NCBI RefSeq assembly: GCF_001017435.1 | Contig: NZ_CP011371.1 | Location: 5,766,001 to 5,830,000 of the forward strand | DNA: 64,000 bases | Source of the DNA: Caldimonas brevitalea | GTDB taxonomy: Bacteria > Pseudomonadota > Gammaproteobacteria > Burkholderiales > Burkholderiaceae_C | Reading direction: 5' to 3' | Shown: positions 1-64,000 of the stretch, piece after piece | Position numbering within the stretch: position 1 is the first letter of the stretch | Layout of the letters: each line of letters starts with the position of its first letter | Notes under the pieces: generated by a model | Databases searched by the model: none | Told to the model about the DNA's origin: nothing | Seen by the model: only the letters and a program-made list of their open reading frames with translations | Position numbers and translations under genes: made by a program

Positions 1-64
1 GTCGCCGTGCGGTGAGAAGGAGGAGGATGTCATCGTGGTGTCCGGAAAGGTTTGAGCCCCGCGG

Positions 65-910
65 TCACTTGACCGCGCCGTCGAAGCCGCGCATGAAGAA
101 GCGCTGCGTGAAGAAGAAGACGATCAGGGCCGGCGCGATGGTCATCACGGCACCGGCCGCGATGACGCGGGTGGCGCTGCCGAAAGTGCCGGAGAGTTCG
201 AGGATGCCCACCGCCAGCGGCATCAGCTCCGACTTGGTCAGCACGACCCCGGGCCACAGGAAGTTGTTCCAGCTGGTCACCGTCGTGAAGATCACCAGGG
301 TGGCGATCTGCGGCAGCGCGAGCGGCAGCATGATCTGCCAGAACACGCGCAGCTCGGAGGCGCCGTCCACACGCGCCGCGTCGATCAAATCCTGCGGCAC
401 TTCCTCGAAGGCGCTCTTCATCATGAAGATGCCGATCGCGCCGGCGATGGTCGGCAAGATCACGCCCAGGTGGGTGTTGACCAGCCCCAGCTTGGTCATC
501 GTGATGAAGTTGACCAGGAAGTTCACCTCGGTCGGCAGCATCAGCGTGACCAGGATCACCGAGAACACCAGCTGGCGGCCCTTGAACTTCAAACGCGCCA
601 GCGGGTAGGCGGCGAGCGAGCACACCACCACGGTCCACAGCACGGTCCAGAAGGTGATCCAGATCGAGTTCCAGTAGTACTTGCCGATCTCGATCACGCG
701 GAACACCTCGGCGAAGTTCTCGAGCGACGGCTTCTCGGGAATCAGCGTGGGCGGAAAGGCGAACACATTGCCCTCGGTGCCGATTGCGGTGGCCAGGGTC
801 CACAGCATCGGGAAGGCGCAGAACAGCGCGATCGCGACCAGCGCCGCGTAGTGCAGCAGCGTGGTCAGGCGGCGGGCGTTGCGCTGCGAGGAACGAAGCT
901 TGAACGGCAT
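65..910 (-). CDS. Sugar ABC transporter permease (MalG/UgpE type)
   Basis: Inner-membrane permease of a carbohydrate ABC importer (281 aa, normal for the CUT1 MalG/UgpE subunit). Hydrophobic segments are spread along the chain, starting at about residues 20-40. The EAA loop that docks to the ATPase is visible as DAARVDGASELRVFWQIMLP at roughly residues 180-200. It lies 18 bp behind the partner permease on the same strand and is the last gene of the operon inside the window. No ATP-binding subunit is visible, so it is either beyond position 1 or shared with another importer. The substrate is inferred from the neighbouring nagA, kinase and deaminase to be N-acetylglucosamine, chitobiose or a related amino sugar; the protein itself does not reveal it. 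Confidence 0.93.
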   Translation of the reverse strand: MPFKLRSSQRNARRLTTLLHYAALVAIALFCAFPMLWTLATAIGTEGNVFAFPPTLIPEKPSLENFAEVFRVIEIGKYYWNSIWITFWTVLWTVVVCSLAAYPLARLKFKGRQLVFSVILVTLMLPTEVNFLVNFITMTKLGLVNTHLGVILPTIAGAIGIFMMKSAFEEVPQDLIDAARVDGASELRVFWQIMLPLALPQIATLVIFTTVTSWNNFLWPGVVLTKSELMPLAVGILELSGTFGSATRVIAAGAVMTIAPALIVFFFTQRFFMRGFDGAVK

Positions 911-928
911 GGCGTGGCTCCTTCTTCT

Positions 929-1858
929 TCAGCGATGGCGCGGCTGGATGAACTTGAAGTTCAGCCACGCGACGAAGATGCAGAACACCGAAACGACCAG
1001 GCTGGCCGCCAGGGCACGCGGGAAGTTGAACGAGCGGATGCCCATGTCGTAGGCGTAGTAGAGGCCCGTGAAGGTCGAGCTCATCGGCCCGCCGCGCGTG
1101 AGGATCAGCACCTCTTCGAGCACCTTCATCGCGGCCAGCGTCGACAACACGCTGCACAGCAGAATGGTCGGCGCGAGCATCGGCACGGTGATGCGCCAGA
1201 AGCGCTGCCAGCGGTTGGCACCGTCGAGCACCGCCGCTTCCTCGATGTCTTTGGGGATCGCCTGCAGGCCGGCCAGGTAGAGCACCATGTACCAGCCCAG
1301 GCCGCGCCACATCGTCACGAACATCACCGCGAACAGCGCGATGCGGTCGTCGGTGAGCCAGCCGATCGGCTCGTTGATCACCCGCAGCCATTGCAGCGCG
1401 GCGTTGATCAGCCCCTGCTCGTTGTACATCCAGCCCCACATGATCCCGACCACCGAGACCGACGTGACCACCGGCACATAAAACGCCGCACGGAAGAACT
1501 TGATGCCCGGCAGGCTGTTGTTGACCAGCACCGCCAGCAGCAGCGCGCCGAGCTGGATGAAGGGCACGATCAGCAGATACAGCAGCGAGTTCTTCAAGCT
1601 GGTGATGAAGACCTCGTCCTCGAACAACTCCTCGAAGTTCTTCAAGCCCACCCACTCGGGCGGCGTGATCACCTTGTATTCGGTGAAGGCCAGATAGCTG
1701 CCCCACAACACCGGCCAGAAGGTGAAACCGAGCAGGAGCAACAGCGCCGGCGCGAGGAACAACCAGGCCTGGGCGGTGGTGGTGAGGGGCGCTCGCGTCG
1801 CCCGGCGGCGGTGCTTGTTCACGGCGGGCGGATGCAGTGGGTCGGCGGTGGTGTCCAT
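929..1858 (-). CDS. Sugar ABC transporter permease (MalF/UgpA type)
   Basis: Second permease subunit of the CUT1-type importer (309 aa). A hydrophobic N-terminal helix begins around residue 30, and the EAA loop reads EEAAVLDGANRWQRFWRITVP. The open frame extends upstream to 1954, but the ATG at 1858 is preceded by GAAGGAAG at proper spacing and gives the usual length, so I use it. It sits between the solute-binding protein gene (138 bp upstream, with a strong hairpin in the gap) and the second permease (18 bp downstream). The two permeases should form the heterodimeric membrane channel. Confidence 0.93.
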   Translation of the reverse strand: MDTTADPLHPPAVNKHRRRATRAPLTTTAQAWLFLAPALLLLLGFTFWPVLWGSYLAFTEYKVITPPEWVGLKNFEELFEDEVFITSLKNSLLYLLIVPFIQLGALLLAVLVNNSLPGIKFFRAAFYVPVVTSVSVVGIMWGWMYNEQGLINAALQWLRVINEPIGWLTDDRIALFAVMFVTMWRGLGWYMVLYLAGLQAIPKDIEEAAVLDGANRWQRFWRITVPMLAPTILLCSVLSTLAAMKVLEEVLILTRGGPMSSTFTGLYYAYDMGIRSFNFPRALAASLVVSVFCIFVAWLNFKFIQPRHR

Positions 1859-1957
1859 GGCAGAAGACTTCCTTCTCGTCTTGTCCGGGCAAGGCTTCGC
1901 CCAACCCGCGCACCTCGCGCTTTTTTGCGAGGGCGGGCTCGGAGAAAACTTCACGGA

Positions 1958-1984
1958 GCGCCGCGGACAGGCCGTCCGCGGCGC
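1958..1984 (-). terminator. GC-rich hairpin between binding-protein and permease genes
   Basis: Perfect 11-bp inverted repeat, GCGCCGCGGAC / GTCCGCGGCGC, with a 5-nt loop. It starts 12 bp after the solute-binding protein stop. On the transcribed strand it is followed after a short gap by GTTTTC, so it resembles a leaky terminator or an mRNA-stabilising stem. Such stems often lie behind binding-protein genes and let the binding protein be made in excess over the permeases. Confidence 0.5.
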
Positions 1985-1996
1985 AGGGTCAGTGGC

Positions 1997-3259
1997 TTAT
2001 TTCTTCGCCACCAGCTTGCTGTTCCAGTACGCGGCCGCATCGTTCAGCGAGGCCTGGATGTCCTTGCGGCCGATCACGCCGGCCTCGACGGCATCCTGCA
2101 GACGCTTGTTGAGCGTCTCGAAGTCGGGCACGCCCGCCACATACAAGGTGCGGATCGAGTCCATCGTCTTGGCGCCGGTGGCCACGGCCTTCTCGAAGGC
2201 CCCGGCATTGCCCGCCTGCTGGAAGTGCGCGTCGTTGGCGGCCTTGCGCGTGGTCGGGAAGGTGCCGGACAGCTTCGAGAACTCGAGCTGGTTGGCGTCG
2301 TTGGTCAAAAACTTCGCAAACTTGCCGGCCTCGGTGAAGGTCGCACCGGTGACACCCTTGGGGACCGCGAAGTGGAACAACCAGCCGCCAGCGGCCACCT
2401 TGGTCGGGCCCAGCGGTGCGGCGGCGATCTCCGTCACCGCGTAGACGTCCTTGGCGTCGTCGCGGATGCGCACCAGCGCTTGCGGCGGCGCCACCATCAT
2501 GCCCAGGCGGCCGGACTTGTAGGCGTCGATCGAGGTCTGGAAGTTGTCCTCGGCGAACAGCTTGTCCTTCAGCAAGGCACCCGACTTGTAGGCGTCCTGG
2601 AACTTCGCGATCAGCGCCACGTGCTGCGGCGAGTTGAACACCGCCTTGCCGTTCTCGACCAACGGCAAGCCTTCCTGCAGGAAGATGCCGGCGATCTTGC
2701 CCAGCGCCGGCGAGAAGCCGGCCTGCCCCGTCTTGGCCTTGATGGCCTTGGCGGCGGCCAGCTGCTCTTCCAGCGTCGCCGGCGGCTTGCTCAGGCCGGC
2801 CTGCTGGAACAACTTGGTGTTGTAGGCGGTGACGTTGGCACCGTTGTAATGCGGGAAGCCGTAGACCTTGCCGTTGAAGGTCACGTCCTTGATCGGGCCT
2901 TCGGCGTATGCCGCACGCTCGGCACCGAGCAGGCTGTCGACCGGCTGGATCACACCGTCCTGCGAATAGTCATAGGCCCAGGGCACGTTGAGATGCACCA
3001 GGGCCGGCGGGCTGCCGGCGGCAATGGCCGCGGTCAACTTCGACTGCAGCACGTCCCACGGCACGTCGACCCACTCGAGGTCGACGCCCGGGTTGGCCGC
3101 TTCATACTGCTTCACCAGGGTTTCGAAGTAAGGCGTGAACTTGGGCTTCAGGCTCATCGTCCAGAACTCGACCTTCACCTTGTCGGCGGCGCCGGCGGCG
3201 CCGCCCAGCATCAGGCCGCAGGCGGCCATGCTGATCATCGCGAGCTGCTTGAGTCTCAT
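1997..3259 (-). CDS. Extracellular solute-binding protein, family 1 (sugar ABC importer)
   Basis: Periplasmic substrate-binding component of the ABC importer (420 aa). It begins with a Sec signal peptide: MRLKQ, a hydrophobic core, then cleavage after AGAA just before DKVKVEFW. The mature start V-E-F-W-T-M is typical of family 1 carbohydrate-binding proteins, as is the middle motif with GAxNVTAYNTKLF. The start at 3259 is chosen because AAAGGAAG precedes it and a signal peptide follows directly; the frame opens further upstream to 3391 without such support. It stands between the SIS deaminase and the two permeases, with hairpins on both sides. The ligand is inferred to be GlcNAc or a chito-oligosaccharide. 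Confidence 0.93.
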   Translation of the reverse strand: MRLKQLAMISMAACGLMLGGAAGAADKVKVEFWTMSLKPKFTPYFETLVKQYEAANPGVDLEWVDVPWDVLQSKLTAAIAAGSPPALVHLNVPWAYDYSQDGVIQPVDSLLGAERAAYAEGPIKDVTFNGKVYGFPHYNGANVTAYNTKLFQQAGLSKPPATLEEQLAAAKAIKAKTGQAGFSPALGKIAGIFLQEGLPLVENGKAVFNSPQHVALIAKFQDAYKSGALLKDKLFAEDNFQTSIDAYKSGRLGMMVAPPQALVRIRDDAKDVYAVTEIAAAPLGPTKVAAGGWLFHFAVPKGVTGATFTEAGKFAKFLTNDANQLEFSKLSGTFPTTRKAANDAHFQQAGNAGAFEKAVATGAKTMDSIRTLYVAGVPDFETLNKRLQDAVEAGVIGRKDIQASLNDAAAYWNSKLVAKK

Positions 3260-3365
3260 GGTGTCTTCCTTTCTGTGGTCTCTTCTGTCTGTCTGTCGCG
3301 TCGGAATGACGACAAAGCTCCGCCCGGGCCCTGGCAGGACCATGTCGCATGGCTCTCTCTCGAAC

Positions 3366-3388
3366 GGCCGCCGCCTGCTGCGGCGGCC
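3366..3388 (-). terminator. GC-rich hairpin behind the SIS deaminase gene
   Basis: Perfect 9-bp inverted repeat GGCCGCCGC / GCGGCGGCC with loop CTGCT, directly after the SIS-domain gene stop at 3392 and before the binding-protein gene. There is no U-tract, so it may be a processing or stability element rather than a true terminator. Confidence 0.4.
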
Positions 3389-3391
3389 CAC

Positions 3392-4411
3392 TCACCGCGT
3401 TCGGGTCACCTTGGCAAGGTGTCGCGGGCGGTCGGGGTCCAGGCCGCGAGCGCGGGCAAGCGCCTCGACCATGGGATAGAAACTCTGGATCGCGGGGATC
3501 GGGTCGAGGTCGGGCGTGGTCGTCTCGACCAGCGGCAGCTCCGCGCCCGCCGTGCCGGGAGGCGCCGCGAGCAGCACCTTGGCGCCACGGCCGCGCATCT
3601 CGTCGGCCAGCGCCAGCAGCCCTTCTTGCGCAGGACCGCGCGGCGCGAACACCAACAGCGGATAGCCCTGGTCGATCAGCGCCATCGGGCCGTGCTTGAC
3701 CTCGGCACCCGAATAGGCTTCGGCCTGGATGCCGCAGGTCTCCTTGAACTTGAGCGCCGCTTCCTGCGCGATCGCGAGGCCCGTGCCGCGGCCGATCACG
3801 AACAGCCGGTTGACGTCGAGCAGCCGCTCGACACCCGCCGACCAGTCGCTCAGCGCCGCGCGTTGCAAGGCCGCCGGCAGGGCCGCCAGCGCATCGTCGA
3901 GGCTGCCGCCTTCCCAGGCGCTGACCAGGCGTGCGCCGGCCACCAGCTGGGCGATGAAGCTTTTGGTCGCCGCCACGCTGGTCTCGGCGCCGGCGTGCAG
4001 CGGGAACAGCCACTCGGCCGCCTCGCCCAGCGGCGAGCTGTCGGCGTTGACGAAGGCCACCGTGCGGGCGCCTTCACGGCGCAGGTATTGGGTGGGCGTC
4101 ACCAGGTCGGGGCTTTGCCCTGACTGCGAGAACGCCACCGACAGCAGCCCGGCGGCCTGCAGGCGCGACTGGTACAGCGTCACCACCGACATCGGCAGCG
4201 AGGTCACCAATCGACCCAGGCGCGCCATCGTCAGGTAGGCCATGAAACTGGACGCGTGGTCGGAGCTGCCCCGGGCGATGGTCAGCACGCCGGTCGGCGG
4301 GTCGGCGCGCAGCTGCTCGCCGAAGCTCCGATAGGCGTCGACATCGGCGGCCAACTGGCGCGCGACGGCCGCGGGCGCTTCACGCGCCTCGTCAAGCATG
4401 CGGGAATTCAC
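3392..4411 (-). CDS. SIS-domain glucosamine-6-phosphate deaminase (NagB-II-like)
   Basis: 339-aa protein of two SIS (sugar isomerase) domains, like the isomerase half of GlmS but lacking the glutaminase domain. Seen: first SIS phosphate-binding stretch TIARGSSDHAS, a second Ser-rich loop FSQSGQSPD, a KSF motif (ATKSFIAQ), and in the second domain VIGRGTGLAIAQEAALKFKETCGIQAEA followed by VKHGPMALID. In nag operons this family replaces classical NagB and converts glucosamine-6-P to fructose-6-P plus ammonia. Its start overlaps the nagA stop by 20 bp, implying translational coupling, and no classical nagB is present. An alternative reading as a GlmS-like aldose-ketose isomerase for another amino sugar is possible. 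Confidence 0.88.
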   Translation of the reverse strand: MNSRMLDEAREAPAAVARQLAADVDAYRSFGEQLRADPPTGVLTIARGSSDHASSFMAYLTMARLGRLVTSLPMSVVTLYQSRLQAAGLLSVAFSQSGQSPDLVTPTQYLRREGARTVAFVNADSSPLGEAAEWLFPLHAGAETSVAATKSFIAQLVAGARLVSAWEGGSLDDALAALPAALQRAALSDWSAGVERLLDVNRLFVIGRGTGLAIAQEAALKFKETCGIQAEAYSGAEVKHGPMALIDQGYPLLVFAPRGPAQEGLLALADEMRGRGAKVLLAAPPGTAGAELPLVETTTPDLDPIPAIQSFYPMVEALARARGLDPDRPRHLAKVTRTR

Positions 4412-5522
4412 AGGCCTCTCCTTCCACGATCACTTGGTTCAGTTGTAGCTGGCGGTCCAGCACCACCACGTCGGCCCAGGCGCCGACGCTGAGCCGGCCG
4501 CGCTCCTGCAAGCCGAGGTAATCGGCGGCGTAGGTCGAGACACGCTTGGACGCGTCGTCGAGTTCCAGGCCCAGGCCCACCATGTTGCGCAAGGCCTGGT
4601 CCATCGTCAGCGTGGAGCCGGCCAGCGTGCCGTCGGGCAGGCGCACGCCGCCCAGGCACTTGGTGACCTTGTGGCGGCCCAGCATGTAGTCGCCGTCGGG
4701 CATGCCGGCGGCCGCGGTCGAATCGGTGACGCAATACAGGCACGGGATCGCCCGCAGCGCGGTGCGGATCGCGCCGGGGTGGGCGTGCAGCAGGTCGGGG
4801 ATGATCTCGGAGTAGCGCGCATGCGCCAGCGCCGCGCCGACCATGCCAGGCTCGCGGTGGTGCAAGCCGGTCATCGCGTTGAACAAATGCGTGAAGCCGC
4901 CGGCGCCCAGCCGCATCGCCTCGACGCCCTCTTCATAGGTGCCCAGCGTGTGGCCGATCTGCACCTGGAAGCCGGCTGCCCGGAGCGCCGGGATCAGTTC
5001 GAGGTTGCCGGGCAACTCCGGCGCCAGCGTGATCAAACGGATCGGCGCCAGCGCGTTGAGCTTTTGCAGCTCGTCCATCGAGGCCGGCCGGGCGTAGTTC
5101 GGCTGTGCGCCCAGCTTGCCCGAGTTGATGTACGGGCCTTCCAGATGCACACCCAGGACGCGGGCGCTGCCGGGTCGCCGCTCGCGGCACGCCGGGCCGA
5201 GCGCGCCCAGTGCGGTTTCCAGATCGGCCAGCGGCGCGGTCATCGTGGTCGCCAGCAGCGAAGTGGTGCCGTGGCGCAGGTGCAGCGATCCGACCCGGTG
5301 CGGCGCATCGCCGCCTTGCATGATGTCGCGGCCACCGCCGCCGTGCACATGCAGGTCGATGAAGCCGGGCAGCACCACCGGCATGTCGGCCTGGCGCACC
5401 TCGGCTTCCGCGACCGGGTCGCCGTCAATGCGGCGGATACGGCCGTCCTCGTGCTCCAGGACGCCCCGCACGAAGCCGTCGGGCGTCAGGATGTGCCCCT
5501 CGATGACCGCGACCCCGCTCAT
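4392..5522 (-). CDS. nagA: N-acetylglucosamine-6-phosphate deacetylase
   Basis: Cytoplasmic amidohydrolase that removes acetate from GlcNAc-6-P (376 aa, family-typical). Visible motifs are the metal-site HVHGGGG near residue 58, HLEGPY with the metal-ligand Glu, the QIGHT histidine, THLFNAMTGLHHREPG, and the catalytic Asp in VTDSTAAAGMPDG. The frame opens at 5570, but the ATG at 5522 overlaps the upstream gntR stop (ATGA), a classic coupled start, so I use 5522. With the kinase upstream and the SIS deaminase downstream it completes a non-PTS GlcNAc pathway: import, phosphorylation, deacetylation, deamination. Confidence 0.95.
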   Translation of the reverse strand: MSGVAVIEGHILTPDGFVRGVLEHEDGRIRRIDGDPVAEAEVRQADMPVVLPGFIDLHVHGGGGRDIMQGGDAPHRVGSLHLRHGTTSLLATTMTAPLADLETALGALGPACRERRPGSARVLGVHLEGPYINSGKLGAQPNYARPASMDELQKLNALAPIRLITLAPELPGNLELIPALRAAGFQVQIGHTLGTYEEGVEAMRLGAGGFTHLFNAMTGLHHREPGMVGAALAHARYSEIIPDLLHAHPGAIRTALRAIPCLYCVTDSTAAAGMPDGDYMLGRHKVTKCLGGVRLPDGTLAGSTLTMDQALRNMVGLGLELDDASKRVSTYAADYLGLQERGRLSVGAWADVVVLDRQLQLNQVIVEGEACEFPHA

Positions 5523-6253
5523 CCTTCCCGCCTCATTTCCGCGACGAAGTCGTAGTAGTCGCTGCGGCAATACGAGTGCGTCAGCTCGACCGCCTGGCCG
5601 CTTTCCAGGTAGCCGATACGCGTGATGAACAGCACCGCCTGGCCGGTCGGCACCTCCAGCAGGTCGGCCAGCTTGGCGTGGGCGTTCAGGGCGCGGATGT
5701 GCTGCAGCGCGCGCACCGGCGCATGGCCGCTGCGCGCCAGATATTCATACAGCGAACCTTCGACCGCCTCAGGGTCGGGCAGTGCCGACTGCGGGATCAC
5801 GCTGACTTCATAGGCCATCACCACGTCGTCGGCCAGGCGCAGGCGTTCGAGACGGGCCACGCGCGTGCCCGGGGACAGGCCGAGGCTGAGTTGCTCCTCC
5901 GGCACCGAGGCGGTGATGCCGCGCTCCAGCCAGCGCGAGCTGGGCGTATAGCCGCGTTGATGCAATTCCTCGGAAAAGCTCGTGAGGCGCGACAAAGGCT
6001 GCTCCAGTCGAGGTGCGATGTAGTTGCCCGAGCCACGCCGCCGCACGATCAGGCCCTGTTCGACGAGCTGGTCGATGGCCTTGCGGGCGGTGACGCGCGA
6101 GACGTTGAGCGACTCGGACAAGGTGCGCTCAGACGGCAGCGCCTCGTCGACCTGGTAGCGGCCGTCGCGTATCGCCTGGCTGAGCAGCTGCGCGAGTTGC
6201 AAATACAACGGCGAGCTGTCGGCAGGGTCGGGTTTGAATTCGAGCGTTTTCAT
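5519..6253 (-). CDS. GntR-family (HutC/UTRA) transcriptional regulator of amino-sugar genes
   Basis: 244-aa repressor-type regulator. The N-terminal winged helix (about residues 15-80) has the GntR signature ALPSERTLSESLNVSRVTARKAIDQL. The C-terminal part, from about residue 95, is a UTRA effector domain (LTSFSEELHQRG ... GTRVARLERLRLAD ... VLFITRIGYLESGQAVELTHSYCRSDYYDF). This matches NagQ/DasR-like regulators that sense GlcNAc-6-P or GlcN-6-P. It is embedded in the operon it probably controls: 7 bp after the kinase gene and overlapping nagA by 4 bp. The repeated ATACCAGT boxes at 7212-7253 are the likely operator. Confidence 0.92.
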   Translation of the reverse strand: MKTLEFKPDPADSSPLYLQLAQLLSQAIRDGRYQVDEALPSERTLSESLNVSRVTARKAIDQLVEQGLIVRRRGSGNYIAPRLEQPLSRLTSFSEELHQRGYTPSSRWLERGITASVPEEQLSLGLSPGTRVARLERLRLADDVVMAYEVSVIPQSALPDPEAVEGSLYEYLARSGHAPVRALQHIRALNAHAKLADLLEVPTGQAVLFITRIGYLESGQAVELTHSYCRSDYYDFVAEMRREG

Positions 6254-6260
6254 CAGCAGG

Positions 6261-7154
6261 TCAGGTGTTGTTTTTCGTCAGCGCGTGGCGCACCAGGTGC
6301 AAGGCGCCGTCGGCAGCATCGCCGGCGGGCTCGACGCGACGCATCTGCGTGGCTTCGGATAAACGCGAAGCGAGCCGGCGGCCGATGCTGCCGCACACCG
6401 CCAGCGGCGCGCCCAGGGGGCCATCGAGCGCGTGCGCGACAGCATCAAGTGCCTGGACGGCACGCTGCAATAGATGAGCGGCCGACAAATCGGAGGCTTC
6501 AGTATCGAACACCAACGGCGCGAGCTGCGCATATTCGAATTGACCCGCCTCGTCGCACCATGCCAACAGACGCTCGCGGGTGGACCCGCAGACGTCCCAC
6601 ACCGCGTGCACGAGGGCACTTTGGTGGATACGGCCGTCCATCGCCCATTGCGCCAGGCGCACCGCACGCTGCCCCAGCCAGGCGCCGCTGCCTTCGTCGC
6701 CGACCGGGAAACCCCACCCGCCGACACTGACCCGGGCACCGTCCGGCCGCCACAGCTCGCCGACGCTGCCAGTGCCCGACGACACGATGGCGCCCGGCTG
6801 GCCGCCATGCGCGCCGAGCAGCATCGTGAAGGCATCGGTCTCGAGGGCGACGACGGCGAACCCGGCGCCGGGCGAGGCCGGGCGGGTCGCCAGGAAGGTG
6901 TCGCGCCAGCCGATGTTGTGGACCCCGGACAGACCCAGGCCCACGGCACATTGCGCGAGCGGTGCCGGATCGATCGCGGCGGCGGCGAAGGCGGCGTCGA
7001 CCGCGTCCCTCACATGGCGCCAGGCCTGCTCGATGCCCTGGCCCAGCGCGGACGGGCCGGCCTGCCCCACGCCGACCAGCTGGCCGTCGCTGCGCGTCAC
7101 GCGGGCTCGCGTGCCGGTACCGCCGCCGTCCACACCCACCAGGTAGTCGATCAT
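6261..7154 (-). CDS. BadF/BadG-type sugar kinase (N-acetylglucosamine kinase-like)
   Basis: 297-aa ASKHA-fold kinase. The N-terminal phosphate-1 loop is YLVGVDGGGTGTRARV, followed by a phosphate-2-type stretch GAIVSSGTGSVGEL and GGWGFPVGDEGSGAWLGQRAVR, typical of eukaryote-like GlcNAc kinases in the BadF/BadG/BcrA/BcrD family. As first gene of the operon, upstream of gntR and nagA, it most plausibly phosphorylates imported GlcNAc, since an ABC importer delivers unphosphorylated sugar. Glucosamine kinase activity is the main alternative. The start at 7154 is the first ATG and gives the correct N terminus. Confidence 0.88.
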   Translation of the reverse strand: MIDYLVGVDGGGTGTRARVTRSDGQLVGVGQAGPSALGQGIEQAWRHVRDAVDAAFAAAAIDPAPLAQCAVGLGLSGVHNIGWRDTFLATRPASPGAGFAVVALETDAFTMLLGAHGGQPGAIVSSGTGSVGELWRPDGARVSVGGWGFPVGDEGSGAWLGQRAVRLAQWAMDGRIHQSALVHAVWDVCGSTRERLLAWCDEAGQFEYAQLAPLVFDTEASDLSAAHLLQRAVQALDAVAHALDGPLGAPLAVCGSIGRRLASRLSEATQMRRVEPAGDAADGALHLVRHALTKNNT

Positions 7155-7211
7155 TGTTGTGCCTGCTCTCCGCTAGACGCTGCTGTCAACTGCAAGTTAT
7201 CACATTGTCGG

Positions 7212-7253
7212 ATACCAGTTTAATACCAGTAATACCGCAATTTCAACTGGTAT
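7212..7253 (-). promoter_or_regulatory. Probable GntR operator/promoter of the amino-sugar operon
   Basis: ATACCAGT occurs twice as a direct repeat (7212-7219 and 7223-7230, 11 bp apart, one helical turn). It is followed by a partial ATACC (7232-7236) and an inverted copy, ACTGGTAT, at 7246-7253. The motif resembles the TGGTAT half-site of GntR-type nag regulators. On the minus strand a TTGAAA (7246-7241), 17-bp spacer and TTAAAC (7223-7218) could serve as -35/-10 and would be covered by bound repressor. It lies 58 bp or more before the kinase start codon. Confidence 0.6.
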
Positions 7254-7440
7254 TGCCGACTGCAACCAAGAGCCCGAAATCGGTGCAAGTCCTTGTGGCA
7301 CTTGGGTTTTGTGGGATATGTCACACCCATTTCGGTGCGACATTAGGGAAAACGAGAGGGACGGCGTTTCAGCCCGAGCGCCTCCGTTCCACCCGGAACA
7401 GACCAAAAGTAGACCAATTGCAGGCCGGTATGCCTGGAGA

Positions 7441-8226
7441 TCACCAGGCGATGGGGGCTTCCCCTGGACGATGTTCGGCCAGCCAGCCATTGCTGCGCGA
7501 GAAATGCCGGCAGCCGATGAAGGGCTGCGGCGGGCGCAGCGCGGCCAGCGGCGATGGATGGTTGGCGGTGAACACGGCGTGGCGCCGCGTGTCGACCAGC
7601 GCCTGCTTGCGCTGCGCCGGAGCGCCCCACAGCAGGAACACGCTGGGCCGGGCATGCCGCGACACCTGCGTGATCAAGGCGTCCGTCAGCTGCTCCCAGC
7701 CCCGCTGGGCATGGCTCTGGGGCTGCCCGTCCTCGACGGTCAGCACGGTGTTCAGCAGCAGCACGCCCTGCCGGGCCCAGTGGCTCAAATCCCCCTGGCG
7801 GGAGACCGGCGTGCCAAGGTCGGCCGCCACTTCCTTGTGGATGTTGCGCAGGCTGGGTGGCAGCTTGGGCGAGTCGGGGGCCACCGAAAAGCAAAGGCCC
7901 TGAGCCTGCCCCGGGCCGTGATACGGGTCTTGCCCGAGGATCACCACCTTGACCGAGGCGAGCGGCGTCAGCTGCAGCGCCTTGAACACGTCGGCCGGGT
8001 AGACGACGGCGCCGGCCGCGACACGGGCATCGACGTATTCGATCAGCGCACGACCGGTGCCCGAGGCTCGAAACGTGTCGGTGACCTCGCGCCAATCGGG
8101 TGGCACGCTGTCGAAGCAGGCCGACAGTGGCTCGCGCAGCCGGTTGGTGGCGTCGCAGGCATCGGCCCCGGCCGCGGCCACCCTGGGGGCCGGCGGCGGC
8201 GCGAAGAGGTCGCCTTGTGCGGCCAC
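7441..8226 (-). CDS. ung: Uracil-DNA glycosylase, family 1
   Basis: Base-excision repair enzyme removing uracil from DNA (261 aa). The water-activating motif GQDPYHGPGQAQGL begins near residue 98, with the catalytic Asp at about 100. LLLNTVLTV and the C-terminal DNA-intercalation loop NHPSPLAALRP are present, so all family 1 catalytic parts are intact. The start is GTG at 8226, supported by GAGG upstream, 9 bp after trpC. It is the last gene of the trpEGDC-ung run on the minus strand. The N-terminal ~30 residues are a variable extension. Confidence 0.96.
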   Translation of the reverse strand: MAAQGDLFAPPPAPRVAAAGADACDATNRLREPLSACFDSVPPDWREVTDTFRASGTGRALIEYVDARVAAGAVVYPADVFKALQLTPLASVKVVILGQDPYHGPGQAQGLCFSVAPDSPKLPPSLRNIHKEVAADLGTPVSRQGDLSHWARQGVLLLNTVLTVEDGQPQSHAQRGWEQLTDALITQVSRHARPSVFLLWGAPAQRKQALVDTRRHAVFTANHPSPLAALRPPQPFIGCRHFSRSNGWLAEHRPGEAPIAW

Positions 8227-8235
8227 GGCCCAGCC

Positions 8236-9030
8236 TCAGCCGCCGAACAAGGCGGCCAGTGCAGGGCCGGGCTGTTCGGCACGCATGAACGCTTCGCCGA
8301 CCAGGAAGGCGTAGACCTCGGCGTCGAGCATGCGCTGCACGTGGGTGCGCTGCAGGATGCCGGACTCGGTCACCAGCACCCGGTCGCCCGGCACCTCGCG
8401 CAACATCCCGAGCGTGGTGTCGAGCGTCACTTCGAAGCTGCGCAGGTTGCGGTTGTTGATGCCCACCAGCGGCGTCTTCAGCCGCAGCGCCCGCTGCAGT
8501 TCGTCGCGGTCGTGCACCTCGACCAGCACCGCCATGCCAAGCGCCATCGCGGCGGCTTCGAGGTCGGCCATTTGGGCGTCGTCGAGGCAGGCGGCGATCA
8601 GCAGGATGCAATCAGCGCCCATCGCCCGGGCCTCGAACACCTGGTACTCGTCGATCAGGAAGTCCTTGCGCAGCACCGGCAGCGAGCACGCAGCGCGGGC
8701 CTGCTCCAGGTACTCCGGCGCGCCCTGGAAGAACTGCCGATCGGTCAGCACCGACAAACACGCCGCGCCGTGCTCGGCATAGGACGCCGCAATCTCGGCC
8801 GGAACGAACTGCTCGCGCAGCACGCCCTTGCTGGGGCTTGCCTTTTTGATCTCGGCAATCACCGCCGGCTGACGCGCGGCCACCCGGGTGCGCACGGCGC
8901 CCAGAAAGTCGCGCAGCCCGCCACGGCTCTCGGCTTCGTCCCGCAAAGAGGCGCCGGTGCGACGCGCCTTGGCGGCGGCCACCTCGTCGCGCTTGACCGC
9001 GACGATCTTCTGCAGGATGTCACTGCTCAT
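8236..9030 (-). CDS. trpC: Indole-3-glycerol-phosphate synthase
   Basis: Fourth step of tryptophan synthesis from chorismate: closes the indole ring of CdRP (264 aa TIM barrel). Visible: [14 protein letters not shown] with the catalytic Lys, [48 protein letters not shown] and VTESGI. It is monofunctional, with no fused PRAI domain. It lies 4 bp after trpD and is followed by ung. Confidence 0.97.
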
Positions 9031-9034
9031 CTCG

Positions 9035-10072
9035 TCAGGCTCCCGACTTGAGCGACTGCGTCACCCGCACGAACTGGCTCAGCTTCGCAAGGGCTTGGCC
9101 CGACGCCACGGCTTCGCGCGCCATCTTGACGCCCTCGCCGATCGAGGTCGCGACGTCGGCGCAATAGAGCGCCCCGCCGGCGTTGAGCAGCACGATGTCG
9201 CGCACCGGCCCGTCCTCGTTGGCGAGCGCCCGCTGGATACACGCCACCGACTCTTCCTTGTTGGCCACCCGCAGCACCCGGCTGTCATAGACGGGCAGGC
9301 CGAAGTCGCTGGGGTGCACGGTGTACTCGCGCACCTCGCCGTCTTTCAGCTCGCCCACCATGGTCTCGCCCGACAGCGAAATCTCGTCCATGCCGTTCAT
9401 GCCATAGACCACCATCACGTGGCGTGAGCCGAGCCGCTGCAGCACCCGCACCTGGATGCCGACCAGGTCGGGGTGGAACACGCCCATCAGCTGTTGCGGC
9501 GCCTGGGCCGGGTTGGTCAGCGGACCCAGGATGTTGAACAGCGTGCGCACGCCCAGCTCCTTGCGCACCGGGGCCGCGTGTTTCATCGACGCATGGTGGT
9601 GCGGCGCGAACATGAAACCGATGCCGGTCTCTTCCAGGCAGGCCGCCACCTGCGGCGGCGCCAGGTCGATCTGGGCGCCCAGCGCCTCGAGCACGTCGGC
9701 ACTGCCGCAGGTGGACGACACGCTGCGCCCGCCATGCTTGGCCACCCGCGCACCGGCCGCGGCGGCGACGATCATCGCCGCCGTGGAGATGTTGAAGGTG
9801 TGGGCAGAGTCGCCCCCGGTGCCGCACAGGTCGACCAGATGGGTCTTGTCGGGCACCTCCACCGGCGTCGCGAACTCGCGCATCACCTGCGCGGCCGCGG
9901 CGATCTCGCCGATGGTCTCTTTCTTCACCCGCAGGCCGACGGCCAGCGCCGCAATCATCACCGGCGACATCTCCCCGGTCATGATGCGGCGCATCAGCGC
10001 CAGCATTTCGTCGTGGAAGATCTCGCGGTGTTCGATGACCCGCACCAGGGCTTCGGTATTGCTGATCGGCAT
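9035..10072 (-). CDS. trpD: Anthranilate phosphoribosyltransferase
   Basis: Transfers phosphoribose from PRPP to anthranilate (345 aa). The PRPP/anthranilate-binding motifs are [41 protein letters not shown] and [13 protein letters not shown], followed by NILGPLTNP. The open frame continues to 10483, but the ATG at 10072 gives the conserved N terminus and starts 5 bp after the trpG stop. Part of the trpE-G-D-C operon. Confidence 0.97.
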
Positions 10073-10077
10073 GGTCG

Positions 10078-10641
10078 TCACTGGCTCAGGAAGTTCTGCA
10101 GCATGGCATGGCCATGCTCGGTCAGGATGGACTCGGGGTGGAACTGCACGCCCTCGATGGCCAGTTCCTTGTGGCGCACGCCCATGATCTCGCCGTCTTC
10201 GGCCGTGGAGGTGATCTCCAGACAGTCGGGCAAGGTTTGCCGCTCGATGGTCAGCGAGTGGTAGCGGATCACGGTGAATTGTTTCGGCAAGCCCTTGTAG
10301 ACGCCGGCCTGGTCGGTCGTGATCACGCTGGTCTTGCCGTGCATTTGGCGCTGCGCGCGGATCACCTTGCCGCCCAGCGCCGCACCGATGGACTGGTGGC
10401 CGAGGCAGACGCCGAGGATGGGCAGCTTGCCGGCGAAGTGCTGGATGGCGCTCACGCAGATGCCCGCTTCGGCTGGCGAGCAAGGCCCGGGCGACAGCAC
10501 CAGGCGCTCGGGCTTGAGCTCGGCGATGCCTTCGAGCGTGATCTCATCGTTGCGGAACACCCGCACATCCTGGCCCAGCTCGGCGAAGTACTGCACCAGG
10601 TTGAAGGTGAAGGAGTCGTAGTTGTCGATCATCAGCAGCAT
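10078..10641 (-). CDS. trpG: Anthranilate synthase component II (glutamine amidotransferase)
   Basis: Class I glutamine amidotransferase subunit that supplies ammonia to TrpE (187 aa). The catalytic triad is visible: nucleophile Cys in [11 protein letters not shown], and His/Glu in [14 protein letters not shown]. The oxyanion-region [12 protein letters not shown] is intact. It may also serve as PabA for folate synthesis, as commonly found for single TrpG/PabA proteins. It lies 15 bp behind trpE. Confidence 0.97.
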
Positions 10642-10656
10642 GGTCGTCTCCTTCCC

Positions 10657-12141
10657 TCAGAAGCCTTCTTCCACCAATTCGGCGGCGCGCAGCAGCGCCC
10701 TCGCCTTGGCTTCGGTCTCTTTCCATTCCAGCTCGGGCACCGAATCGGCCACCACGCCGGCCGCCGCCTGCACGTACAGGCTGTTGTCCTTGACGATGCC
10801 GGTGCGGATCGCGATGGCGACGTCCATGTCGCCCGCGTAGCTGAGATAGCCGCAGGCGCCGCCGTAGATGCCGCGCTTGACCGGCTCCAGCTCGTCGATG
10901 ATTTCCATCGCGCGGATCTTGGGCGCGCCGGTCAACGTGCCGGCCGGGAAGCTCGCGCGCAGCACGTCGAGGTTGGTCATGCCGTCTTTCAGGATGCCTT
11001 CGACGTTGCTGACGATGTGCATCACGTGCGAATAGCGCTCGACCACGAAGGCCTCGGTCACCTTGACGCTGCCGGTCTTGGCGATGCGGCCGATGTCGTT
11101 ACGCGCCAGGTCGATCAGCATCACGTGCTCGGCGCGCTCCTTGGGGTCGGCCAGCAGCTCGGCTTCGAGCGCCTTGTCCTGCTCGACGGTGGCGCCGCGC
11201 GGACGCGTGCCGGCGATCGGGCGGATGACGATCTTCTCGCCGTCGGGCGTGTGTTCGTGCCGCACCAGGATCTCGGGCGACGCGCCGACGATCTGGAAGT
11301 CGCCCATCTCATAGAAATACATGTAGGGCGACGGGTTCAGCGAGCGCAGTGCCCGGTACAGGCTCAGCGGTGACTCGGTGTAGCGCTTCTTCAGCCGCTG
11401 GCCGATCTGCACCTGCATCATGTCGCCGGCCGCGATGTACTCCTTGCTCTTGAGCACCGCCTGGAGATAGTCGTCCTTGGCGAATTCGCGCTCCACCGCA
11501 TGCGAGGCCGCGCGCTTGACCGGGGGCGCTGTGACGCTGAACTTGAGCTTGTCGGCCAGTTCGGCCAGGCGGCGCTTGCCTTTGAAGTAGGCCTCCGGCT
11601 GGCCCGGGTCGGCGTAGACGATCAGGTAGAGCCGGCCCGACAGGTTGTCGATGACCGCCAGTTCCTCGCACTGCAGCAGCAGGATGTCGGGCGTGCCCAG
11701 TCCGCCGTCCTTCTGCACCTTGGCCAGCTTCGGCTCGATGTAGCGCACCGTGTCGTAGCCGAAATAGCCAGCCAGGCCGCCGCAAAAACGCGGCATGCCG
11801 GGGCGCAGCGCCACCTTGAACCGCTTTTGATATTCGGCGATGAAGTCGAGCGGGTTGCCCTGGTGGGTCTCGACGACCTGTTCGTCGGTCACCACCTCGG
11901 TGGTCCAGCCGTTGGTGCGCAGCAGCGTGCGTGCCGGCAGGCCGATGTAGGAATAGCGGCCGAAACGCTCGCCGCCGACGACCGATTCGAGCAAAAAGCT
12001 GTACTTGCCACGGCCGGTGGCATAGGCCAGCTTGAGATACAGCGACAGCGGGGTTTCGAGGTCGGCGAATGCTTCCGCAATCAGCGGGATGCGGTTGTAG
12101 CCCTGTTGGGAAAGGCTGTTGAATTCGAGTTCAGTGATCAC
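10657..12141 (-). CDS. trpE: Anthranilate synthase component I
   Basis: Chorismate-using subunit that makes anthranilate with TrpG (494 aa). It carries the C-terminal chorismate-binding domain with PSPYMYFYEMGDFQIVGASPE, RPIAGTRPRGAT, ELLADPKERAEHVMLIDLARND and FPAGTLTGAPKIRAMEIID. I choose the GTG at 12141 (protein begins MITELEFNSL) because GGAGGG lies 9 nt upstream and the sequence is the usual betaproteobacterial TrpE N terminus; the frame could open at a TTG at 12168. First gene of trpEGDC-ung. No clear attenuator was seen upstream. Confidence 0.96.
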   Translation of the reverse strand: MITELEFNSLSQQGYNRIPLIAEAFADLETPLSLYLKLAYATGRGKYSFLLESVVGGERFGRYSYIGLPARTLLRTNGWTTEVVTDEQVVETHQGNPLDFIAEYQKRFKVALRPGMPRFCGGLAGYFGYDTVRYIEPKLAKVQKDGGLGTPDILLLQCEELAVIDNLSGRLYLIVYADPGQPEAYFKGKRRLAELADKLKFSVTAPPVKRAASHAVEREFAKDDYLQAVLKSKEYIAAGDMMQVQIGQRLKKRYTESPLSLYRALRSLNPSPYMYFYEMGDFQIVGASPEILVRHEHTPDGEKIVIRPIAGTRPRGATVEQDKALEAELLADPKERAEHVMLIDLARNDIGRIAKTGSVKVTEAFVVERYSHVMHIVSNVEGILKDGMTNLDVLRASFPAGTLTGAPKIRAMEIIDELEPVKRGIYGGACGYLSYAGDMDVAIAIRTGIVKDNSLYVQAAAGVVADSVPELEWKETEAKARALLRAAELVEEGF

Positions 12142-12625
12142 GCGATGGGCCCTCCGAGCCCTGTGCAAGCCGGCTCCAGGAGGGCCGGCCTGCAGGCCTG
12201 AGACAGATGGTCAAGGGGAATCGGGACGCGGCGGCCACGGCGCGGGGCGCACGAAGGCCGTCAGGGTGCAGATTCCGGGCGTGCCGGCGAGGCGCATGGC
12301 CGTTGTGCTCATCATCGAGGACAAGTCACGGCCATGGCAGCGGCAAATCAAACCAGTGCGTGCGGGCGACGCCAGGGCCAAGCTCCCCGGTCGTGCGGAC
12401 CTTTGGTCTGTTTGCGCGAGATGAACATGGGCTGCAGTGTAGCAGCGCCTCGCGGCAGCGCCAGCCCCGCTGTTGCAACCGGGGCGGCACGAGGAACTGC
12501 CGAGATCCGCCCCCGCGTGACATCTGCCCCCCCGCGAATGCGGGCGTGCTTGCGTTTTCCCGATGGACAAGCAGAGCCTCGTTGTCAACACTTCACGGAT
12601 TTGTAACTCAAAGTTAACACTTCAC
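12142..12625. other. Divergent intergenic region trpE / chalcone-isomerase-like gene
   Basis: 484 bp without a convincing gene. It must hold the trpE promoter (minus) and that of the gene at 12626 (plus). Next to the latter, AACACTTCAC is repeated at 12587-12596 and 12616-12625. A TTGTCA (12582-12587) stands 16 bp before TAACTC, a weak sigma-70-like arrangement. A 26-codon minus-strand frame at 12428-12348 contains two Trp codons, but it has no ribosome site and no terminator follows. Confidence 0.5.
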
Positions 12626-13234
12626 ATGTTCAACAGACGCTTCACTTGGATTCTTGGCTTGCTGCTGGGCCTCTACGTCGTGGGCGCCGGCGCTACAGAG
12701 GTAGCGGGCGTTCGCTTCGAACCGGACATCCAGCTGCGCGGGACCAAGCTCGTGCTCAATGGCGCCGGCGTCCGCTACAAGGCGATCTTCAAGGTGTATG
12801 CGGCCGGGCTCTATCTGCCGGTGCGCGTCAGCAGCGGCGAAGCGGCCGTCGCGGCGACCGGGCCGCGCCGCCTCAACATCGTGATGCTGCGCGAGATCGA
12901 CGCCAACGAGCTGGGCAAGCTGTTCACCCGCGGCATGGAGCAGAACGCAGGGCGCGACGAGTTCGCCAAGTCCATCCCGGGCACCATCAAGATGGGTGAG
13001 ATCTTCGCCGCCAAGAAGCGTTTGATGCCGGGCGAATCCTTCCAGATCGACTGGCTGCCGGGCGAAGGGACGGTGATCTCGGTGAACGGCAAGGCGGCGG
13101 CCGAGCCGATCCGCGAACCCGAGTTCTACACGGCGTTGATGAAGATCTGGCTGGGTGAGCACCCGGCCGACGTGAGGCTGAAGGACGCTCTGCTCGGCAA
13201 GGAGGCGGTGCGTCCGCGCGGCGACACCAACTGA
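12626..13234 (+). CDS. Chalcone-isomerase-fold secreted protein
   Basis: 202-aa exported protein. It has an N-terminal signal peptide (MFNRRFTWILGLLLGLYVVGAGA) followed by a chalcone isomerase-like fold: VAGVRFEPDIQLRGTKLVLNGAGVRYKAIFKVYAAGLYLP, typical of bacterial CHI-like periplasmic proteins. These are generally not flavonoid enzymes and their ligand is usually unknown, so I do not assign catalysis. The start at 12626 is chosen because the signal peptide begins there; the frame extends 63 nt upstream. It is convergent with the sensor kinase gene that ends 24 bp downstream. Confidence 0.85.
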   Translation: MFNRRFTWILGLLLGLYVVGAGATEVAGVRFEPDIQLRGTKLVLNGAGVRYKAIFKVYAAGLYLPVRVSSGEAAVAATGPRRLNIVMLREIDANELGKLFTRGMEQNAGRDEFAKSIPGTIKMGEIFAAKKRLMPGESFQIDWLPGEGTVISVNGKAAAEPIREPEFYTALMKIWLGEHPADVRLKDALLGKEAVRPRGDTN

Positions 13235-13258
13235 GCCGCGCCACCGTCGGGCTCCCGC

Positions 13259-15349
13259 TCAGCCTCGCGCCCCCACCCCCCCGGCCCGCTGCAGCACCAG
13301 CACGAACGCCACCCCGTCGGTGTCGTTGCGCGCGGTGATCGTGCCCCCCATCTTGGCCATGTAGGTTCTGGCGACGAACAGCCCCTGGCCTCGGTGGCCC
13401 AGCGCCGCCGAGTCGTCCTGGTCCGACACGCCGTACTCGAAGATCTTCTCCAGCATGTCCTCGGGCACCGGCGGGCCGGGGTTGTGGATGACCACCCGCG
13501 CCTGCGTCGCGTCGCTCGCGTCCAGGGTGATGCGGATCGGCGAGCCCGGCGGCCGGTAGCGGTCGGCGTTGCGCAGCACGTGCGTCACCACGTCTTCCAA
13601 CGAGTATTCGTCGGCCCGCACCGGCACCGCCTGCGACAAGGGTTCGAACACGACCTCGTCGATGCCGGTGTACGGCGCGTTGCCCGCCACGTGGGCCAGG
13701 AACTCGTTGATGTCGACCGACTGCAGTTGCAGCGTCGTCGCGTCGAAGGCCTCGCTCGGCGAGGCATGGCCATACAGCACCCGCACCGCGTGCTGCATGC
13801 GGTTGATGTAGCGGTGGCTCGGATCGTCCGCTGAGCCGTGCAACGCCATCAGCGACTGCAACGGCGACATGATCTCGTGGCCCACCGCCTGCCACATGTC
13901 CTTCTCCTGCTCCGCGCGGATCTGCTCACGTCGGACGTCCTCGTTGACCCGTTGCAGCAGATCCTGCAGGCCTTGCGCGAGCACGCCCAGCTCGTCGCCC
14001 CCGCGCAGGTCGGACAGGTCGATGCGGGCCAGGCCCTCGGCGGCCCGCATGCCGGTGGACACGGTGGCGGCGCGCCGGGTCAGCAGCGTGATGCGGCGGA
14101 TGATGCGCACCTCGATCGCCAGCCACGTCAGCACCACCGCCAGCAACATCGCCCCGACGAACCACGAGACGCGCGTGGCCACCGCGGCCAGGTTGCGGTT
14201 CACGGTGCGAACGTCGCCGGTCAGGGTGAGTTCGTACCGACCGAGCGGCGTCGCGATGACTTCGCGCGACTCGATCGGCGTGTCGTAGCCCTGCACCGGC
14301 AGCCGCCGGACCAAACGGTCCATCCAGGGCGAACCCCGCTCATCGTCGTCGATGACGCCCTTCAACGTGAACAGGTCGGGCGAGGGAGTGCGGCCGTCGG
14401 CGGCCAGGCGCCGCACGCGCAGCGTTTCGCCGGGCAGCAGCAGCGGGCGCAGGTCGGCCAGCGAGAAGGGCCGTACGGCGTCGGGCGCATTGCTGTCGAA
14501 CAGCGGCGGACCCTCGCCGGGGGCCAGCACCTGCAGCCGGGTCAGGATCTGGTCCAGGTCCGGTGGTGGCCAGACCGGCCGCTTCTGGAACAAGGCATCG
14601 CGAAACACCTCCACCGGCAGCCGCACCGAGAGGAAAGACCGCCGCTTGCAATCCGCCGTGTCGACACCCGGGTCCAGGCAGCGCCCGTCCTGCCACAAGT
14701 AGCCGCGAAAGTCGCGCACCGACCGCGTGCCGTGGGTCACCGGCACGTCGGCCGAATAGCCGGTCAGGCGGCCGCGCACGCCGGGCGCGTTGCCGTCGTC
14801 CAGCCGCTCGAACGGCGCGATCCAGCGCAAGGTGCGGCCTCGCATGGCCACTTCGATCTGCACCCGATGCGCGCCACGGAAATCCAGCTCGCCGGGCGCG
14901 TGCGAGGCCAGGTCACCGCTGATGAAGCTGCCGATCAGATACAAAAAACCGCCGGCGTAGGGGTTGTTGCCGACCGCCACGCAGAGGCTCGCCGAATCGG
15001 GGTACTGCACATGGCAGCCCGCCATCTCCACCGCCTGCTGGGCCTTGGCCTTGTCGTCGAAGTCGATCGCGGAGAAGGGCAGCACCAGCGGGCGCAGCGG
15101 TGTCACCGCCTGCTCCGCGCTGCCGGGGTTGAGCAGCGCCAACTGGCCGGTCGGATGGCGCAACAGGGCGGCGATCTGCGCCTGGTTCTTCAGCAGGCCG
15201 TCCTGATAGTTGCGGTGGCTGCGCTGCTTTTCGTCCTGCAGCACGTGGATGGCCAGCGCCAGTGTCGCGCACGCCAGCAGCGCGAACGCGCCGCGGAAGA
15301 ACACGCGCAACCCGAACGGCACGCGGTCGGGCAGGCGCCACCAGCTCAT
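13259..15349 (-). CDS. Membrane sensor histidine kinase
   Basis: 696-aa two-component sensor. A transmembrane helix lies near residues 15-37, then a roughly 340-residue periplasmic sensor region without a recognised domain, and a second helix around residues 385-405 (VSWFVGAMLLAVVLTWLAIEV). A HAMP-like linker (LGVLAQGLQDLLQRVNEDVRRE) leads into the kinase core. The phosphoacceptor His is in AVGHEIMSPLQSLMALHG, the N-box in VVTHVLRNADRYRPPGSP, and the G-boxes in HNPGPPVPEDMLEKIFEYGVS and GHRGQGLFVARTYMAKMGG. It lies 36 bp after the response regulator gene on the same strand, so the two are an operon pair. The signal is unknown. Confidence 0.9.
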   Translation of the reverse strand: MSWWRLPDRVPFGLRVFFRGAFALLACATLALAIHVLQDEKQRSHRNYQDGLLKNQAQIAALLRHPTGQLALLNPGSAEQAVTPLRPLVLPFSAIDFDDKAKAQQAVEMAGCHVQYPDSASLCVAVGNNPYAGGFLYLIGSFISGDLASHAPGELDFRGAHRVQIEVAMRGRTLRWIAPFERLDDGNAPGVRGRLTGYSADVPVTHGTRSVRDFRGYLWQDGRCLDPGVDTADCKRRSFLSVRLPVEVFRDALFQKRPVWPPPDLDQILTRLQVLAPGEGPPLFDSNAPDAVRPFSLADLRPLLLPGETLRVRRLAADGRTPSPDLFTLKGVIDDDERGSPWMDRLVRRLPVQGYDTPIESREVIATPLGRYELTLTGDVRTVNRNLAAVATRVSWFVGAMLLAVVLTWLAIEVRIIRRITLLTRRAATVSTGMRAAEGLARIDLSDLRGGDELGVLAQGLQDLLQRVNEDVRREQIRAEQEKDMWQAVGHEIMSPLQSLMALHGSADDPSHRYINRMQHAVRVLYGHASPSEAFDATTLQLQSVDINEFLAHVAGNAPYTGIDEVVFEPLSQAVPVRADEYSLEDVVTHVLRNADRYRPPGSPIRITLDASDATQARVVIHNPGPPVPEDMLEKIFEYGVSDQDDSAALGHRGQGLFVARTYMAKMGGTITARNDTDGVAFVLVLQRAGGVGARG

Positions 15350-15385
15350 CAGGTTACCTCCGTGCTGCGCACTGCGGCGCGAGCC

Positions 15386-16090
15386 TCATGACCGCTTCAA
15401 GGCCCAGCGGAAGCCACGCATGGGCACGTTCTCGATGCCGTCGAAGCCGGGGTCGATCTCGCGGAAGGCGTCGCGGATGGTGCTGACGTGCTTGCGGATG
15501 TTGTCGCGATTGCGCCCGCTCTTGACCACCTGGTAGAGCTCGTCATACGACACCACTTCGCCGCGGCGCTGGTGCAGCGCGGCCAGGATGCGCTGCGCGG
15601 TCAATGGCAGGTTGACACGCTGGCCGCGCCACAGCGGCGAGCCCTGGCGCAGCGGGTCGAGCGAGAGCTCGTCGCCACGCGGTGCCGCCACCTCCTGGCC
15701 GGAGGGACCCCGGTCTCGCGCCGCGCGCAGGATTTCGAGGAAGGTGTCGATGAAGTCGGCCTCTTCGAAGGTCGTCTTCTGGAGGTAGTCCCAGGCATCG
15801 AGCGCCTTCATGATGCCGCGGTAGATGGTGGCCGGCATGGCCGACACCACCAGCACCGGCGTGCCGCGCTGCTTGTTGATGGCGTTGATGATGGCCACGC
15901 CCGCATGCCGCTCGCGGCCCAGTTCGATGTCGAGCACCACCACGTCGTACGTTTCGCGTGCCAGCGCGGCCTCGGCGTCGTCACGGGTGAACCACTGGTG
16001 CACCTCGATGTCCGCACGGGCCGACTCGATCCATCCCCTGAGTTGATTGCTGGTCGGGACGTCGTCCTCGATCACCGCGACTTTTGCCAT
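15386..16090 (-). CDS. Response regulator with C-terminal winged helix
   Basis: 234-aa response regulator. The receiver domain (1 to about 120) has the acidic pair EDD near residue 8, the phospho-acceptor Asp in VVVLDIELG, the switch Ser in VLVVSAMPA and the conserved Lys in LQKTT. The C-terminal ~90 residues look like an OmpR/PhoB-type winged helix: LTAQRILAALHQRRGEVVSYDELYQVV, then DNIRKHVSTIRDAFREID and VPMRGFRWAL. It precedes the kinase gene, so regulator and sensor are co-transcribed. Targets are unknown; the divergent SPFH gene at 16385 is a neighbour worth testing. Confidence 0.9.
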   Translation of the reverse strand: MAKVAVIEDDVPTSNQLRGWIESARADIEVHQWFTRDDAEAALARETYDVVVLDIELGRERHAGVAIINAINKQRGTPVLVVSAMPATIYRGIMKALDAWDYLQKTTFEEADFIDTFLEILRAARDRGPSGQEVAAPRGDELSLDPLRQGSPLWRGQRVNLPLTAQRILAALHQRRGEVVSYDELYQVVKSGRNRDNIRKHVSTIRDAFREIDPGFDGIENVPMRGFRWALKRS

Positions 16091-16384
16091 GCACTGCTGC
16101 CTTCGCGGCCCCGGCCGCCTACCCGGGGATTATCCGGGCGGCGGGAGGGGCCGGCCGTGAGTGTTTCTTCCGGCGGCGGGCGGGCCGGCTCACGCACGGG
16201 AGCGGCGGGCCCCAGGGTGCAACGCAAGTCGCCCGTCCTGCGCATTGAGTGCTCCGGGGCTGATTCGAAGAATGGAGTCCAGCGAGAGACGAACGCAAAC
16301 GCCGACAGACATAAAGAACGGCCGGCGCCTGACGCCTCCCGCATGACCACCACAGCGAAGACTGTTTTCTTGGAGTACCCCGAC

Positions 16385-17635
16385 ATGAACTTGCGCCTCA
16401 GCCCCCTGACCCATGCCATCCGCCATGGCCTGTCCGCCAGCCGCGCCGCCCTCGGGCGGCTGGCCGGCGGCACCGGCCGCGTCGTCCTCGCTTCGCGGCG
16501 CGGCCTGTGGGTCGCCGGCGTGCTGGGCCTCACCACCTGGGCGCTGGTGACCCATGCGCCGCTGCGCACCGTCGCCCGGGGCGACATCGGCGTGCGCACC
16601 AACCAGTTCACCGGCAGCACCACCGAATTCAGCGCCGGCAGCGTGATCGTGCTGCCGGGTCTACACGAGCTGCGGACCTATCCGCTGCGCGACCAGGTCT
16701 TTCGGCCGGCGCAGGGCCGCAAAGCCGACGGCGAGGCGCCGTTCCAGTCGGTCGAGGGCCTGTCGCTCGGGGTGGATCTGAGCATCCGCTATGCGCTCGA
16801 CCCGGCCCGCATCGCGGCGATGTCGAAGAAGCTCCCCGACGACATCGCCGGCGAGGTGGTGCAGCCGGCGGTGCAGGGGGTGGTCTACAAGGCTTTCACG
16901 CGCTACACCGTGCGCGAAATCTTCTCCAGCAAGCGTGCCGAGATCCAGCAAGCGGTGGAAGCGGAACTGCGCACCAAGCTGGCGGCCGACGGCATCTTGC
17001 TGCGCAGCGTGCAGATGGGTCAGGTCGACCTGCCGGCCGAGTACCGCCAGGGCATGGACAAGCTGCTGGTTGAGGAGCTGGCGAGCGAAAAGATGCGCTA
17101 CACGCTGGAGCTCAAGGAAAAGCGGGTCAAGGAGACCGAACTGGAGGCGCAGGCCGACAAGGTGCGGCGTGAGACGGCGGCCGCCGCAGCCGCCAACGAA
17201 CAGGTGATCGCCGCCCGGGCCCAGGAGGAAGCGATGAAACACGTGCTGCCGTTCAAGCAGAAGCAGATCGAGCAGCGCCAGTTCGAGGCCGAGGCCGAGA
17301 AGGTGGCGCGCATCAAGTCGGCCGAAGCGAGTGCCCAGGCGCGCAGGATCGAGGCCGCCGGCGAGGCCGAATCGCGCCAGAAGCTGGCCGATGCCGAAGC
17401 CTACCGCCTCGACCGGGTCGGCAAGATCGCCAGCGAGCAGATGGCGCGCGACGGTGCGCTGATCACCCGCCATCCCTTGCTGATCCAGAAGACCGTGGCC
17501 GACAAGCTGTCGGACAAGATCCAGGTCATCATCGCGCCGCCGTCGACCGACGGGCGTTTCATCGCCGCCGGCCTGATCGGCGCGTCGCAACCTCAAGCGC
17601 CGGCCGAGGTGGCCCAGGTGCAGGAGGGCGAATGA
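16385..17635 (+). CDS. SPFH/band 7 (prohibitin-flotillin-like) membrane protein
   Basis: 416-aa protein with one N-terminal membrane anchor (about residues 35-55, GLWVAGVLGLTTWALVTH). A band 7/SPFH domain follows (RTVARGDIGVRTNQFTG ... LPGLHELRTYPLRDQVF ... VQPAVQGVVYKAFTRYTVREIFSSKRAEIQQAVEAELRTKLAADGI), then a long Glu/Lys/Ala-rich coiled coil from about residue 230 to 345. Such proteins form ring-like scaffolds in membranes. The start at 16385 has GGAG upstream; an earlier ATG at 16343 lacks one. Its stop overlaps the next gene by 4 bp, so the two should act together. Confidence 0.88.
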   Translation: MNLRLSPLTHAIRHGLSASRAALGRLAGGTGRVVLASRRGLWVAGVLGLTTWALVTHAPLRTVARGDIGVRTNQFTGSTTEFSAGSVIVLPGLHELRTYPLRDQVFRPAQGRKADGEAPFQSVEGLSLGVDLSIRYALDPARIAAMSKKLPDDIAGEVVQPAVQGVVYKAFTRYTVREIFSSKRAEIQQAVEAELRTKLAADGILLRSVQMGQVDLPAEYRQGMDKLLVEELASEKMRYTLELKEKRVKETELEAQADKVRRETAAAAAANEQVIAARAQEEAMKHVLPFKQKQIEQRQFEAEAEKVARIKSAEASAQARRIEAAGEAESRQKLADAEAYRLDRVGKIASEQMARDGALITRHPLLIQKTVADKLSDKIQVIIAPPSTDGRFIAAGLIGASQPQAPAEVAQVQEGE

Positions 17636-19053
17636 TGTTGGTCGCTGCACTGGCCTCGATGGCCATCGTCACCCAGGACCAGGTGCCGCTGCGCGCCGGC
17701 CCGCGAGATTCCGCCGCCCAGCAGGCGGTGCTGTGGCAGGGCGACACGCTCGAGGTTCGCGGCGAACGGATGGGCTATCTGCAGGTGTGGGACCACCGCC
17801 GGGAGCGCGCCGGCTACGTGCTGGCCTCGCAGGTGCGCACCACCTCGCTCAAGCCCGAGGAAGCGCCGGAGCTGTTGGCCGTGGTGCGCTTCCTGCGCGA
17901 CACGCCGGGTGCCGAGGCGCTGGGCATCGGCTACACCGCCGCCTACCTGAAGGCGGCGCCGGCCGGCGACATCACCGCCGAGCCTTTCGATGCCCTGGGC
18001 AGCATGGCAGAGCGGCTGGCGCGCCGCGCGTCGGCCCAGCAGGGCAGCAAGGCCAGCGCGACGGTGGCGGCCCATCTGGAAGTGGCGACCCACTATGGCG
18101 TGAACTTCAGGAGCTACGACCACGACGGCGCGCTGCGCCTGTGCTACGACGGCGAGGCGTTTCGCCGGGTCCTGGCGATGGCGGCCAGCCCCGAGCAGCA
18201 GGCGCGCGCGGCCTTGGCGGTGACGCGCCACGACTGCATCGACCCCGGGCTGCCGCCGGTGCAACGGCAGCAGCTGGACGGCTGGCGGGCGGAGGTGCTG
18301 GACCGCCTGGGCGCGGCGCCCTTCGCGCAACTGCCCGAGCCGCTAAAGAACCGACTGCGTCTGCGGCGTGCCGGCGTGTGGGCGGGGCTGGCCTTTCAGC
18401 AGGCACGCCGCGGCGAGGGGGCGCAACCGGCTGCCCAGCGGGCCCTGGCCGAGTTGGCCGGCGTGAACAAGACCGAGCTCAGCGATGCCGATCTGGTGGA
18501 CTACCACCAGGCTGCGATCCGCGTGGGCGCTTCCCGCTGGGCGGCCGAAACCGCGCCGGCCTCGCCCGCGTCGCGTCTGGGCGTGATCACGCGACCGGGC
18601 CAACCGGGTGAGACCTGCGTGATGCTCACCGATGCCAGCCACGGCGCCCGGTCCCCGCTGGCAGAACGGTGCACCTACGGGGTGGTGTGGACCGCTTCCG
18701 CCAGTCCCCACCCCAATGGCCGGGCGCTGGCCTTGGCAGTGCAGCCGCTCGAAGGCTGGCGAGAGTTATGGGTGTTCCGGCAAGACGCCACGGGATGGAG
18801 TGTCGACGTCATGCCGCCGGCGGCCAGCCAACCGGAGCTGGGGTATGTCGAGTTCGCCGGCTGGGTCCCAGGCGGCGAGAAGCTGCTGATGGCCCGCGAG
18901 GCGCGCAGCGAGGGGCGCTTGCGGCGCAGCTTCGAGGTGGCAGAGCTGGCGACGCTCAACGTCGAGAAGCAGGCCAGCACACCGTCTCTGCTGGTGCTGT
19001 TTGGCAAGTGGCAGGACGCGGCGTGGAAGCGGCAGACGGTGAGCCTGCGGTGA
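17632..19053 (+). CDS. SH3-domain protein coupled to the SPFH gene, unknown function
   Basis: 473-aa protein. The first ~75 residues look like a bacterial SH3 domain (VTQDQVPLRAGPRDSAAQQAVLWQGDTLEV ... WDHRRERAGYVLASQVR). The middle is helical, Ala/Arg-rich and not recognised. The C-terminal ~170 residues may form a beta-rich repeat, with segments such as GVVWTASASPHPNGRALALAVQPLEGWRELWVFRQD and ELGYVEFAGWVPGGEKLLMAREA that resemble propeller blades. The N terminus (MMLVAALASMAIVTQ) is a short hydrophobic stretch, a poor signal peptide or anchor. The ATGA overlap with the SPFH gene implies translational coupling. Function unknown; probably a partner of the SPFH scaffold. Confidence 0.75.
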   Translation: MMLVAALASMAIVTQDQVPLRAGPRDSAAQQAVLWQGDTLEVRGERMGYLQVWDHRRERAGYVLASQVRTTSLKPEEAPELLAVVRFLRDTPGAEALGIGYTAAYLKAAPAGDITAEPFDALGSMAERLARRASAQQGSKASATVAAHLEVATHYGVNFRSYDHDGALRLCYDGEAFRRVLAMAASPEQQARAALAVTRHDCIDPGLPPVQRQQLDGWRAEVLDRLGAAPFAQLPEPLKNRLRLRRAGVWAGLAFQQARRGEGAQPAAQRALAELAGVNKTELSDADLVDYHQAAIRVGASRWAAETAPASPASRLGVITRPGQPGETCVMLTDASHGARSPLAERCTYGVVWTASASPHPNGRALALAVQPLEGWRELWVFRQDATGWSVDVMPPAASQPELGYVEFAGWVPGGEKLLMAREARSEGRLRRSFEVAELATLNVEKQASTPSLLVLFGKWQDAAWKRQTVSLR

Positions 19054-19076
19054 GCCCGGAAAGCCGACATGTGCAC

Positions 19077-19769
19077 TCAGGCGCGGAGCAGCTCGTCGAG
19101 CCGGTCGACGAAGGCATCCGCCGGCGCGCTGCGCACCGGCTCACCGTGGTTGTAGCCGTAGCTCACCAGCACCACCGGGCAGCCGGCCCGTCGCGCCGCC
19201 TCGGCGTCGTTGCTCGAGTCGCCGATCATCAGCGTGGCGCCCGGCTCGGTGCCCAAGGCCTCGCAGGTCTTGAGCAAGGGCAAGGGGTCGGGTTTCTTGC
19301 GCGCGAAGGCATCGCCGCCGAAGGTGTGCCGGAAGTAGCCCGACAGGCGCTTGCGTTGCAGCAGCTGCGCGGCGAAGGCGGTGGGCTTGTTGGTCAGGCA
19401 GGCCATCGGCAGGCCGCGCGCCTGCAAGGCCTGCAAGCCCTCGACGACACCGGGAAAGACCGCCGAATGCTCGCCGTTGACCGTCTGGTAATGGTGCTGG
19501 TAGCGCGCCAGCGCGGTGTCGAACAATTCGGCGGCCGGCGCCTGCTTCGACGCGGCCTGCAGCAGGGTCTGGTGGATCAGGTGCTCGGAACCTTTGCCGA
19601 CGGTGCGCTCGACGAAAGCACGGTCGATGTGGGCCAGCCCGAGGTCGTCGAGCATCCCGTTGAGGGCGACGACGAAGTCGCCGAGGGTGTCCACCAGGGT
19701 GCCGTCCAGGTCGACGATGAGGGCGCGCGTGGCGGCGAAGCGCGTATCAAGTAGCGGTCGGGGAAACAC
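19077..19769 (-). CDS. gph: Phosphoglycolate phosphatase (HAD superfamily)
   Basis: 230-aa HAD hydrolase with motif I ALIVDLDGTLVDT, motif II VCLTNK-type (MACLTNKPTAF), the motif III Lys in FARKKPDPLPLL and motif IV MIGDSSNDAEAARRAG. It dephosphorylates 2-phosphoglycolate formed in DNA repair and metabolism. The start at 19769 overlaps the end of the upstream GGDEF gene by 23 bp. In many betaproteobacteria gph sits between rpe and trpE; here both sides of that neighbourhood are interrupted by other genes. Confidence 0.92.
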   Translation of the reverse strand: MFPRPLLDTRFAATRALIVDLDGTLVDTLGDFVVALNGMLDDLGLAHIDRAFVERTVGKGSEHLIHQTLLQAASKQAPAAELFDTALARYQHHYQTVNGEHSAVFPGVVEGLQALQARGLPMACLTNKPTAFAAQLLQRKRLSGYFRHTFGGDAFARKKPDPLPLLKTCEALGTEPGATLMIGDSSNDAEAARRAGCPVVLVSYGYNHGEPVRSAPADAFVDRLDELLRA

Positions 19770-22209
19770 GTGCTGCTGCGTCTGAAGAAGTCATGCCAGG
19801 CGGGAGCGTAGCAAACGCGGGCGCGTCGGCGAGCAGGCAGCGGTCGCGCCCGCCCGCCTTGGCCTGGTAGAGCGCGCGGTCGGCGCGGGCCAACACCTCG
19901 CTCCACAGCTCTCCGGGACGGTGCCGCGCGACACCGGCCGACAAGGTCACCCGAAGGTCGGGCGCACCTGGGCACAAGCGCTGTGCCGCAACATGCTCGC
20001 GCAGCCGGTTCACCGCAGCCAGCCCGGCGCGCTCGAGGTCGGGCCCCGGGTGGAGCAGCAGCACCAGGAACTCCTCGCCTCCCCATCGGCAGATCACGTC
20101 GGTCTGCCGCAACGCGCCGGCGGCAGCCGAGGCAAACCCGGTCAGGACATGGTCGCCGGCCTGGTGGCCCCATCGGTCGTTGATCTGCTTGAAATGGTCG
20201 AGGTCGATCAGCGCCACGCAGAAGCCGCCCCCCAGGCGTTCGTGACGCAGGCATTCGCGCTCCAGCGCGAGCTGCATGTACTGGCGGTTGTACAACCCGG
20301 TGAGCGGGTCCCGCATCATCAACCGCTCGACCTGCTCGGCCGCCGCGCTCAGCTCCTCCCGCTCGCGCCGCACCCGGTCGCGCGTCTGGCCGTGGTTGTA
20401 CGACTGCATCGTCAGCAACCACAGGACCACGCTGGTCATCGACACTTCCAGGACTGTCTGTCGGGGCTCGAAGTCGCCCGCACCGCTCCAGGCCGTCGCC
20501 AGCGGCATCGCGATCAGCAACAACACGGTGGCAGCCCCGGCGATCTTGGCCTGCAGTGGCCGCAGGCCCATGAAACCGAACACGATCGTCAGCGTGAGCA
20601 TTTGCAGCACCGCGCCGCGGGCGGGCGGGACCCAGGCGTAAGCCGCCGTGAGCCCAAGGCTGCTCCACAACACGTAGGAGAGCGTCATCGCCGGGTCACG
20701 CCAGCGCAAGGTCATGCCGGAGCGCACCAGCAGCAGCGGCACGACGCAGCCGATCAGGTTGTGCGCCATCAGGGCCGTGGCTTGCCCTGCCGTCAGCAGC
20801 CCTGTCGGAATGACGTAGAGCAGCATCGCGGCGATGCAGGCGGCATACATGCCCGACGACAGCCAACACATCGGCATCGCGGCACGCATGCGGCGCTCGG
20901 TGCCGAGCAACAGATCGACCAGCAGCCGGCGCGGCCGCCGGCCGCCGGTCGTCGCGCGAACCGCATCGGCCGGTGTGGCCGGCGCAGTGGGACGCAGCGG
21001 CGGCGCTGGGCAAGGGGCCGGGCCGACGCCCACCGCCGGGGCAGGCGCAGCGGGCCGCATCGGCGCCGCGGCGCCGCCCGACGCGTCGACTGCGAGCCGG
21101 TCGCGGCCCAGCGCCTTGGCCTGGTACAACGCGCGGTCCGCGCGCTCCAGCGTCTCGGTCATGCTCCCCCCGCGCGGGTGTTGGCACAGCCCCGCCGAGA
21201 AGGTCACCGACAAGCGGTCGTGCAGCTGCGCCCACGGCTCTGCATGCACCGCGTCCCGCAGCCGCTGCAGCGCGGCCTCGACCTGCTCGAGATCGCGGCC
21301 GGGCATCAGCAGCAGGAATTCCTCGCCGCCCCAGCGCGCCAGCACGTCGACGTCGCCGGGAAAGGCCTCGTGCGCGAGCTGCACCAGCCGGCACAGCACC
21401 AGATCGCCGACGGCATGGCCGCAGCGGTCGTTCACCTGCTTGAAATGGTCGATGTCGAGCAAGACCACGCACAGCGGCGCCGGCGCCCGCTGCTGGCGCC
21501 GCACTTCCTCGTCGAGCCGCGCGAGCATGTGCCGACGGTTGTAGGCCCCCGTCAGCGCGTCGCGTACCGACAGCTCGCGCAGCTGCGCCAGCGTGTCGGC
21601 CATCTGCTCCTTCTGCGCCAGTTCGCGCCGGCGCACGGCGCGCGCCTGGGCGGACACCGCGATCAGCACGGGCAAGGTGGCGGCCATCAAGCCGAGGTTG
21701 AGCAGGTCGTCGCGCCAGCCATGCGCCTCGGGGCGGAACCAGCTTTGCAGGCCGACCACCAACGTCGGCAGCAGCAGGCTGAGCGCGGCCGCCAGGCGGA
21801 TCTGCCGCTCGGGCAGACGGCGGATGTCGTAGGCGATGGTGACGCTGAGCCACAGCAGCGCGGTGGTCCGGCCAGCATCGAACAGCCCGTACATCAGCGT
21901 CACCAGCAAGATGGTGAACACCACCTGGGCGAAGGTCAGTACTGGGTCGCGCGAGCGCAGCGTGAGGCCGCTACGCAGCAGCCCGTAGAACACCGACAAG
22001 GTGACGAGCGTGAACATCGTCACGACCATGGCCCCTTGCCACGGACCGAGGCCGACAGCCGCTCCCGCCCACACGATGAGCAGCACCGCCGCATACGAGG
22101 GCACGGTCACCAGGAACCGGCGCATCCCCTTGCGCCGCAGCATTTCCTCGCCGACCCGGCTGGCGCGGCCAGGCGGAGCGCCGTCGTGGTCGATGGGCTG
22201 GGGGATCAC
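19747..22209 (-). CDS. Membrane protein with two GGDEF domains (diguanylate cyclase)
   Basis: 820-aa protein built as a duplicated unit: membrane region, GGDEF, membrane region, GGDEF. Hydrophobic helices lie near residues 30-190. The first cyclase domain (about 210-375) has RDALTGAYNRRHML, LLDIDHFKQVNDRCGHAVGD and RWGGEEF. A Pro/Ala linker and second membrane block (about 430-580) precede the second cyclase (about 625-790) with RDPLTGLYNRQYMQ, LIDLDHFKQINDRWGHQAGD and CRWGGEEF. Only the second has the product-inhibition I-site RxxD (RQTD, five residues before GGEEF); the first has GDVD there. Both look competent to make c-di-GMP from GTP. GTG start with AAGGA upstream, and its own sigma-28-like promoter at 22274-22300. 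Paralogue of the next gene upstream. Confidence 0.92.
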   Translation of the reverse strand: MIPQPIDHDGAPPGRASRVGEEMLRRKGMRRFLVTVPSYAAVLLIVWAGAAVGLGPWQGAMVVTMFTLVTLSVFYGLLRSGLTLRSRDPVLTFAQVVFTILLVTLMYGLFDAGRTTALLWLSVTIAYDIRRLPERQIRLAAALSLLLPTLVVGLQSWFRPEAHGWRDDLLNLGLMAATLPVLIAVSAQARAVRRRELAQKEQMADTLAQLRELSVRDALTGAYNRRHMLARLDEEVRRQQRAPAPLCVVLLDIDHFKQVNDRCGHAVGDLVLCRLVQLAHEAFPGDVDVLARWGGEEFLLLMPGRDLEQVEAALQRLRDAVHAEPWAQLHDRLSVTFSAGLCQHPRGGSMTETLERADRALYQAKALGRDRLAVDASGGAAAPMRPAAPAPAVGVGPAPCPAPPLRPTAPATPADAVRATTGGRRPRRLLVDLLLGTERRMRAAMPMCWLSSGMYAACIAAMLLYVIPTGLLTAGQATALMAHNLIGCVVPLLLVRSGMTLRWRDPAMTLSYVLWSSLGLTAAYAWVPPARGAVLQMLTLTIVFGFMGLRPLQAKIAGAATVLLLIAMPLATAWSGAGDFEPRQTVLEVSMTSVVLWLLTMQSYNHGQTRDRVRREREELSAAAEQVERLMMRDPLTGLYNRQYMQLALERECLRHERLGGGFCVALIDLDHFKQINDRWGHQAGDHVLTGFASAAAGALRQTDVICRWGGEEFLVLLLHPGPDLERAGLAAVNRLREHVAAQRLCPGAPDLRVTLSAGVARHRPGELWSEVLARADRALYQAKAGGRDRCLLADAPAFATLPPGMTSSDAAARVSPTAT

Positions 22210-22273
22210 GGGAAACTGTCCTTGGCGGGCGGTACGGTCTGCTGCTGCGGCGACATCGCAGGCGGCCTTCGGT

Positions 22274-22300
22274 TCATCGGCGCAAACCGCCTTGACTTGA
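22274..22300 (-). promoter_or_regulatory. Sigma-28 (FliA)-like promoter for the GGDEF gene at 22209
   Basis: On the minus strand TCAAGTCA (22300-22293), an 11-bp spacer and GCCGATGA (22281-22274) match the flagellar sigma factor consensus TAAAGTTT-N11-GCCGATAA at 5/8 and 7/8 positions with the exact spacing. The predicted transcript starts about 58 nt before the GTG codon. The paralogous gene has an equivalent element at the equivalent place. Confidence 0.6.
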
Positions 22301-22338
22301 GCCTTGGGGGGCGGAGGGCTGCCGGGCCGAGGGACACC

Positions 22339-24729
22339 TCAGGCGGCGAGCACGCAGCGGTCGCGGCCGTCGGCCTTGGCCTGGTAGAGGGCGTGGTCGG
22401 CACGCGCCACCAGCTCAGAGACGCCCTCGCCCGCCGCGTGCAGCGCGACGCCGGCCGAAAACGTGACCTGCACCTGCGGCGCTGCGGCGCAGAAGCGCTG
22501 CGCGGCCACATGCTCGCGCAGCCGGTCGACAGCCGCCAGGCCGGCGGGGCCGGGCAGCGTCCCGGGATGGGGCAACAGCACCAGGAATTCCTCGCCGCCC
22601 CAGCGGCAAATCACGTCGGTTTCGCGCAGCGCGGCGCGGGCTGCCTCCGCGAAGCCGATCAGGACGGCGTCGCCGACATGGTGGCCACAGGTGTCGTTGA
22701 TGCGCTTGAAATGATCGAGGTCGATCAGGGCGACGCAGAATCCGGCGCCCGAGCGCATGTGGCGGGCACATTCGCGCTCGAGGGCGAGCTGCATGTACTG
22801 CCGGTTGAACAGACCGGTCAACGGGTCACGCATCATCAGCCGCTCGACCTGGGCGACGGCCGCCGCCAGTTCGTCACGCTCGCGCCGCACCCGCTCGCGC
22901 GTGCTGCTGTGGTTGTGCGACTGCAGGGTCAACAGCCAGAGCACGGCAGCGCTCATCGACACCTCGAGCACGATCCGGCGCGGATTTTCCCAGGCCGGCC
23001 CGAACTGGATCCACACCGCGGCCATCACCGCCAGCATCGCGATCACCACCCCACCGGCAATCTTGGTCTGGCGTGGCCGCAAGCCCATGAAGCCGAACAC
23101 CATCACCAGGCTCAGCATCTGTAGCACTGCGCCGCGCAGCATCGGCACGATCGCGTACGCCACGGTCAGCCCGGCACCCGCCCACAAGACGTAGGGCAGC
23201 GTGATCGCGGGGTCGCGCCAGCGAGAGGTGAAGCCGCTGCGCACCAGCAGTGGCGGAACGACACACCCGATCATGTTCTGCGCGAGCAACACCCAGACAC
23301 TCCAATGAGCCGTCCGGCCGGCGGGCACGAGGTGCGCCAGCAACACGGTGATGCACGCGACGTACATGGCCGACGACAGCAAACACATCGGCATCACCGC
23401 CCGCACGCGGCGGTCGGTGCCGAGCACCAGGTCGGCCAGGCGCGGGAAGGCCGGGCGCCGCTCGGGCGCGGGTGGGGGGGCGTCGGCTACCGGCGGCTGG
23501 AGTGGCTGCGGCGGGAGGTCGGGAACCCGCACCTGAGCCTCGCTGCGCTGCCGTGCCGCAGCCCAGCGGGACGGGTCCTGCGGGCCGTCGTGATCCATCT
23601 TGCCGTGCACCACCACCCGGTCGCGCCCCAGCGCCTTGGCCTGGTACAGCGCGCGGTCCGCCTGCTCGAGCGTCTCGGCCATGTTGCACTCGGGAAGGTG
23701 CAAACACACACCGGCCGAGAAGGTCACCGCCAGGCCGGCATGGTGTTGCCCCCAGTCGTATCCGTGCACCGCGTCGCGCAGCCGCTGCACCGCGGCTTCG
23801 GCGTCGCGCAACGGAGTGGCGGGCATCAGCAGCAAAAACTCCTCGCCGCCCCAGCGCGCCAGCGCGTCGACGTCGCCGGGAAAGGCCGCCTGCGCCAGCT
23901 GTGCAAAACGCTGCAGCACGGCGTCGCCGATCGGGTGACCGCAGTGATCGTTCACTTGCTTGAAATGGTCGATGTCGAGTAGCGCGACGCACAGCGGCAC
24001 ACCGTCTCGCTGCTGGCGCCGCTGCTCCTCGTCCAGCCGGGTCAGCATGTGGCGGCGGTTGTAGAGGCCGGTCAGCGCGTCACGTATCGACAGTTCGCGC
24101 CGCTGGGCCAGTGTGCGGGCCATCTGCTGCCGCTGCTCCAGGTCGCGGCGGCGCACCGAGCGGGCGCGCGCGGACAGGGTGATCAGCACCGCCATCGCGA
24201 CGGCCAGCAGGGCGAGGTTGAGCAGGCTGTCGAACCACCCTGCCGTCTCGGGGCGCAGCCAGCCGCGCAGGCCGATCACCAACGCGGGCAACAGCAGGCT
24301 GAACCCCACCGCGAGCCGGATCTGCCGCTCCGGCAGCCGCCGGATGTCGTAGGCGATGATCACCGTCAGCCACAGCAAGGCGGTGTTGCGGGACGCCTCG
24401 AACAAGGCATAGACCAGCGCCACCAGCGCGATGCTGAACATCGCCTGCGAGAACGCCAGCACCGGGTCCGCCGGCGTCAGCACGGTGCCGCGCCGCAAGA
24501 GCAGGTAGAACCCGACCAGCGTCACGAGCGTGAACAACGTCACGCCGATGGCCCGTGGCACGTCGCCCAGACCCGCCAGCGTCCCGCCCCACACCACCGC
24601 CATCACGACGGCGTGCGAGCGCAGCGTGATCAAAAAGCGCCGCATGCCCTTGCGGCGCAGATCCTGCCCGTCGGGCAGCACAGCGCCGACGGAAGTTCCG
24701 CCGTCTGGGACGGTGGGCGTAGCGGTCAC
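22339..24729 (-). CDS. Membrane protein with two GGDEF domains (diguanylate cyclase), paralogue
   Basis: 796-aa paralogue of the downstream gene with the same order: membrane block, GGDEF, linker, membrane block, GGDEF. The first cyclase domain shows RDALTGLYNRRHML, LLDIDHFKQVNDHCGHPIGD and RWGGEEF, and its I-site position reads GDVD (not inhibited). The second shows RDPLTGLFNRQYMQ, LIDLDHFKRINDTCGHHVGD and CRWGGEEF with an I-site RETD. I choose the GTG at 24729 (VTATPTVPDGG), preceded by AAGGA, because the paralogue also starts with GTG at the same place and the upstream extension to 25020 is Arg-rich non-coding-like sequence. The membrane regions end in the shared motif AYDIRRLPERQIRLA. Own sigma-28-like promoter at 24807-24833. 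Confidence 0.92.
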   Translation of the reverse strand: MTATPTVPDGGTSVGAVLPDGQDLRRKGMRRFLITLRSHAVVMAVVWGGTLAGLGDVPRAIGVTLFTLVTLVGFYLLLRRGTVLTPADPVLAFSQAMFSIALVALVYALFEASRNTALLWLTVIIAYDIRRLPERQIRLAVGFSLLLPALVIGLRGWLRPETAGWFDSLLNLALLAVAMAVLITLSARARSVRRRDLEQRQQMARTLAQRRELSIRDALTGLYNRRHMLTRLDEEQRRQQRDGVPLCVALLDIDHFKQVNDHCGHPIGDAVLQRFAQLAQAAFPGDVDALARWGGEEFLLLMPATPLRDAEAAVQRLRDAVHGYDWGQHHAGLAVTFSAGVCLHLPECNMAETLEQADRALYQAKALGRDRVVVHGKMDHDGPQDPSRWAAARQRSEAQVRVPDLPPQPLQPPVADAPPPAPERRPAFPRLADLVLGTDRRVRAVMPMCLLSSAMYVACITVLLAHLVPAGRTAHWSVWVLLAQNMIGCVVPPLLVRSGFTSRWRDPAITLPYVLWAGAGLTVAYAIVPMLRGAVLQMLSLVMVFGFMGLRPRQTKIAGGVVIAMLAVMAAVWIQFGPAWENPRRIVLEVSMSAAVLWLLTLQSHNHSSTRERVRRERDELAAAVAQVERLMMRDPLTGLFNRQYMQLALERECARHMRSGAGFCVALIDLDHFKRINDTCGHHVGDAVLIGFAEAARAALRETDVICRWGGEEFLVLLPHPGTLPGPAGLAAVDRLREHVAAQRFCAAAPQVQVTFSAGVALHAAGEGVSELVARADHALYQAKADGRDRCVLAA

Positions 24730-24806
24730 GGCAAATCGATCCTTGGAACGGGCGTCACGGGCGCGGCGGGCACGAGGCAACCTCGTCCCGGCCGGGCCAT
24801 GCGTCG

Positions 24807-24833
24807 TCTTCGGCCGGAATCGGCAGGACTTGA
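24807..24833 (-). promoter_or_regulatory. Sigma-28 (FliA)-like promoter for the GGDEF gene at 24729
   Basis: On the minus strand TCAAGTCC (24833-24826), an 11-bp spacer and GCCGAAGA (24814-24807) fit the FliA consensus at 5/8 and 6/8 with exact spacing. The leader would be about 70 nt. CTCAAGTC is shared with the promoter of the paralogous downstream gene, so promoter and gene were apparently duplicated together or both were kept under the same selection. Confidence 0.5.
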
Positions 24834-25021
24834 GCCTGGCCCGCCTTCCTCGGTGTATGCCGCCGACGTCCAGGCGACGCAGGTCACGATCCGCCGCGCA
24901 AACAAACCGTTCCACCTCCTTACGCGACCGCGCGCACCGGCGCGGCCTCGGGTGAGCGAAACTTGGCAGCCGCGGCCGGGTCTCACCTGGCCGCTGCGTT
25001 TCCCCCTTCCGACCCAGCACG

Positions 25022-25795
25022 ATGCACCACCATCACCATCACCCCCGAGACACCCGATCCGTCCGGCATGCCGGCGCCCAGCTTTGCCTGTTGCTGGCCC
25101 TGGCGGGCTGTGGCGGCGGTGGCGGGGACGGGGGCAGCGGCGACGAAAGCCTGGCAGCGCCGGCGCCCGGCGGCCAGGTCGCGCAAGGCGGCCCGGGCGT
25201 CGGCGAGACCCGGCACGGCGACGCGACCTACTACGGCGCCGACGGCACCGGCAATTGCAGCTTCGACGCGAGCCCGAACGACCTGATGGTGGCGGCGTTG
25301 AACGACACCGACTACGCCGGCAGCGCGGCGTGCGGTGCTTTCGTTTCGGTGCGCGGCCCCAAAGGCAGCGTCACGGTGCGCATCACCGACCGGTGTCCCG
25401 GGTGCGCGCCGGGCGACATCGACCTGAGCGAGCAGGCCTTCGCGAAGATTGCCGACCTGACCGCGGGTCGCGTCCCCGTGACGTGGCAGGTGGTCGCCGG
25501 CGACGTCAGTGGCCCGGTGCGCTACCGCTACAAGGACGGCAGCACCCGGTGGTGGACGGCGATCCAGGTGCTGAACCACCGCCTGCCGATCGAGAAGCTC
25601 GAAATCAAGCCGAGCGGCAGCTCGCAGTGGATCGCCGTGAAGCGCGAGCCGTACAACTATTTCGTGCACCAGCCCGAGATCGCCGCCGGGCCGCTGCAGG
25701 TGCGGGTGACGGCACAGGGCGGCGCGACGCTGGTCGACACCTTGCCCGAGCCGCAGAGCAACCTCGTGGTGGCCGGCCGGGCGCAGTTCCCCTGA
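25022..25795 (+). CDS. Expansin-like lipoprotein (RlpA-type barrel plus CBM63-like domain)
   Basis: 257-aa probable outer-membrane lipoprotein; the lipobox LALAGC puts the lipidated Cys at about residue 30. A Gly-rich linker is followed by a double-psi beta-barrel with GDATYYGADGTGNCSF, ACGAFVSV and the catalytic-type ITDRCPGCAPGDIDLSEQAFAKIA, as in bacterial expansins and RlpA. The C-terminal ~90 residues (VRYRYKDGSTRWWTAIQVLNH ... YNYFV) match the expansin carbohydrate-binding second domain. Bacterial expansins loosen plant cell-wall or cellulose networks without hydrolysis. The only available start gives a natural run of six His at the N terminus (MHHHHHHPRD). No good ribosome site is seen. 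Convergent with rpe. Confidence 0.85.
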   Translation: MHHHHHHPRDTRSVRHAGAQLCLLLALAGCGGGGGDGGSGDESLAAPAPGGQVAQGGPGVGETRHGDATYYGADGTGNCSFDASPNDLMVAALNDTDYAGSAACGAFVSVRGPKGSVTVRITDRCPGCAPGDIDLSEQAFAKIADLTAGRVPVTWQVVAGDVSGPVRYRYKDGSTRWWTAIQVLNHRLPIEKLEIKPSGSSQWIAVKREPYNYFVHQPEIAAGPLQVRVTAQGGATLVDTLPEPQSNLVVAGRAQFP

Positions 25796-25842
25796 GCGGG
25801 GCAGACACGGGCCGGCCCTGCGCGGCCGACCGGCCGAGGGTG

Positions 25843-26523
25843 TCAGGCGGCGAGTTGCTGGCGCATCGCGTCGATGACCGCCTTGTAATCGGGTTTGCCG
25901 AAGATGGCGCTGCCGGCCACGAAGGTGTCGGCCCCCGCATCGGCCACCTGGCGGATGTTGTCGACCTTGATGCCGCCGTCCACCTCGAGGCGGATGTCGC
26001 GTCCGCTCGCGTCGATCAGCTTGCGCACCTTTTCCACCTTGCGCAGCGCGCTGGGGATGAAGCTCTGGCCGCCGAAGCCGGGGTTGACGCTCATGATCAG
26101 CACCAGATCGATTTTGTCGATCACCCATTCGAGCACGTCGATCGGCTCGGCCGGGTTGAACACCAGACCGGCCCGGCAGCCTTCGGCCTTGATGAGTTGC
26201 AGCGTGCGGTCCACATGCATGCTGGCATCGGGATGGAAGCTGACCAGATCGGCGCCGGCCTTGGCGAAGGCCTGGGCCAGCGCGTCCACCGGCTTCACCA
26301 TCAGGTGCACGTCGATCGGCACCGCGTTGCCGTCCTCGCGCAGCGCATGCGGGCGCAGCGCTTCGCAAATCATCGGCCCGAAGGTCAGGTTGGGCACGTA
26401 ATGGTTGTCCATCACGTCGAAGTGGATCCAGTCGGCGCCGGCGGCGATGACGTTCTTCACTTCGTCGCCGAGCCGCGCGAAGTCGGCCGACAAGATGCTG
26501 GGGGCGATGCGGTAGGTGGGCAT
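25843..26523 (-). CDS. rpe: Ribulose-phosphate 3-epimerase
   Basis: Interconverts ribulose-5-P and xylulose-5-P in the pentose phosphate/Calvin pathways (226-aa TIM barrel). Seen: [63 protein letters not shown] and the C-terminal [10 protein letters not shown] with catalytic Asp. Two ATGs compete (26529 and 26523). The GAAGGA ribosome site abuts the first and is 6 nt from the second, so 26523 is preferred. A TAGAAT -10-like box at 26551-26546 sits right beside the 73-bp repeat array. Confidence 0.96.
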
Positions 26524-26545
26524 GGGCATTCCTTCGGGATCGGTG

Positions 26546-26551
26546 ATTCTA
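26546..26551 (-). promoter_or_regulatory. Possible -10 element of rpe
   Basis: TAGAAT on the minus strand, 22 bp before the rpe ATG. The -35 position (around 26569-26574, CGGACG) falls inside the first copy of the 73-bp repeat and is not consensus, so the call is weak. Confidence 0.3.
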
Positions 26552-26561
26552 AGGAGGTCGG

Positions 26562-26837
26562 CCTGCGGCGTCCGCCCCCCGAGGGGGAAAGGAAACTCGG
26601 GGCGGCCCCACGTTTCCTGTCGGCCCCCAGGCCGCCTGCGGCGTCCGCCCCCCGAGGGGGAAAGGAAACTCGGGGCGGCCCCACGTTTCCTGTGGACCCC
26701 CAGGCCGCCTTCAGCGTCCGCCCCCCGAGGGGGAAAGGAAACTCGGGGCGGCCCCACGTTTCCTGTGGACCCCCAGGCCGCCTTCAGCGTCCGCCCCCCG
26801 AGGGGGAAAGGAAACTCGGGGCGGCCCCACGTTTCCT
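26562..26837. repeat. 73-bp tandem repeat array (3.7 copies) between rpe and apaG
   Basis: Units start at GCGTCCGCC at 26568, 26641, 26714 and 26787, a strict 73-bp period; the last copy stops after about 51 bp. Units 2-4 are nearly identical, and unit 1 differs slightly at its right end (TGTCGGCC against TGTGGACC). Each unit contains a hairpin: outer arms GGAAAC/GTTTCC, inner arms GGGG/CCCC, loop CGG. A second pairing is CCGCCCC / GGGGCGG around CGAGGGGG. The period is not a multiple of three, so each copy is read in a different frame. Both strands stay open by composition only; I read it as non-coding. It fills almost the whole divergent promoter region of rpe and apaG. Confidence 0.93.
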
Positions 26838-26908
26838 TGCCCGCCCTTGTTACCATCGCCGCCGATGAGAACAGCAGCATCCCCCGGCGGCATCTGACGG
26901 ACACGACC

Positions 26909-27286
26909 ATGGCCCTATACGAGTTCACTTGCAGTGTCGAACCGCAGTACCTCCCCGAACAGTCGGACCCCGAGCAAGGCGTGTTCGCCTTTGCCTACAC
27001 CGTGACGATCCAGAACACCGGGCAGGTGGCGGCTCAGCTGATCTCGCGGCACTGGATCATCACCGACGCGACCGGCCGGGTCGAAGAAGTCAAGGGCCTT
27101 GGCGTGGTCGGTCATCAACCGCTGCTGAAGCCGGGCGAGGGGTTCGAATACACCAGCTGGACCCGGCTGGCGACGCCGCGCGGCACCATGAGCGGCAGCT
27201 ATTTCTGCGTCGCCGACGACGGCGAGCGCTTCGACGCCCCCATCCCCGCCTTTTCGCTGGCCGTTCAGCGCAGCGGTCTGCACTGA
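26909..27286 (+). CDS. apaG: ApaG domain protein
   Basis: 125-aa Co2+/Mg2+ efflux-associated ApaG protein with a fibronectin III-like fold: [72 protein letters not shown] and [10 protein letters not shown] are the family hallmarks. The biochemical role is unsettled. The start at 26909 is chosen from family length; the frame runs open through the upstream repeat array but that is not coding. Followed after 14 bp by the recombinase-family gene. Confidence 0.95.
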
Positions 27287-27300
27287 CCGGCAGGCCGCGG

Positions 27301-29361
27301 ATGCGCTCGATACTGCCGCGCGCGGTATGGGACCTCACCGCCCTGCTTGCGACGCTGGACGCGCGTGCCGAACCGGCACGGCGCAACCTCTGGTGGGTGC
27401 GGCTGGCCGAGTGGCTGCGCCACGCACCGCTCAAGCGCGAAGGGGTGGAGGCGCCGGAGGCCGGCAGCGCCACGCCGTTGCCGGTGCTGCGCTTGCGCCA
27501 TCTGCTGAACCTGCTCGACCGCCAGCCCGGCTACCGCGCCCAGGTGGTCGACCTGCTGGCGAGCACGCTCGAAGACCTCGACGCGACACTGCTGTTGGCC
27601 GATTTCGGTTTTGCGCAGCGGCTCGCGTTTTTCAGCGAGCTGGGTGAACGCCTGCAGCGCAAGCTGTTGCCGGGCAGCGCCGACACCCGAGACCTGGCCG
27701 AGTTGTTTCAGCTGGTGTTTTCCGATCAGGACGACGCGGAGTGGCTGGCCGCCCTCGACGACCCAACCCTGCAGCGCGTCGCCGCCTTGTTCCACGATGC
27801 GGTGGCGGCGTCGCAGCACCCCCGCGCTGCGGCGCGCTGGCAGCAGTCGCTGCTCGACGCGCTGATGTTCTGCACCAGCCAGGTCCGCGCGGCGGCGTTT
27901 TCGTCCGAGATCCGCACCCGGCTGTCGCCGTCGGCCCAGGCGCTGACGCCGTTTCGCCAGCTGTCGCGCGCCTTCGACGAGGTGCGCGACCTGCTGGAAA
28001 ACGGCAAGCCGGAGCCGGCCGCCCTGACGCCGGCACTCGGCTACGCGCGGGCGCTGCTCGACGCCGGCCGGCGCGACGTGCTCACCGTCCATGACCATCT
28101 GGAGGAATTCGGCGTCTCGGTCGACATCGTGTTCCGGCTCGAACAGATCGAGTCGCGCCTGGACCGCATCCACCAGTTGCTCGACTGCCTGCTGAGCGAC
28201 CGGCCGGCGCAGTCGGTGCGCTCGCTGATGGTGCAGTTTGCCGAAACGGCGTGCGCGCGGCGCAGCGTGCGGGCGCTGCTGGCGCGCAACTATTCGCTGC
28301 TGGCGCGCAAGGTGGTGGAGCGCAGCGCCGAGACCGGCGCGCACTACATCACCCGCACGCCGCGCGAGTACCGCCAGATGTTCTGGCGCGCCTGCGGCGG
28401 CGGGGCGGTGACCACGCTGACCGTGTTCGTGAAGTTTCTGCTGTCGGGTCTCGGGTTGTCGCCGTTCTGGGCCGGCTTCAGCGCCGGCCTCAACTACGCC
28501 GCCAGCTTCGTCGCCATCCAGTTGGCGCACTTCACCCTCGCCACCAAACAGCCGGCCATGACGGCGCCCGCGATGGCGGCGCGCCTGACCGACCTGAGCT
28601 CCGACGATGCCATCGAGGGTTTTGTCGACGAAGTGGCCCATCTGATCCGCACCCAGGTGGTCGGCATCCTTGGCAACGTCGTGGTGGTGCTGCCCTGCGT
28701 GCTGCTGACGCAGCTGGCGTGGGCGGCGGCCTTCGGCAGCCCGCTGGTCGGCGCGGCCAAGGCCGAAGCCTCGCTGCAGGCCCTCAGCGTGCTCGGCCCC
28801 ACCCCGTTGTTCGCGGCGGCCACCGGCGTGCTGCTGTTCTTGTCGAGCCTGGTGGCCGGCTGGGCCGAGAACTGGTTCGTGCTGCACCGGCTGGGCCGGG
28901 CGCTGCGCTGGAACCCGCGCATCCTGGCCCGGCTCGGCGAACAGCGTGCGCAGCGGTGGTCCCACTACCTGCAGGCCAACGTCTCGGGCTTTGCCGGCAA
29001 CATCTCGCTCGGGTTGATGCTGGGCCTGGTGCCGGCGGTCGCCACCTTCTTCGGCCTGCAGTTCGACGTGCGCCACGTCACCCTGGCCAGCGGCCAGCTG
29101 GGCGCCGCGCTCGGCGCCTTGGGCTGGGAGATCGTCTACACGCCCGAGGTCTGGCTGGCGGTGCTCGGCATCGCCGTCACCGGCCTGCTGAACGTCACCG
29201 TCAGCTTCGCCTTCGCCTTCCGCCTGGCGCTGCGCTCACGCAACCTGCGCCTCAAAGACCGCCACCGGCTCTACGCCGCGGTGCGCCAGCGCGTGCGCCA
29301 CAGGCCCGCGAGCTTCGTGCTGCCGGTCGGCACGGTGGCGCCGCGCGCGCCGGCACCATGA
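27301..29361 (+). CDS. SpecificRecomb-family ('site-specific recombinase' Gcr-like) membrane protein
   Basis: 686-aa protein of the betaproteobacterial family annotated as site-specific recombinase (Neisseria Gcr-like). The N-terminal ~360 residues are soluble and helical (LRLRHLLNLLDRQPGYRAQVVDLL, FRLEQIESRLDRIHQLLDCLL). From about residue 360 there are several membrane helices (GAVTTLTVFVKFLLSGLGLSPFWAG, ILGNVVVVLPCVLLTQLAW, LFAAATGVLLFLSSLVAGWAENW, ISLGLMLGLVPAVATFFGL, VWLAVLGIAVTGLLNVTVSFAFAF). No Tyr or Ser recombinase active site is visible, so the family name is historical and real recombinase activity is doubtful. It lies 14 bp after apaG. Confidence 0.85.
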   Translation: MRSILPRAVWDLTALLATLDARAEPARRNLWWVRLAEWLRHAPLKREGVEAPEAGSATPLPVLRLRHLLNLLDRQPGYRAQVVDLLASTLEDLDATLLLADFGFAQRLAFFSELGERLQRKLLPGSADTRDLAELFQLVFSDQDDAEWLAALDDPTLQRVAALFHDAVAASQHPRAAARWQQSLLDALMFCTSQVRAAAFSSEIRTRLSPSAQALTPFRQLSRAFDEVRDLLENGKPEPAALTPALGYARALLDAGRRDVLTVHDHLEEFGVSVDIVFRLEQIESRLDRIHQLLDCLLSDRPAQSVRSLMVQFAETACARRSVRALLARNYSLLARKVVERSAETGAHYITRTPREYRQMFWRACGGGAVTTLTVFVKFLLSGLGLSPFWAGFSAGLNYAASFVAIQLAHFTLATKQPAMTAPAMAARLTDLSSDDAIEGFVDEVAHLIRTQVVGILGNVVVVLPCVLLTQLAWAAAFGSPLVGAAKAEASLQALSVLGPTPLFAAATGVLLFLSSLVAGWAENWFVLHRLGRALRWNPRILARLGEQRAQRWSHYLQANVSGFAGNISLGLMLGLVPAVATFFGLQFDVRHVTLASGQLGAALGALGWEIVYTPEVWLAVLGIAVTGLLNVTVSFAFAFRLALRSRNLRLKDRHRLYAAVRQRVRHRPASFVLPVGTVAPRAPAP

Positions 29362-29382
29362 AGCAGACCGGTACGCAGGCTG

Positions 29383-29523
29383 TCAGGCCGGCGGCGGTGT
29401 GCTGTCGTCGTGACGCTCGTCCTCGTGCCGTTCGCCACCCCGGCGCCCCGAGAACATCGTCCACCAGACGATGAAAATCAGGACCCCGAGGGCTGCCAAG
29501 GCCTCCAGCAACAGCAACCACAT
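29383..29523 (-). CDS. Small single-span membrane protein
   Basis: 46-aa reading frame not covered by longer ORFs. One transmembrane helix (WLLLLEALAALGVLIFIVWW) is followed by TMFSGRRGG and an acidic/basic tail rich in His, Glu, Asp and Arg. It starts at 29523 with AAGGAAAGAGAAAG upstream, a plausible ribosome site. Its ATG overlaps the mltA ATG head to head within CATG. Converges with the recombinase gene, whose stop is 21 bp away. Function unknown. Confidence 0.6.
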   Translation of the reverse strand: MWLLLLEALAALGVLIFIVWWTMFSGRRGGERHEDERHDDSTPPPA

Positions 29524-30718
29524 GCGCTTTCTCTTTCCTTATCCACCGTTCACCTCGCCGCGTCGGCAAGGCGGCTTCGCGCGCGCGCTCGGCGCCCTGA
29601 TTCTAGGAACGCTGGCCGCCTGCGGCACCGTGCCCGAAGACGCCGCCCCGCCTCTGCCGCCCGACACGGCCGCGGTGCCCGCCCAACTGCCCGCCATCGA
29701 ACAGCCCCGTTCACGCTGGGTGCCGGTGCCCTGGGACGCCCTGCCCGGCTGGCAAGCCGACCAGGTCGGCCTGGCGTGGCCGGCGCTGCTGCGCAGCTGC
29801 GAACGGCCGGCACCGGCCTGGGCCGAGGTGTGCAAGGAGGCGCGCGCGCTGCCGATGCCTGACGAGCGCAGCGTGCGCGACTGGCTGCAGCGCAGGCTGC
29901 AGCCGTATCAAGTGCAAAACCGGGACGACGGCCGCCCCGACGGCCTCATCACCGGCTATTACGAACCGCTGGTCGACGCCAGCCGCGAGGCGCGCGGCGC
30001 CTACCGCGTGCCGCTGCACCAGCCGCCGGCCGACCTGGGCCAGCGCCAGCCTTATTGGAGCCGCGCCGAACTCGACACGGTGCCGGCCGCCCGCGCTGCC
30101 CTGCGCGGCCGCGAAATCGCCTATGTGGCCGACCCGCTCGACGTGCTGGTGCTGCAGATCCAGGGCTCCGGCCGGCTGCAGGTGACCGAGCGCGACGGCA
30201 GCAAGCGGCTGGTCCGCGTCGCCTTTGCCGGCCACAACCAGCATCCGTACCGCTCGGTCGGACGCTGGCTGGTCGACCAGGGCGCGTTCTCGCTCGAGCA
30301 GGCCTCGTGGCCCGCGATCAAGCAATGGGCACGCGCGAACCCCACACGGGTGCAGCAGATGCTGCACGTCAACCCACGGGTGGTGTTCTTCCGCGAGGAG
30401 CCGCTGCTCGACCCCACCATCGGCCCGGTGGGCGCGCAAGGTGTGCCGTTGACGCCCGGCCGCTCGATCGCGGTCGACCGCGAGTCGGTGCCCTATGGCA
30501 CCCCGGTGTGGATCGACACCACCGAGCCGTTGCTGCAGCCAGGCGCCCCCGCCCGGCCGCTGCAGCGCCTGGTGGTGGCGCAAGACACCGGCAGCGCCAT
30601 CGTCGGCGCGGTACGGGCGGACTATTTCTGGGGCTGGACCGAAGGTGCCGGCGAGTACGCGGGGCGCATGAAGCAGCCGTTGCGGATGTGGGCGCTGTGG
30701 CCCCGTTCGCCGTCCTGA
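29522..30718 (+). CDS. mltA: Membrane-bound lytic murein transglycosylase A
   Basis: Outer-membrane lipoprotein that cleaves peptidoglycan glycan strands (398 aa). The signal peptide ends in a lipobox (GTLAAC, Cys near residue 30). MltA core motifs are LITGYYEPLVDASREARGAYRVPL, VLVLQIQGSGRL, RVAFAGHNQHPYRSVGRWLV, MLHVNPRVVFFRE and the C-terminal 3D domain VAQDTGSAIVGAVRADYFWG with the catalytic Asp. I choose the ATG at 29522 because the signal peptide begins there; an in-frame ATG at 29471 adds 17 residues with no ribosome site. The chosen start has a poor ribosome site too, and it overlaps the start of the small divergent gene. Confidence 0.92.
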   Translation: MRFLFPYPPFTSPRRQGGFARALGALILGTLAACGTVPEDAAPPLPPDTAAVPAQLPAIEQPRSRWVPVPWDALPGWQADQVGLAWPALLRSCERPAPAWAEVCKEARALPMPDERSVRDWLQRRLQPYQVQNRDDGRPDGLITGYYEPLVDASREARGAYRVPLHQPPADLGQRQPYWSRAELDTVPAARAALRGREIAYVADPLDVLVLQIQGSGRLQVTERDGSKRLVRVAFAGHNQHPYRSVGRWLVDQGAFSLEQASWPAIKQWARANPTRVQQMLHVNPRVVFFREEPLLDPTIGPVGAQGVPLTPGRSIAVDRESVPYGTPVWIDTTEPLLQPGAPARPLQRLVVAQDTGSAIVGAVRADYFWGWTEGAGEYAGRMKQPLRMWALWPRSPS

Positions 30719-30752
30719 CTCCCGTGCGCCTTCGTCGGGCGCGTGGGCAGCG

Positions 30753-31415
30753 TCAAGGCGCGCTGACGCGCAGCTGCACCAGCTGACGCCGGCTGCCCGA
30801 CGCCTGGCGGCTCGACAGCACCCCTCGCACGTCGCGCTGCTCGGTGTCGCCGCTGCTGGCGATCGTGACCCATTCGTCGAGCGGCACCTGCACGGTGGTG
30901 AGGGCGGTACCGCCTTCACGGGCGGCGGCGGTGTCCAAACGGCTCGACTCGGCCTCGATCTCGACCAGCACCGGGGCATTGCCGCCCGGCCAGCGCGGCG
31001 AGACGCTGAAGCCGCGGCCGGCTTCGACGATCACGGTGGTCGGCATCAGTTGCGGGCCGGTGCCGGGGCTCCAGGCCACCTGATACAGCTGCAGCGGCTG
31101 GCTCTGGCCCAACCTCACGCCGGCGCGGCCGCCGTTGAGCACCAACACCTGTTGCGCGGCCTGGCCGCTGCGGCGGGTCTCGCGCCGGGTGGTTTGGACG
31201 GTCACGCCGCCCTCCACGCGGCGGGAGGTCGAGACGGTCACCTCCCCGCCCGCGCCGAGGCCCTGCTGTGTCAGCTCGGCTTCGTCGCCCTGCCGCACTT
31301 CGATCCGCAGGTTGCGCTGGGGCAGGTCCGCGGCAGATTGCGCCGGCGCAGCACCAGCGGCCAATGCGCACACCGCCAGCACCAGGCCGCGGCGGACAAG
31401 GAAGGTGGGGATCAT
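30753..31415 (-). CDS. Secreted protein of unknown function
   Basis: 220 aa with a clear Sec signal peptide (VRRGLVLAVCALAAGAAPAQSA). The mature part is beta-rich with two recognisable stretches, LRIEVRQGDEAELTQQG and TTRRETRRSGQAAQQVLVLNGGRAGVRLGQSQPLQLYQVAWSPG. These resemble small periplasmic proteins often annotated as hypothetical in Burkholderiales; I do not recognise a characterised family. Convergent with mltA (34 bp between stops). Not obviously in an operon. Confidence 0.75.
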   Translation of the reverse strand: MIPTFLVRRGLVLAVCALAAGAAPAQSAADLPQRNLRIEVRQGDEAELTQQGLGAGGEVTVSTSRRVEGGVTVQTTRRETRRSGQAAQQVLVLNGGRAGVRLGQSQPLQLYQVAWSPGTGPQLMPTTVIVEAGRGFSVSPRWPGGNAPVLVEIEAESSRLDTAAAREGGTALTTVQVPLDEWVTIASSGDTEQRDVRGVLSSRQASGSRRQLVQLRVSAP

Positions 31416-31688
31416 GGGGGCTCCGGTGGTGGGACCGGCTCACTCTAGTGGCCTGTCACCCTGGAATGGGAGCGAGGGACGCGCGAGACGGGGTGCGGTG
31501 CAAGGCGCAAAGCACAGCGATGCCGGTTGGCATCGCGAGCATTTGCAACGCCGCAACGCGCGTCGTATCGCGTGGACAGCGACTTCCGATTCCAGGGTTA
31601 GAGGCCACTAACGCACCGCGGCGGCGCCTCTCGACGCCGTTCCGGAACAGCCGGCCCGCGCAGGCGCGAAGCCGGCTTGCCGAGACCT

Positions 31689-31904
31689 TCAGCGAGAGCT
31701 GCCGCCCTGATGCGGACGCTTGCCCGCATGCTTTTTCGTGTGCGTGTGCGGCCCTCGTTCGGTCGCGGCCTGCTGCTGTTGCCCTTGTGGGCTTTGGCTC
31801 GCGTCGAGCTGTGCGTCAGGCTGCTGCTGCATCGGGTTTGCAGTTTGCGAGCCCGGTGCTTCCGGGGACGACGAGGCCGAGGTGTTGGGGGTGTCGGGTT
31901 GCAT
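31689..31904 (-). CDS. Small low-complexity basic protein, unknown
   Basis: 71-aa protein starting at 31904 with an excellent ribosome site, AAGGAG, 5 nt upstream. The N-terminal half is rich in Pro, Ser, Ala and Gln (MQPDTPNTSASSSPEAPG, then QQQ runs); the C-terminal half is basic with His and Lys (GPHTHTKKHAGKRPHQGG). No membrane segment and no known domain; probably disordered. It lies downstream of the PEP-CTERM gene, separated from it by a strong hairpin. Confidence 0.6.
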   Translation of the reverse strand: MQPDTPNTSASSSPEAPGSQTANPMQQQPDAQLDASQSPQGQQQQAATERGPHTHTKKHAGKRPHQGGSSR

Positions 31905-31950
31905 CTGGACTCCTTCACATTGGAAACATGGCCTCCTGTCCCCGGCAAAC

Positions 31951-31980
31951 CTTGTGCCGGGCGCTGCGGCCCGGCACAAG
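31951..31980 (-). terminator. Hairpin terminator after the PEP-CTERM gene
   Basis: Perfect 12-bp inverted repeat CTTGTGCCGGGC / GCCCGGCACAAG with a 6-nt loop, 24 bp after the stop of the PEP-CTERM gene and before the small gene at 31904. There is only a short TTT downstream, so it may be a modest terminator. Confidence 0.6.
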
Positions 31981-32003
31981 GTGTCACCCCTATGCAGCGC
32001 GCG

Positions 32004-33173
32004 TCACACGGCGCGACGACGCTGACGCAACCGGACCCCCAGCAGACCCAGCCCGGCGAGCACCAGTGCCACGCTTTCCGGCTCCGGGACGGGCGTCAGG
32101 ATCGCGTAACGCAGCTGACCGTCGACCCGCCCGCTGACGAGGTACTGGCCCACGTCGTTGGCCGCCTGCACGCTGAGGATGTCCCAGGATGCTGCGTCCG
32201 TGCCGTCGAGCAGGCTGTCGACGCTGAGCATCGTCCCGTCGCTCAGCCAGATGACACCGTCACCCTTGTTCGTGCCCACGACGATGCCGTCCTCGGTGAT
32301 GTCGAGGGCCTGGCTGCCCAGGTCGCCCAACAAGGTCAGCTCGCCGTCGACCCATAGCGCCGCCTGTTGTCCGTCGTGCCACGGGCCGCCCGACTCGAAC
32401 CGCTCTGCGGTCCCGATGATCCGGCCCGCTTCGTTGATGTCGCGCGCGTAGGCGAACTCCCAGCCTTCGATCTGACTGTCGAGCACCTTCAGGTTGCCGT
32501 TCTCCTCCCACATCACCGCCTGCGCGCGCGTGATATCGGCGTTGACGGCCGGGACTTCCTGGACCGTGATGCTGCCGTAGCCGACGATCAGGCCGCGGTC
32601 GTTCAGGCCCAGCGCGCCGCCGTACCAGGGGTCCTGCTGGTTGGGGTTCGGAAGGTTCTGCAACTGCGTGAGTTGGCCGTTGCGCCACACCAGGCCCTCG
32701 GAATGCGACCCTTGGAAATAGTGTTCCCCGACCACCACGCCGTTGTTGTTGATGTCATGGGTCAACGCGCCGTCGATCCTGCCGGGCAACGGCGTCGCTT
32801 CCGCACCCGGTTGCCACACCACCGGCTTCCAGAAAGGACGGTCTTCCTCGTTGAGGCGCTGGCCGAGGATCACACCGTTGTCGTTGATGCCCGTGGCCTT
32901 TGCGCCCAATCCGTTCTCTGGGCCGGTCAGACGTTGCACACGGCCTGCGCTCCAGAGGTAGGAAACATACCGGTCGTCCCACCAATCTTCTGGGTCGCCC
33001 TCGTTCACGCTGTAACCAACCACCTGGCCATGGTCGTTGAAGCCGGTCACGTGGTACTCGTTCAGATCAGGCGCCGCGAGCGCCTCGACCTGGTAGCGCG
33101 GCAGCGGGCCAGCCGCCGCCGACTGGATACAAGCGCCGCAGAGCAGCGCAATAGCGATGTGCAATGGTTTCAT
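32004..33173 (-). CDS. PEP-CTERM protein with HAF-type repeats
   Basis: 389-aa exported protein. Signal peptide at residues 1-22 (IALLCGACIQSAAAG). The body has repeated units of the type GFNDHGQVVGYS, GINDNGVILGQ, DINNNGVVVGEH, GLNDRGLIVGYG, DINEAGRIIGTA and DITEDGIVVGTN, the HAF/beta-propeller-like repeat of extracellular proteins. It ends in VPEPESVALVLAGLGLLGVRLRQRRR: a VPEP motif, a membrane helix and an Arg cluster, the PEP-CTERM sorting signal. An exosortase elsewhere in the genome should process it, with likely export to the cell surface or exopolysaccharide matrix. Confidence 0.9.
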   Translation of the reverse strand: MKPLHIAIALLCGACIQSAAAGPLPRYQVEALAAPDLNEYHVTGFNDHGQVVGYSVNEGDPEDWWDDRYVSYLWSAGRVQRLTGPENGLGAKATGINDNGVILGQRLNEEDRPFWKPVVWQPGAEATPLPGRIDGALTHDINNNGVVVGEHYFQGSHSEGLVWRNGQLTQLQNLPNPNQQDPWYGGALGLNDRGLIVGYGSITVQEVPAVNADITRAQAVMWEENGNLKVLDSQIEGWEFAYARDINEAGRIIGTAERFESGGPWHDGQQAALWVDGELTLLGDLGSQALDITEDGIVVGTNKGDGVIWLSDGTMLSVDSLLDGTDAASWDILSVQAANDVGQYLVSGRVDGQLRYAILTPVPEPESVALVLAGLGLLGVRLRQRRRAV

Positions 33174-33385
33174 GACAGATTCAGAACTTGTTGTGGATGT
33201 GAAACGCCCCGGGGGTGAGGCGAATGCACACTAGCGCGAGCAGCCCCTCGCTTCATCTGCTCATGGTGACAAAGTCTTGCCGACGTGCCGGTGCCGGCCG
33301 CCACGCCTTGCCTGCCTGGCGGCCGCCCTTGTGACTCCCCCGTAAGGGTGTGGCGCCCGACACACAACTGTGCGCGTTACGCGCG

Positions 33386-33946
33386 TCAGCGCACCTTGGG
33401 TTTCAGATGGCCCAGCGGCAGCGCCCGGCTCGCCTTCACCTCGCCCAGCGAGAAACTGGTGTGCAGGTCTTTCACATTCGGCAGCTTGAACAGCGTGTCC
33501 ATCGCCCAGCGGGAATAGGCGTCGAGATCGGTCGCCATCACCTGCAGCTCGAAGGTGCCCGAGCCGGAGATGTAGTGGCACGAGATGACCTCGGGCAAGG
33601 CGCGGATCGCGTCCTCCAGTTCGCGCGTGGCGACCGCGTTGTTGCGCTCGGCGTCGACGCGCACGAAGGCCAGCACGCCCAGCCCGATCCGGTGCCGGTC
33701 GATCTCGGCCCGGTAGCCCTTGATGTAGCCCTGCTCCTCCAGCCACTTCACGCGCCGCCAGCAGGGCGTCGGCGACAAGCCGATGCGGGCGGCCAGTTCG
33801 GCGTTGGACAGGCGGGCGTCTTGCTGCAGTGCTTCGAGGATGGCGACGTCGTACCGGTCGAGCCCACCCTGCACCGCCTCGCCGGCATCGGCGGGGTCGG
33901 CTGCCGCGCCCCGGGTTTTCCCTGAATTCGCGTTCTTTGAGTACAT
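33386..33946 (-). CDS. Lrp/AsnC-family transcriptional regulator
   Basis: 186-aa regulator. An N-terminal extension of about 35 residues precedes the helix-turn-helix (LDRYDVAILEALQQDARLSNAELAARIGLSPTPCWRRVKWLEEQGYIKGY). The C-terminal RAM ligand-binding domain follows (VLAFVRVDAERNN ... LPEVISCHYISGSGTFELQVMATDLDAYSRWAMDTLFKLPNVKDLHTSFSL). The start at 33946 has AGGAGG at good spacing, better than 33976. It is divergent from the indolepyruvate oxidoreductase gene, so it probably senses an aromatic or branched amino acid and controls that gene from the shared AT-rich 171-bp spacer. Confidence 0.92.
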   Translation of the reverse strand: MYSKNANSGKTRGAAADPADAGEAVQGGLDRYDVAILEALQQDARLSNAELAARIGLSPTPCWRRVKWLEEQGYIKGYRAEIDRHRIGLGVLAFVRVDAERNNAVATRELEDAIRALPEVISCHYISGSGTFELQVMATDLDAYSRWAMDTLFKLPNVKDLHTSFSLGEVKASRALPLGHLKPKVR

Positions 33947-34117
33947 CTTTCCCCTCCTGGGCCCGAACGGAGCCAATTATTCCTGTTCGATCCCGTTTAG
34001 CGGCAAAGAAAGGAAAGATTTGTCGGGCCGGCATTTTTACACTTGACCGACACACGCCCTCGCCCGGCGCCCCCCGTCACGAGCGGGCGGGCCCCGGGCC
34101 CCACCAGGAGTAACACG

Positions 34118-37100
34118 ATGAACGCCCCGCTTCCCGAGTCGATCCGCAAAGCGCTCGAATCGGTGTCCTTGGACGACAAATACGCGCTCGACCACGGCCG
34201 CGCCTTCATGAGCGGCGTACAGGCGCTGGTGCGGCTGCCGATGCTGCAACGCACCCGGGACGCACGCAACGGGCTCAACACCGGCGGCTTCATCAGCGGC
34301 TACCGCGGCTCCCCGCTCGGCGGCTACGACCAGGCGCTGTGGCAGGCCAAGCAGCACCTGGCGGCGAACAACATCGTGTTCCAGCCCGGCGTCAACGAGG
34401 AACTGGGCGCGACCGCCGTCTGGGGCACGCAGCAACTCGACCTCTACCCGGAGCAGAAGAAGTTCGACGGCGTGTTCGGCATCTGGTACGGCAAGGGCCC
34501 GGGGGTGGACCGCTGCTCCGATGTCTTCAAGCACGCCAACATGGCCGGCACCGCGAAGCACGGTGGTGTCATCGCGCTGGCCGGCGACGACCACGTCGCC
34601 AAGAGTTCGACCGCGGCACACCAGAGCGACCACATCTTCAAGGCCTGCGGCCTGCCGGTGTTCTTCCCGGCCAGCGTGCAGGAGATCCTGGACCTCGGGT
34701 TGCATGCCTTCGCGATGAGCCGGTTCGCCGGCGTCTGGGCCGGCATGAAGACGATCCAGGAGATCGTCGAATCGTCGTCCAGCGTCTCCGTGGACCCCGA
34801 CCGCGTCGACATCGTGCTGCCCGAGGACTTCGTGATGCCCCCGGGCGGCCTGCACATCCGCTGGCCCGACCCGCCGCTGGAGCAGGAAGCGCGGCTGATG
34901 GACTACAAGTGGTACGCCGCGCTCGCCTATGTGCGGGCCAACCGGCTCAACCACACCGTGATCGACTCGCCGCACGCCCGCCTGGGCCTGATCGCCAGCG
35001 GCAAGGCCTACAACGACACGCGCCAGGCGCTGCACGACCTGGGGCTGGACGACGCCACCTGCCGCCGCATCGGCATCCGTTTGCACAAGGTGTCGGTGGT
35101 GTGGCCGCTCGAGGCGACCATCACGCGCGAGTTCGCCACCGGCCTGCAGGAGATCCTGGTGGTCGAGGAGAAGCGCCAGGTCATCGAATACCAGCTCAAG
35201 GAAGAGCTGTACAACTGGCGCGAGGACGTGCGCCCCAACGTCCTCGGCAAGTTCAGCGAGCCCGACGGCGACCACTCGGGCGGCGAATGGTCGATGCCCA
35301 ACCCGGCGCAGAACTGGCTGCTGCGCGCCAAGGCCGACCTCAACCCCGCGCTGATCGCCAAGGCCATCGCACAGCGCCTCGAGAAGCTGGGCCTGATGCA
35401 GCAGCTCGACCGCGACCTGCGCGCCCACATCACCAGCCGCCTGGCCATCATCGAGGCCAAGGAGCGCGCCCAGGCGGCCCCGACGGTCAGCACCGACCGC
35501 ACGCCCTGGTTCTGCAGCGGCTGCCCGCACAACACCTCCACCCGCGTGCCCGAAGGCTCGCGCGCGGTGGCCGGCATCGGCTGCCACTACATGGTGGTGT
35601 GGATGGACCGGCAGACCTCCACCTTCACGCAAATGGGTGGCGAAGGTGTGCCCTGGGTCGGCCAGGCCCCCTTCACGAAAGAAAAGCATCTGTTCGCCAA
35701 CCTTGGCGACGGCACCTACTTCCATTCGGGCCTGCTGGCGATCCGCCAGAGCATCGCGGCCAAGGTCAACATCACCTACAAGATCCTCTACAACGACGCC
35801 GTGGCGATGACGGGCGGCCAGCCGGTGGACGGCACGATGACGGTGCCGCAGATGACGCGCGAGCTGGAAGCCGAGGGCGTCAAGAAGATGGTGGTGGTGA
35901 CCGACGACCCGGCCCGCTACAACGCCCCGCTGAACCTGGCCCCCGGCGTTTCGGTGCACCACCGCGACGAACTCGACCGCCTCCAGCGCGAGTTCCGCGA
36001 GGTCGAGGGCTGCACCGTCATCATCTACGACCAGACCTGCGCGACCGAAAAGCGCCGCCGCCGCAAGCGCGGCACGATGCCCGACGTGGCCAAGCGGGTG
36101 GTCATCAACGAGCTGGTCTGCGAAGGTTGTGGTGACTGCTCGGTGCAGAGCAACTGTCTGTCGGTCGAACCGGTGGAGACCGAATTCGGCCGCAAGCGCC
36201 GCATCAACCAGAGCACCTGCAACAAGGACTTTTCCTGTGTGAAAGGTTTCTGCCCGAGCTTCGTGACGGTCGAAGGCGGCCAGCTGAAGTCGGCCAAGAA
36301 GACTGGCGCGGCGCGGCCCGACCCGCGCTCGTTGCCGCCGCTGCCCGAGCCGACACTCCCGCTGGCGGAACGGGCCTACGGCATCGTCGTGGCCGGAGTC
36401 GGCGGCACCGGCGTCATCACGATCGGCCAGCTGCTCGGCATGGCCGCCCACCTGGAAGGCAAGGGGGTGGTGACACAAGACGCCGCCGGCCTGGCCCAGA
36501 AAGGCGGCAGCACCTGGAGCCACATCCAGATCGCCAACCGCGCCGACGCGATCCACACCACCCGCGTGGGCACGGCCGAAGCCGACCTGGTGCTCGGCTG
36601 CGACCCGATCGTCGCCGCCAACAAGACCACGCTCGCGGCGATGGTCGAAGGCCGCACCAAGGTCGCCTTGAACGCCCACGGTACGCCGACGGCGGCCTTC
36701 GTCCACAACCCCGATTGGGAGTTCCCGGGCGGCAATTGCGACGCCTTGCTGGCGCAGACGGTCGGCGATGCCAATGTCGGCCGCTTCGACGCCGACCAGC
36801 TGTCGCTGCGCCTGCTCGGCGATTCGATCTATGCCAACCCGATGATGCTGGGTTATGCGTGGCAGAAGGGCTGGGTGCCGCTCAGCCACGCCGCGCTGAT
36901 GCGGGCGATCGAGTTGAACGGGGTGCAGGTGGAGCACAACAAGACGGCCTTCGAATGGGGCCGCCGCGCGGCGCACGACCTCGCCGCCGTCGCCGGCCTG
37001 GCCGAGCCGCAAGGCCAGGTGGTGCAGTTCGTCAAGAAACAGAAGGTCGACCTCGAAACCTTGATCGCCCGCCGCGAGGCCTTCCTGACCGACTACCAGA

Positions 37101-37696
37101 ACGCCGCCTACGCACGCCGCTACCGCAGCTTCGTCGAGCGGGTGCGCCTGGCCGAAGCGCCGTTGGGCTCGACCCGGCTGACCGAGGCCGTCGCCCGCGG
37201 CCTGTTCAAGCTGATGGCCTACAAGGACGAATACGAGGTGGCGCGTTTGCACACCGACCGCAGCTTCCTGGACAAGATCGGCCAGCAGTTCGAAGGCGAT
37301 TACAAGCTGACCTACCACCTGGCGCCGCCGCTGCTCGCGCAGCGCAACGACCAAGGTGAACTGCAGAAGCGGCGTTACGGCCCCTGGATGCTGCGTGCCT
37401 TCGGCCTGTTGGCCCGGCTCAAGGGCCTGCGCGGCACCGCCCTCGACCCGTTTGGCTACACCGACGAGCGCAAGACCGAGCGCGCGCTGATCGGCCAGTA
37501 CCAGGACACGGTCGAAGAACTGCTGACATCGCTGACGGCCGAGCGGCTGCCGCTCGCGGTCGAGCTGGCGCGTATCGCCGACGACATCCGCGGCTACGGC
37601 CACGTGAAGGAGCGCCATCTGGTCGCGGCACGTGCCAAGTGGGAACGGCTGCTGGTCGAGTGGCGGGCCGCGGCCCCGACACGACAGGCGGCGTGA
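34118..37696 (+). CDS. Indolepyruvate ferredoxin oxidoreductase, fused alpha/beta-gamma subunits
   Basis: 1192-aa fused 2-oxoacid:ferredoxin oxidoreductase that decarboxylates aryl or branched 2-oxoacids to acyl-CoA. N-terminal part: TGGFISGYRGSPLGGYDQALW and GVNEELGATAVWG. Central TPP-binding domain: GCPHNTSTRVPEGSRAVAGIGCHYM, then NLGDGTYFHSGLLA ... ILYNDAVAMTGGQP. A Cys cluster (CEGCGDCSVQSNC and further Cys in CNKDFSCVKGFCP) should hold an Fe-S cluster. The C-terminal gamma-type domain begins at GIVVAGVGGTGVITIGQLLGMAA. Start at 34118 with AGGAG 7 nt upstream. The divergent Lrp gene suggests control by amino acids such as phenylalanine. Confidence 0.94.
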   Translation: MNAPLPESIRKALESVSLDDKYALDHGRAFMSGVQALVRLPMLQRTRDARNGLNTGGFISGYRGSPLGGYDQALWQAKQHLAANNIVFQPGVNEELGATAVWGTQQLDLYPEQKKFDGVFGIWYGKGPGVDRCSDVFKHANMAGTAKHGGVIALAGDDHVAKSSTAAHQSDHIFKACGLPVFFPASVQEILDLGLHAFAMSRFAGVWAGMKTIQEIVESSSSVSVDPDRVDIVLPEDFVMPPGGLHIRWPDPPLEQEARLMDYKWYAALAYVRANRLNHTVIDSPHARLGLIASGKAYNDTRQALHDLGLDDATCRRIGIRLHKVSVVWPLEATITREFATGLQEILVVEEKRQVIEYQLKEELYNWREDVRPNVLGKFSEPDGDHSGGEWSMPNPAQNWLLRAKADLNPALIAKAIAQRLEKLGLMQQLDRDLRAHITSRLAIIEAKERAQAAPTVSTDRTPWFCSGCPHNTSTRVPEGSRAVAGIGCHYMVVWMDRQTSTFTQMGGEGVPWVGQAPFTKEKHLFANLGDGTYFHSGLLAIRQSIAAKVNITYKILYNDAVAMTGGQPVDGTMTVPQMTRELEAEGVKKMVVVTDDPARYNAPLNLAPGVSVHHRDELDRLQREFREVEGCTVIIYDQTCATEKRRRRKRGTMPDVAKRVVINELVCEGCGDCSVQSNCLSVEPVETEFGRKRRINQSTCNKDFSCVKGFCPSFVTVEGGQLKSAKKTGAARPDPRSLPPLPEPTLPLAERAYGIVVAGVGGTGVITIGQLLGMAAHLEGKGVVTQDAAGLAQKGGSTWSHIQIANRADAIHTTRVGTAEADLVLGCDPIVAANKTTLAAMVEGRTKVALNAHGTPTAAFVHNPDWEFPGGNCDALLAQTVGDANVGRFDADQLSLRLLGDSIYANPMMLGYAWQKGWVPLSHAALMRAIELNGVQVEHNKTAFEWGRRAAHDLAAVAGLAEPQGQVVQFVKKQKVDLETLIARREAFLTDYQNAAYARRYRSFVERVRLAEAPLGSTRLTEAVARGLFKLMAYKDEYEVARLHTDRSFLDKIGQQFEGDYKLTYHLAPPLLAQRNDQGELQKRRYGPWMLRAFGLLARLKGLRGTALDPFGYTDERKTERALIGQYQDTVEELLTSLTAERLPLAVELARIADDIRGYGHVKERHLVAARAKWERLLVEWRAAAPTRQAA

Positions 37697-37801
37697 CGGC
37701 GGCCTGTCCGGCCGCGGATTCGTGTCAGATCGCCGGCGGCGCTGCGGCCCGCCGGCGGTGTCCTCGCCCACCCGGGTACGCCGGTTGCGTCTCCCGGCAG
37801 C

Positions 37802-38185
37802 ATGGAAGCTCAGCACACCTTCGAACACACCGAACGCCTGTTGCAGCAAGGCGTCGAATGGCTGCGATTGGCGGTCGAGGGCCTGGGTGCGCTGGTCATC
37901 GCAGCCGGCATCCTGGCGGCCGGCTGGGAACTGTTCCGCCGCCTCGCCCGGCGCGACCGCGAGCATGGCGACTTCTCGCAAGTCCGTCTGGGCTTTGCCC
38001 ACTACCTGGCACTGGCACTCGAATTCCAGCTGGCGGCCGACATCCTGTCGACCGCGGTGGCGCCGAGTTGGGACCGGATCGGCAAACTGGCCGCGATTGC
38101 GGTGATCCGTACCGTGCTCAACTACTTTCTGACCCGTGAAATGGCGCAAGAGCGGTCGCACGAGCGGCCTGCCCCGGGCGATTGA
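37802..38185 (+). CDS. DUF1622-family membrane protein
   Basis: 127-aa integral membrane protein. It starts with an amphipathic segment, then two or three membrane helices (LGALVIAAGILAAGWELFRRLA; YLALALEFQLAADILSTAV; LAAIAVIRTVLNYFLTREM). The FAHYLALALEFQLAADI ... RTVLNYFL pattern is characteristic of DUF1622. Function unknown. It lies 105 bp after the oxidoreductase gene and before the DUF4397 lipoprotein. Confidence 0.85.
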   Translation: MEAQHTFEHTERLLQQGVEWLRLAVEGLGALVIAAGILAAGWELFRRLARRDREHGDFSQVRLGFAHYLALALEFQLAADILSTAVAPSWDRIGKLAAIAVIRTVLNYFLTREMAQERSHERPAPGD

Positions 38186-38282
38186 GAAGCCGCTCGCTGC
38201 AGCGTGTGGCATCTCCTCTGCGCCACAATGTCGGCCTGCCGATCGGCGCGTTCGCGCCGGCCGCTCGTCCAGGGAGTGCCGC

Positions 38283-39128
38283 ATGTCCGAGCCCAACCGC
38301 CATCTGCCACACCACGGGCCACACCACCCGCCACATGAGGGCGCCCAGCGCCCGGACGGGGGCCGGCGCACCCTGCTCGCCGCCCTCGCTGCGGCCGCCC
38401 TCGCGCCACTGGCCGCCTGCGGCGGCGGCGGCGACGATCACCACCACGACGACGACGACGCGGGGCACGAGCAGCTGCCGCTGCTGCGGTTCGTCAACGC
38501 CACGCTCGAGTACGCGTCGCTCGACGTGTTCCTCCCGGACATCCCGGACCGCCCGGCATCGAAACCGGTCGAGATCGATTTGCGCAACGGCGGCACCACC
38601 ACCCCCTATGACAGCCTGGGCGCCAAACGCCATCGGGTCAGGATGAAGAGCACCACCTTCGGCGTCGAGGGTGAAGTAGAGGGCGAGAAGGTGTTCGAGC
38701 CCGACACCTACACCACCGCCCTCGCCTACGGCGGGCGCGGGACGAGCGGCAAACTGGTGTTCCTGGACGAGAACGAGCCGGCGGCGCCAGACGGCCGCCA
38801 CAAGCTGCGCGTCCTGCACGCTTCGCCGCTGCACCAGGCCCTCGACGTCTATGTGACGCCACCGACCATGACCGATCTGCGCGACGAGCCGCCCGCGCTG
38901 GCCGGCATCGCCTATGGCGCCGTGACCGCTTACAAGGCGCTCGCCGTCGGGTTGCTGCGCGTTCACGTCACGGCCGCGGGCAGCAAGACCGTCCTGTACC
39001 GCTCCGACCCCTTCCACCCCTCCGGGTCGATCACCACGCTGGCGCTGTTGCCCAGGAACGATCGATTGCACCTCACCGAGCTGCCGCAGGGCCGCAGCGC
39101 GCAGCAGCACGACAACGTCGTGACGTGA
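38283..39128 (+). CDS. DUF4397 lipoprotein
   Basis: 281-aa lipoprotein. N-terminal RRTLLAALAAAALAPLAACGGGG gives a twin-Arg-like hydrophobic signal with lipobox LAAC. A GGGGDDHHHDDDD linker is rich in His and Asp and could bind metals. The mature part has two DUF4397 repeats (LLRFVNATLEYASLDVFLPD and KLRVLHASPLHQALDVYVTPP ... GAVTAYKALAVGLLRVHVTAAGS), a beta-sandwich fold of unknown role in surface proteins. Start at 38283 has GGGAG upstream; the frame runs to 38136 without support. Confidence 0.85.
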   Translation: MSEPNRHLPHHGPHHPPHEGAQRPDGGRRTLLAALAAAALAPLAACGGGGDDHHHDDDDAGHEQLPLLRFVNATLEYASLDVFLPDIPDRPASKPVEIDLRNGGTTTPYDSLGAKRHRVRMKSTTFGVEGEVEGEKVFEPDTYTTALAYGGRGTSGKLVFLDENEPAAPDGRHKLRVLHASPLHQALDVYVTPPTMTDLRDEPPALAGIAYGAVTAYKALAVGLLRVHVTAAGSKTVLYRSDPFHPSGSITTLALLPRNDRLHLTELPQGRSAQQHDNVVT

Positions 39129-39293
39129 GGGGCAGCGCTCCGCCTGGGCCTTCTTCCCTTCTTTTGCCACACCAAGTCGTAGTAGGTGCCCACGCCGGTT
39201 CCGTCCGGCATCGTCGCCACGCCTGCCCTGGTACAACCACCGTCCGTCGGAACAAGCATGGTCCCGGGGAGCCCCTGTGCCTAGACTTCGCGC

Positions 39294-40163
39294 ATGCTGC
39301 CGCCCCACCTGCCTTCTCACTTTCCGGCCGTCCAGGCCGCCCAGGCGCTGCGACGCGAGCAGCGCCTGCCGTTCCGCATCGCCGGCCAACAGGTCGGCAG
39401 CGTGTCGCGTGCCCATTTGTCGCTGCTGTCGGGCTGCGCGCCGTGGCTGCAGATCGGCTCCGGCGGCGTGCGCATGGACGAGCGGTTGCGCAACGAAGTA
39501 CAGCGCAGCGCCGCCTTGTGTGCCGCCAACCAGATGCTGCGCGACGACGGGGTCATCACCGGCTGGCGCGATGAAACCTATGCCGTGCTGCCCGATCTCG
39601 ACAGCGCGCCGCTGGCGTTGATCGAACGCGCCGCCTCGCGCTTCTGGGGCACCTTGACGATCGGCGCCCACCTCAACGGCTACCTGGCAGACGACTCGGG
39701 CCGCCCGACCCATCTGTGGATCGCCCGGCGTTCGCCCGACAAGGCCACCGACCCGGGCAAGCTCGACAACCTCGTCGGCGCCGGCGTGCCCTGGGGTGAA
39801 ACACCGTTCGAGGCGCTGATGCGCGAGTGCTGGGAAGAATCGGGCCTGAGCGACAGCGTCGCCCGGGGTTCGCGCTTCGGCGAGCAACTGCGCGTGCACT
39901 GCGACATCGCCGAAGGCTTGCAGCACGAAGCCTTGTTCGTCTACGACCTCGAGCTGCCGCACGACTTCGTGCCGCACAACGTCGACGGCGAGGTGGCCGA
40001 ACACCGGCTGCTGCCGGTGGACGAGGTGGTCGAGCTGCTGCATGGCCATGAAATGACGACCGACGCGGCGCTCGCCACGTTGAGCCTGCTCACACGGCAC
40101 GGCCTGGTGGAGCCGGCGGCGCCGTGCTGCCCCAGCGAGCCGGCAGCCCGCCAAGCGGCCTGA
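39294..40163 (+). CDS. Nudix hydrolase with N-terminal DUF4743 domain
   Basis: 289-aa protein of the thiamine-pyrophosphokinase-associated Nudix group. The N-terminal ~110 residues match DUF4743 (RLPFRIAGQQVGSVSRAHL, RDETYAVLPD). The Nudix box follows: GVPWGETPFEALMRECWEESGL, with the REx-EE-G core that binds the divalent metal; the first Gly of the canonical box reads Ala. Relatives hydrolyse damaged or oxidised nucleoside/thiamine diphosphates; the substrate is not determined. Stands alone, convergent with pldA. Confidence 0.88.
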   Translation: MLPPHLPSHFPAVQAAQALRREQRLPFRIAGQQVGSVSRAHLSLLSGCAPWLQIGSGGVRMDERLRNEVQRSAALCAANQMLRDDGVITGWRDETYAVLPDLDSAPLALIERAASRFWGTLTIGAHLNGYLADDSGRPTHLWIARRSPDKATDPGKLDNLVGAGVPWGETPFEALMRECWEESGLSDSVARGSRFGEQLRVHCDIAEGLQHEALFVYDLELPHDFVPHNVDGEVAEHRLLPVDEVVELLHGHEMTTDAALATLSLLTRHGLVEPAAPCCPSEPAARQAA

Positions 40164-40255
40164 GCAGGGCGGCCGCGACCAAGGGCCAAACGGCGCTCGG
40201 CCCCGCACGCCCCCGGGCTCCAGCCGGAACAGTTGAAAACGCCTCCGCTGCTGCG

Positions 40256-40280
40256 GGGCGGGCATTGCCAGCGCCCGCCC
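40256..40280. terminator. GC hairpin between convergent Nudix and pldA genes
   Basis: Perfect 8-bp inverted repeat GGGCGGGC / GCCCGCCC with a 9-nt loop in the 171-bp space between two convergent genes. There is no T-tract on either side, so it is a candidate bidirectional stop only. Confidence 0.35.
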
Positions 40281-40334
40281 GGCTGGCTGGGGCCCTCTCC
40301 TCGAGGAACGGCGGCGTAGCCGAACCCGCGCCCC

Positions 40335-41552
40335 TCAAAACTCGAACAGCGTCAGCCCCACGCCCACACTCGTCTGGCGGAAGTTGTAGTCCAGCAAGGT
40401 TTCGCCGTAGCCAGTGAAGGCCTGCACATACCAGCGCAACCCGTCCGGCTTGTCGCGGTCGATCGGGTAGGTCCAGTCGAACTGCAGCGAGCCGTGCTTG
40501 AGGTCGCGCAGGTTGTTGCGCCAGCGCAGTGCCGCGGTGGCCTGGCCGGGCACCCAGGTGAGCGCCAGTTCGCCGCGCCCGATGTAGTGCACCAGGTCGG
40601 GGTTGTCGTCGTCTTCCGGGTCTTCGCTCAGGCGCTTGTGGATACGGCCGTACAGCGTCACGTCACCCCGCTCGAAGCCGGCGCCCAGGTAGACCCGGTT
40701 CCAGCTGCGCGACAACGGGTCGGTCTGGCCATTCGACTGGTGGGCCAGACCCGCTTGCAACATCCGGAACTCCCAGCCGCCCGGGAGCGACCGCAAGCCC
40801 TCGGGCACGGGCACCACGTAGATCAGCTCGGGCTCGAAGTCGGTGTTGCGGAACGGCGACGACTCCTTGCGGTTCCACACCTGCCACAGCGATTGCTGCG
40901 TATAGCCGAACCAGATGTCGGCGTCGGGCAGCAACACACTCTGCGCGATCTTGGTGCGCACCGACAGCTGCAGCTTGGCTTCGAGGTGCTTGTAGCCGGG
41001 CTGGGTCGCGGGGCTGGGCTGGGTCGGGCTGCTGGGCGAGCGGTTGATGTGGTCGGTGTAGTGCAGCGGCAGCAGGAAGTTGGGCCGGTAGGTCTTGAAG
41101 TTGAAGGTGCCGCGCTTGTCGCTGCGATCGAGTTCCCAGAAGCTCGACCACAAACTGGGCGAGCGCCGCCCCTGCAAACCGGTGCCGGCGACCGCGACCA
41201 CCGGGGAGTCCGCAGCGCCGGCAGGAGGCGCCGGCGGTGTGACGACGGCGGGCAAGGGCGCCGGCTGTGACACGACGCCAGCAGGAGCGGCCGGCGTGGG
41301 CGCCGGCGTTTTCGATCCTTCGGCACCGGGCCGCCCGGCCAATCGGTCATAACAGGCCAGCCGCTCGCTGTCGCCGATGACGCTGGCGCAACTGGTCAGG
41401 CTCAGCGGTTGCACCGGCGCCTGCGCCCAGGCGCTGGAAGCGCCCGCAACGCACGCTGCCGCGGCGAGCGGCAGCCACACGGCCTGGGGACGCTCGCGCA
41501 GGGCCGGCCGGCGAGAATGCAAGGGATATCGATGCAAAGGGTGTAATTGCAT
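40335..41552 (-). CDS. pldA: Outer-membrane phospholipase A
   Basis: 405-aa OMPLA-type beta-barrel enzyme that hydrolyses phospholipids in the outer membrane. The catalytic residues are visible: GLAHQSNGQ with His271 and Ser273, and Asn285 in SRSWNRVYL, with exactly the His-Ser-Asn spacing of E. coli PldA. It ends in a terminal Phe (LTLFEF), the barrel assembly signal. A signal peptide (to about residue 43, SSAWAQ) is followed by a cysteine-bearing ~85-residue Pro/Ala linker (CASVIGDSERLACYDRLAGR) not present in E. coli PldA. Calcium-dependent dimer in known homologues. Confidence 0.93.
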   Translation of the reverse strand: MQLHPLHRYPLHSRRPALRERPQAVWLPLAAAACVAGASSAWAQAPVQPLSLTSCASVIGDSERLACYDRLAGRPGAEGSKTPAPTPAAPAGVVSQPAPLPAVVTPPAPPAGAADSPVVAVAGTGLQGRRSPSLWSSFWELDRSDKRGTFNFKTYRPNFLLPLHYTDHINRSPSSPTQPSPATQPGYKHLEAKLQLSVRTKIAQSVLLPDADIWFGYTQQSLWQVWNRKESSPFRNTDFEPELIYVVPVPEGLRSLPGGWEFRMLQAGLAHQSNGQTDPLSRSWNRVYLGAGFERGDVTLYGRIHKRLSEDPEDDDNPDLVHYIGRGELALTWVPGQATAALRWRNNLRDLKHGSLQFDWTYPIDRDKPDGLRWYVQAFTGYGETLLDYNFRQTSVGVGLTLFEF

Positions 41553-41734
41553 GGCAGCGGAGTGTGCCGCAAGTCCCCCTTCCGGCCCTGTCTAGAAGTT
41601 GTTTCCTTTCAAAGCATTCGAACGGTTCGGTCAACAGCGGTGAACTTTCCCTTGCAACCGGCCTCCTATGCTTCACAGGTGCACCGCGGCAGCCCGCGAC
41701 ACACCCCCGTGTTTTTCCACTTCAGGCGATTTCA

Positions 41735-42304
41735 ATGCAAACCACCGTCCCGGTTCCCGGCAGCGTCCGCTACAGCGGCCTCGCGATCGCCTTTCACTGG
41801 GTGCTGGCGGTGGCCATCGTGGTCGCCTTCTGCGTCGGCTTCTACATGACCGGGCTGTCGATGTCGCCCACCCGGCTGAAGCTCTACAACTGGCACAAAT
41901 GGGCCGGCGTCGTGATCCTCGCGCTATCGGCCGCGCGGCTGTTGTGGCGTTTGCTCAAGCGCCCGCCGGCGCTGCCCGACACCATCGTCGCCGGCATGCC
42001 GCGCTGGCAACAGGTGGCGCACCACGCCACGCACGGTCTGCTGTATCTGCTGTTCTTCGCCGTGCCGCTGGTCGGCTGGGCCTACAGTTCGTCGGCCGGT
42101 TTCCCCATCGTGCTGTTCGGCACGGTGCCGCTGCCCGACTTCGTGACGCCCGACAAGGCGCTCGCCGAAGTGCTCAAGCCGATCCACCGCTGGCTCGCCT
42201 ACACGCTCGCCTCGCTGGTGGTGGTGCACATCGCGGCCGCGCTCAAGCACCATTTCATCGACCGCGACGGACTGCTGGCCCGCATGGTGCCCGGGCTGCG
42301 CTGA
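41735..42304 (+). CDS. Cytochrome b561
   Basis: 189-aa four-helix di-haem membrane protein. Likely haem-ligating His residues are in AIAFHWVLA, YNWHKWAGV, VAHHATHGLLYLL and SLVVVHIAAALKHHF. Helices lie at about 15-37, 50-68, 90-112 and 150-172. It moves electrons through the inner membrane. The start at 41735 is chosen because it opens the typical MQTTVPVPGSVRYSGLAIAFHW; upstream frame to 41564 is non-coding-like. Together with the YceI genes downstream it matches the common b561-YceI (YceJ-YceI) pairing. Confidence 0.92.
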   Translation: MQTTVPVPGSVRYSGLAIAFHWVLAVAIVVAFCVGFYMTGLSMSPTRLKLYNWHKWAGVVILALSAARLLWRLLKRPPALPDTIVAGMPRWQQVAHHATHGLLYLLFFAVPLVGWAYSSSAGFPIVLFGTVPLPDFVTPDKALAEVLKPIHRWLAYTLASLVVVHIAAALKHHFIDRDGLLARMVPGLR

Positions 42305-42344
42305 ACAACATTCATTTCTTCTTTCTTTGTTTGGAAACGACCCC

Positions 42345-42923
42345 ATGACCTTGACCCTCCTGCCCCGCGTCGCGCTCGTTGCCTTTGCCGCCGCCGCGGC
42401 CGCAACCCCGGCGCTCGCACAACAACAAAAGCTGGTGCCGGCGCAAAGCGAGATTGTTTTCGTGAGCAAGCAGATGGGCGTGCCCGTGGAAGGCCGTTTC
42501 CAGAAGTTCGACGCCCGCGTTGCGTTCGACCCGAAGAAGCCCGAGACGGCCAACATCGCCTTCAGCGTCGACCTCGGCAGTGCCGCCCTCGGCGCGCCGG
42601 AAACCGAAGCGGAGCTGGTCAAGCCGTCGTGGTTCAACGTGCCCAAGTTCCCCCAGGCCACCTTCCAGTCCACCGGCGTGAAGCCGCTGGGCGGCGGCAA
42701 GTTCGAAGTGGCCGGCAAGCTCAACATCAAGGGCAACGCCCGCGACCTGGTGGTGCCCGTGACGCTGTCGCAAAGCGGTGCCACGACGAACGCCAGCGGC
42801 GCGTTCACGCTCAAGCGGCTCGATTTCAAGATCGGCGAAGGCGAATGGGCCGACACCTCGATGGTGGCCAACGATGTGCAAGTGAAATTCAAGCTGGCGC
42901 TGACCGGCGTGGGCACCCTCTGA
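42345..42923 (+). CDS. YceI-family periplasmic protein (1)
   Basis: 192-aa secreted lipocalin-like protein. Signal peptide ends at ALAQQQ. YceI pattern: SEIVFVSKQMGVPVEGRFQKFDARVAFDP, then ADTSMVANDVQVKFKLALTGVG. The family binds isoprenoid lipids such as polyprenyl-phosphate or ubiquinone. 40 bp after cytochrome b561, first of three YceI genes. It lacks the Cys pair seen in the next two. Confidence 0.9.
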   Translation: MTLTLLPRVALVAFAAAAAATPALAQQQKLVPAQSEIVFVSKQMGVPVEGRFQKFDARVAFDPKKPETANIAFSVDLGSAALGAPETEAELVKPSWFNVPKFPQATFQSTGVKPLGGGKFEVAGKLNIKGNARDLVVPVTLSQSGATTNASGAFTLKRLDFKIGEGEWADTSMVANDVQVKFKLALTGVGTL

Positions 42924-42984
42924 ACCCCGGCCGAGGCTGCTCGTCCCTGCTCTTTTTCTCCCCTCCTCCCCCTTTTCTCTCTGA

Positions 42985-43569
42985 ATGGAAACCACTGTGA
43001 AGAAGACCCTTGTTGTCGCGGCCGCCCTGTTGTCGGCCTCTCTTGGCGCTCAAGCCCAATCGGCCACCTACGCGATCGACCCGACGCACACCTTCGTGAC
43101 CTTCGAAGTGACGCACTTCGGCACCTCCACCAACCGCGGCCGCTTCGACAAAAAGGAAGGCACGGTGCAGTTCGACCGCGCCGGCAAGACCGGCAAGGTC
43201 GAGCTGACGCTGGACACCGCGTCGATCAACACCGGCGTGGCGCCGTTCAACAAGCACCTGCAGGGCAAGGACTTCTTCAACAGCGAAGAGCACCCGACCG
43301 CCAAGTTCGTCGGCGACAAGTTCACCTTCGACGGTGACAAGGTGGCCTCGGTCAGCGGCACGCTGACGCTGCTGGGCAAGACCCAGCCGGTGACGCTGAA
43401 GGCCAACCGCTTCAACTGCTACCAGAACCCGATGCTCAAGCGGGAAGTCTGCGGCGGCGACTTCGAGACCACCATCCAGCGCAGCCAATGGGGCATGAAC
43501 TGGGGCCTGAACATGGGCCAGCCCGACGACGTGCGACTGCTGGTGCAGGTCGAGGCCGTCAAGCAGTAA
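42985..43569 (+). CDS. YceI-family periplasmic protein (2)
   Basis: 194 aa; signal peptide KKTLVVAAALLSASLGAQAQ then YAIDPTHTFVTFEVTHFGTSTNRGRFDKKEGTVQFD, the canonical YceI start, with SEEHPTAKFVGDKF, GTLTLLGKTQPVTLKANRFNCY and KREVCGGDFETTIQRSQWGMNWGLN. The two Cys (FNCY, REVCGGDF) match the E. coli-type YceI. A GTG at 42997 (protein starts MKKTLVV) is a good alternative start since GGAAA precedes it as in the gene upstream. Followed by a strong terminator. Confidence 0.93.
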   Translation: METTVKKTLVVAAALLSASLGAQAQSATYAIDPTHTFVTFEVTHFGTSTNRGRFDKKEGTVQFDRAGKTGKVELTLDTASINTGVAPFNKHLQGKDFFNSEEHPTAKFVGDKFTFDGDKVASVSGTLTLLGKTQPVTLKANRFNCYQNPMLKREVCGGDFETTIQRSQWGMNWGLNMGQPDDVRLLVQVEAVKQ

Positions 43570-43609
43570 GAAGAAGACGACGCCACCTGCGCGTCGAGAC
43601 GCTCACGCA

Positions 43610-43646
43610 GCCCCCGTCCGGCCCCCGCCGACGGGGGCTTTTGTTT
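43610..43646 (+). terminator. Rho-independent terminator after YceI (2)
   Basis: GCCCCCGTC / GACGGGGGC perfect 9-bp stem followed by TTTTGTTT, 40 bp after the YceI stop. Ends the b561-YceI-YceI operon and separates the third YceI gene. Confidence 0.85.
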
Positions 43647-43674
43647 GCAGGGCTGCTCCCCGCACAATGCGCGC

Positions 43675-44376
43675 ATGAAGCCACTGCCCCGCCCCTCGCT
43701 CGCGCTGCTGCTGCCGCTGGCCTGCCTGACCCTGTGTGCCGCGGCGCGCGTGCAGGCCGAGCCGGTGACCTACACCCTGGAGCCCAGCCACACCAGCATC
43801 ACCTGGGAGGTGTTGCACTTCGGCACCTCGACCATCCGCGGGCGCTTGCCTCGCGTCGAAGGCCAGATCAGCTGGGACCGCGACGCCAAACGCGGCAAGC
43901 TGTCGGTGCAGATCGACATGAACGCGCTGGAAACCGGCGTGGCCCCCTTCACCGCCCGGCTCAAGGCGCCCGATTTGTTCGCCACGCAGGAGCACCCGCA
44001 CGCGTGGTTCGTGGCCGAGCGCCTGCAATTCGACGGCGACCGCCTGACCGCCGCGCCCGGCGAGTTGACGCTGCGCGGCACCAGCCAGCCGCTGACGCTC
44101 AGCGTGGTCCGCTTCAACTGCTACCTCAACCCCTTGTTTCGGCGTGAAGTGTGCGGCGGCGATTTCGAGGCACGCGTGAAACGCAGCGATTTCGGGATGA
44201 GCTTCGGCCTGCCGTTCGTCGCGAACGACGTGCTGCTGCGGGTGCAGGTGGAAGCGGTGAAGCAGGCCGCCGCGCCGGCGGAGCCGCCGGACTCGGCGCC
44301 TGCCCCAGCATCGGCGCCCGCCTCGACGCCGACGACGCCACCTGCAGCGGCCGCCACGCCTGCCCCGTCACCGTGA
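43675..44376 (+). CDS. YceI-family periplasmic protein (3) with Pro/Ala tail
   Basis: 233 aa; signal peptide to about residue 28 (AARVQAEPVTY). YceI domain YTLEPSHTSITWEVLHFGTSTIRGRLPRVEGQISWD, with FNCYLNPLFRREVCGGDFEARVKRSDFGMSFGL. It ends in a low-complexity Ala/Pro/Ser/Thr tail of about 38 residues absent from the other copies. About 29 bp after the terminator, so probably separately transcribed. A tandem duplicate of the upstream genes that has diverged. Confidence 0.9.
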   Translation: MKPLPRPSLALLLPLACLTLCAAARVQAEPVTYTLEPSHTSITWEVLHFGTSTIRGRLPRVEGQISWDRDAKRGKLSVQIDMNALETGVAPFTARLKAPDLFATQEHPHAWFVAERLQFDGDRLTAAPGELTLRGTSQPLTLSVVRFNCYLNPLFRREVCGGDFEARVKRSDFGMSFGLPFVANDVLLRVQVEAVKQAAAPAEPPDSAPAPASAPASTPTTPPAAAATPAPSP

Positions 44377-44473
44377 CGCGCACCTCCCGAGACAGCGCCT
44401 CGCCCACCACACTGCCGGGCACTCCCCCCACAGTGGGGGCCGGCCGTCCCCGCGGGCGAACGGCAGCGGTTTC

Positions 44474-44479
44474 TATAAT
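44474..44479 (+). promoter_or_regulatory. -10 element upstream of the PBP1A gene
   Basis: A perfect TATAAT 28 bp before the ATG. No -35 consensus stands 17 bp upstream, so it may depend on an activator, or the match is chance in a GC-rich context. Confidence 0.45.
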
Positions 44480-44506
44480 CGCCCGGCAACTCACACAGTC
44501 CCATCC

Positions 44507-46879
44507 ATGCCCGCATCGGAGCCCGACGCCTTGCGTACCGCGGCTCCGCCCGGCGCTTCCCGCACCTTGCAACCCTCACCGCGCTCCCTGATCAGGTCTG
44601 CCCTCCGTGTGCTCGGCACGGCGCTCGTCGCGGCGTGCTGCTTGATGCTGCTGACGTCGGTGGCGCTGGTGGTGGCCTACCCCAACGTGCCGCCGATCAG
44701 CGAGCTGACCGACTACCGCCCCCAGCTGCCGCTGCGGGTGTACTCGGCCGACGGTGTGCTGCTGGGCGAGTACGGTGAGGAGCGACGCCGCTACCTGCCG
44801 CTGGACGAGATCCCGCCGCGGGTGGTCGATGCCGTGCTGTCGGTCGAAGACGCGCGCTTCTACCAGCACCCCGGCATCGACATCGTGCGCGTGCTCGGCG
44901 CCGGGCTGCGCAATATCGTCGACTTTCGCAGCGAGGGTGCGTCGACCATCACGATGCAGCTGGCCCGCAACTTCTATTTGCCGACCGAGAAGACCTTCAC
45001 CCGCAAGGTCTACGAGATGCTGCTGGCGCTGAAGATCGAGAGCCAGCTGTCGAAGCAGCAGATCCTCGAAACCTACATGAACCACATCGACCTCGGGCAG
45101 CGGGCGCACGGCTTTGCCGCCGCGAGCGAGATCTACTTCGGCAAGCCCCTCAAGGACGTGACGCTGGCCGAGGCCGCGATGCTGGCCGGCCTGCCCCAGG
45201 CACCTTCGACGCACAACCCGGCGGTCAACCCGCAGCGGGCCAAACAGCGGCAGTTGCACGTGCTCGACCGGATGTGGAAGACCGGCGTCATCACGCAGGC
45301 CGAGCGCGACGACGCCCGCATCGCCCCCTTGCAGTACCGCGTCCGCCTGGAGGCGCCGGCCTACGCGCGGCATGTGGCGGAGACGGCGCGGCAGCTGGTG
45401 TATGCGCAATACGGTGCCGATGCCTACACGCGCGGCCTGAACGTCTGGCTGAGCATCGACTCCGGCCGTCAGATGGCGGCGTACCGCGCCTTGCGACGCG
45501 GCATCCTCGACTACGAGCGGCGCCAGCCCTACCGCGGCCCGGAAGCCTATGTGGACCTGCCCGCCGACCCGGCCGAGACCGACGCCCGAGTGGCCGAGGC
45601 CTTGTTGAAACACCCCGACAACGACGAGTTGCGCGCCGCAGTGGTGCTGGAAGCGCAGCCCGACAAGGTGGTGGCCGCGCTGGCCGACGGCCAGGTGGTG
45701 AGCGTGACCGGCAGCGGACTGCAGCCGGCGGCCGCCGCGCTGCGCGGAGCGGGTGCAGGCGCCAGCAAGACGGCGATCCGCCGGGGGGCGGTGGTGCGGC
45801 TGGTGCAAGGCGCCGCCGGATGGACGCTGACGCAATTACCCGAAGTGGAAGGCGCCGTGGTGTCGCTCGACCCGCGCAGCGGCGCCATTCTGGCGCTGGT
45901 GGGCGGCTTCGATCATGCGAAGAACCAGTTCAACCACGCCACCCAGGCCTGGCGGCAGCCCGGCTCGGCCTTCAAGCCGTTCGTCTATTCGGCGGCGCTC
46001 GAGAAGGGCTACACGCCGGCCACGGTGATCCTCGACGGCCCGCTGTTCTTCTCGGCCTCGGCCGGCGCGCCCGCGTGGGAGCCGAAGAACTACGATCAGC
46101 AGTTCGAAGGCCCGATGTCCTTGCGCCGCAGCCTGGCCAAATCGAAGAACATTCCGGCCGTCCGCTTGCTGCAGGCCATCGGCACGCCCTACGCACGAAG
46201 CTGGGTGGGCCGCTTCGGCTTCGAGGCCGAGCGCCACCCGGCCAGCCTGACGATGGCGCTGGGTGCCGGCACCACGACGCCATTGCAGCTCGCCTCGGCC
46301 TACGCCGTGTTCGCCAACGGCGGCTACCGTTTGCCACCGGTGCTGATCACCCGGCTGACCGACGCGCGCGGGCGGGTGCTGAAAGAAATCGGCCCGGCGG
46401 CGATGGACACCACGACCCGTGCCATCGACCCTCGCAATGCCTTCCTCACCGGCAGCCTGCTGCAGGAGGTGACACGCTCGGGCACGGCCGCGCGGGCCCA
46501 GCAGGTGTTGAAGCGCCCCGATCTGTACGGCAAGACCGGCACCACCAACGACAGCTTCGACGCCTGGTTCGCCGGCTACCAACCGGGGCTGGTGGCGGTG
46601 GTCTGGCTCGGCTACGACGAGCCGCGGCGGCTGGGGGAACGAGAAGGCGGCGCCACGCTGGCGCTGCCGGTGTGGATCGACTACATGGGCCAGGCGCTGC
46701 AGGGCGCCCCGGTGGTGAACCCGGAAACGCCCGACGGGCTGGTGTGGTGGAACGGCGAGTGGTACTACGAGGAGTACACGCCGACCACCGGCATCTCCAC
46801 GCTGGGCATGGAAGACCTGCCACCGCCGCCGCCGAGCGAGGAGGAGAAGCGGGGCATTCTCGACCTGTTCAGGTCGTAA
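44507..46879 (+). CDS. mrcA: Penicillin-binding protein 1A (class A transglycosylase/transpeptidase)
   Basis: 790-aa bifunctional peptidoglycan synthase. An N-terminal cytoplasmic tail and membrane anchor (about 37-58) are followed by the glycosyltransferase domain: VEDARFYQHPGID with catalytic Glu about 114, then GASTITMQLARNFYL and a KVYEMLLALKIE helix. The transpeptidase domain holds the SxxK motif at about 487-490 (GSAFKPF), SKN about 555, and KTGTT. The GT and TP motifs are complete. 790 aa is typical for betaproteobacterial PBP1A. Convergent with the PH-domain gene. Confidence 0.94.
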   Translation: MPASEPDALRTAAPPGASRTLQPSPRSLIRSALRVLGTALVAACCLMLLTSVALVVAYPNVPPISELTDYRPQLPLRVYSADGVLLGEYGEERRRYLPLDEIPPRVVDAVLSVEDARFYQHPGIDIVRVLGAGLRNIVDFRSEGASTITMQLARNFYLPTEKTFTRKVYEMLLALKIESQLSKQQILETYMNHIDLGQRAHGFAAASEIYFGKPLKDVTLAEAAMLAGLPQAPSTHNPAVNPQRAKQRQLHVLDRMWKTGVITQAERDDARIAPLQYRVRLEAPAYARHVAETARQLVYAQYGADAYTRGLNVWLSIDSGRQMAAYRALRRGILDYERRQPYRGPEAYVDLPADPAETDARVAEALLKHPDNDELRAAVVLEAQPDKVVAALADGQVVSVTGSGLQPAAAALRGAGAGASKTAIRRGAVVRLVQGAAGWTLTQLPEVEGAVVSLDPRSGAILALVGGFDHAKNQFNHATQAWRQPGSAFKPFVYSAALEKGYTPATVILDGPLFFSASAGAPAWEPKNYDQQFEGPMSLRRSLAKSKNIPAVRLLQAIGTPYARSWVGRFGFEAERHPASLTMALGAGTTTPLQLASAYAVFANGGYRLPPVLITRLTDARGRVLKEIGPAAMDTTTRAIDPRNAFLTGSLLQEVTRSGTAARAQQVLKRPDLYGKTGTTNDSFDAWFAGYQPGLVAVVWLGYDEPRRLGEREGGATLALPVWIDYMGQALQGAPVVNPETPDGLVWWNGEWYYEEYTPTTGISTLGMEDLPPPPPSEEEKRGILDLFRS

Positions 46880-46930
46880 GCGCTGGCGGTGCCGCCGGGG
46901 GTGCGGCGCCCGCCCTCCCGCCACCCGTGC

Positions 46931-47542
46931 TCAGGAGTGGATGTATTTCTCGAAGACGTCGCTGAAGTCGCGCTTCACATAGCGCTCGAGCAGCGTTGTG
47001 TTGACCGCATGCAGCAGCGTTTGGTAGTGCTTGACCAGCGTCGCTTCGCTGTCGAGCGTGCCGAGCTTGTACATCGAGCCGATGGCGTCCAGGCAGGGCA
47101 GCACGTTCTGGCGGGCGATCTCGTTGCGCGCCTGGATCTTGCCGATGGTGTGCAGTGCCTTGTAGATGTCTTTCAGCTGTTCGAGGAAGTTCTTCTTCAC
47201 GTCGATGCTGAAGGTGGGGCCGTCCTCGACGCTGAACTTGAGTTCGATGTCGAGGTCGATCGTGCCAGCCGTCTCGATCGAGACGTTGGAGAGCTGGTGG
47301 CTCGAATAGTCATAGCGCTTGATGGTGCGCTTGGACGACACGGCCGAGTCGCCGTCCACGTGGATGATGGCGAGGTTGGTGAAGCAGTATTCGTCCTTCT
47401 TCGACTTGATCAGGAAGAAGATCTTTTCGCCGTCTTCGTGGAAGAGATAGTCGTCGGCGTCGACCTTGTCGTAATCGGCCGGCGAGATGATGACGCCGAT
47501 GTCGCTGAGGCCGAGGGCTTCGGAGGCGAGCTTTTTGAACAT
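46931..47542 (-). CDS. PH-domain (YvbH-like) protein
   Basis: 203-aa cytoplasmic protein. Residues 1 to about 125 form a bacterial PH domain (bPH_1 type; DDYLFHEDGEKIFFLIKSKKDEYCFTNLAIIHVDGDSAVSSKRTIKRYDYS), and the helical C-terminal third (FLEQLKDIYKALHTIGKIQARN ... LLHAVNTTLLERYVKRDFSDVFEKY) resembles the YvbH oligomerisation domain. Role unknown; relatives are stress- or membrane-associated. Single gene with its own start and no operon partner. Confidence 0.82.
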   Translation of the reverse strand: MFKKLASEALGLSDIGVIISPADYDKVDADDYLFHEDGEKIFFLIKSKKDEYCFTNLAIIHVDGDSAVSSKRTIKRYDYSSHQLSNVSIETAGTIDLDIELKFSVEDGPTFSIDVKKNFLEQLKDIYKALHTIGKIQARNEIARQNVLPCLDAIGSMYKLGTLDSEATLVKHYQTLLHAVNTTLLERYVKRDFSDVFEKYIHS

Positions 47543-47844
47543 CGTGATTTGTCCTTTTGTGGGATGGAAGCGTCAGCGCGGCGGCGCGACTTACACGCCA
47601 CAGCGTGTCACCGGCCCGTCCCCCTCGAGCGTGCCGGTGACGTGAAGATTGTGCGGTCAGACCCCGGCGGACCGCGCCCGCGAACGATGGCCCTATGTGC
47701 CTTAGTTCCGCTGTAGGGAAGCCCTGTGGGCGGACCGGCGCCGGCTGCCTCACGGTCTGGGCGTGTCGACAAGAATAGGCCGTATCAGGCCGGATGCGAA
47801 CGCGGGCCACGGGCGAGGCGCTCAACCTCGCCGCCGCGGCATCA
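47543..47844. other. Intergenic region with an inverted repeat
   Basis: 302 bp without a gene, between two minus-strand genes. It contains the perfect 9-bp inverted repeat GTCACCGGC (47607-47615) / GCCGGTGAC (47633-47641), spaced by 17 nt, upstream of the PH-domain gene. Nothing else stands out. Confidence 0.5.
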
Positions 47845-48249
47845 TCAGAAGTACAAGGACTCCACCACCTTGCCGCCCACGTGCAGGTCGCACTTGTCGC
47901 CCGCCTTGCTGTGGGCGCTCTGCACGGCGCCCGCGACGATGCCGACGACACCGCCCTTGCTGCCCAGCACGGAGCCGAAGTAGCACTCGGCTCGCACGTC
48001 CAGCCCGCGGTATTGGGCGTTCAGGTTCAAGGTGGGCGTATAGGGAGGGAAACTGCCGCGCATGACGGGATCGCCGTTGACGGACAGCGACAGTTCATTG
48101 CCGCGCGGGTCGTAGACGCCGCCGAATTCGAGCTTTTGCCCGGCGACCTGCACGGTCTTGTTCTGGGCAATGCGCGATGAGGCGCAGCCCGCCGACAAGG
48201 CGGCAGCGGCCGCCAGACAGACGACGACGGCGATCGAAGAAAAGCGCAT
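47845..48249 (-). CDS. Small lipoprotein, unknown function
   Basis: 134 aa. N-terminal signal with lipobox LSAGC (Cys about residue 22). The mature part (VQVAGQKLEFGGVYDPRGNELSLSVNGDPVMRGSFPPYTP) is short and beta-rich. It ends with a Gly-rich VGIVAGAVQSAHSKAGDKCDLHVGGKVV in which a second Cys could form a disulfide with the Cys in RAECYFG. No characterised family recognised. Start by first ATG, with signal peptide immediately after. Confidence 0.78.
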   Translation of the reverse strand: MRFSSIAVVVCLAAAAALSAGCASSRIAQNKTVQVAGQKLEFGGVYDPRGNELSLSVNGDPVMRGSFPPYTPTLNLNAQYRGLDVRAECYFGSVLGSKGGVVGIVAGAVQSAHSKAGDKCDLHVGGKVVESLYF

Positions 48250-48485
48250 GTGGGTCCTCCCGATGTTTGTGGATGTAGGTGGCGTTCGTTGCTTTGTGTG
48301 GCGCCGGGTCGACCCCTCGTGCCGGCCGGCTCACCCCGGCGGTGAGCCGGCGGCTGGCGAAGATTGTGGGACGCATCGACGTGCAGTGCCGTCCCCCATG
48401 CGGGGGATGCGAGGGGCGGCGAGCGACTGTGTAATGCCTCGACTCTCGCCCGCTTCAGCGTCTTCTGTCGCTCGCGACGTTTGCC

Positions 48486-50102
48486 ATGACTGCTCCTTTG
48501 GCCCACCTCACCGCTTCATCGCTGTCACGCGATGGCACTGCCAGCGCGGGCGTCGGTGCGCTGGCATTGATGCACCGGTGGCCGGCCCTCCTCCTCTGCG
48601 CGGCCATCGCCGGCGCTGTGTCCCCTTTCGGCTGGGCCCCGGTGTCCTGCTGGCCCGTTGCGCTGCTGGGCTATGGCGTGCTGTTCAGCCTGCTGCCGCA
48701 CTCGCGATCACCCTGCCATGCCTTCGCGGTCGGACTCGCGTTCGGCCTCGGGCTGCACCTGTCGGGCCACGGTTGGGTCTACACGTCGTTGCACGACAAG
48801 ACGGGTATGTCGGTGGGGTGGGCGGTGCTCGGCAGCGCCATCTTCATTGGCTATCTGGCGATCTTCACCGCCGTGCCGTGCGCCGTATGGCGCTGGGGGG
48901 TGGGGCATCGCCGGCGCTACACGCCGAGCGGCCAGGCCGCAGCTCGCATCGTCGCTTTCAGTGTTTGCATCGCCCTCGGCGAGTACGCCCGCAGCCTGCC
49001 GTTCGGCGGCTTCACCTCCCTCTCGCTCGGCCATGCGATGGTCGACACATGGCTGGCGCCCGTCGCACCGGTGCTCGGCGTGTACGGCTTGAGCACGCTG
49101 GCGCTGGCCGCATCCGCGGCCGCGGTCACCGCCGCGACGGGCCGGGCCCCGATGCACGTGCGACTCACCTGTCTCGCCGCGACGGCGGTGCTGCTGGCCG
49201 GCGGCAGGCTACTTGAACCGGTCGAGTGGGTGCGCCCCCTCGGCGCGCCGTTGAGCTTTCGGCTGATTCAGGGCAACGTCTCCCAGGAGCGCAAGTTCGA
49301 CCCGCAGCACGTGCGCGCGGAAGTGGAGGCCTATTTGCAGGATGTGATGGAGGCCCCGGCCGACATCGTGGCAACGCCCGAGACGGCCTTCCCCCTGTTC
49401 TTGAACGAACTGCCGGCCGACACCTTGTCCCGGCTGCAAGACCACGCCCGCGCCACCGGCAGCCATGTGTTCCTGGGGGTGGCCACCCTGGGGCCCGACG
49501 GCGAGGGCCGCAACAGCGTGGTGCAGGTGACACCGCATGGCGAGCTGTCACGCTACGACAAGGTGAGGTTGATGCCCTTCGGCGAGTACAGCCCGATCGG
49601 CCTCGGCTGGTTTGCCGGGCGGATGCAGATTGCGCTGAAGGACCTGCAGCCGGGGGCGGCCGACCAACCGACGCTGCAGGTGCGGGGGCAGCGATTGGGC
49701 GTGCTGATTTGCCATGAAGATCTGTTCGGCGAGGACACGCGCCGGTGGGTGAGGCGTAAAGGCGACGACGGGGTGACCGTGTTGCTCAACGTGAGCAACC
49801 TCGCCTGGTTCGATGGCAGCGACGCGATCGATCAGCGACTTCAAATCGTGCGGCTGCACGCGTTGGCGCTGGCTCGGCCCGTGTTGCGGGTGGCGAACAC
49901 CGGGGTGACGGTCTTGGTCGATGCGCGGGGGCGGGTGGGAACGGCGTTGCCGACGGGCGTACACGGGATTTTGAGCGGTCAGGTGCAAGGTGTGCAGGGG
50001 CTGACGCCGTATGCCCGCTATGGGGAGTGGCCCTTTCTGGCGCTCAGCGTCAGCGCGCTCGGCCTCGCCGCGCTGCTTGCCATGCGCACGGCGAGACATT
50101 GA
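48486..50102 (+). CDS. lnt: Apolipoprotein N-acyltransferase
   Basis: 538-aa inner-membrane enzyme that adds the third acyl chain to lipoproteins. N-terminal membrane part of about six helices up to about residue 245 (LLLCAAIAGAVSPFGWAPVSCWPVALLGYGVLF, then more). The nitrilase domain holds the catalytic triad Glu299 (ATPETAFP), Lys359 (SRYDKVRLMPFGEY) and Cys409 (GVLICHEDLFG), all present. The motif GEYSPIG is typical. No rest-of-operon partner is visible, and the gene may be a second lnt copy rather than the housekeeping one. Confidence 0.9.
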   Translation: MTAPLAHLTASSLSRDGTASAGVGALALMHRWPALLLCAAIAGAVSPFGWAPVSCWPVALLGYGVLFSLLPHSRSPCHAFAVGLAFGLGLHLSGHGWVYTSLHDKTGMSVGWAVLGSAIFIGYLAIFTAVPCAVWRWGVGHRRRYTPSGQAAARIVAFSVCIALGEYARSLPFGGFTSLSLGHAMVDTWLAPVAPVLGVYGLSTLALAASAAAVTAATGRAPMHVRLTCLAATAVLLAGGRLLEPVEWVRPLGAPLSFRLIQGNVSQERKFDPQHVRAEVEAYLQDVMEAPADIVATPETAFPLFLNELPADTLSRLQDHARATGSHVFLGVATLGPDGEGRNSVVQVTPHGELSRYDKVRLMPFGEYSPIGLGWFAGRMQIALKDLQPGAADQPTLQVRGQRLGVLICHEDLFGEDTRRWVRRKGDDGVTVLLNVSNLAWFDGSDAIDQRLQIVRLHALALARPVLRVANTGVTVLVDARGRVGTALPTGVHGILSGQVQGVQGLTPYARYGEWPFLALSVSALGLAALLAMRTARH

Positions 50103-50574
50103 CGGGCTGTCTTCACCACAGCAAGACAAACTACAGCGATGACAGGCAGTATCGACATTCGATGATCGTCAAAACAACTTACCGGTGGCGCATAAACGTT
50201 TGCGAACGTGGCGACAACATTCTGAATTCGCTCATCAATTCCTCCCGGTTGGTTGCAATTCTAAAAACTCAAAGATGCGCAGCATCCTTGATCGCCGCCT
50301 ATTTGTTTAGGAGCGATGCAGGGAACAAAAGCTTGCCTGCGAGGTGTCAAATCTACAGGCTCCGTTCGTTGGCAACCAGTTCCGCAAGGTCTTCGGCAAA
50401 TACAAACAGCTCACCTCTGGCACCGCGCCTGTTGTGAAATGGCTTTGATCCCTCACCAGCAGCAGGTCCCTGACAAAATAACGCGTTCGTCGGCGCACGA
50501 TTTCCAGCGTCAGAACCGTGAGCGGCATCAACAACCTGCCTTCCGTACTGATGGGGACAGCCGCAATGCAGCGA
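50103..50574. other. AT-rich region without a supported gene
   Basis: 472 bp after lnt with markedly lower GC than the flanking chromosome. Only short frames with no start or ribosome site. A 45-codon plus-strand frame ending at 50448 has protein-like composition but lacks a start, so it could be a decayed fragment. Marks the left edge of the atypical patch. Confidence 0.5.
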
Positions 50575-50991
50575 CTAGCGAGGCGGCCTTACGACAACAA
50601 ACCAGAAGACGCAACTTGCAACAGACCCACATAACATTGAGAAGCCCGCGCCAGCGCTTGCATCCAAAAGCATCGTCAAGACTCCCTGTGGACTGCTCTT
50701 CCAGTTCAGCACCACGCTAGGGCCAAAAATTATCGCGAAAGGGGTCAGTCCCATCGCCGCCCCGAGCGACGAATAAACCCACAATTTCGACTGTTCCTTC
50801 CATCGCAACAAAAAATAGAGTGGTAGGCCCATGATTGCTGCCGAAAGGTAACCGTATGCCGCGAGCACGCTCGCTACCCATTCAGCTTGCGAATGCGGAA
50901 TTATAAACATCGAGACGACGTAGATAATCAGTGCCGGCACCGCTGGCCCGATGAGGAACCCGGCGACGGTTCCGAACGCTTTAGTACTCAT
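50575..50991 (-). CDS. Four-helix membrane protein in AT-rich patch, unknown
   Basis: 138-aa integral membrane protein from the ATG at 50991 (MSTKAFGTVAGFLIGPAVPALIIYVVSMF). Helices: about 8-29, 40-61 (VASVLAAYGYLSAAIMGLPLYFLL), 71-92 (LWVYSSLGAAMGLTPFAIIFG) and 110-134 (SMLCGSVASCVFWFVVV). It has a lower GC and unlike codon use compared with the flanking genes. Its place behind an immunity-type gene suggests an orphan immunity protein or a transferred gene, but no homology supports a function. Confidence 0.6.
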   Translation of the reverse strand: MSTKAFGTVAGFLIGPAVPALIIYVVSMFIIPHSQAEWVASVLAAYGYLSAAIMGLPLYFLLRWKEQSKLWVYSSLGAAMGLTPFAIIFGPSVVLNWKSSPQGVLTMLLDASAGAGFSMLCGSVASCVFWFVVVRPPR

Positions 50992-51320
50992 ACTCGTCTC
51001 GATTGAACGTTTGGACTTAATACCTATTTCAATCTGGTCACGACTCTTTGCAAGACCGGTTGGATAGGATATGGGGCAATAGCTCCCTGATAATATATGC
51101 CTCACGACGCAGCATGGCTTCGACCCTTAGCAAACCTAAACTTTTGGAGGGGGACGCGTATCAGGTGACGGTCTTACACCCAAAGCGATCGGTTAACCAA
51201 AGAATCGCTTATGGCCTGCGACATTTAAACTTAATGGCGAAGCCGAACATCAATAAGCCAAAATTGCAATCGCAACCATGTCACAAGCAAGTCCGACAAC
51301 GCGACGCCCTATTCGAGCGC
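50992..51320. other. AT-rich spacer
   Basis: 329 bp between the membrane-protein and immunity-like genes. No frame on either strand has a start, ribosome site and coding-like composition. May be remains of displaced toxin or immunity modules. Confidence 0.4.
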
Positions 51321-51821
51321 TCAGTCGTATTCAAAAAACCGGTCCCACCACGTAAACGTTGCCCCCTGCGTCATTTTCTCGACCGGAAGAAAGCCGTCAT
51401 AAACGGCTCCCCTTAGCACGTCCCCATCCACCCAGAGGAAGCCATGCCGGTTTAGAACATCCCTTATTTCCGCCAACACCTTTCCTTCATATGCCGCCTC
51501 CCCCTCGACGATCGAGGTCGTAGCACAATGGCTAGCCAATTGACCCCAGCTAGAAAATCGGATTGCGAGAAACGGAGCGTCCTTTGATTCACCGTCGCCG
51601 CGCACCTCTCGGATTTCGCCCCAGAAAAATGCATCCTGATAATTGTCGACCAGACATAGTTTCATGTCCAACTTTGATTCCAACTCCACAACACATTGTT
51701 GAGCACGCCTCACTGCGTCGCGGAAGTCAAAATTTTCAGGACTGTCCCCACTCAACCACCCGTCGGAATTCCTCCCCTGCAAGTCGAGCGCCTTAAGTCG
51801 GAGATGAAGCGCATTTTCCAT
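51321..51821 (-). CDS. Probable immunity protein for the Rhs toxin
   Basis: 166-aa acidic cytoplasmic-type protein without signal or membrane helix. Trp/Phe-rich and acidic, with e.g. DNYQDAFFWGEIREVRG, FLAIRFSSWGQLASH and WDRFFEYD at the end. It starts 13 bp after the Rhs stop on the same strand, exactly where immunity genes sit behind polymorphic toxins. GC is low like the toxin tip and unlike the Rhs core. No known immunity family recognised. Assignment is by position and composition. Confidence 0.7.
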   Translation of the reverse strand: MENALHLRLKALDLQGRNSDGWLSGDSPENFDFRDAVRRAQQCVVELESKLDMKLCLVDNYQDAFFWGEIREVRGDGESKDAPFLAIRFSSWGQLASHCATTSIVEGEAAYEGKVLAEIRDVLNRHGFLWVDGDVLRGAVYDGFLPVEKMTQGATFTWWDRFFEYD

Positions 51822-51834
51822 CCAGACACCTTCC

Positions 51835-54800
51835 TCAATTTATAATATCCGTCGACACCGGCACATAAGGGTAAGCCGAAATAACCTCAGGCGGATTAGT
51901 TCCCCGCTTTGTAATAATTCTGATATGAGTCTCGCCTTCGGCGCCAATAGTGCCCACTTTTATCACAAAGGTCCCTTGGTCGCTTTGGGACACAGGTCTC
52001 CGATTGGGCCCACTCTTTTTCCATGCCTCATCAAGCACCTCCAGCAATTTGTCGGGACTAACCACGAATACCGAATGCGACTTTCCCGCTCGATCTCGCG
52101 CCGGGTCCAAGGTCAAGTGATGGCCGATATGCTCGATGCGATTCGCTCCATTTTTATCTGTCCCCTTATATCTTAGACCTTCCAAGCTCACCCAGTCGTT
52201 TGGACCTCGCTGGGTGAGCCGACCGTTTTTCACCGCCTCATCCACCATGCCGCGAGCGACCTGGGGAATGCTCGTGGGATGTAGCACAAGACGACTCGGC
52301 GCCGGCGGCGGACTCCCCGGCGGCGGAGGATTGGTCAATTTGCCTTTGCCCCCGCCGAACACAGAGTCGATCGCGTCGCTGCCGCTCTTCCCTTTCTTGC
52401 CCACCGCGTCGATCAGGATGTTCGTCGTCGCCAGCAAGGTCTCGCCCGCCTTCTCGAGATCGCTTTCGCACTGCGCCCCGTTGATCTGATCAACCAGACT
52501 GAGCAGCCCCTTGACGAAGTCGATCCCAGCGTTGCCGAGACTCCAGTACGCCATTCCCACGAGCGCAATGTCGGCGAGGAAACCGGCGCCCAAGGCATGC
52601 GAGGCTCCCCACAGCGCGAAGATCGCAACCGTCCCGGCGATGTTTGTCGGGCTCACCAATTCCTTGAGCTGATGTCCGATCTCCGCCGGCAGGCCCTTGG
52701 CCGCGTACAGGAACACCTCCCTCAGCTTGTCGCCGAAACCCATCGAAGGCACGTCGAGGGCCGGCGCCAAGCCCAACGGGTCAAGGTGACGGTGGGGCTG
52801 GCCCAATGCGAACTCATACAGATCGGGCCCTGCCGCCAAGCCCAAGGGGTCGGGGCTCAGATACCGGCCCTGCTGCGGGTCCAGATAGCGGTGCGTGTTG
52901 TAGTGCAGCCCCGTCTCGGCATCGAAGTACTGGTTCGACCCACGCAACGGCATCTCAAGGCGCGACCCTGTAGCAACGACGGCAGCACCCGTATCCGTTA
53001 GCGTTGCCTGCCAAGCAACCTGCCTTGTCGAGTCTGTCACCGCCAGCGGAGCCAGCCGATGGTCGGTATGGATCGCTAGGATCGCCCGGCCAGACAGCAT
53101 CGCCACCGGCCGCCCGTCCAGGTACACGTACTGGCGCACGATGCGACCGGCTTCATCGGCCTCGGCGGTGAGTTGTGCCCCGTCGTAGAAGAAGCGCGTC
53201 ACCTTCTGGCCCTGCGCGCTGTAAACCACCTTCGCGATGCGTTCCCCGAAGACGTTGTAGCGATAGCGCGCGACGAGTCGTTCGGCCTGCCCGTCGCGGG
53301 CCTTGGCGAATACCTCCATCAAACGGTCTAGCCCGTCCCACACATATCTGTGCCGCGCGTCCTCCACGACCCGGCCGCGGGCGTCGTGTCTCGTCTCGCC
53401 AAGCTCTCTTGGCTCGGTGGCCTCTGCCGCCGCCCGTGCAAACAATGGCGGCGGCGCCTCAGTACCCAAGTGACCCAGCCGGAACGCCCACCGCTGCCGC
53501 CATGGCAATGAAGCTTGCGACGCAGCTGCACGGCCAGGCACGGCGGCATAACGGTAGTCCACCCGCACCTGCTCGTCCTGCCACTGCAATTGGCTGGCAG
53601 CCGCCGCCTCGCTGCCCACCTGCACGGGCCTGCCGTCTACGTCCAGCAGGCGCCTGTGCGTCAAGCCGTTGCCATGGACGAAGCCCCGATCGTGAAACCG
53701 CTCCTCCACAGTGTTGAGGCCGGTGACAATCGGAGCGTTCACCAAGCCCTCGCGGTCAATGCCGGCTAATACGCCCGGCTTCGCGTGCTCGGGGCCGTTG
53801 TAGCGATAGGCCAGACGCTGCCCGTCTGGCAGCACCTTGCGTTGCAAACGGCCGAACCCATCGAATTCATAACGTGTGGTGAAGCGGCGGCCGTCGATCA
53901 AGCGGGTGTGGGCAGTCAGCCGCGCCTCTGCGTCGTAGTCGTAGCGCTCTTCCCCCGCCTCGTAGGCGATGCGCGCCGGCTTGTTCGCGCGGCCCCATTC
54001 GATCTTCGCGTCCTCGCCGTCGGCCTGAACCCGAATGCCGCGGCCCAGCGCGTCTCGCCCAATGCGAGTCACACCGCCGTCGGACGCCACGCGCTGCACC
54101 AACTGGTCGGCTTCGTCATGGTGGTACACCGTGCGCCCGCTGACGGGGCTGTCGTCAAGCACCAGTCGACCGAAGTCGTCGAACAAATCGGTGTTCAGGC
54201 GCGCCTGACTGTCGAGCTGTGTGCGGACAGCCTGAGGTGCCGACTCGGGCCCGCCCAATGTCTTGATCTCGCGTCCATCAGGCATAGAAAGGCGCAAGGC
54301 CAAACGCGGCAGTGCCACCTGCAAGGCAGCATCCACTGCCGCAAGGGTCTCGGCCTGGCGTCGCTGGCTCACGCTGCCGTCCGGATTCAGCAGCTGCAAC
54401 TCGCGCAGGCTGTCGTCCGCCGCATAGTGCCAAGCAATGCGGTTGCCCTGTCCGTCACTCAGTTCACTCAGCTGCCCGGACGCGTCGTACTGCAGGCGCA
54501 GGTGTTGGCCTAGCGCGTCGCGCGCTTCGGCCACCTGGCCCTTCACATCGTAGGCCAGCTGCAACTGGCGTCCCGCCCGCTGCACGCCTGTCAGGCGTCC
54601 TCGGCTGTCATAAGTCAGGCGTTCAGTCACGCCGTCCAGACCGGCGCGCTCGATCAGCCGCCCCGCGTCGTCATAACCAAAGCTCGCCTGCAGCCCCATC
54701 GGATAAGTGATGCCGACGATGCGACCACCCGTCGGGTCATACCGATACCGTGTGACGTCGGAATCCGCAGGGCTACCCGTGCGGCCGTTGGGCAAAGGAC

Positions 54801-56574
54801 CGTCCACCTCGCTCAGCAAGCTGCGACCGTTGACCAACTGGTAGCGATAGCCCGTCGTGCGGCTCATCGGCACCCCCGCCGGCACCACCCGCCCCTGCCC
54901 ATCCACCGGGCTGTAGCCCCGCTCGACCACCTGTGTGACCTGCCCGTGCTCGTTGTACGCCAGCCGGGTGACCTGCTCCTGGCCCGCCACCACGCTCGGC
55001 CGAGCCACCACCACCGGCTGCCGCCCCTCACCCTCGTATTCGTAGCGCACCAACACCCGCGCCGGCTGCGCCCGGCCGTCGACGTGCTCGACCTGCTCCA
55101 CCCGCACCGTCCGCCCCTGCGCATCCAGCACCGCACGTTGGCTCTGCTGCGGCACACCGTCGGTCGACAACCCGGTCACCGACACCAACCGCCCGCTGCG
55201 TTCATACCCGTACCGCACGTTGGCCGGCCCGCAGCTGTCGCACCCCGCCCCGCGCGATTCGAGCAGCCGGAACTCCCCGCCGATCACCGCCGTTTTGTAG
55301 AACGTGCGCCGCCCCTGCCCGTCAATGAGCACGGTCTGCCCGGGCTGGCCGCCCGGGCTGGGCAGTTCCTGAAACGCCAGCTCCACACGCTCGGCGCCCG
55401 GCTGCCCCACGGCGCCGCGCACGCTCAGCACCGCACGGCCGCGCTCGTCGTAGCCGTAGGTGGCGAGGCGCTGGTTCAGCAGCCGCCCGTCGCCGCCGGT
55501 GCCGACCACGCTGATGCCGGTCAGCAGCGTCGGAAAGCGGCCGTCCTCGTAGTGGTACACGCGGCTGATCGCGCTGCTGCTGACGCCGCGGTCGGTGTAT
55601 GCATGCACCGGGGTGCTTGGGTCGTGCGAGGTCGGCTGCCCCACCTTAACCAGGTTGGCCCAAACGCTGGACGCCGGCGCGCTGCTCTCCTTGGGCAAGG
55701 CGCTGCCATATTCGTAGGTGTAGCGCCCCACCGGCGTGTCGATGCTCTGCACCCCCCGGAAACGGTCGCCGGCCTTGGCAGCCTGCCGGTCCAGATAGTT
55801 CAGCCGCAGGCTGCGGCCCTGCGGGTCGGTGACCTTCAGCAAGTGCCCGCCGGCGTCGTGCTGCAAGGTCACGAACTCACCGGTGGGCGCCAAGATCTGC
55901 GTCAGCCGGCCTTGCGCGTTGAAACTCAGCTGGCGCCCGTCGGCCCACACCCAGGTGTACTGCTCACCGTCGCGGCCCGTGTGGATCAGCACCCGGCCCT
56001 GCGCCGGGTCGGCGTGGCTGCACTGGCTGGGATGGCGCGGGTCGCGGTTGAAGATCAACCGCCCGCCGTCGGCCTGCGTGATCTGCACGGTGTTGCGGCC
56101 GACCGCGTGCAGCTCGGTTTCGTAGCTCAGCCGCCAGCCCCGACCGAGGATGCCGTTTGGCGCGTTCGTGCTCGAGGCGCTGCTGTTGTAGTGGCGCACC
56201 AGCTCCAGCCCCAGCACGCCGGGCAGTGCGGGCAGGTCCACCTCGCGCTGGTATTTGTTGCCGTTGACGACGTTCAGCGGGTTGCCGGCACCCACGTTGG
56301 TGCCCGAGGCGTTGCCCAGGCTCGCCGGGCCTGCCCCGCCGCAGGGAGGCCCCGGATTGGTGGGACCACACGAGGCACCGCCCCCTGCGCCCGGATCACC
56401 GGGCACGCCGGGGATCGAGGCGTTCTGGGCGGCTGCCGGTGGGGCGAGTCCGGCCAGGCACAGCCCGACCAGGAGAACAGCCTTCACGCACCGCCGCAAG
56501 ATGCGGCCATCGCCGCGCGTCCGAAGCGCCTCGCCTGCAGTGGCATCGACAACTCCCGGATCTGGTGTCTGCAT
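51835..56574 (-). CDS. Rhs/YD-repeat protein with C-terminal toxin tip
   Basis: 1579-aa polymorphic toxin. An N-terminal Sec signal peptide (AVLLVGLCLAGLAPPAAAQ) is followed by a DUF6531-like segment (NPLNVVNGNKYQREVDLPALPG). A long run of YD/RHS repeats (RYGYERSGRLVSVTG, YRYDPTGGRIVGI, FGYDDAGRLIERAGLDG, LAYDVKGQVAEARDALG and others) forms the encapsulating cage. The conserved core end is HYNTHRYLDPQQGRYLSPDPLGL and DPLGLAPA. About 307 variable residues follow: a hydrophobic stretch, then a Pro-rich hinge and the terminal ~150-residue domain (IEHIGHHLTL ... HIRIITKRGTNPPEVISAYPY), which looks like an RNase of the BECR type (inferred). Three starts compete; 56574 has GAGGGA at best spacing. 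15 bp behind the TadE-like gene. Confidence 0.92.
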   Translation of the reverse strand: MQTPDPGVVDATAGEALRTRGDGRILRRCVKAVLLVGLCLAGLAPPAAAQNASIPGVPGDPGAGGGASCGPTNPGPPCGGAGPASLGNASGTNVGAGNPLNVVNGNKYQREVDLPALPGVLGLELVRHYNSSASSTNAPNGILGRGWRLSYETELHAVGRNTVQITQADGGRLIFNRDPRHPSQCSHADPAQGRVLIHTGRDGEQYTWVWADGRQLSFNAQGRLTQILAPTGEFVTLQHDAGGHLLKVTDPQGRSLRLNYLDRQAAKAGDRFRGVQSIDTPVGRYTYEYGSALPKESSAPASSVWANLVKVGQPTSHDPSTPVHAYTDRGVSSSAISRVYHYEDGRFPTLLTGISVVGTGGDGRLLNQRLATYGYDERGRAVLSVRGAVGQPGAERVELAFQELPSPGGQPGQTVLIDGQGRRTFYKTAVIGGEFRLLESRGAGCDSCGPANVRYGYERSGRLVSVTGLSTDGVPQQSQRAVLDAQGRTVRVEQVEHVDGRAQPARVLVRYEYEGEGRQPVVVARPSVVAGQEQVTRLAYNEHGQVTQVVERGYSPVDGQGRVVPAGVPMSRTTGYRYQLVNGRSLLSEVDGPLPNGRTGSPADSDVTRYRYDPTGGRIVGITYPMGLQASFGYDDAGRLIERAGLDGVTERLTYDSRGRLTGVQRAGRQLQLAYDVKGQVAEARDALGQHLRLQYDASGQLSELSDGQGNRIAWHYAADDSLRELQLLNPDGSVSQRRQAETLAAVDAALQVALPRLALRLSMPDGREIKTLGGPESAPQAVRTQLDSQARLNTDLFDDFGRLVLDDSPVSGRTVYHHDEADQLVQRVASDGGVTRIGRDALGRGIRVQADGEDAKIEWGRANKPARIAYEAGEERYDYDAEARLTAHTRLIDGRRFTTRYEFDGFGRLQRKVLPDGQRLAYRYNGPEHAKPGVLAGIDREGLVNAPIVTGLNTVEERFHDRGFVHGNGLTHRRLLDVDGRPVQVGSEAAAASQLQWQDEQVRVDYRYAAVPGRAAASQASLPWRQRWAFRLGHLGTEAPPPLFARAAAEATEPRELGETRHDARGRVVEDARHRYVWDGLDRLMEVFAKARDGQAERLVARYRYNVFGERIAKVVYSAQGQKVTRFFYDGAQLTAEADEAGRIVRQYVYLDGRPVAMLSGRAILAIHTDHRLAPLAVTDSTRQVAWQATLTDTGAAVVATGSRLEMPLRGSNQYFDAETGLHYNTHRYLDPQQGRYLSPDPLGLAAGPDLYEFALGQPHRHLDPLGLAPALDVPSMGFGDKLREVFLYAAKGLPAEIGHQLKELVSPTNIAGTVAIFALWGASHALGAGFLADIALVGMAYWSLGNAGIDFVKGLLSLVDQINGAQCESDLEKAGETLLATTNILIDAVGKKGKSGSDAIDSVFGGGKGKLTNPPPPGSPPPAPSRLVLHPTSIPQVARGMVDEAVKNGRLTQRGPNDWVSLEGLRYKGTDKNGANRIEHIGHHLTLDPARDRAGKSHSVFVVSPDKLLEVLDEAWKKSGPNRRPVSQSDQGTFVIKVGTIGAEGETHIRIITKRGTNPPEVISAYPYVPVSTDIIN

Positions 56575-56589
56575 CATCACTCCCTCGTG

Positions 56590-57987
56590 TCATATCTGGC
56601 CATCGGGCGGCACGCAGCAGTAAGACGTGCCGCAGCCAGGGTCGCAGCTCGGGTCGCCCATCTCGCAGCCGGGCGGGCGGCAGCCGTTGGGGTCGGTGGC
56701 TGGGTCGCAGGTGCCGCCATCGCCGCCACCCGGTGGCTCGATCGGAACGGGGGGCACGCTGCAACCGATGGTCTGGCATTCGGGTGGCGGCGTGTCCACG
56801 CGGGGCGGGTCGCCAGGGTCGCTGGGGCTGCCGTCGTTGCCCGGGCCCGGGTGGGACTCGACCGGGCCTTCGATCGGGTCGGACTGCATTTGCAGCGTCA
56901 CATGGCTGACGATGGGCACCCTGCCGGCATTCACGAGGCGGGTGTAGGCGGCATCGTTGCCCGTATCCATCCACTGCAGGTAGCGGGTGTAGACCATGCC
57001 CACCAGCGGCACCGAGGGCCGGTAGCCGTGCGTGATCTTGAGCTTGATCAGGTTCGCGTCGTGCACGCTCTGGCCCGAAGCGGTACCGACCGCTTCGGGG
57101 TCGCGCGCCGCGAGCCCGGCATGGCGGATGGCCCTGGCGCCATAGGCGTTCTCGAGCTGCGCGTCGTTCCAGTCGTCATAGCTCTCCCGAGTGGGATTGA
57201 GCAGGCGCACCTCGACGAACTCGGCCACCTCGGCCGCCGCCCGGGTCAGCGATTCGGCCAATTCACTGGAGCTGCGGCCGCCGCCGTACAAGGCCAAGAC
57301 GTTGCGCGCATAGGCGAGGCGGATGGCGTCCACGTTGGCGTGGCCGGTGCTGCCCGCCCGAGCCGCCATGAAGGTTGCGTAGTTGATCTGGTTCTTGGCG
57401 AAGAACAGCAAGCCGTACTGCACGACAGCCAGGCCCAGCAGTGTCAGCAAGGGCCCGACCACCGCAAATTCGACCATTGCGGCGCCACGCTGCCGTCGCG
57501 GCCGCGTGGGCGCAGCGGCGTGCCCACCCGGGCGCGGTGGGCCGCCTTCGCCGTCGTGCGGGGCGAAGTACCCATGCGCGAACGCGTCGCCCGGCCGGAT
57601 GCCGAGAGCCGCCACGGTGCCGGCCGCAAGTTCGAGGCAGTGGCGAGCGAGTGCGGCCGGCGCAGCGCCGTGATGCGGCCCACGCACGCGGCACACATTG
57701 GCGCGCCAGGGCTTCAGGGCCGGCACACAGGCGACGACCCGGCCTGCCGCATCGAGGTACACCAGATCGAGGGCGTAGCGCATGAAGCAGGTGTGCACGC
57801 TGGCGCACCGGGGGATCAGCAGGCCCGCGTCCGGTCGGAGGGGTGGTGACAGCATCAGCCCACGCCAGCGGCTCCAGAAGCGGACGGCCACCCGCACGCG
57901 AAGCTGCCAGGCGCCGGTCGCCGTGTAGATGACGGCAAACTCGGCACGCTCGGCCGCGTGGTCCGTCCTTGCTGCTAGTCGTGCCAT
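56590..57987 (-). CDS. Fused DUF192 and TadE-like pseudopilin protein
   Basis: 465 aa in two parts. Residues 1 to about 155 match DUF192: RGLMLSPPLRPDAGLLIPRCASVHTCFMRYALDLVYLDAAGRVV ... LELAAGTVAALGIRPGD. From about 170, a TadE segment starts with RQRGAAMVEFAVVGPLLTLLGLAVVQYGLLFFAKNQINYATFMAARAGS, the basic leader plus E at +5 and hydrophobic helix of Tad minor pilins. A periplasmic C-terminal part ends in a Pro/Gly/Cys-rich tail with many Cys (CQTIGCSVPP, DPSCDPGCGTSYCC). Start at 57987 has GAGGG 4 nt upstream. DUF192 and TadE are usually separate genes, so the fusion is unusual. It directly precedes the Rhs gene. Confidence 0.85.
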   Translation of the reverse strand: MARLAARTDHAAERAEFAVIYTATGAWQLRVRVAVRFWSRWRGLMLSPPLRPDAGLLIPRCASVHTCFMRYALDLVYLDAAGRVVACVPALKPWRANVCRVRGPHHGAAPAALARHCLELAAGTVAALGIRPGDAFAHGYFAPHDGEGGPPRPGGHAAAPTRPRRQRGAAMVEFAVVGPLLTLLGLAVVQYGLLFFAKNQINYATFMAARAGSTGHANVDAIRLAYARNVLALYGGGRSSSELAESLTRAAAEVAEFVEVRLLNPTRESYDDWNDAQLENAYGARAIRHAGLAARDPEAVGTASGQSVHDANLIKLKITHGYRPSVPLVGMVYTRYLQWMDTGNDAAYTRLVNAGRVPIVSHVTLQMQSDPIEGPVESHPGPGNDGSPSDPGDPPRVDTPPPECQTIGCSVPPVPIEPPGGGDGGTCDPATDPNGCRPPGCEMGDPSCDPGCGTSYCCVPPDGQI

Positions 57988-58132
57988 CGATCCCTCGCCT
58001 GCGTTGTGTTGTGGTTGCAAGCGCCTCCCTGGAGCGCAACGCCACCATGGGGTGGCCGCTGGCGGTTGTCTATCCGTCTTTCACCGGCACCCTCCCGTAC
58101 AAGAAACGACCACGCTGCATCGCCGCGCTCCT

Positions 58133-59074
58133 TCAAAAGCCCGATTCGAGGAACTTGATGACGATCGGAAAGAACAGCACGATGAACGTGCAGGGAAAGA
58201 TGAAGGCGATCAACGGGAACAGCATCTTCACGGGGGCTTCCATTGCCAGCTTCTCGGCCCGCAGAAAGCGCTCGGTGCGGCGTTGGTCGGCCTGTGCCCG
58301 CAGCACCGGGCCGAGGTTCATGCCCATGCTTTCGGCCTGGATCACGGCGACGATGAAGTTCGTCACCGGTGGCTCGTTCAACCGCTCGGACATCGCCCGC
58401 AGCGAGTCGACGCGCGCCTTGCCGGCGCGGATGTCGCGCAGCACCCGCTGGAATTCGTCGCGCAGCACACCCTTGGGGCCCTTGGCCACCGCCTGGTTCA
58501 TCGCGCCTTGCAGGTTGAGCCCGGCCTCGATGCACAGCGTGACGATGTCAAGATAGAACGGAAAGGCCTTCAGCATCTCGCGCCGTCGCAAGGCCATGCG
58601 ATCGCGCAGCCAGAGCGCGGGATACCCCCAGCCGAAGACGAGGCCGACGGCCACGGCCTGCAGGTAGGCACGGGCGCTGAAACCTTGCGGGAAGAGCCGG
58701 TTCGACGGTGTGTCGAACGAGGCGAGCGCGGCGCAAAGCACGGCCGCCATCACCACCGCGCAAACCACACGCGCCGAGACGAGCTGGGCCGGGCTGATGC
58801 TGTAGTCCAGCCCGGCCTTGCGCAGCTTCGTCAACAGCTGCATCTGCGTCTTTTGAGACAACGCAGCGTCGAGGTAGTGGCTGCCCCACTGGATCGGCCA
58901 CCAGGCCAGGCGGAAGCCGATGGGCGGCGCGTCCTTGAACTCGCGGTCTTCCCGCGGCACCGTGACCACCGCGCGGCTGACCGCCCAGGCCAGCAGCGCG
59001 ACTGAAGCGCCCATCAACATCATGAACAAGGCGGCCATCACCGCGCCGCTACTGGTGAGTTGATCCAGGAACAT
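58133..59074 (-). CDS. tadC: Tad inner-membrane protein TadC
   Basis: 313-aa type II secretion F-domain protein. N-terminal helix (about 10-33), a second hydrophobic region near 100-150, then the F domain (FPFYLDIVTLCIEAGLNLQGAMNQAV ... SLRAMSERLNEPPVTNFIVAVIQAESMGMNLGPVLRAQADQRR) and a C-terminal helix pair (MLFPLIAFIFPCTFIVLFFPIVIKFL). Forms the platform with TadB for pilin assembly. 34 bp after tadB. Confidence 0.92.
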   Translation of the reverse strand: MFLDQLTSSGAVMAALFMMLMGASVALLAWAVSRAVVTVPREDREFKDAPPIGFRLAWWPIQWGSHYLDAALSQKTQMQLLTKLRKAGLDYSISPAQLVSARVVCAVVMAAVLCAALASFDTPSNRLFPQGFSARAYLQAVAVGLVFGWGYPALWLRDRMALRRREMLKAFPFYLDIVTLCIEAGLNLQGAMNQAVAKGPKGVLRDEFQRVLRDIRAGKARVDSLRAMSERLNEPPVTNFIVAVIQAESMGMNLGPVLRAQADQRRTERFLRAEKLAMEAPVKMLFPLIAFIFPCTFIVLFFPIVIKFLESGF

Positions 59075-59108
59075 GTGCTCGTCCTCGCTGGGTGGGAGGC
59101 TCTAGGCC

Positions 59109-59972
59109 TTACACGTCGATCGCGATGATCTTGCGAATCACCCACACACCCATGAACTCGAAGAAGGCGATCACCGACAACGCCGCCCAGCCCATCGGTG
59201 TGCTCCACATCAGTGCCATGGCCTCGGGCTCCATCTTGTTCAACACGACCATCAGGCCCACCGGCAGCATGCCCACCACCCACGCCTGCAGCTTGCCCTG
59301 CGAGGTGAGCGCGCGGATCTTGCCCTCCATCTGCAGCCGGCTGCGGATGGTGTGCGCGGTGCGCTCGAGGGTTTCGGCCAGGCCCCCACCGGTCTCGGAC
59401 GCGATGCGCATCGCCGACACCACCAGGGTGGTGGTCTGGGTCGGCACACGCCGGGACAAGTTGCTCAGGCTTTGTTCGAGCGTGACGCCCAGGCGCTGTT
59501 CGCGCAGCACCAGGGCGAATTCCTGGCTGATGGGGGGCTGAGCTTCGGTCACCATCTGGCGCAAGGCGGAGTTGAGGCCAACGCCGGCGCGCATCCCGCC
59601 GGCCAGCATCATCAGGGCGTCGGGCAGCTGCTCTTCGAAGCTGCGCAATCGCCGGCGGCGCATCCACGCATAGACGATGCGCGGCAGGAACCCGAGCGCG
59701 AAGAACACCGGCACGGCCACCAGCGCGGCGCCAGTGGCCAGCCAAACCAGCACGGCGCCAAGCGCCATCACCGCCAGGTTGGCGATGAACAGCTTGCGCG
59801 CGTCGATGAACAGGAAAAACTCCTGCATCTGAAACTTGGTGCGCTCGGTGAAACTCGCACGGTAGCGGGCCAGGGTGGTAGTGCCCAGATCGATCACAAA
59901 CCACGTGAGCAGTGCCACCGAGACGGCCGACACGCCGGTGACCAGGGTCAGAACTGCATTGTTGTCGAGCAT
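59109..59972 (-). CDS. tadB: Tad inner-membrane protein TadB
   Basis: 287-aa F-domain platform protein. Helices around 8-28 and 60-95, then the conserved cytoplasmic F domain (FEEQLPDALMMLAGGMRAGVGLNSALRQMVTEAQPPISQEFALVLREQRLGVTLEQSLSNLSRRV ... ASETGGGLAETLERTAHTIRSR) and two C-terminal helices. ATG at 59972 chosen; the frame runs upstream to 60017 over the tadA end. 41 bp after tadA. Confidence 0.92.
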   Translation of the reverse strand: MLDNNAVLTLVTGVSAVSVALLTWFVIDLGTTTLARYRASFTERTKFQMQEFFLFIDARKLFIANLAVMALGAVLVWLATGAALVAVPVFFALGFLPRIVYAWMRRRRLRSFEEQLPDALMMLAGGMRAGVGLNSALRQMVTEAQPPISQEFALVLREQRLGVTLEQSLSNLSRRVPTQTTTLVVSAMRIASETGGGLAETLERTAHTIRSRLQMEGKIRALTSQGKLQAWVVGMLPVGLMVVLNKMEPEAMALMWSTPMGWAALSVIAFFEFMGVWVIRKIIAIDV

Positions 59973-60013
59973 GTCAGGCCTTTTCGTTGGGGCGTACCGT
60001 CGGGTGCGCCGTT

Positions 60014-61855
60014 TCACAGGGCTTGCTCGGGCAGCTCGTCCACGGCCGCCATGCCGTGCATTGCGGTGGCCTTGAAGATCGAGACGTCGAGTTGGACCCC
60101 CGCAGCACGCAATTCGTCATAGAAGCTCGGCACCGTGTCGCAACCGGTGAAATAGCCCTGCACCCGGCCGCCCGCCTGAAGCCCACCCCGGCCGTAGCCG
60201 CGGTTGACGAAGCGGAACAGCTCCTGCACCTGAATCTTCCCGCTCTCCATGCCGGTGATCTCGACGACATGCGTCACCATGCGGGTGCCGCAGGCGAATC
60301 GGGTTTGCTGCACGATGATGTCGACGGCGGATGCGATCTGCTCGCGTATCGCGCCGAGCGGCAGCTCCATCCCTGCCATCAGAACCATGGTCTCCAGCCG
60401 AGCCAGCGCATCGCGGGGGGCGTTGGCGTGCAAGGTGGTCAGCGATCCTTCGTGGCCGGTGTTCATCGCCTGCAGCATGTCGAGCGCCTCGGCGCCTCGG
60501 CATTCACCGACCACGATACGGTCGGGCCGCATGCGCAGCGTGTTGCGCACCAGCTCGCGTATGGTCACCGCCCCCTTGCCTTCGACATTCTCAGGGCGGG
60601 CTTCGAGGCTGATCAGGTGTTCGTGGTGTAGCTTCAGCTCGGCGGCGTCTTCGACCGTGATGACACGCTCGCCGGGCGGGATGAAGTTGGACAGGATGTT
60701 GAGCAGCGTGGTCTTGCCGGAGCCGGTGCCGCCCGAGACAACGATGTTCTTCCGGGCTTCGACACACAGGTGCAAAAACGCGGCCATCGGCGGGCTGATG
60801 GAGCCGAAGGCGATCAAGTCCTGCGCTTGCAGCTTGCGCTTGGAGAACTTCCGGATCGTCAGCGTCGGGCCTTTCAGGGCCAGCGGCGGGATGATGGCGT
60901 TGACGCGCGAACCATCCTTCAGCCGCGCGTCGACCATCGGCGACGACTCGTCGATGCGGCGCCCGAGCGGTGCGACGATACGCTCGATGACGCCCATCAC
61001 GGCACGGTCGCCGGTGAAGGTCAGCGGGTGGCGGTGCAGCCGCCCCGACCGCTCGACGTAGATCTCGTCATACCGGTTGACCATGATTTCGGTGACGCCG
61101 TCGTCTTCCAGCAGCTCTTCCAGCGGGCCGAGGGCGATGGCTTCGTTGAGCACCTGCCGGCACAGCAGCTCGCGGTCGAGTTCGGCCGGCACCTCGTCGT
61201 CGCGGTCTTGCAGCAGCTCGCGTATCAGCGTTTCGGTTTCGCGGCGCAGGCGGTCGTCGCTCATGCGCGAGACGTCCTGGCGGCGCAGGTCCATGGTTTC
61301 CAGCAACTGGACATGCAGACGCTTGCGCCATTCGAACTCGAGCTGCTTGCGCCTGGCGTCTTGCGGCGTCACGAGCGAGACGGCCGGTCGCTCGGCGATG
61401 GCAACAGGTCCAGACAGGGTCTGCGGCAGGGGTGAGAGGGGCGCCGGCGGCGTCGTTTGGCGCACCAGATCTTCTCGGCGGTGGGGCGGCTGGCGCGACG
61501 CCAAGTCCACCGGCGTCGTGTCGGCGAACGAACTCTCGACCGCGGGATCAACCGGCCCTGCCTCGCCGCAGTTCAGCACCTGCAGCCGGTAGGGTCCGAT
61601 GCCGATCACGTCTTCCGGCAGTAGCGGACCATGTTGCAACTCGATGCGCTGCCCGTTGACGCTCACCCCGCCGAAGGCGCCCATGTCTTCAACCAGCACC
61701 CCGCCGGGCGTGCGAAACAAGCGGGCGTGCTCCTTCCCGATGCGCCAGCTTTCCAGGCGGACCTCGTTCTGCGCCCCTTTGCCGACGACACACTGGTCGG
61801 CCACCGTCACCTGTCGGCTTTGGCCCTGCGCGTCGAGGATCATGATCTGCAGCAT
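60014..61855 (-). CDS. tadA: FHA-domain Tad secretion ATPase (TadA/CpaF)
   Basis: 613-aa hexameric secretion ATPase powering pilus assembly. Residues 1 to about 95 form an FHA phosphothreonine-binding domain (GKGAQNEVRLESWRIGKEHARLFRTPGGVLVEDMGAFGGVSVNGQRI). A Pro-rich linker precedes the CpaF part with the Walker A GGTGSGKTTLL at about 375-385, Walker B-like RIVVGECRGAEALDML and a His box HEGSLTTLHANAPRDAL. Start at 61855 has AGGAGG 4 nt upstream. The FHA fusion is not in the standard TadA and may replace the separate regulator TadZ. 14 bp behind the secretin gene. Confidence 0.93.
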   Translation of the reverse strand: MLQIMILDAQGQSRQVTVADQCVVGKGAQNEVRLESWRIGKEHARLFRTPGGVLVEDMGAFGGVSVNGQRIELQHGPLLPEDVIGIGPYRLQVLNCGEAGPVDPAVESSFADTTPVDLASRQPPHRREDLVRQTTPPAPLSPLPQTLSGPVAIAERPAVSLVTPQDARRKQLEFEWRKRLHVQLLETMDLRRQDVSRMSDDRLRRETETLIRELLQDRDDEVPAELDRELLCRQVLNEAIALGPLEELLEDDGVTEIMVNRYDEIYVERSGRLHRHPLTFTGDRAVMGVIERIVAPLGRRIDESSPMVDARLKDGSRVNAIIPPLALKGPTLTIRKFSKRKLQAQDLIAFGSISPPMAAFLHLCVEARKNIVVSGGTGSGKTTLLNILSNFIPPGERVITVEDAAELKLHHEHLISLEARPENVEGKGAVTIRELVRNTLRMRPDRIVVGECRGAEALDMLQAMNTGHEGSLTTLHANAPRDALARLETMVLMAGMELPLGAIREQIASAVDIIVQQTRFACGTRMVTHVVEITGMESGKIQVQELFRFVNRGYGRGGLQAGGRVQGYFTGCDTVPSFYDELRAAGVQLDVSIFKATAMHGMAAVDELPEQAL

Positions 61856-61869
61856 TGCGCCTCCTGGCT

Positions 61870-64000
61870 TCAGCGTTGGCCTTCGAGAGGGGAGTTCAAG
61901 GTCGGCGGCTCCAGCCATTGCGCAGGCACCCAGCCGCGCTTCTGCTCGCCCCCGTCCCCCAGCTGCACCGCCACCCAGTGCCCGCGCGGGGGCTGAGGCA
62001 GCAAGCCAATGACATCGCCCGCACTCAAATGGACGACCACGTGGGCATTGATGTCCGGCGCAACGCGCAAGGCCAGTCGCTCCAGCGTGACGCGGTACCG
62101 GCTGGCAGCCGGCACGTCACGGGGGGCGGGTGGCAGCGACTCCGGAGCTGACGCACGGCCCGACGGCAGCGCCGCGAGCCGCCCGGCCTGGTCCTGGCGG
62201 GCAGCGCCGCCAGGAGCGGCTGCGATCGTCAGGCTGCCCCTGGCAGGGCGCACGGCAGTGCTCGGTACCCAGCCGCTCACCGAGCCCACCAGCACGTGAC
62301 GCCAGACCGCCGTGCCATCGGCATGAGGCAAGGCGCCGCCCATCAGCACGGTCGACCCGATCCCCAGCTGCAGCAGCGCCGGCGCGCGGGAATGCGGTTC
62401 GGCCCGCAAGGCCATGGCGTCGACCACGACGCGCAAGGCACTTCCGCCCGGCAGGGGTGCAGCACTGGCAGCAGCGGGCGGCCGGGCGACGGGTGCGTCG
62501 GCAGGCGTGGGCGCAGTCGCAGGCTGGACGGGCGCGGAGAAAGACACCGGAAGACGGCCAGCGGCGGGTGCGTCCACGCCCGCCGTGGCGGGCGGTTGCG
62601 CCACCGCCGGTGCCGGAGTGGTGTTCGGCTGTTGATACTGCGCCCCGGGCTGCAGCGGCTCGGTCAGATGAGGCGGGGGGCCCATGCGCTCTTCGAGTCG
62701 ATCGCTCACGCGCTGCACCCGGTCCTGCAGGCCCGCCGACTGCGCGCTGACCACCGTGGGCGTGACGAAGACGACCAGTTCCGTCTCGCGGTTCTGGAAG
62801 CGCTTGGACCTGAACAGCGGCCCCAGGATCGGCAGATCGCCGAGCAAGGGCACCTTGTCGACGTCGCTGCCCGTGTCGCGCTGCAACAGACCGGCCAGCA
62901 CGATAGTCTCGCCGTCGCGCACATTGAACTCGGTGTTCGCCTTGCGCGAGAGCAAGGCGGGTCCGCTGGCGGTGCTCACCGACTGGTCGATCGAGCTGAC
63001 TTCGGTGTTGATCTGCGCGCGGATCACCCCCCTGTGGTCGACACGTGGCTCGATGTCGAGCTTGACGCCGTATTCCTTGAACTGGACCCGCGGGCCGTTG
63101 ATCGTGTAGACGGTGTAGGGGATCTCGCCGCCGGCCAGGAAATTGGCTCGGGCGCCGTTGCGCGCGGACAGCTGCGGCTCGGCCAGCACCGCCGCCTTGC
63201 CCTCTTGCGCCAGCAGGTTCAGCTGCGCGTTCAGGCCCATGTTGATCGCGCTCAGCACGTTGAGGCCGCTGGGCAGCACCACACCGCCACCACTGCCGTC
63301 GGGGTTGGTGATCGGCGGGGCATTGCCCTCGCCGGTGTGGATGTCGATCTGGTAGGGGCCGCTGTGACCACGCCGCCCCGGCGCCCAGATGCCGCCCACC
63401 GCAGCGCCGCCGGTGGCGTTCCATTTCAGGCCGATCTCGCGTAAGACCGTACTCGGGAACTCCACCACCTTCACGTCCATCAGCACCATCTGTTCCCAGC
63501 CGAGCCGGTTGGTGAAGTTGACGATCTGTGGGTAGCGCTTGGCGAGTTCCTCGATCTTGCGCAGGTCGTTGTCGGACAGGTCGTCGCCCTCGACAATGAT
63601 GTTGGCCCCGACCACCGACGCCTTGGCATTCGGGATGGCGGTGAGGAAGGCCGCGATCTCGCGGGCGAAGCGGCTGGTGTCGCCCGGCACGATGTTCACC
63701 TTGACGCGCTGGTAGCGGCCGTCGACGTTCCAGACGAACAGCGATGAAGTGCCCGGGCCATTGGCGAACAGGATCACTTCCTTTTGGTCGAGCGCGGCAG
63801 CCGTCAGGATCGATCCGTTGCCGACCGCGATGCGCGCGACCCCGGGTGCCGGGAACACGCGCGACTCGCCGACGAACATCTCGATCTCGGGAACCTGCCC
63901 TTCGTCATCGGGCGCGCGGATGGGGGTGTAGGGCCGGGCGTCGGTACTGGCACCTGTGCGCCTGGCCAGAGCGCTGTGTGGTTTGAGATGCTCCGCGAAA
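61870..64000 (-). CDS. rcpA: Tad secretin RcpA/CpaC, with C-terminal SH3-like domains (5' end outside window)
   Basis: Outer-membrane secretin; the frame is open to position 64000, so the N terminus lies beyond the window. Visible part: pilus-motif/BON-like region (RVFPAPGVARIAVGNGSILTAAALDQKEVILFANGPGTSSLFVWNVDG), the secretin pore domain (MVLMDVKVVEFPSTVLREIGLKWN ... LNLLAQEGKAAVLAEPQLSARNGARANFLAGGEIPYTV ... VSSIDQSV) and the exit motif NTEFNVRDGETIVLAGLLQRD. After a long Pro/Ala-rich linker there are two SH3_3-like domains (about the last 170 residues; ALRVVVDAMALRAEPHSRAPALLQLG and RYRVTLERLALRVAPDINAHVVVHLSAGDVIGLL). Such tails are not usual in Tad secretins. The missing upstream part should hold the signal peptide. 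Confidence 0.88.
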   Translation of the reverse strand, partial: FAEHLKPHSALARRTGASTDARPYTPIRAPDDEGQVPEIEMFVGESRVFPAPGVARIAVGNGSILTAAALDQKEVILFANGPGTSSLFVWNVDGRYQRVKVNIVPGDTSRFAREIAAFLTAIPNAKASVVGANIIVEGDDLSDNDLRKIEELAKRYPQIVNFTNRLGWEQMVLMDVKVVEFPSTVLREIGLKWNATGGAAVGGIWAPGRRGHSGPYQIDIHTGEGNAPPITNPDGSGGGVVLPSGLNVLSAINMGLNAQLNLLAQEGKAAVLAEPQLSARNGARANFLAGGEIPYTVYTINGPRVQFKEYGVKLDIEPRVDHRGVIRAQINTEVSSIDQSVSTASGPALLSRKANTEFNVRDGETIVLAGLLQRDTGSDVDKVPLLGDLPILGPLFRSKRFQNRETELVVFVTPTVVSAQSAGLQDRVQRVSDRLEERMGPPPHLTEPLQPGAQYQQPNTTPAPAVAQPPATAGVDAPAAGRLPVSFSAPVQPATAPTPADAPVARPPAAASAAPLPGGSALRVVVDAMALRAEPHSRAPALLQLGIGSTVLMGGALPHADGTAVWRHVLVGSVSGWVPSTAVRPARGSLTIAAAPGGAARQDQAGRLAALPSGRASAPESLPPAPRDVPAASRYRVTLERLALRVAPDINAHVVVHLSAGDVIGLLPQPPRGHWVAVQLGDGGEQKRGWVPAQWLEPPTLNSPLEGQR

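Follow-up and report, generated by a model that had tools for sequence, protein, structure and literature searches.

Gene organisation of the locus

The stretch of Caldimonas brevitalea DNA analysed here (64,000 nucleotides, hereafter the window) carries a Tad operon on the reverse strand, in which genes for a secretin, an FHA-domain TadA ATPase, TadB, TadC and a DUF192-TadE protein are followed by an Rhs gene of the same orientation and by a candidate immunity gene (Table 1). The position of the Rhs gene at the end of the operon had been recognised in the initial annotation and is upheld here. Secretin, TadA, TadB, TadC and TadE of the Tad (type IVc pilus) set were identified by Pfam; CpaB-like, Flp-like, second TadE-like and TadG-like genes lie farther upstream, past the window end, and were assigned without Pfam, through visual inspection and similarity among relatives. 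Lnt was considered as a constant partner and discarded, since relatives of the window lnt (E ≤ 1e-10) occurred only in loci L078 and L091, with a distant one in L060.

Table 1. Features of the Tad-Rhs region (window positions).
Feature	Position	Strand	Evidence and remarks
Tad secretin (CpaC/RcpA type), SH3-like C-terminus	61870..63879	-	Pfam Secretin 9e-44, T2SS-T3SS_pil_N 1e-13
TadA ATPase with N-terminal FHA domain	60014..61918	-	Pfam T2SSE 3.5e-63, FHA 4.7e-8
TadB inner-membrane platform protein	59109..60017	-	Pfam T2SSF 1.5e-19
TadC inner-membrane platform protein	58133..59074	-	Pfam T2SSF 4.6e-18
DUF192-TadE fusion gene	56590..58020	-	Start TTG 58020 or ATG 57987; Pfam DUF192 4e-17, TadE 4e-12
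DUF192 domain of TadE gene	about 57583-57900	-	
Pilin domain of TadE gene	about 56882-57510	-	
Cys/Pro/Gly-rich tail of TadE gene	about 56593-56881	-	
Rhs protein, 1581 aa	51835..56580	-	Pfam RHS_repeat 3e-31, DUF6531 6e-20, Rhs_assc_core 1.8e-16
Signal-peptide-like segment of Rhs	about 56425-56580	-	By eye
DUF6531 of Rhs	56050-56286	-	Pfam
RHS repeats and core of Rhs	extend to 52768	-	Pfam
Hydrophobic pre-toxin region	52309..52767	-	Common to Rhs L052_18 and L077_11, whose C-termini differ
Candidate C-terminal toxin domain, 157 aa, no family assigned	51838..52308	-	GC 0.537
Candidate immunity gene, 166 aa	51321..51821	-	GC 0.525; without signal peptide by eye

The AlphaFold model of the DUF192-TadE protein contains a helix of 46 residues together with a globular domain predicted with confidence, the tail being of low confidence. 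A fold search with this model returned no PDB match at E ≤ 0.001, and the pilin identity therefore rests on Pfam and on the long N-terminal helix. Past the TadE stop codon (TGA 56592-56590), possible Rhs starts are found at 9, 12 and 15 nt (GTG 56580, ATG 56577 and ATG 56574, respectively), with GAGGGAG just 5' of them; the 15-bp spacing first reported fits ATG 56574. No terminator or promoter pattern was detected in the intergenic stretch.

The Rhs protein bears RHS/YD repeats and an RHS-associated core, both hallmarks of Rhs polymorphic toxins. Its N-terminus resembles a signal peptide by eye, and domain scanning detected neither a PAAR domain in the protein nor a VgrG in the set of neighbouring proteins covered, in agreement with the original description of a signal peptide in place of PAAR and of an Rhs that is not of the T6SS type. 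The identity of a T6SS effector was rejected on these grounds, the T6SS-type Rhs genes of the same genome sitting elsewhere (by eye). Neither a CDI filamentous haemagglutinin N-terminus nor CdiB was present in the eight proteins scanned, Rhs included.

The toxin tip and its candidate immunity gene

The gene for the 166-aa candidate immunity protein begins 13 nt behind the Rhs gene. Both this gene and the toxin tip have a GC content of about 0.53, vs 0.66-0.71 in the Rhs core, from which it follows that the tip/immunity part was exchanged. The same low GC could be cited in favour of the Rhs gene having been inserted by chance downstream of the Tad operon, against which stands the GC of the Rhs core, equal to that of the operon.

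The window toxin domain gave no Pfam match and, when isolated, no homologue among 29 candidates, and the C-terminal 297 aa of the Rhs protein had one relative besides itself among 7990 candidates scored. A relative of the domain accompanied by its own immunity homologue occurs in Noviherbaspirillum aridicola. In locus L070, a homologue (40%) of the 166-aa protein, L070_89, lies behind a homologous toxin, so that toxin and downstream gene are both common to the window and L070, as a single pair. The AlphaFold model of the toxin domain, built from two sequences, was poor (mean pLDDT 42), and a nuclease fold, suggested by sequence pattern, is only a guess.

Recurrence of the TadE-Rhs order

The named-genome scan covered the best 80 of 126 relatives, ordered by likeness to the window, and yielded 77 loci, of which 11 were cut off upstream and set aside. 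Among the 66 testable loci, TadE was located directly upstream of this Rhs subfamily in 41, from 40 genomes and 17 named genera; nine of these loci had no named genus, many were from MAGs, L118 and L127 came from one MAG, and L103 and L136, whose ORF starts are overlong, were taken as adjacent by eye. The 73 Rhs ORFs in the adjacency count include genes met in two overlapping loci. The distance between TadE and Rhs ranged from -126 to +19 nt in 38 of 39 measured cases, the remaining value of -318 being due to an overlong ORF start, and tadA was also present in 29 of the 32 TadE-Rhs loci with at least 6 kb upstream. The order therefore recurs in other genera far beyond chance, which supports the view of the Rhs gene as part of the Tad operon. 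Culturable isolates that show it include Duganella levis (L096), Aquabacterium soli (L068) and Pseudoduganella aquatica (L080). The search for other Tad operons ending in Rhs genes, proposed at the outset, has thus been answered positively, and the chance insertion then entertained is refuted by the recurrence of the same order in 17 named genera, retaining hardly any probability.

In the other 25 testable loci, Rhs was not behind TadE. The Rhs loci of Massilia brevitalea do not follow a TadE gene. Fifteen of the 20 genomes holding these 25 loci possess a TadE of this type (best matches at least 252 bits), compared with a baseline of 399 genomes from the taxonomic order, 44 of which had any match and 6 a match of 252 bits or more; this baseline may be low because scoring there was limited to 7 candidates per genome, vs all in the 20 genomes. 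No such TadE was found in the remaining five, which comprise the isolate Delftia sp. PS-11 and four draft MAGs. Because no more than 6-8 candidates were scored for each genome in the genome surveys, absences in them are not firm. Wider regions were taken for 14 of 23 match genomes in one survey (own genome apart), chosen mostly by score, for nearly all match genomes in the 399-genome survey (except G421, G479 and G590), and for 5 additional match genomes of a further survey, G256 and G978 being left out.

These 25 loci, and the five genomes with no such TadE, favour an alternative in which Rhs leaves the cell by Sec and a type II secretion system (T2SS), or is displayed in the way supposed for other signal-peptide Rhs proteins, its place in the Tad operon serving joint expression with a contact-making adhesive pilus. 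A T2SS may exist as exporter, since the same genome carries three two-domain GspF/PilC-type genes, and the sections available of Zhang et al. (2012) name the T2SS/general secretory pathway as the most prevalent polymorphic-toxin route. We regard this explanation as unlikely, though of appreciable weight, in view of the fusions, two-module loci and TadE tails described below.

Diversity of the cargo

A conserved N-terminal part with an exchangeable C-terminus, a hallmark of polymorphic toxins, emerged from pair comparison, Pfam and the GC step. In the 54 of 68 Rhs proteins with one motif, which were used for the comparison, the N-terminal halves formed one family (1431/1431 pairs matching), vs 333/1431 pairs and 13 clusters for the last 150 aa. 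Pfam assigned 33 of 67 C-terminal stretches (about half) to Tle1-like lipases, 10 to DUF6765 and 2 to VanY. By a simple rule, a candidate downstream ORF followed Rhs in 51 of 67 others; such a candidate immunity gene is usual, small and often lipoprotein-like.

The slot behind TadE also accommodates smaller signal-peptide toxins, including a Pesticin-type lysozyme (3e-31) and a HINT protein with a ribonuclease, besides weak PLA2-like and GH19-like matches. In some cases toxins are fused to TadE itself: P0009 combines TadE and Ntox16 in one protein, and the C-terminus of the fusion L060/P0003 shares 52-84% identity with portions of haemagglutinin/CdiA-type, Rhs and T7SS-type proteins. Two TadE-toxin pairs occur in each of L051 and L086. 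Neither the fusions nor the presence of one TadE per toxin in these two-module loci is explained by export through a T2SS. Features added here to the initial annotation are the fusion of TadE to DUF192, the candidate immunity gene, the broader range of cargo in the slot, the tail of TadE and its fusions with toxins.

YD-repeat proteins can be surface proteins, and the placement of the Rhs gene behind a minor pilin gene would also suit a structural adhesin at the pilus tip with no toxin function. Hypervariable C-termini of enzymatic type (lipase, peptidase), the pairing with candidate immunity genes and the joint occurrence of toxin and immunity homologues in L070 argue against such a role, which appears improbable.

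The TadE tail and its association with toxins

A Cys/Pro/Gly-rich tail is usual in toxin-linked TadE proteins. Among 60 TadE from the genome surveys, 12 had both tail and toxin, 4 the tail alone, 1 a toxin alone and 43 neither (Fisher p 1.6e-8); this link is not independent of ancestry, because independent pairs numbered only 4 vs 0 (p 0.125, an underpowered test). Three of the four tail-only proteins (L211, L218 and L224) belong to a distant clade, and 13 of the 60 had no tadC match upstream. Individual exceptions are L180, with a tail and no recognised toxin behind it, and L056 and L122, in which a toxin is present and the rule applied recognised no tail of this kind. A recognised toxin was absent for 47 of the 60 surveyed TadE of this family, among which undetected toxins may occur, since signal-peptide toxins were picked by eye beforehand. 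The toxin-linked tail is likewise left unexplained by a T2SS route.

A proposed Tad-linked polymorphic-toxin system

In our judgement, it is rather likely that the Rhs-immunity pair forms one polymorphic-toxin system with the Tad operon, the cargo being mounted on, or exported by, the Tad machine via a dedicated TadE minor pilin. The toxin would cross the inner membrane by Sec, with the Rhs repeats probably encasing its C-terminal domain, and would be taken up in the periplasm by the dedicated TadE-type minor pilin via the Cys/Pro/Gly-rich tail. Secretin, ATPase and pilus would next drive the unit of TadE and toxin across the outer membrane and display it on the cell surface or at the tip of the pilus, from where it could reach neighbouring bacteria on contact and kill them, the small downstream gene giving protection to the producing cell and its kin. 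The cargo would comprise Rhs proteins, small signal-peptide toxins and toxins fused directly to TadE; the passage that an Rhs cage of such size would have to make through a secretin is a point against the proposal. The recurring pairing with many different toxins in related bacteria suggests that bacterial weapons are carried or exported by this pilus machine. More tentatively, and with slightly more doubt than belief, TadE minor pilins may by themselves represent a module for polymorphic-toxin trafficking, i.e. a toxin-carrier tip loaded either by fusion or by a docking tail binding Rhs or smaller secreted toxins.

Tad operons with their own toxin-immunity pair, and a minor pilin at times fused to a toxin, would allow gene deletions in cultured environmental bacteria to test directly whether Tad pili deliver toxins. 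If the proposal is correct, Tad would be an added trafficking route for polymorphic toxins, beside T5, T6 and T7 systems.

Comparison with known systems

No description of such a Tad-linked toxin system was found among the open-licence papers listed. In the 2012 polymorphic-toxin catalogue (PMC3482391), the whole words TadE, Tad, pilus and pilin are absent from the first 300,000 of 354,187 characters, and the portions available of PMC3250509 (Taylorella) and PMC11217815 (T7SS beside Tad genes in Gram-positives) concern unrelated matters.

T6SS Rhs effectors share the Rhs core, the variable C-terminal toxin and the adjacent immunity gene (a candidate here), whereas the window Rhs has no PAAR, a signal-peptide-like N-terminus, scanned neighbours without VgrG and a place in a Tad operon. 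The signal-peptide Rhs toxins WapA and Myxococcus Rhs4/Rhs5 (PMC10433427) are similarly secreted, large and polymorphic at the C-terminus, but no pilus-operon link is given for them in the sections available. CdiA toxins are comparable in that the C-terminal domain of L060/P0003 is common to filamentous haemagglutinin, DUF637 or VENN proteins (P0005-P0007, P0018); the N-terminal carrier here is a minor pilin, in contrast to the filamentous haemagglutinin exported by CdiB.

Related machinery is known from the Kil system of Myxococcus xanthus (PMC12075869, PMC8460266), a Tad pilus whose minor-pilin tips are interchangeable; of its parts, TadE-, TadG- and TadA/B/C-like proteins were seen here. 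According to the sections available, contact killing in Myxococcus needs Tad pili, the toxin there is unknown, and the discussion leaves open whether the tips carry toxins; the word Rhs is absent from the main text of both papers. Shared with Kil are the Tad machine, tied there to contact-dependent killing, and several minor-pilin modules with variable ends. In the loci described here, by contrast, recognisable polymorphic toxins and candidate immunity genes accompany the minor pilin genes or, in the case of toxins, are fused to them. If TadE minor pilins do act as toxin carriers, this may give a clue to the way in which Kil-like Tad machines kill.

Tad operon and Rhs gene of the window

The window (5766001-5830000 of a 6.48-Mb genome in a single contig) carries a Tad operon that continues upstream past the window end with CpaB-like, Flp-like, TadE-like and TadG-like genes, recognised by visual inspection and by similarity among relatives. 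As the initial annotation had claimed, the Rhs gene directly follows the TadE gene on the same strand, the gap being 9, 12 or 15 nt according to which start codon is used (15 bp in that annotation) and containing GAGGGAG; 13 nt separate the Rhs stop from the candidate immunity ORF. A pattern scan picked up neither a terminator nor a promoter pattern between TadE and Rhs; in the region it found 8 terminator-like sites against 5.6 expected.

Features of the Tad operon and its Rhs-immunity end (window coordinates)
Feature	Coordinates	Strand	Remark
Secretin	61870-63879	minus	Tad operon
FHA-TadA	60014-61918	minus	Tad operon
TadB, then TadC		minus	between FHA-TadA and TadE gene
DUF192-TadE fusion gene	56590-58020	minus	
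DUF192 domain	57583-57900	minus	
Rhs protein, 1581 aa	51835-56580	minus	
Candidate immunity ORF, 166 aa	51321-51821	minus	
176-aa ORF	50575-51105		membrane-protein-like
Second lnt	48486-50102	plus	apolipoprotein N-acyltransferase

DUF192 precedes the pilin domain within one ORF here; many relatives encode it on its own between tadC and tadE. It would form a very large leader if prepilin peptidase cleaves ahead of the pilin helix. The secretin has weak C-terminal matches to SH3-like domains (Pfam SH3_2 and SH3_3). Of T2SSF genes, the genome contains a single TadB/TadC-type pair with one domain each, that of the window, and three two-domain GspF/PilC-type genes.

The proposal of a signal peptide in place of a PAAR domain also held: residues ~1-52 of the Rhs protein appear by eye to be signal-peptide-like with a long n-region, and Pfam and NCBIfam recognised RHS repeats, DUF6531 and an RHS-associated core, and no PAAR. 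Of the 73 Rhs ORFs whose N-terminus is intact, 72 have a signal-peptide-like hydrophobic stretch, and in 30 of the 73 a Cys-pair stretch resembling the TadE tail precedes the core. Another Rhs of the genome (L232) was judged by eye to have a signal-peptide-like start and no Tad genes.

Recurrence of the TadE-Rhs pairing

In the family survey, with at most eight candidates scored per genome, 7 of 250 genomes carried a window-type Rhs at E <= 1e-12. Rhs lay directly behind TadE in G000 (the window's own genome), G013, G027, G115 and G238, 3.4 kb past TadE with other toxin-like genes in between in G239, and on a different contig in G067; in G219, outside the seven, the contig breaks within an Rhs-like start behind TadE. 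Seven N-termini served as queries in a scan of named species genomes, from which the best 80 of 126 relatives were kept, giving 77 loci. Eleven ending less than 1.5 kb upstream of Rhs were set aside, and adjacency was called with HMMs made for this analysis, L103 and L136 being counted as adjacent by eye. TadE was directly upstream of Rhs in 41 of the 66 testable loci, representing 40 genomes and 17 named genera (nine loci without a named genus) from Burkholderiales (25), Rhodocyclales (7), Nitrosomonadales (6), Nevskiales (1) and unassigned orders (2). Where at least 6 kb of upstream sequence was present (n = 32), tadA was found in 29 loci, tadB in 30 and tadC in 30. The search for further Tad operons ending in Rhs genes thus confirms the observation and extends it beyond the window, and this recurrence excludes the chance insertion that the initial annotation had allowed. 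Tandem second or third Rhs genes occur in L066, L073, L074/L114, L079, L080, L089, L099 and L098/L109.

The remaining 25 loci were not adjacent; 15 of their 20 genomes carry a TadE of this type, in L137 and L141 inside the same locus. Such a TadE occurred in 44 of 399 genomes drawn evenly from the order (6 of 399 at >=252 bits) and in 12 of 398 in the phylum survey, a contrast that may be overstated, since these surveys scored at most seven candidates per genome and the 20-genome search scored all.

Variable C-termini and candidate immunity genes

Among 54 Rhs proteins, the N-terminal 500 aa matched in 1431 of 1431 pairs and the last 150 aa in 333 of 1431, forming 13 clusters (largest, 27). 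Among 67 C-terminal stretches, Pfam recognised Tle1-like phospholipase (33), DUF6765 (10), VWA7_N (3), VanY (2) and Het-C (1). An antibacterial role predicts periplasmic immunity against membrane- or wall-acting cargo. Simple rules identified a candidate immunity ORF downstream of 51 of the 67 Rhs: behind lipase-type Rhs (n = 25), 16 were lipoprotein-like, 3 had a signal peptide or were membrane proteins and 6 scored as cytoplasmic; behind non-lipase Rhs (n = 26), 17 had a signal peptide or membrane segment, 1 was lipoprotein-like and 8 scored as cytoplasmic. In three of the six cytoplasmic-scoring candidates behind lipase-type Rhs (L089, L101 and L120), a lipobox is visible by eye.

Relatives of the window toxin (43%) and the 166-aa gene (40%) neighbour each other in Noviherbaspirillum aridicola (L070), the only toxin relative among the fetched loci and the database search (7990 candidates) and the only relative of the 166-aa gene in the fetched loci. 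GC content is 0.66-0.71 across the Rhs core, then drops to 0.537 for the toxin and 0.525 for the candidate immunity gene, the signature of an exchanged tip. At ~0.52, the stretch 50000-52300, comprising the toxin end, the candidate immunity gene and the 176-aa ORF (no match in Pfam), is likely a recombination hot spot. The lnt adjoining the toxin cassette scores lower than another lnt elsewhere in the genome; L078 and L091 likewise contain lnt-like ORFs, and L060 has a distant relative.

TadE tails, fusions and other cargo

Tails of toxin-linked TadE measure 52-223 residues (353 in the L060 fusion) and are mostly Cys/Pro/Gly-rich, a PG-GN-G stretch occurring in 38 of 54 toxin-linked TadE versus 1 of 48 others. 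Of 60 TadE from the genome surveys, 12 had tail and toxin, 4 tail only, 1 toxin only and 43 neither (Fisher p 1.6e-8, kinship ignored; independent pairs, 4 to 0, p 0.125). A tree of 102 TadE required 10 toxin/none changes, at least 8 on supported branches; cargo has been repeatedly gained and lost. The window TadE model (mean pLDDT 81.6) comprises a 46-residue first helix, a confident globular domain and a low-confidence tail; Foldseek found nothing in PDB at E <= 0.001.

The main rival to delivery by the Tad machine is that a different exporter moves Rhs and the Tad link reflects co-expression; TadE-toxin fusions count against this as a general account. L060_70 is a TadE with ~350 further residues, of which the last ~125 show 52-84% identity to parts of other proteins in the database search: CdiA-type proteins named filamentous haemagglutinin, DUF637 or VENN (P0005, P0006, P0007, P0018), Rhs proteins (P0014, P0016), a pretoxin-TG protein (P0020) and, by alignment coverage only, a WXG100 protein (P0022). 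Pfam recognised TadE with Ntox16 in P0009 and DUF192-TadE-OmpA in P0028; P0015, P0017, P0023 and P0027 end in Ntox16 and align with the pilin part without a Pfam-scored first helix, and P0024 has a different end. A pilin thus serves as N-terminal carrier for toxin domains borne elsewhere by CDI, Rhs or T7SS carriers. In L186, TadE appears by eye to be fused to an OmpA-like C-terminal domain, and the Rhs gene behind it spreads over several frames.

In some loci, smaller signal-peptide proteins replace Rhs right behind TadE. One pattern for a short cysteine motif retrieved eight ORFs (seven distinct), each beside a TadE; it missed the L182 protein, which has a Pesticin-type lysozyme domain (3e-31). 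Matches were weak and below the Pfam cut-off for GH19 (L183) and PLA2G12-like (L065, L141), the L056 protein combines pretoxin HINT and a ribonuclease with a DUF2716 neighbour, and Pfam gave no match for L181 and L086. L051 and L086 have two TadE genes apiece, one ahead of the small toxin and one ahead of Rhs, as though a TadE were dedicated to each toxin; in L065, the small toxin has a complete TadE ahead of it, and Rhs a short fragment that matches TadE. By eye, Dsb/thioredoxin-like proteins lie behind Cys-rich small toxins in L051, L065, L086, L141, L181 and L183, and perhaps fold them. In further Tad operons of the same kind, the slot behind TadE is occupied by a 1352-aa lipoprotein-like repeat protein in L222 and by other secreted-looking proteins in L219 and L223 (by eye), possibly other tip cargo.

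Proposed mechanism and comparison with known systems

Judged from gene content, toxin delivery by the Tad machine is likely. After export by Sec, Rhs would be captured in the periplasm by a dedicated TadE minor pilin through its tail; this TadE would be assembled at the pilus tip and pass, or be displayed, through the Tad secretin; on contact with neighbour cells the C-terminal toxin would be released, the small downstream gene conferring immunity.

Among the matches listed from open-licence PMC literature, judged by title and abstract start, none described a Tad-linked Rhs toxin, and the nearest prior work was the Kil Tad pilus of Myxococcus. The available text of the polymorphic-toxin catalogue (Zhang et al., 2012) lacks the whole words TadE, Tad, pilus and pilin, and the word Rhs is absent from the main texts of both Kil papers as available (PMC12075869, PMC8460266). 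As described there, killing by Kil requires interchangeable minor-pilin tips; whether these carry toxins is left open in the available text of PMC12075869. Kil shares with the present proposal a Tad machine with variable minor-pilin tips. Among the other Rhs loci read in the window's genome, those of the T6SS type (L226, L228, L229, L230, L233) lie behind VgrG-like ORFs or have PAAR-like N-termini, as judged by eye, whereas the window Rhs lacks PAAR and belongs to a Tad operon. CdiA-type proteins, in turn, bear a toxin domain that in L060_70 sits on a TadE pilin carrier.
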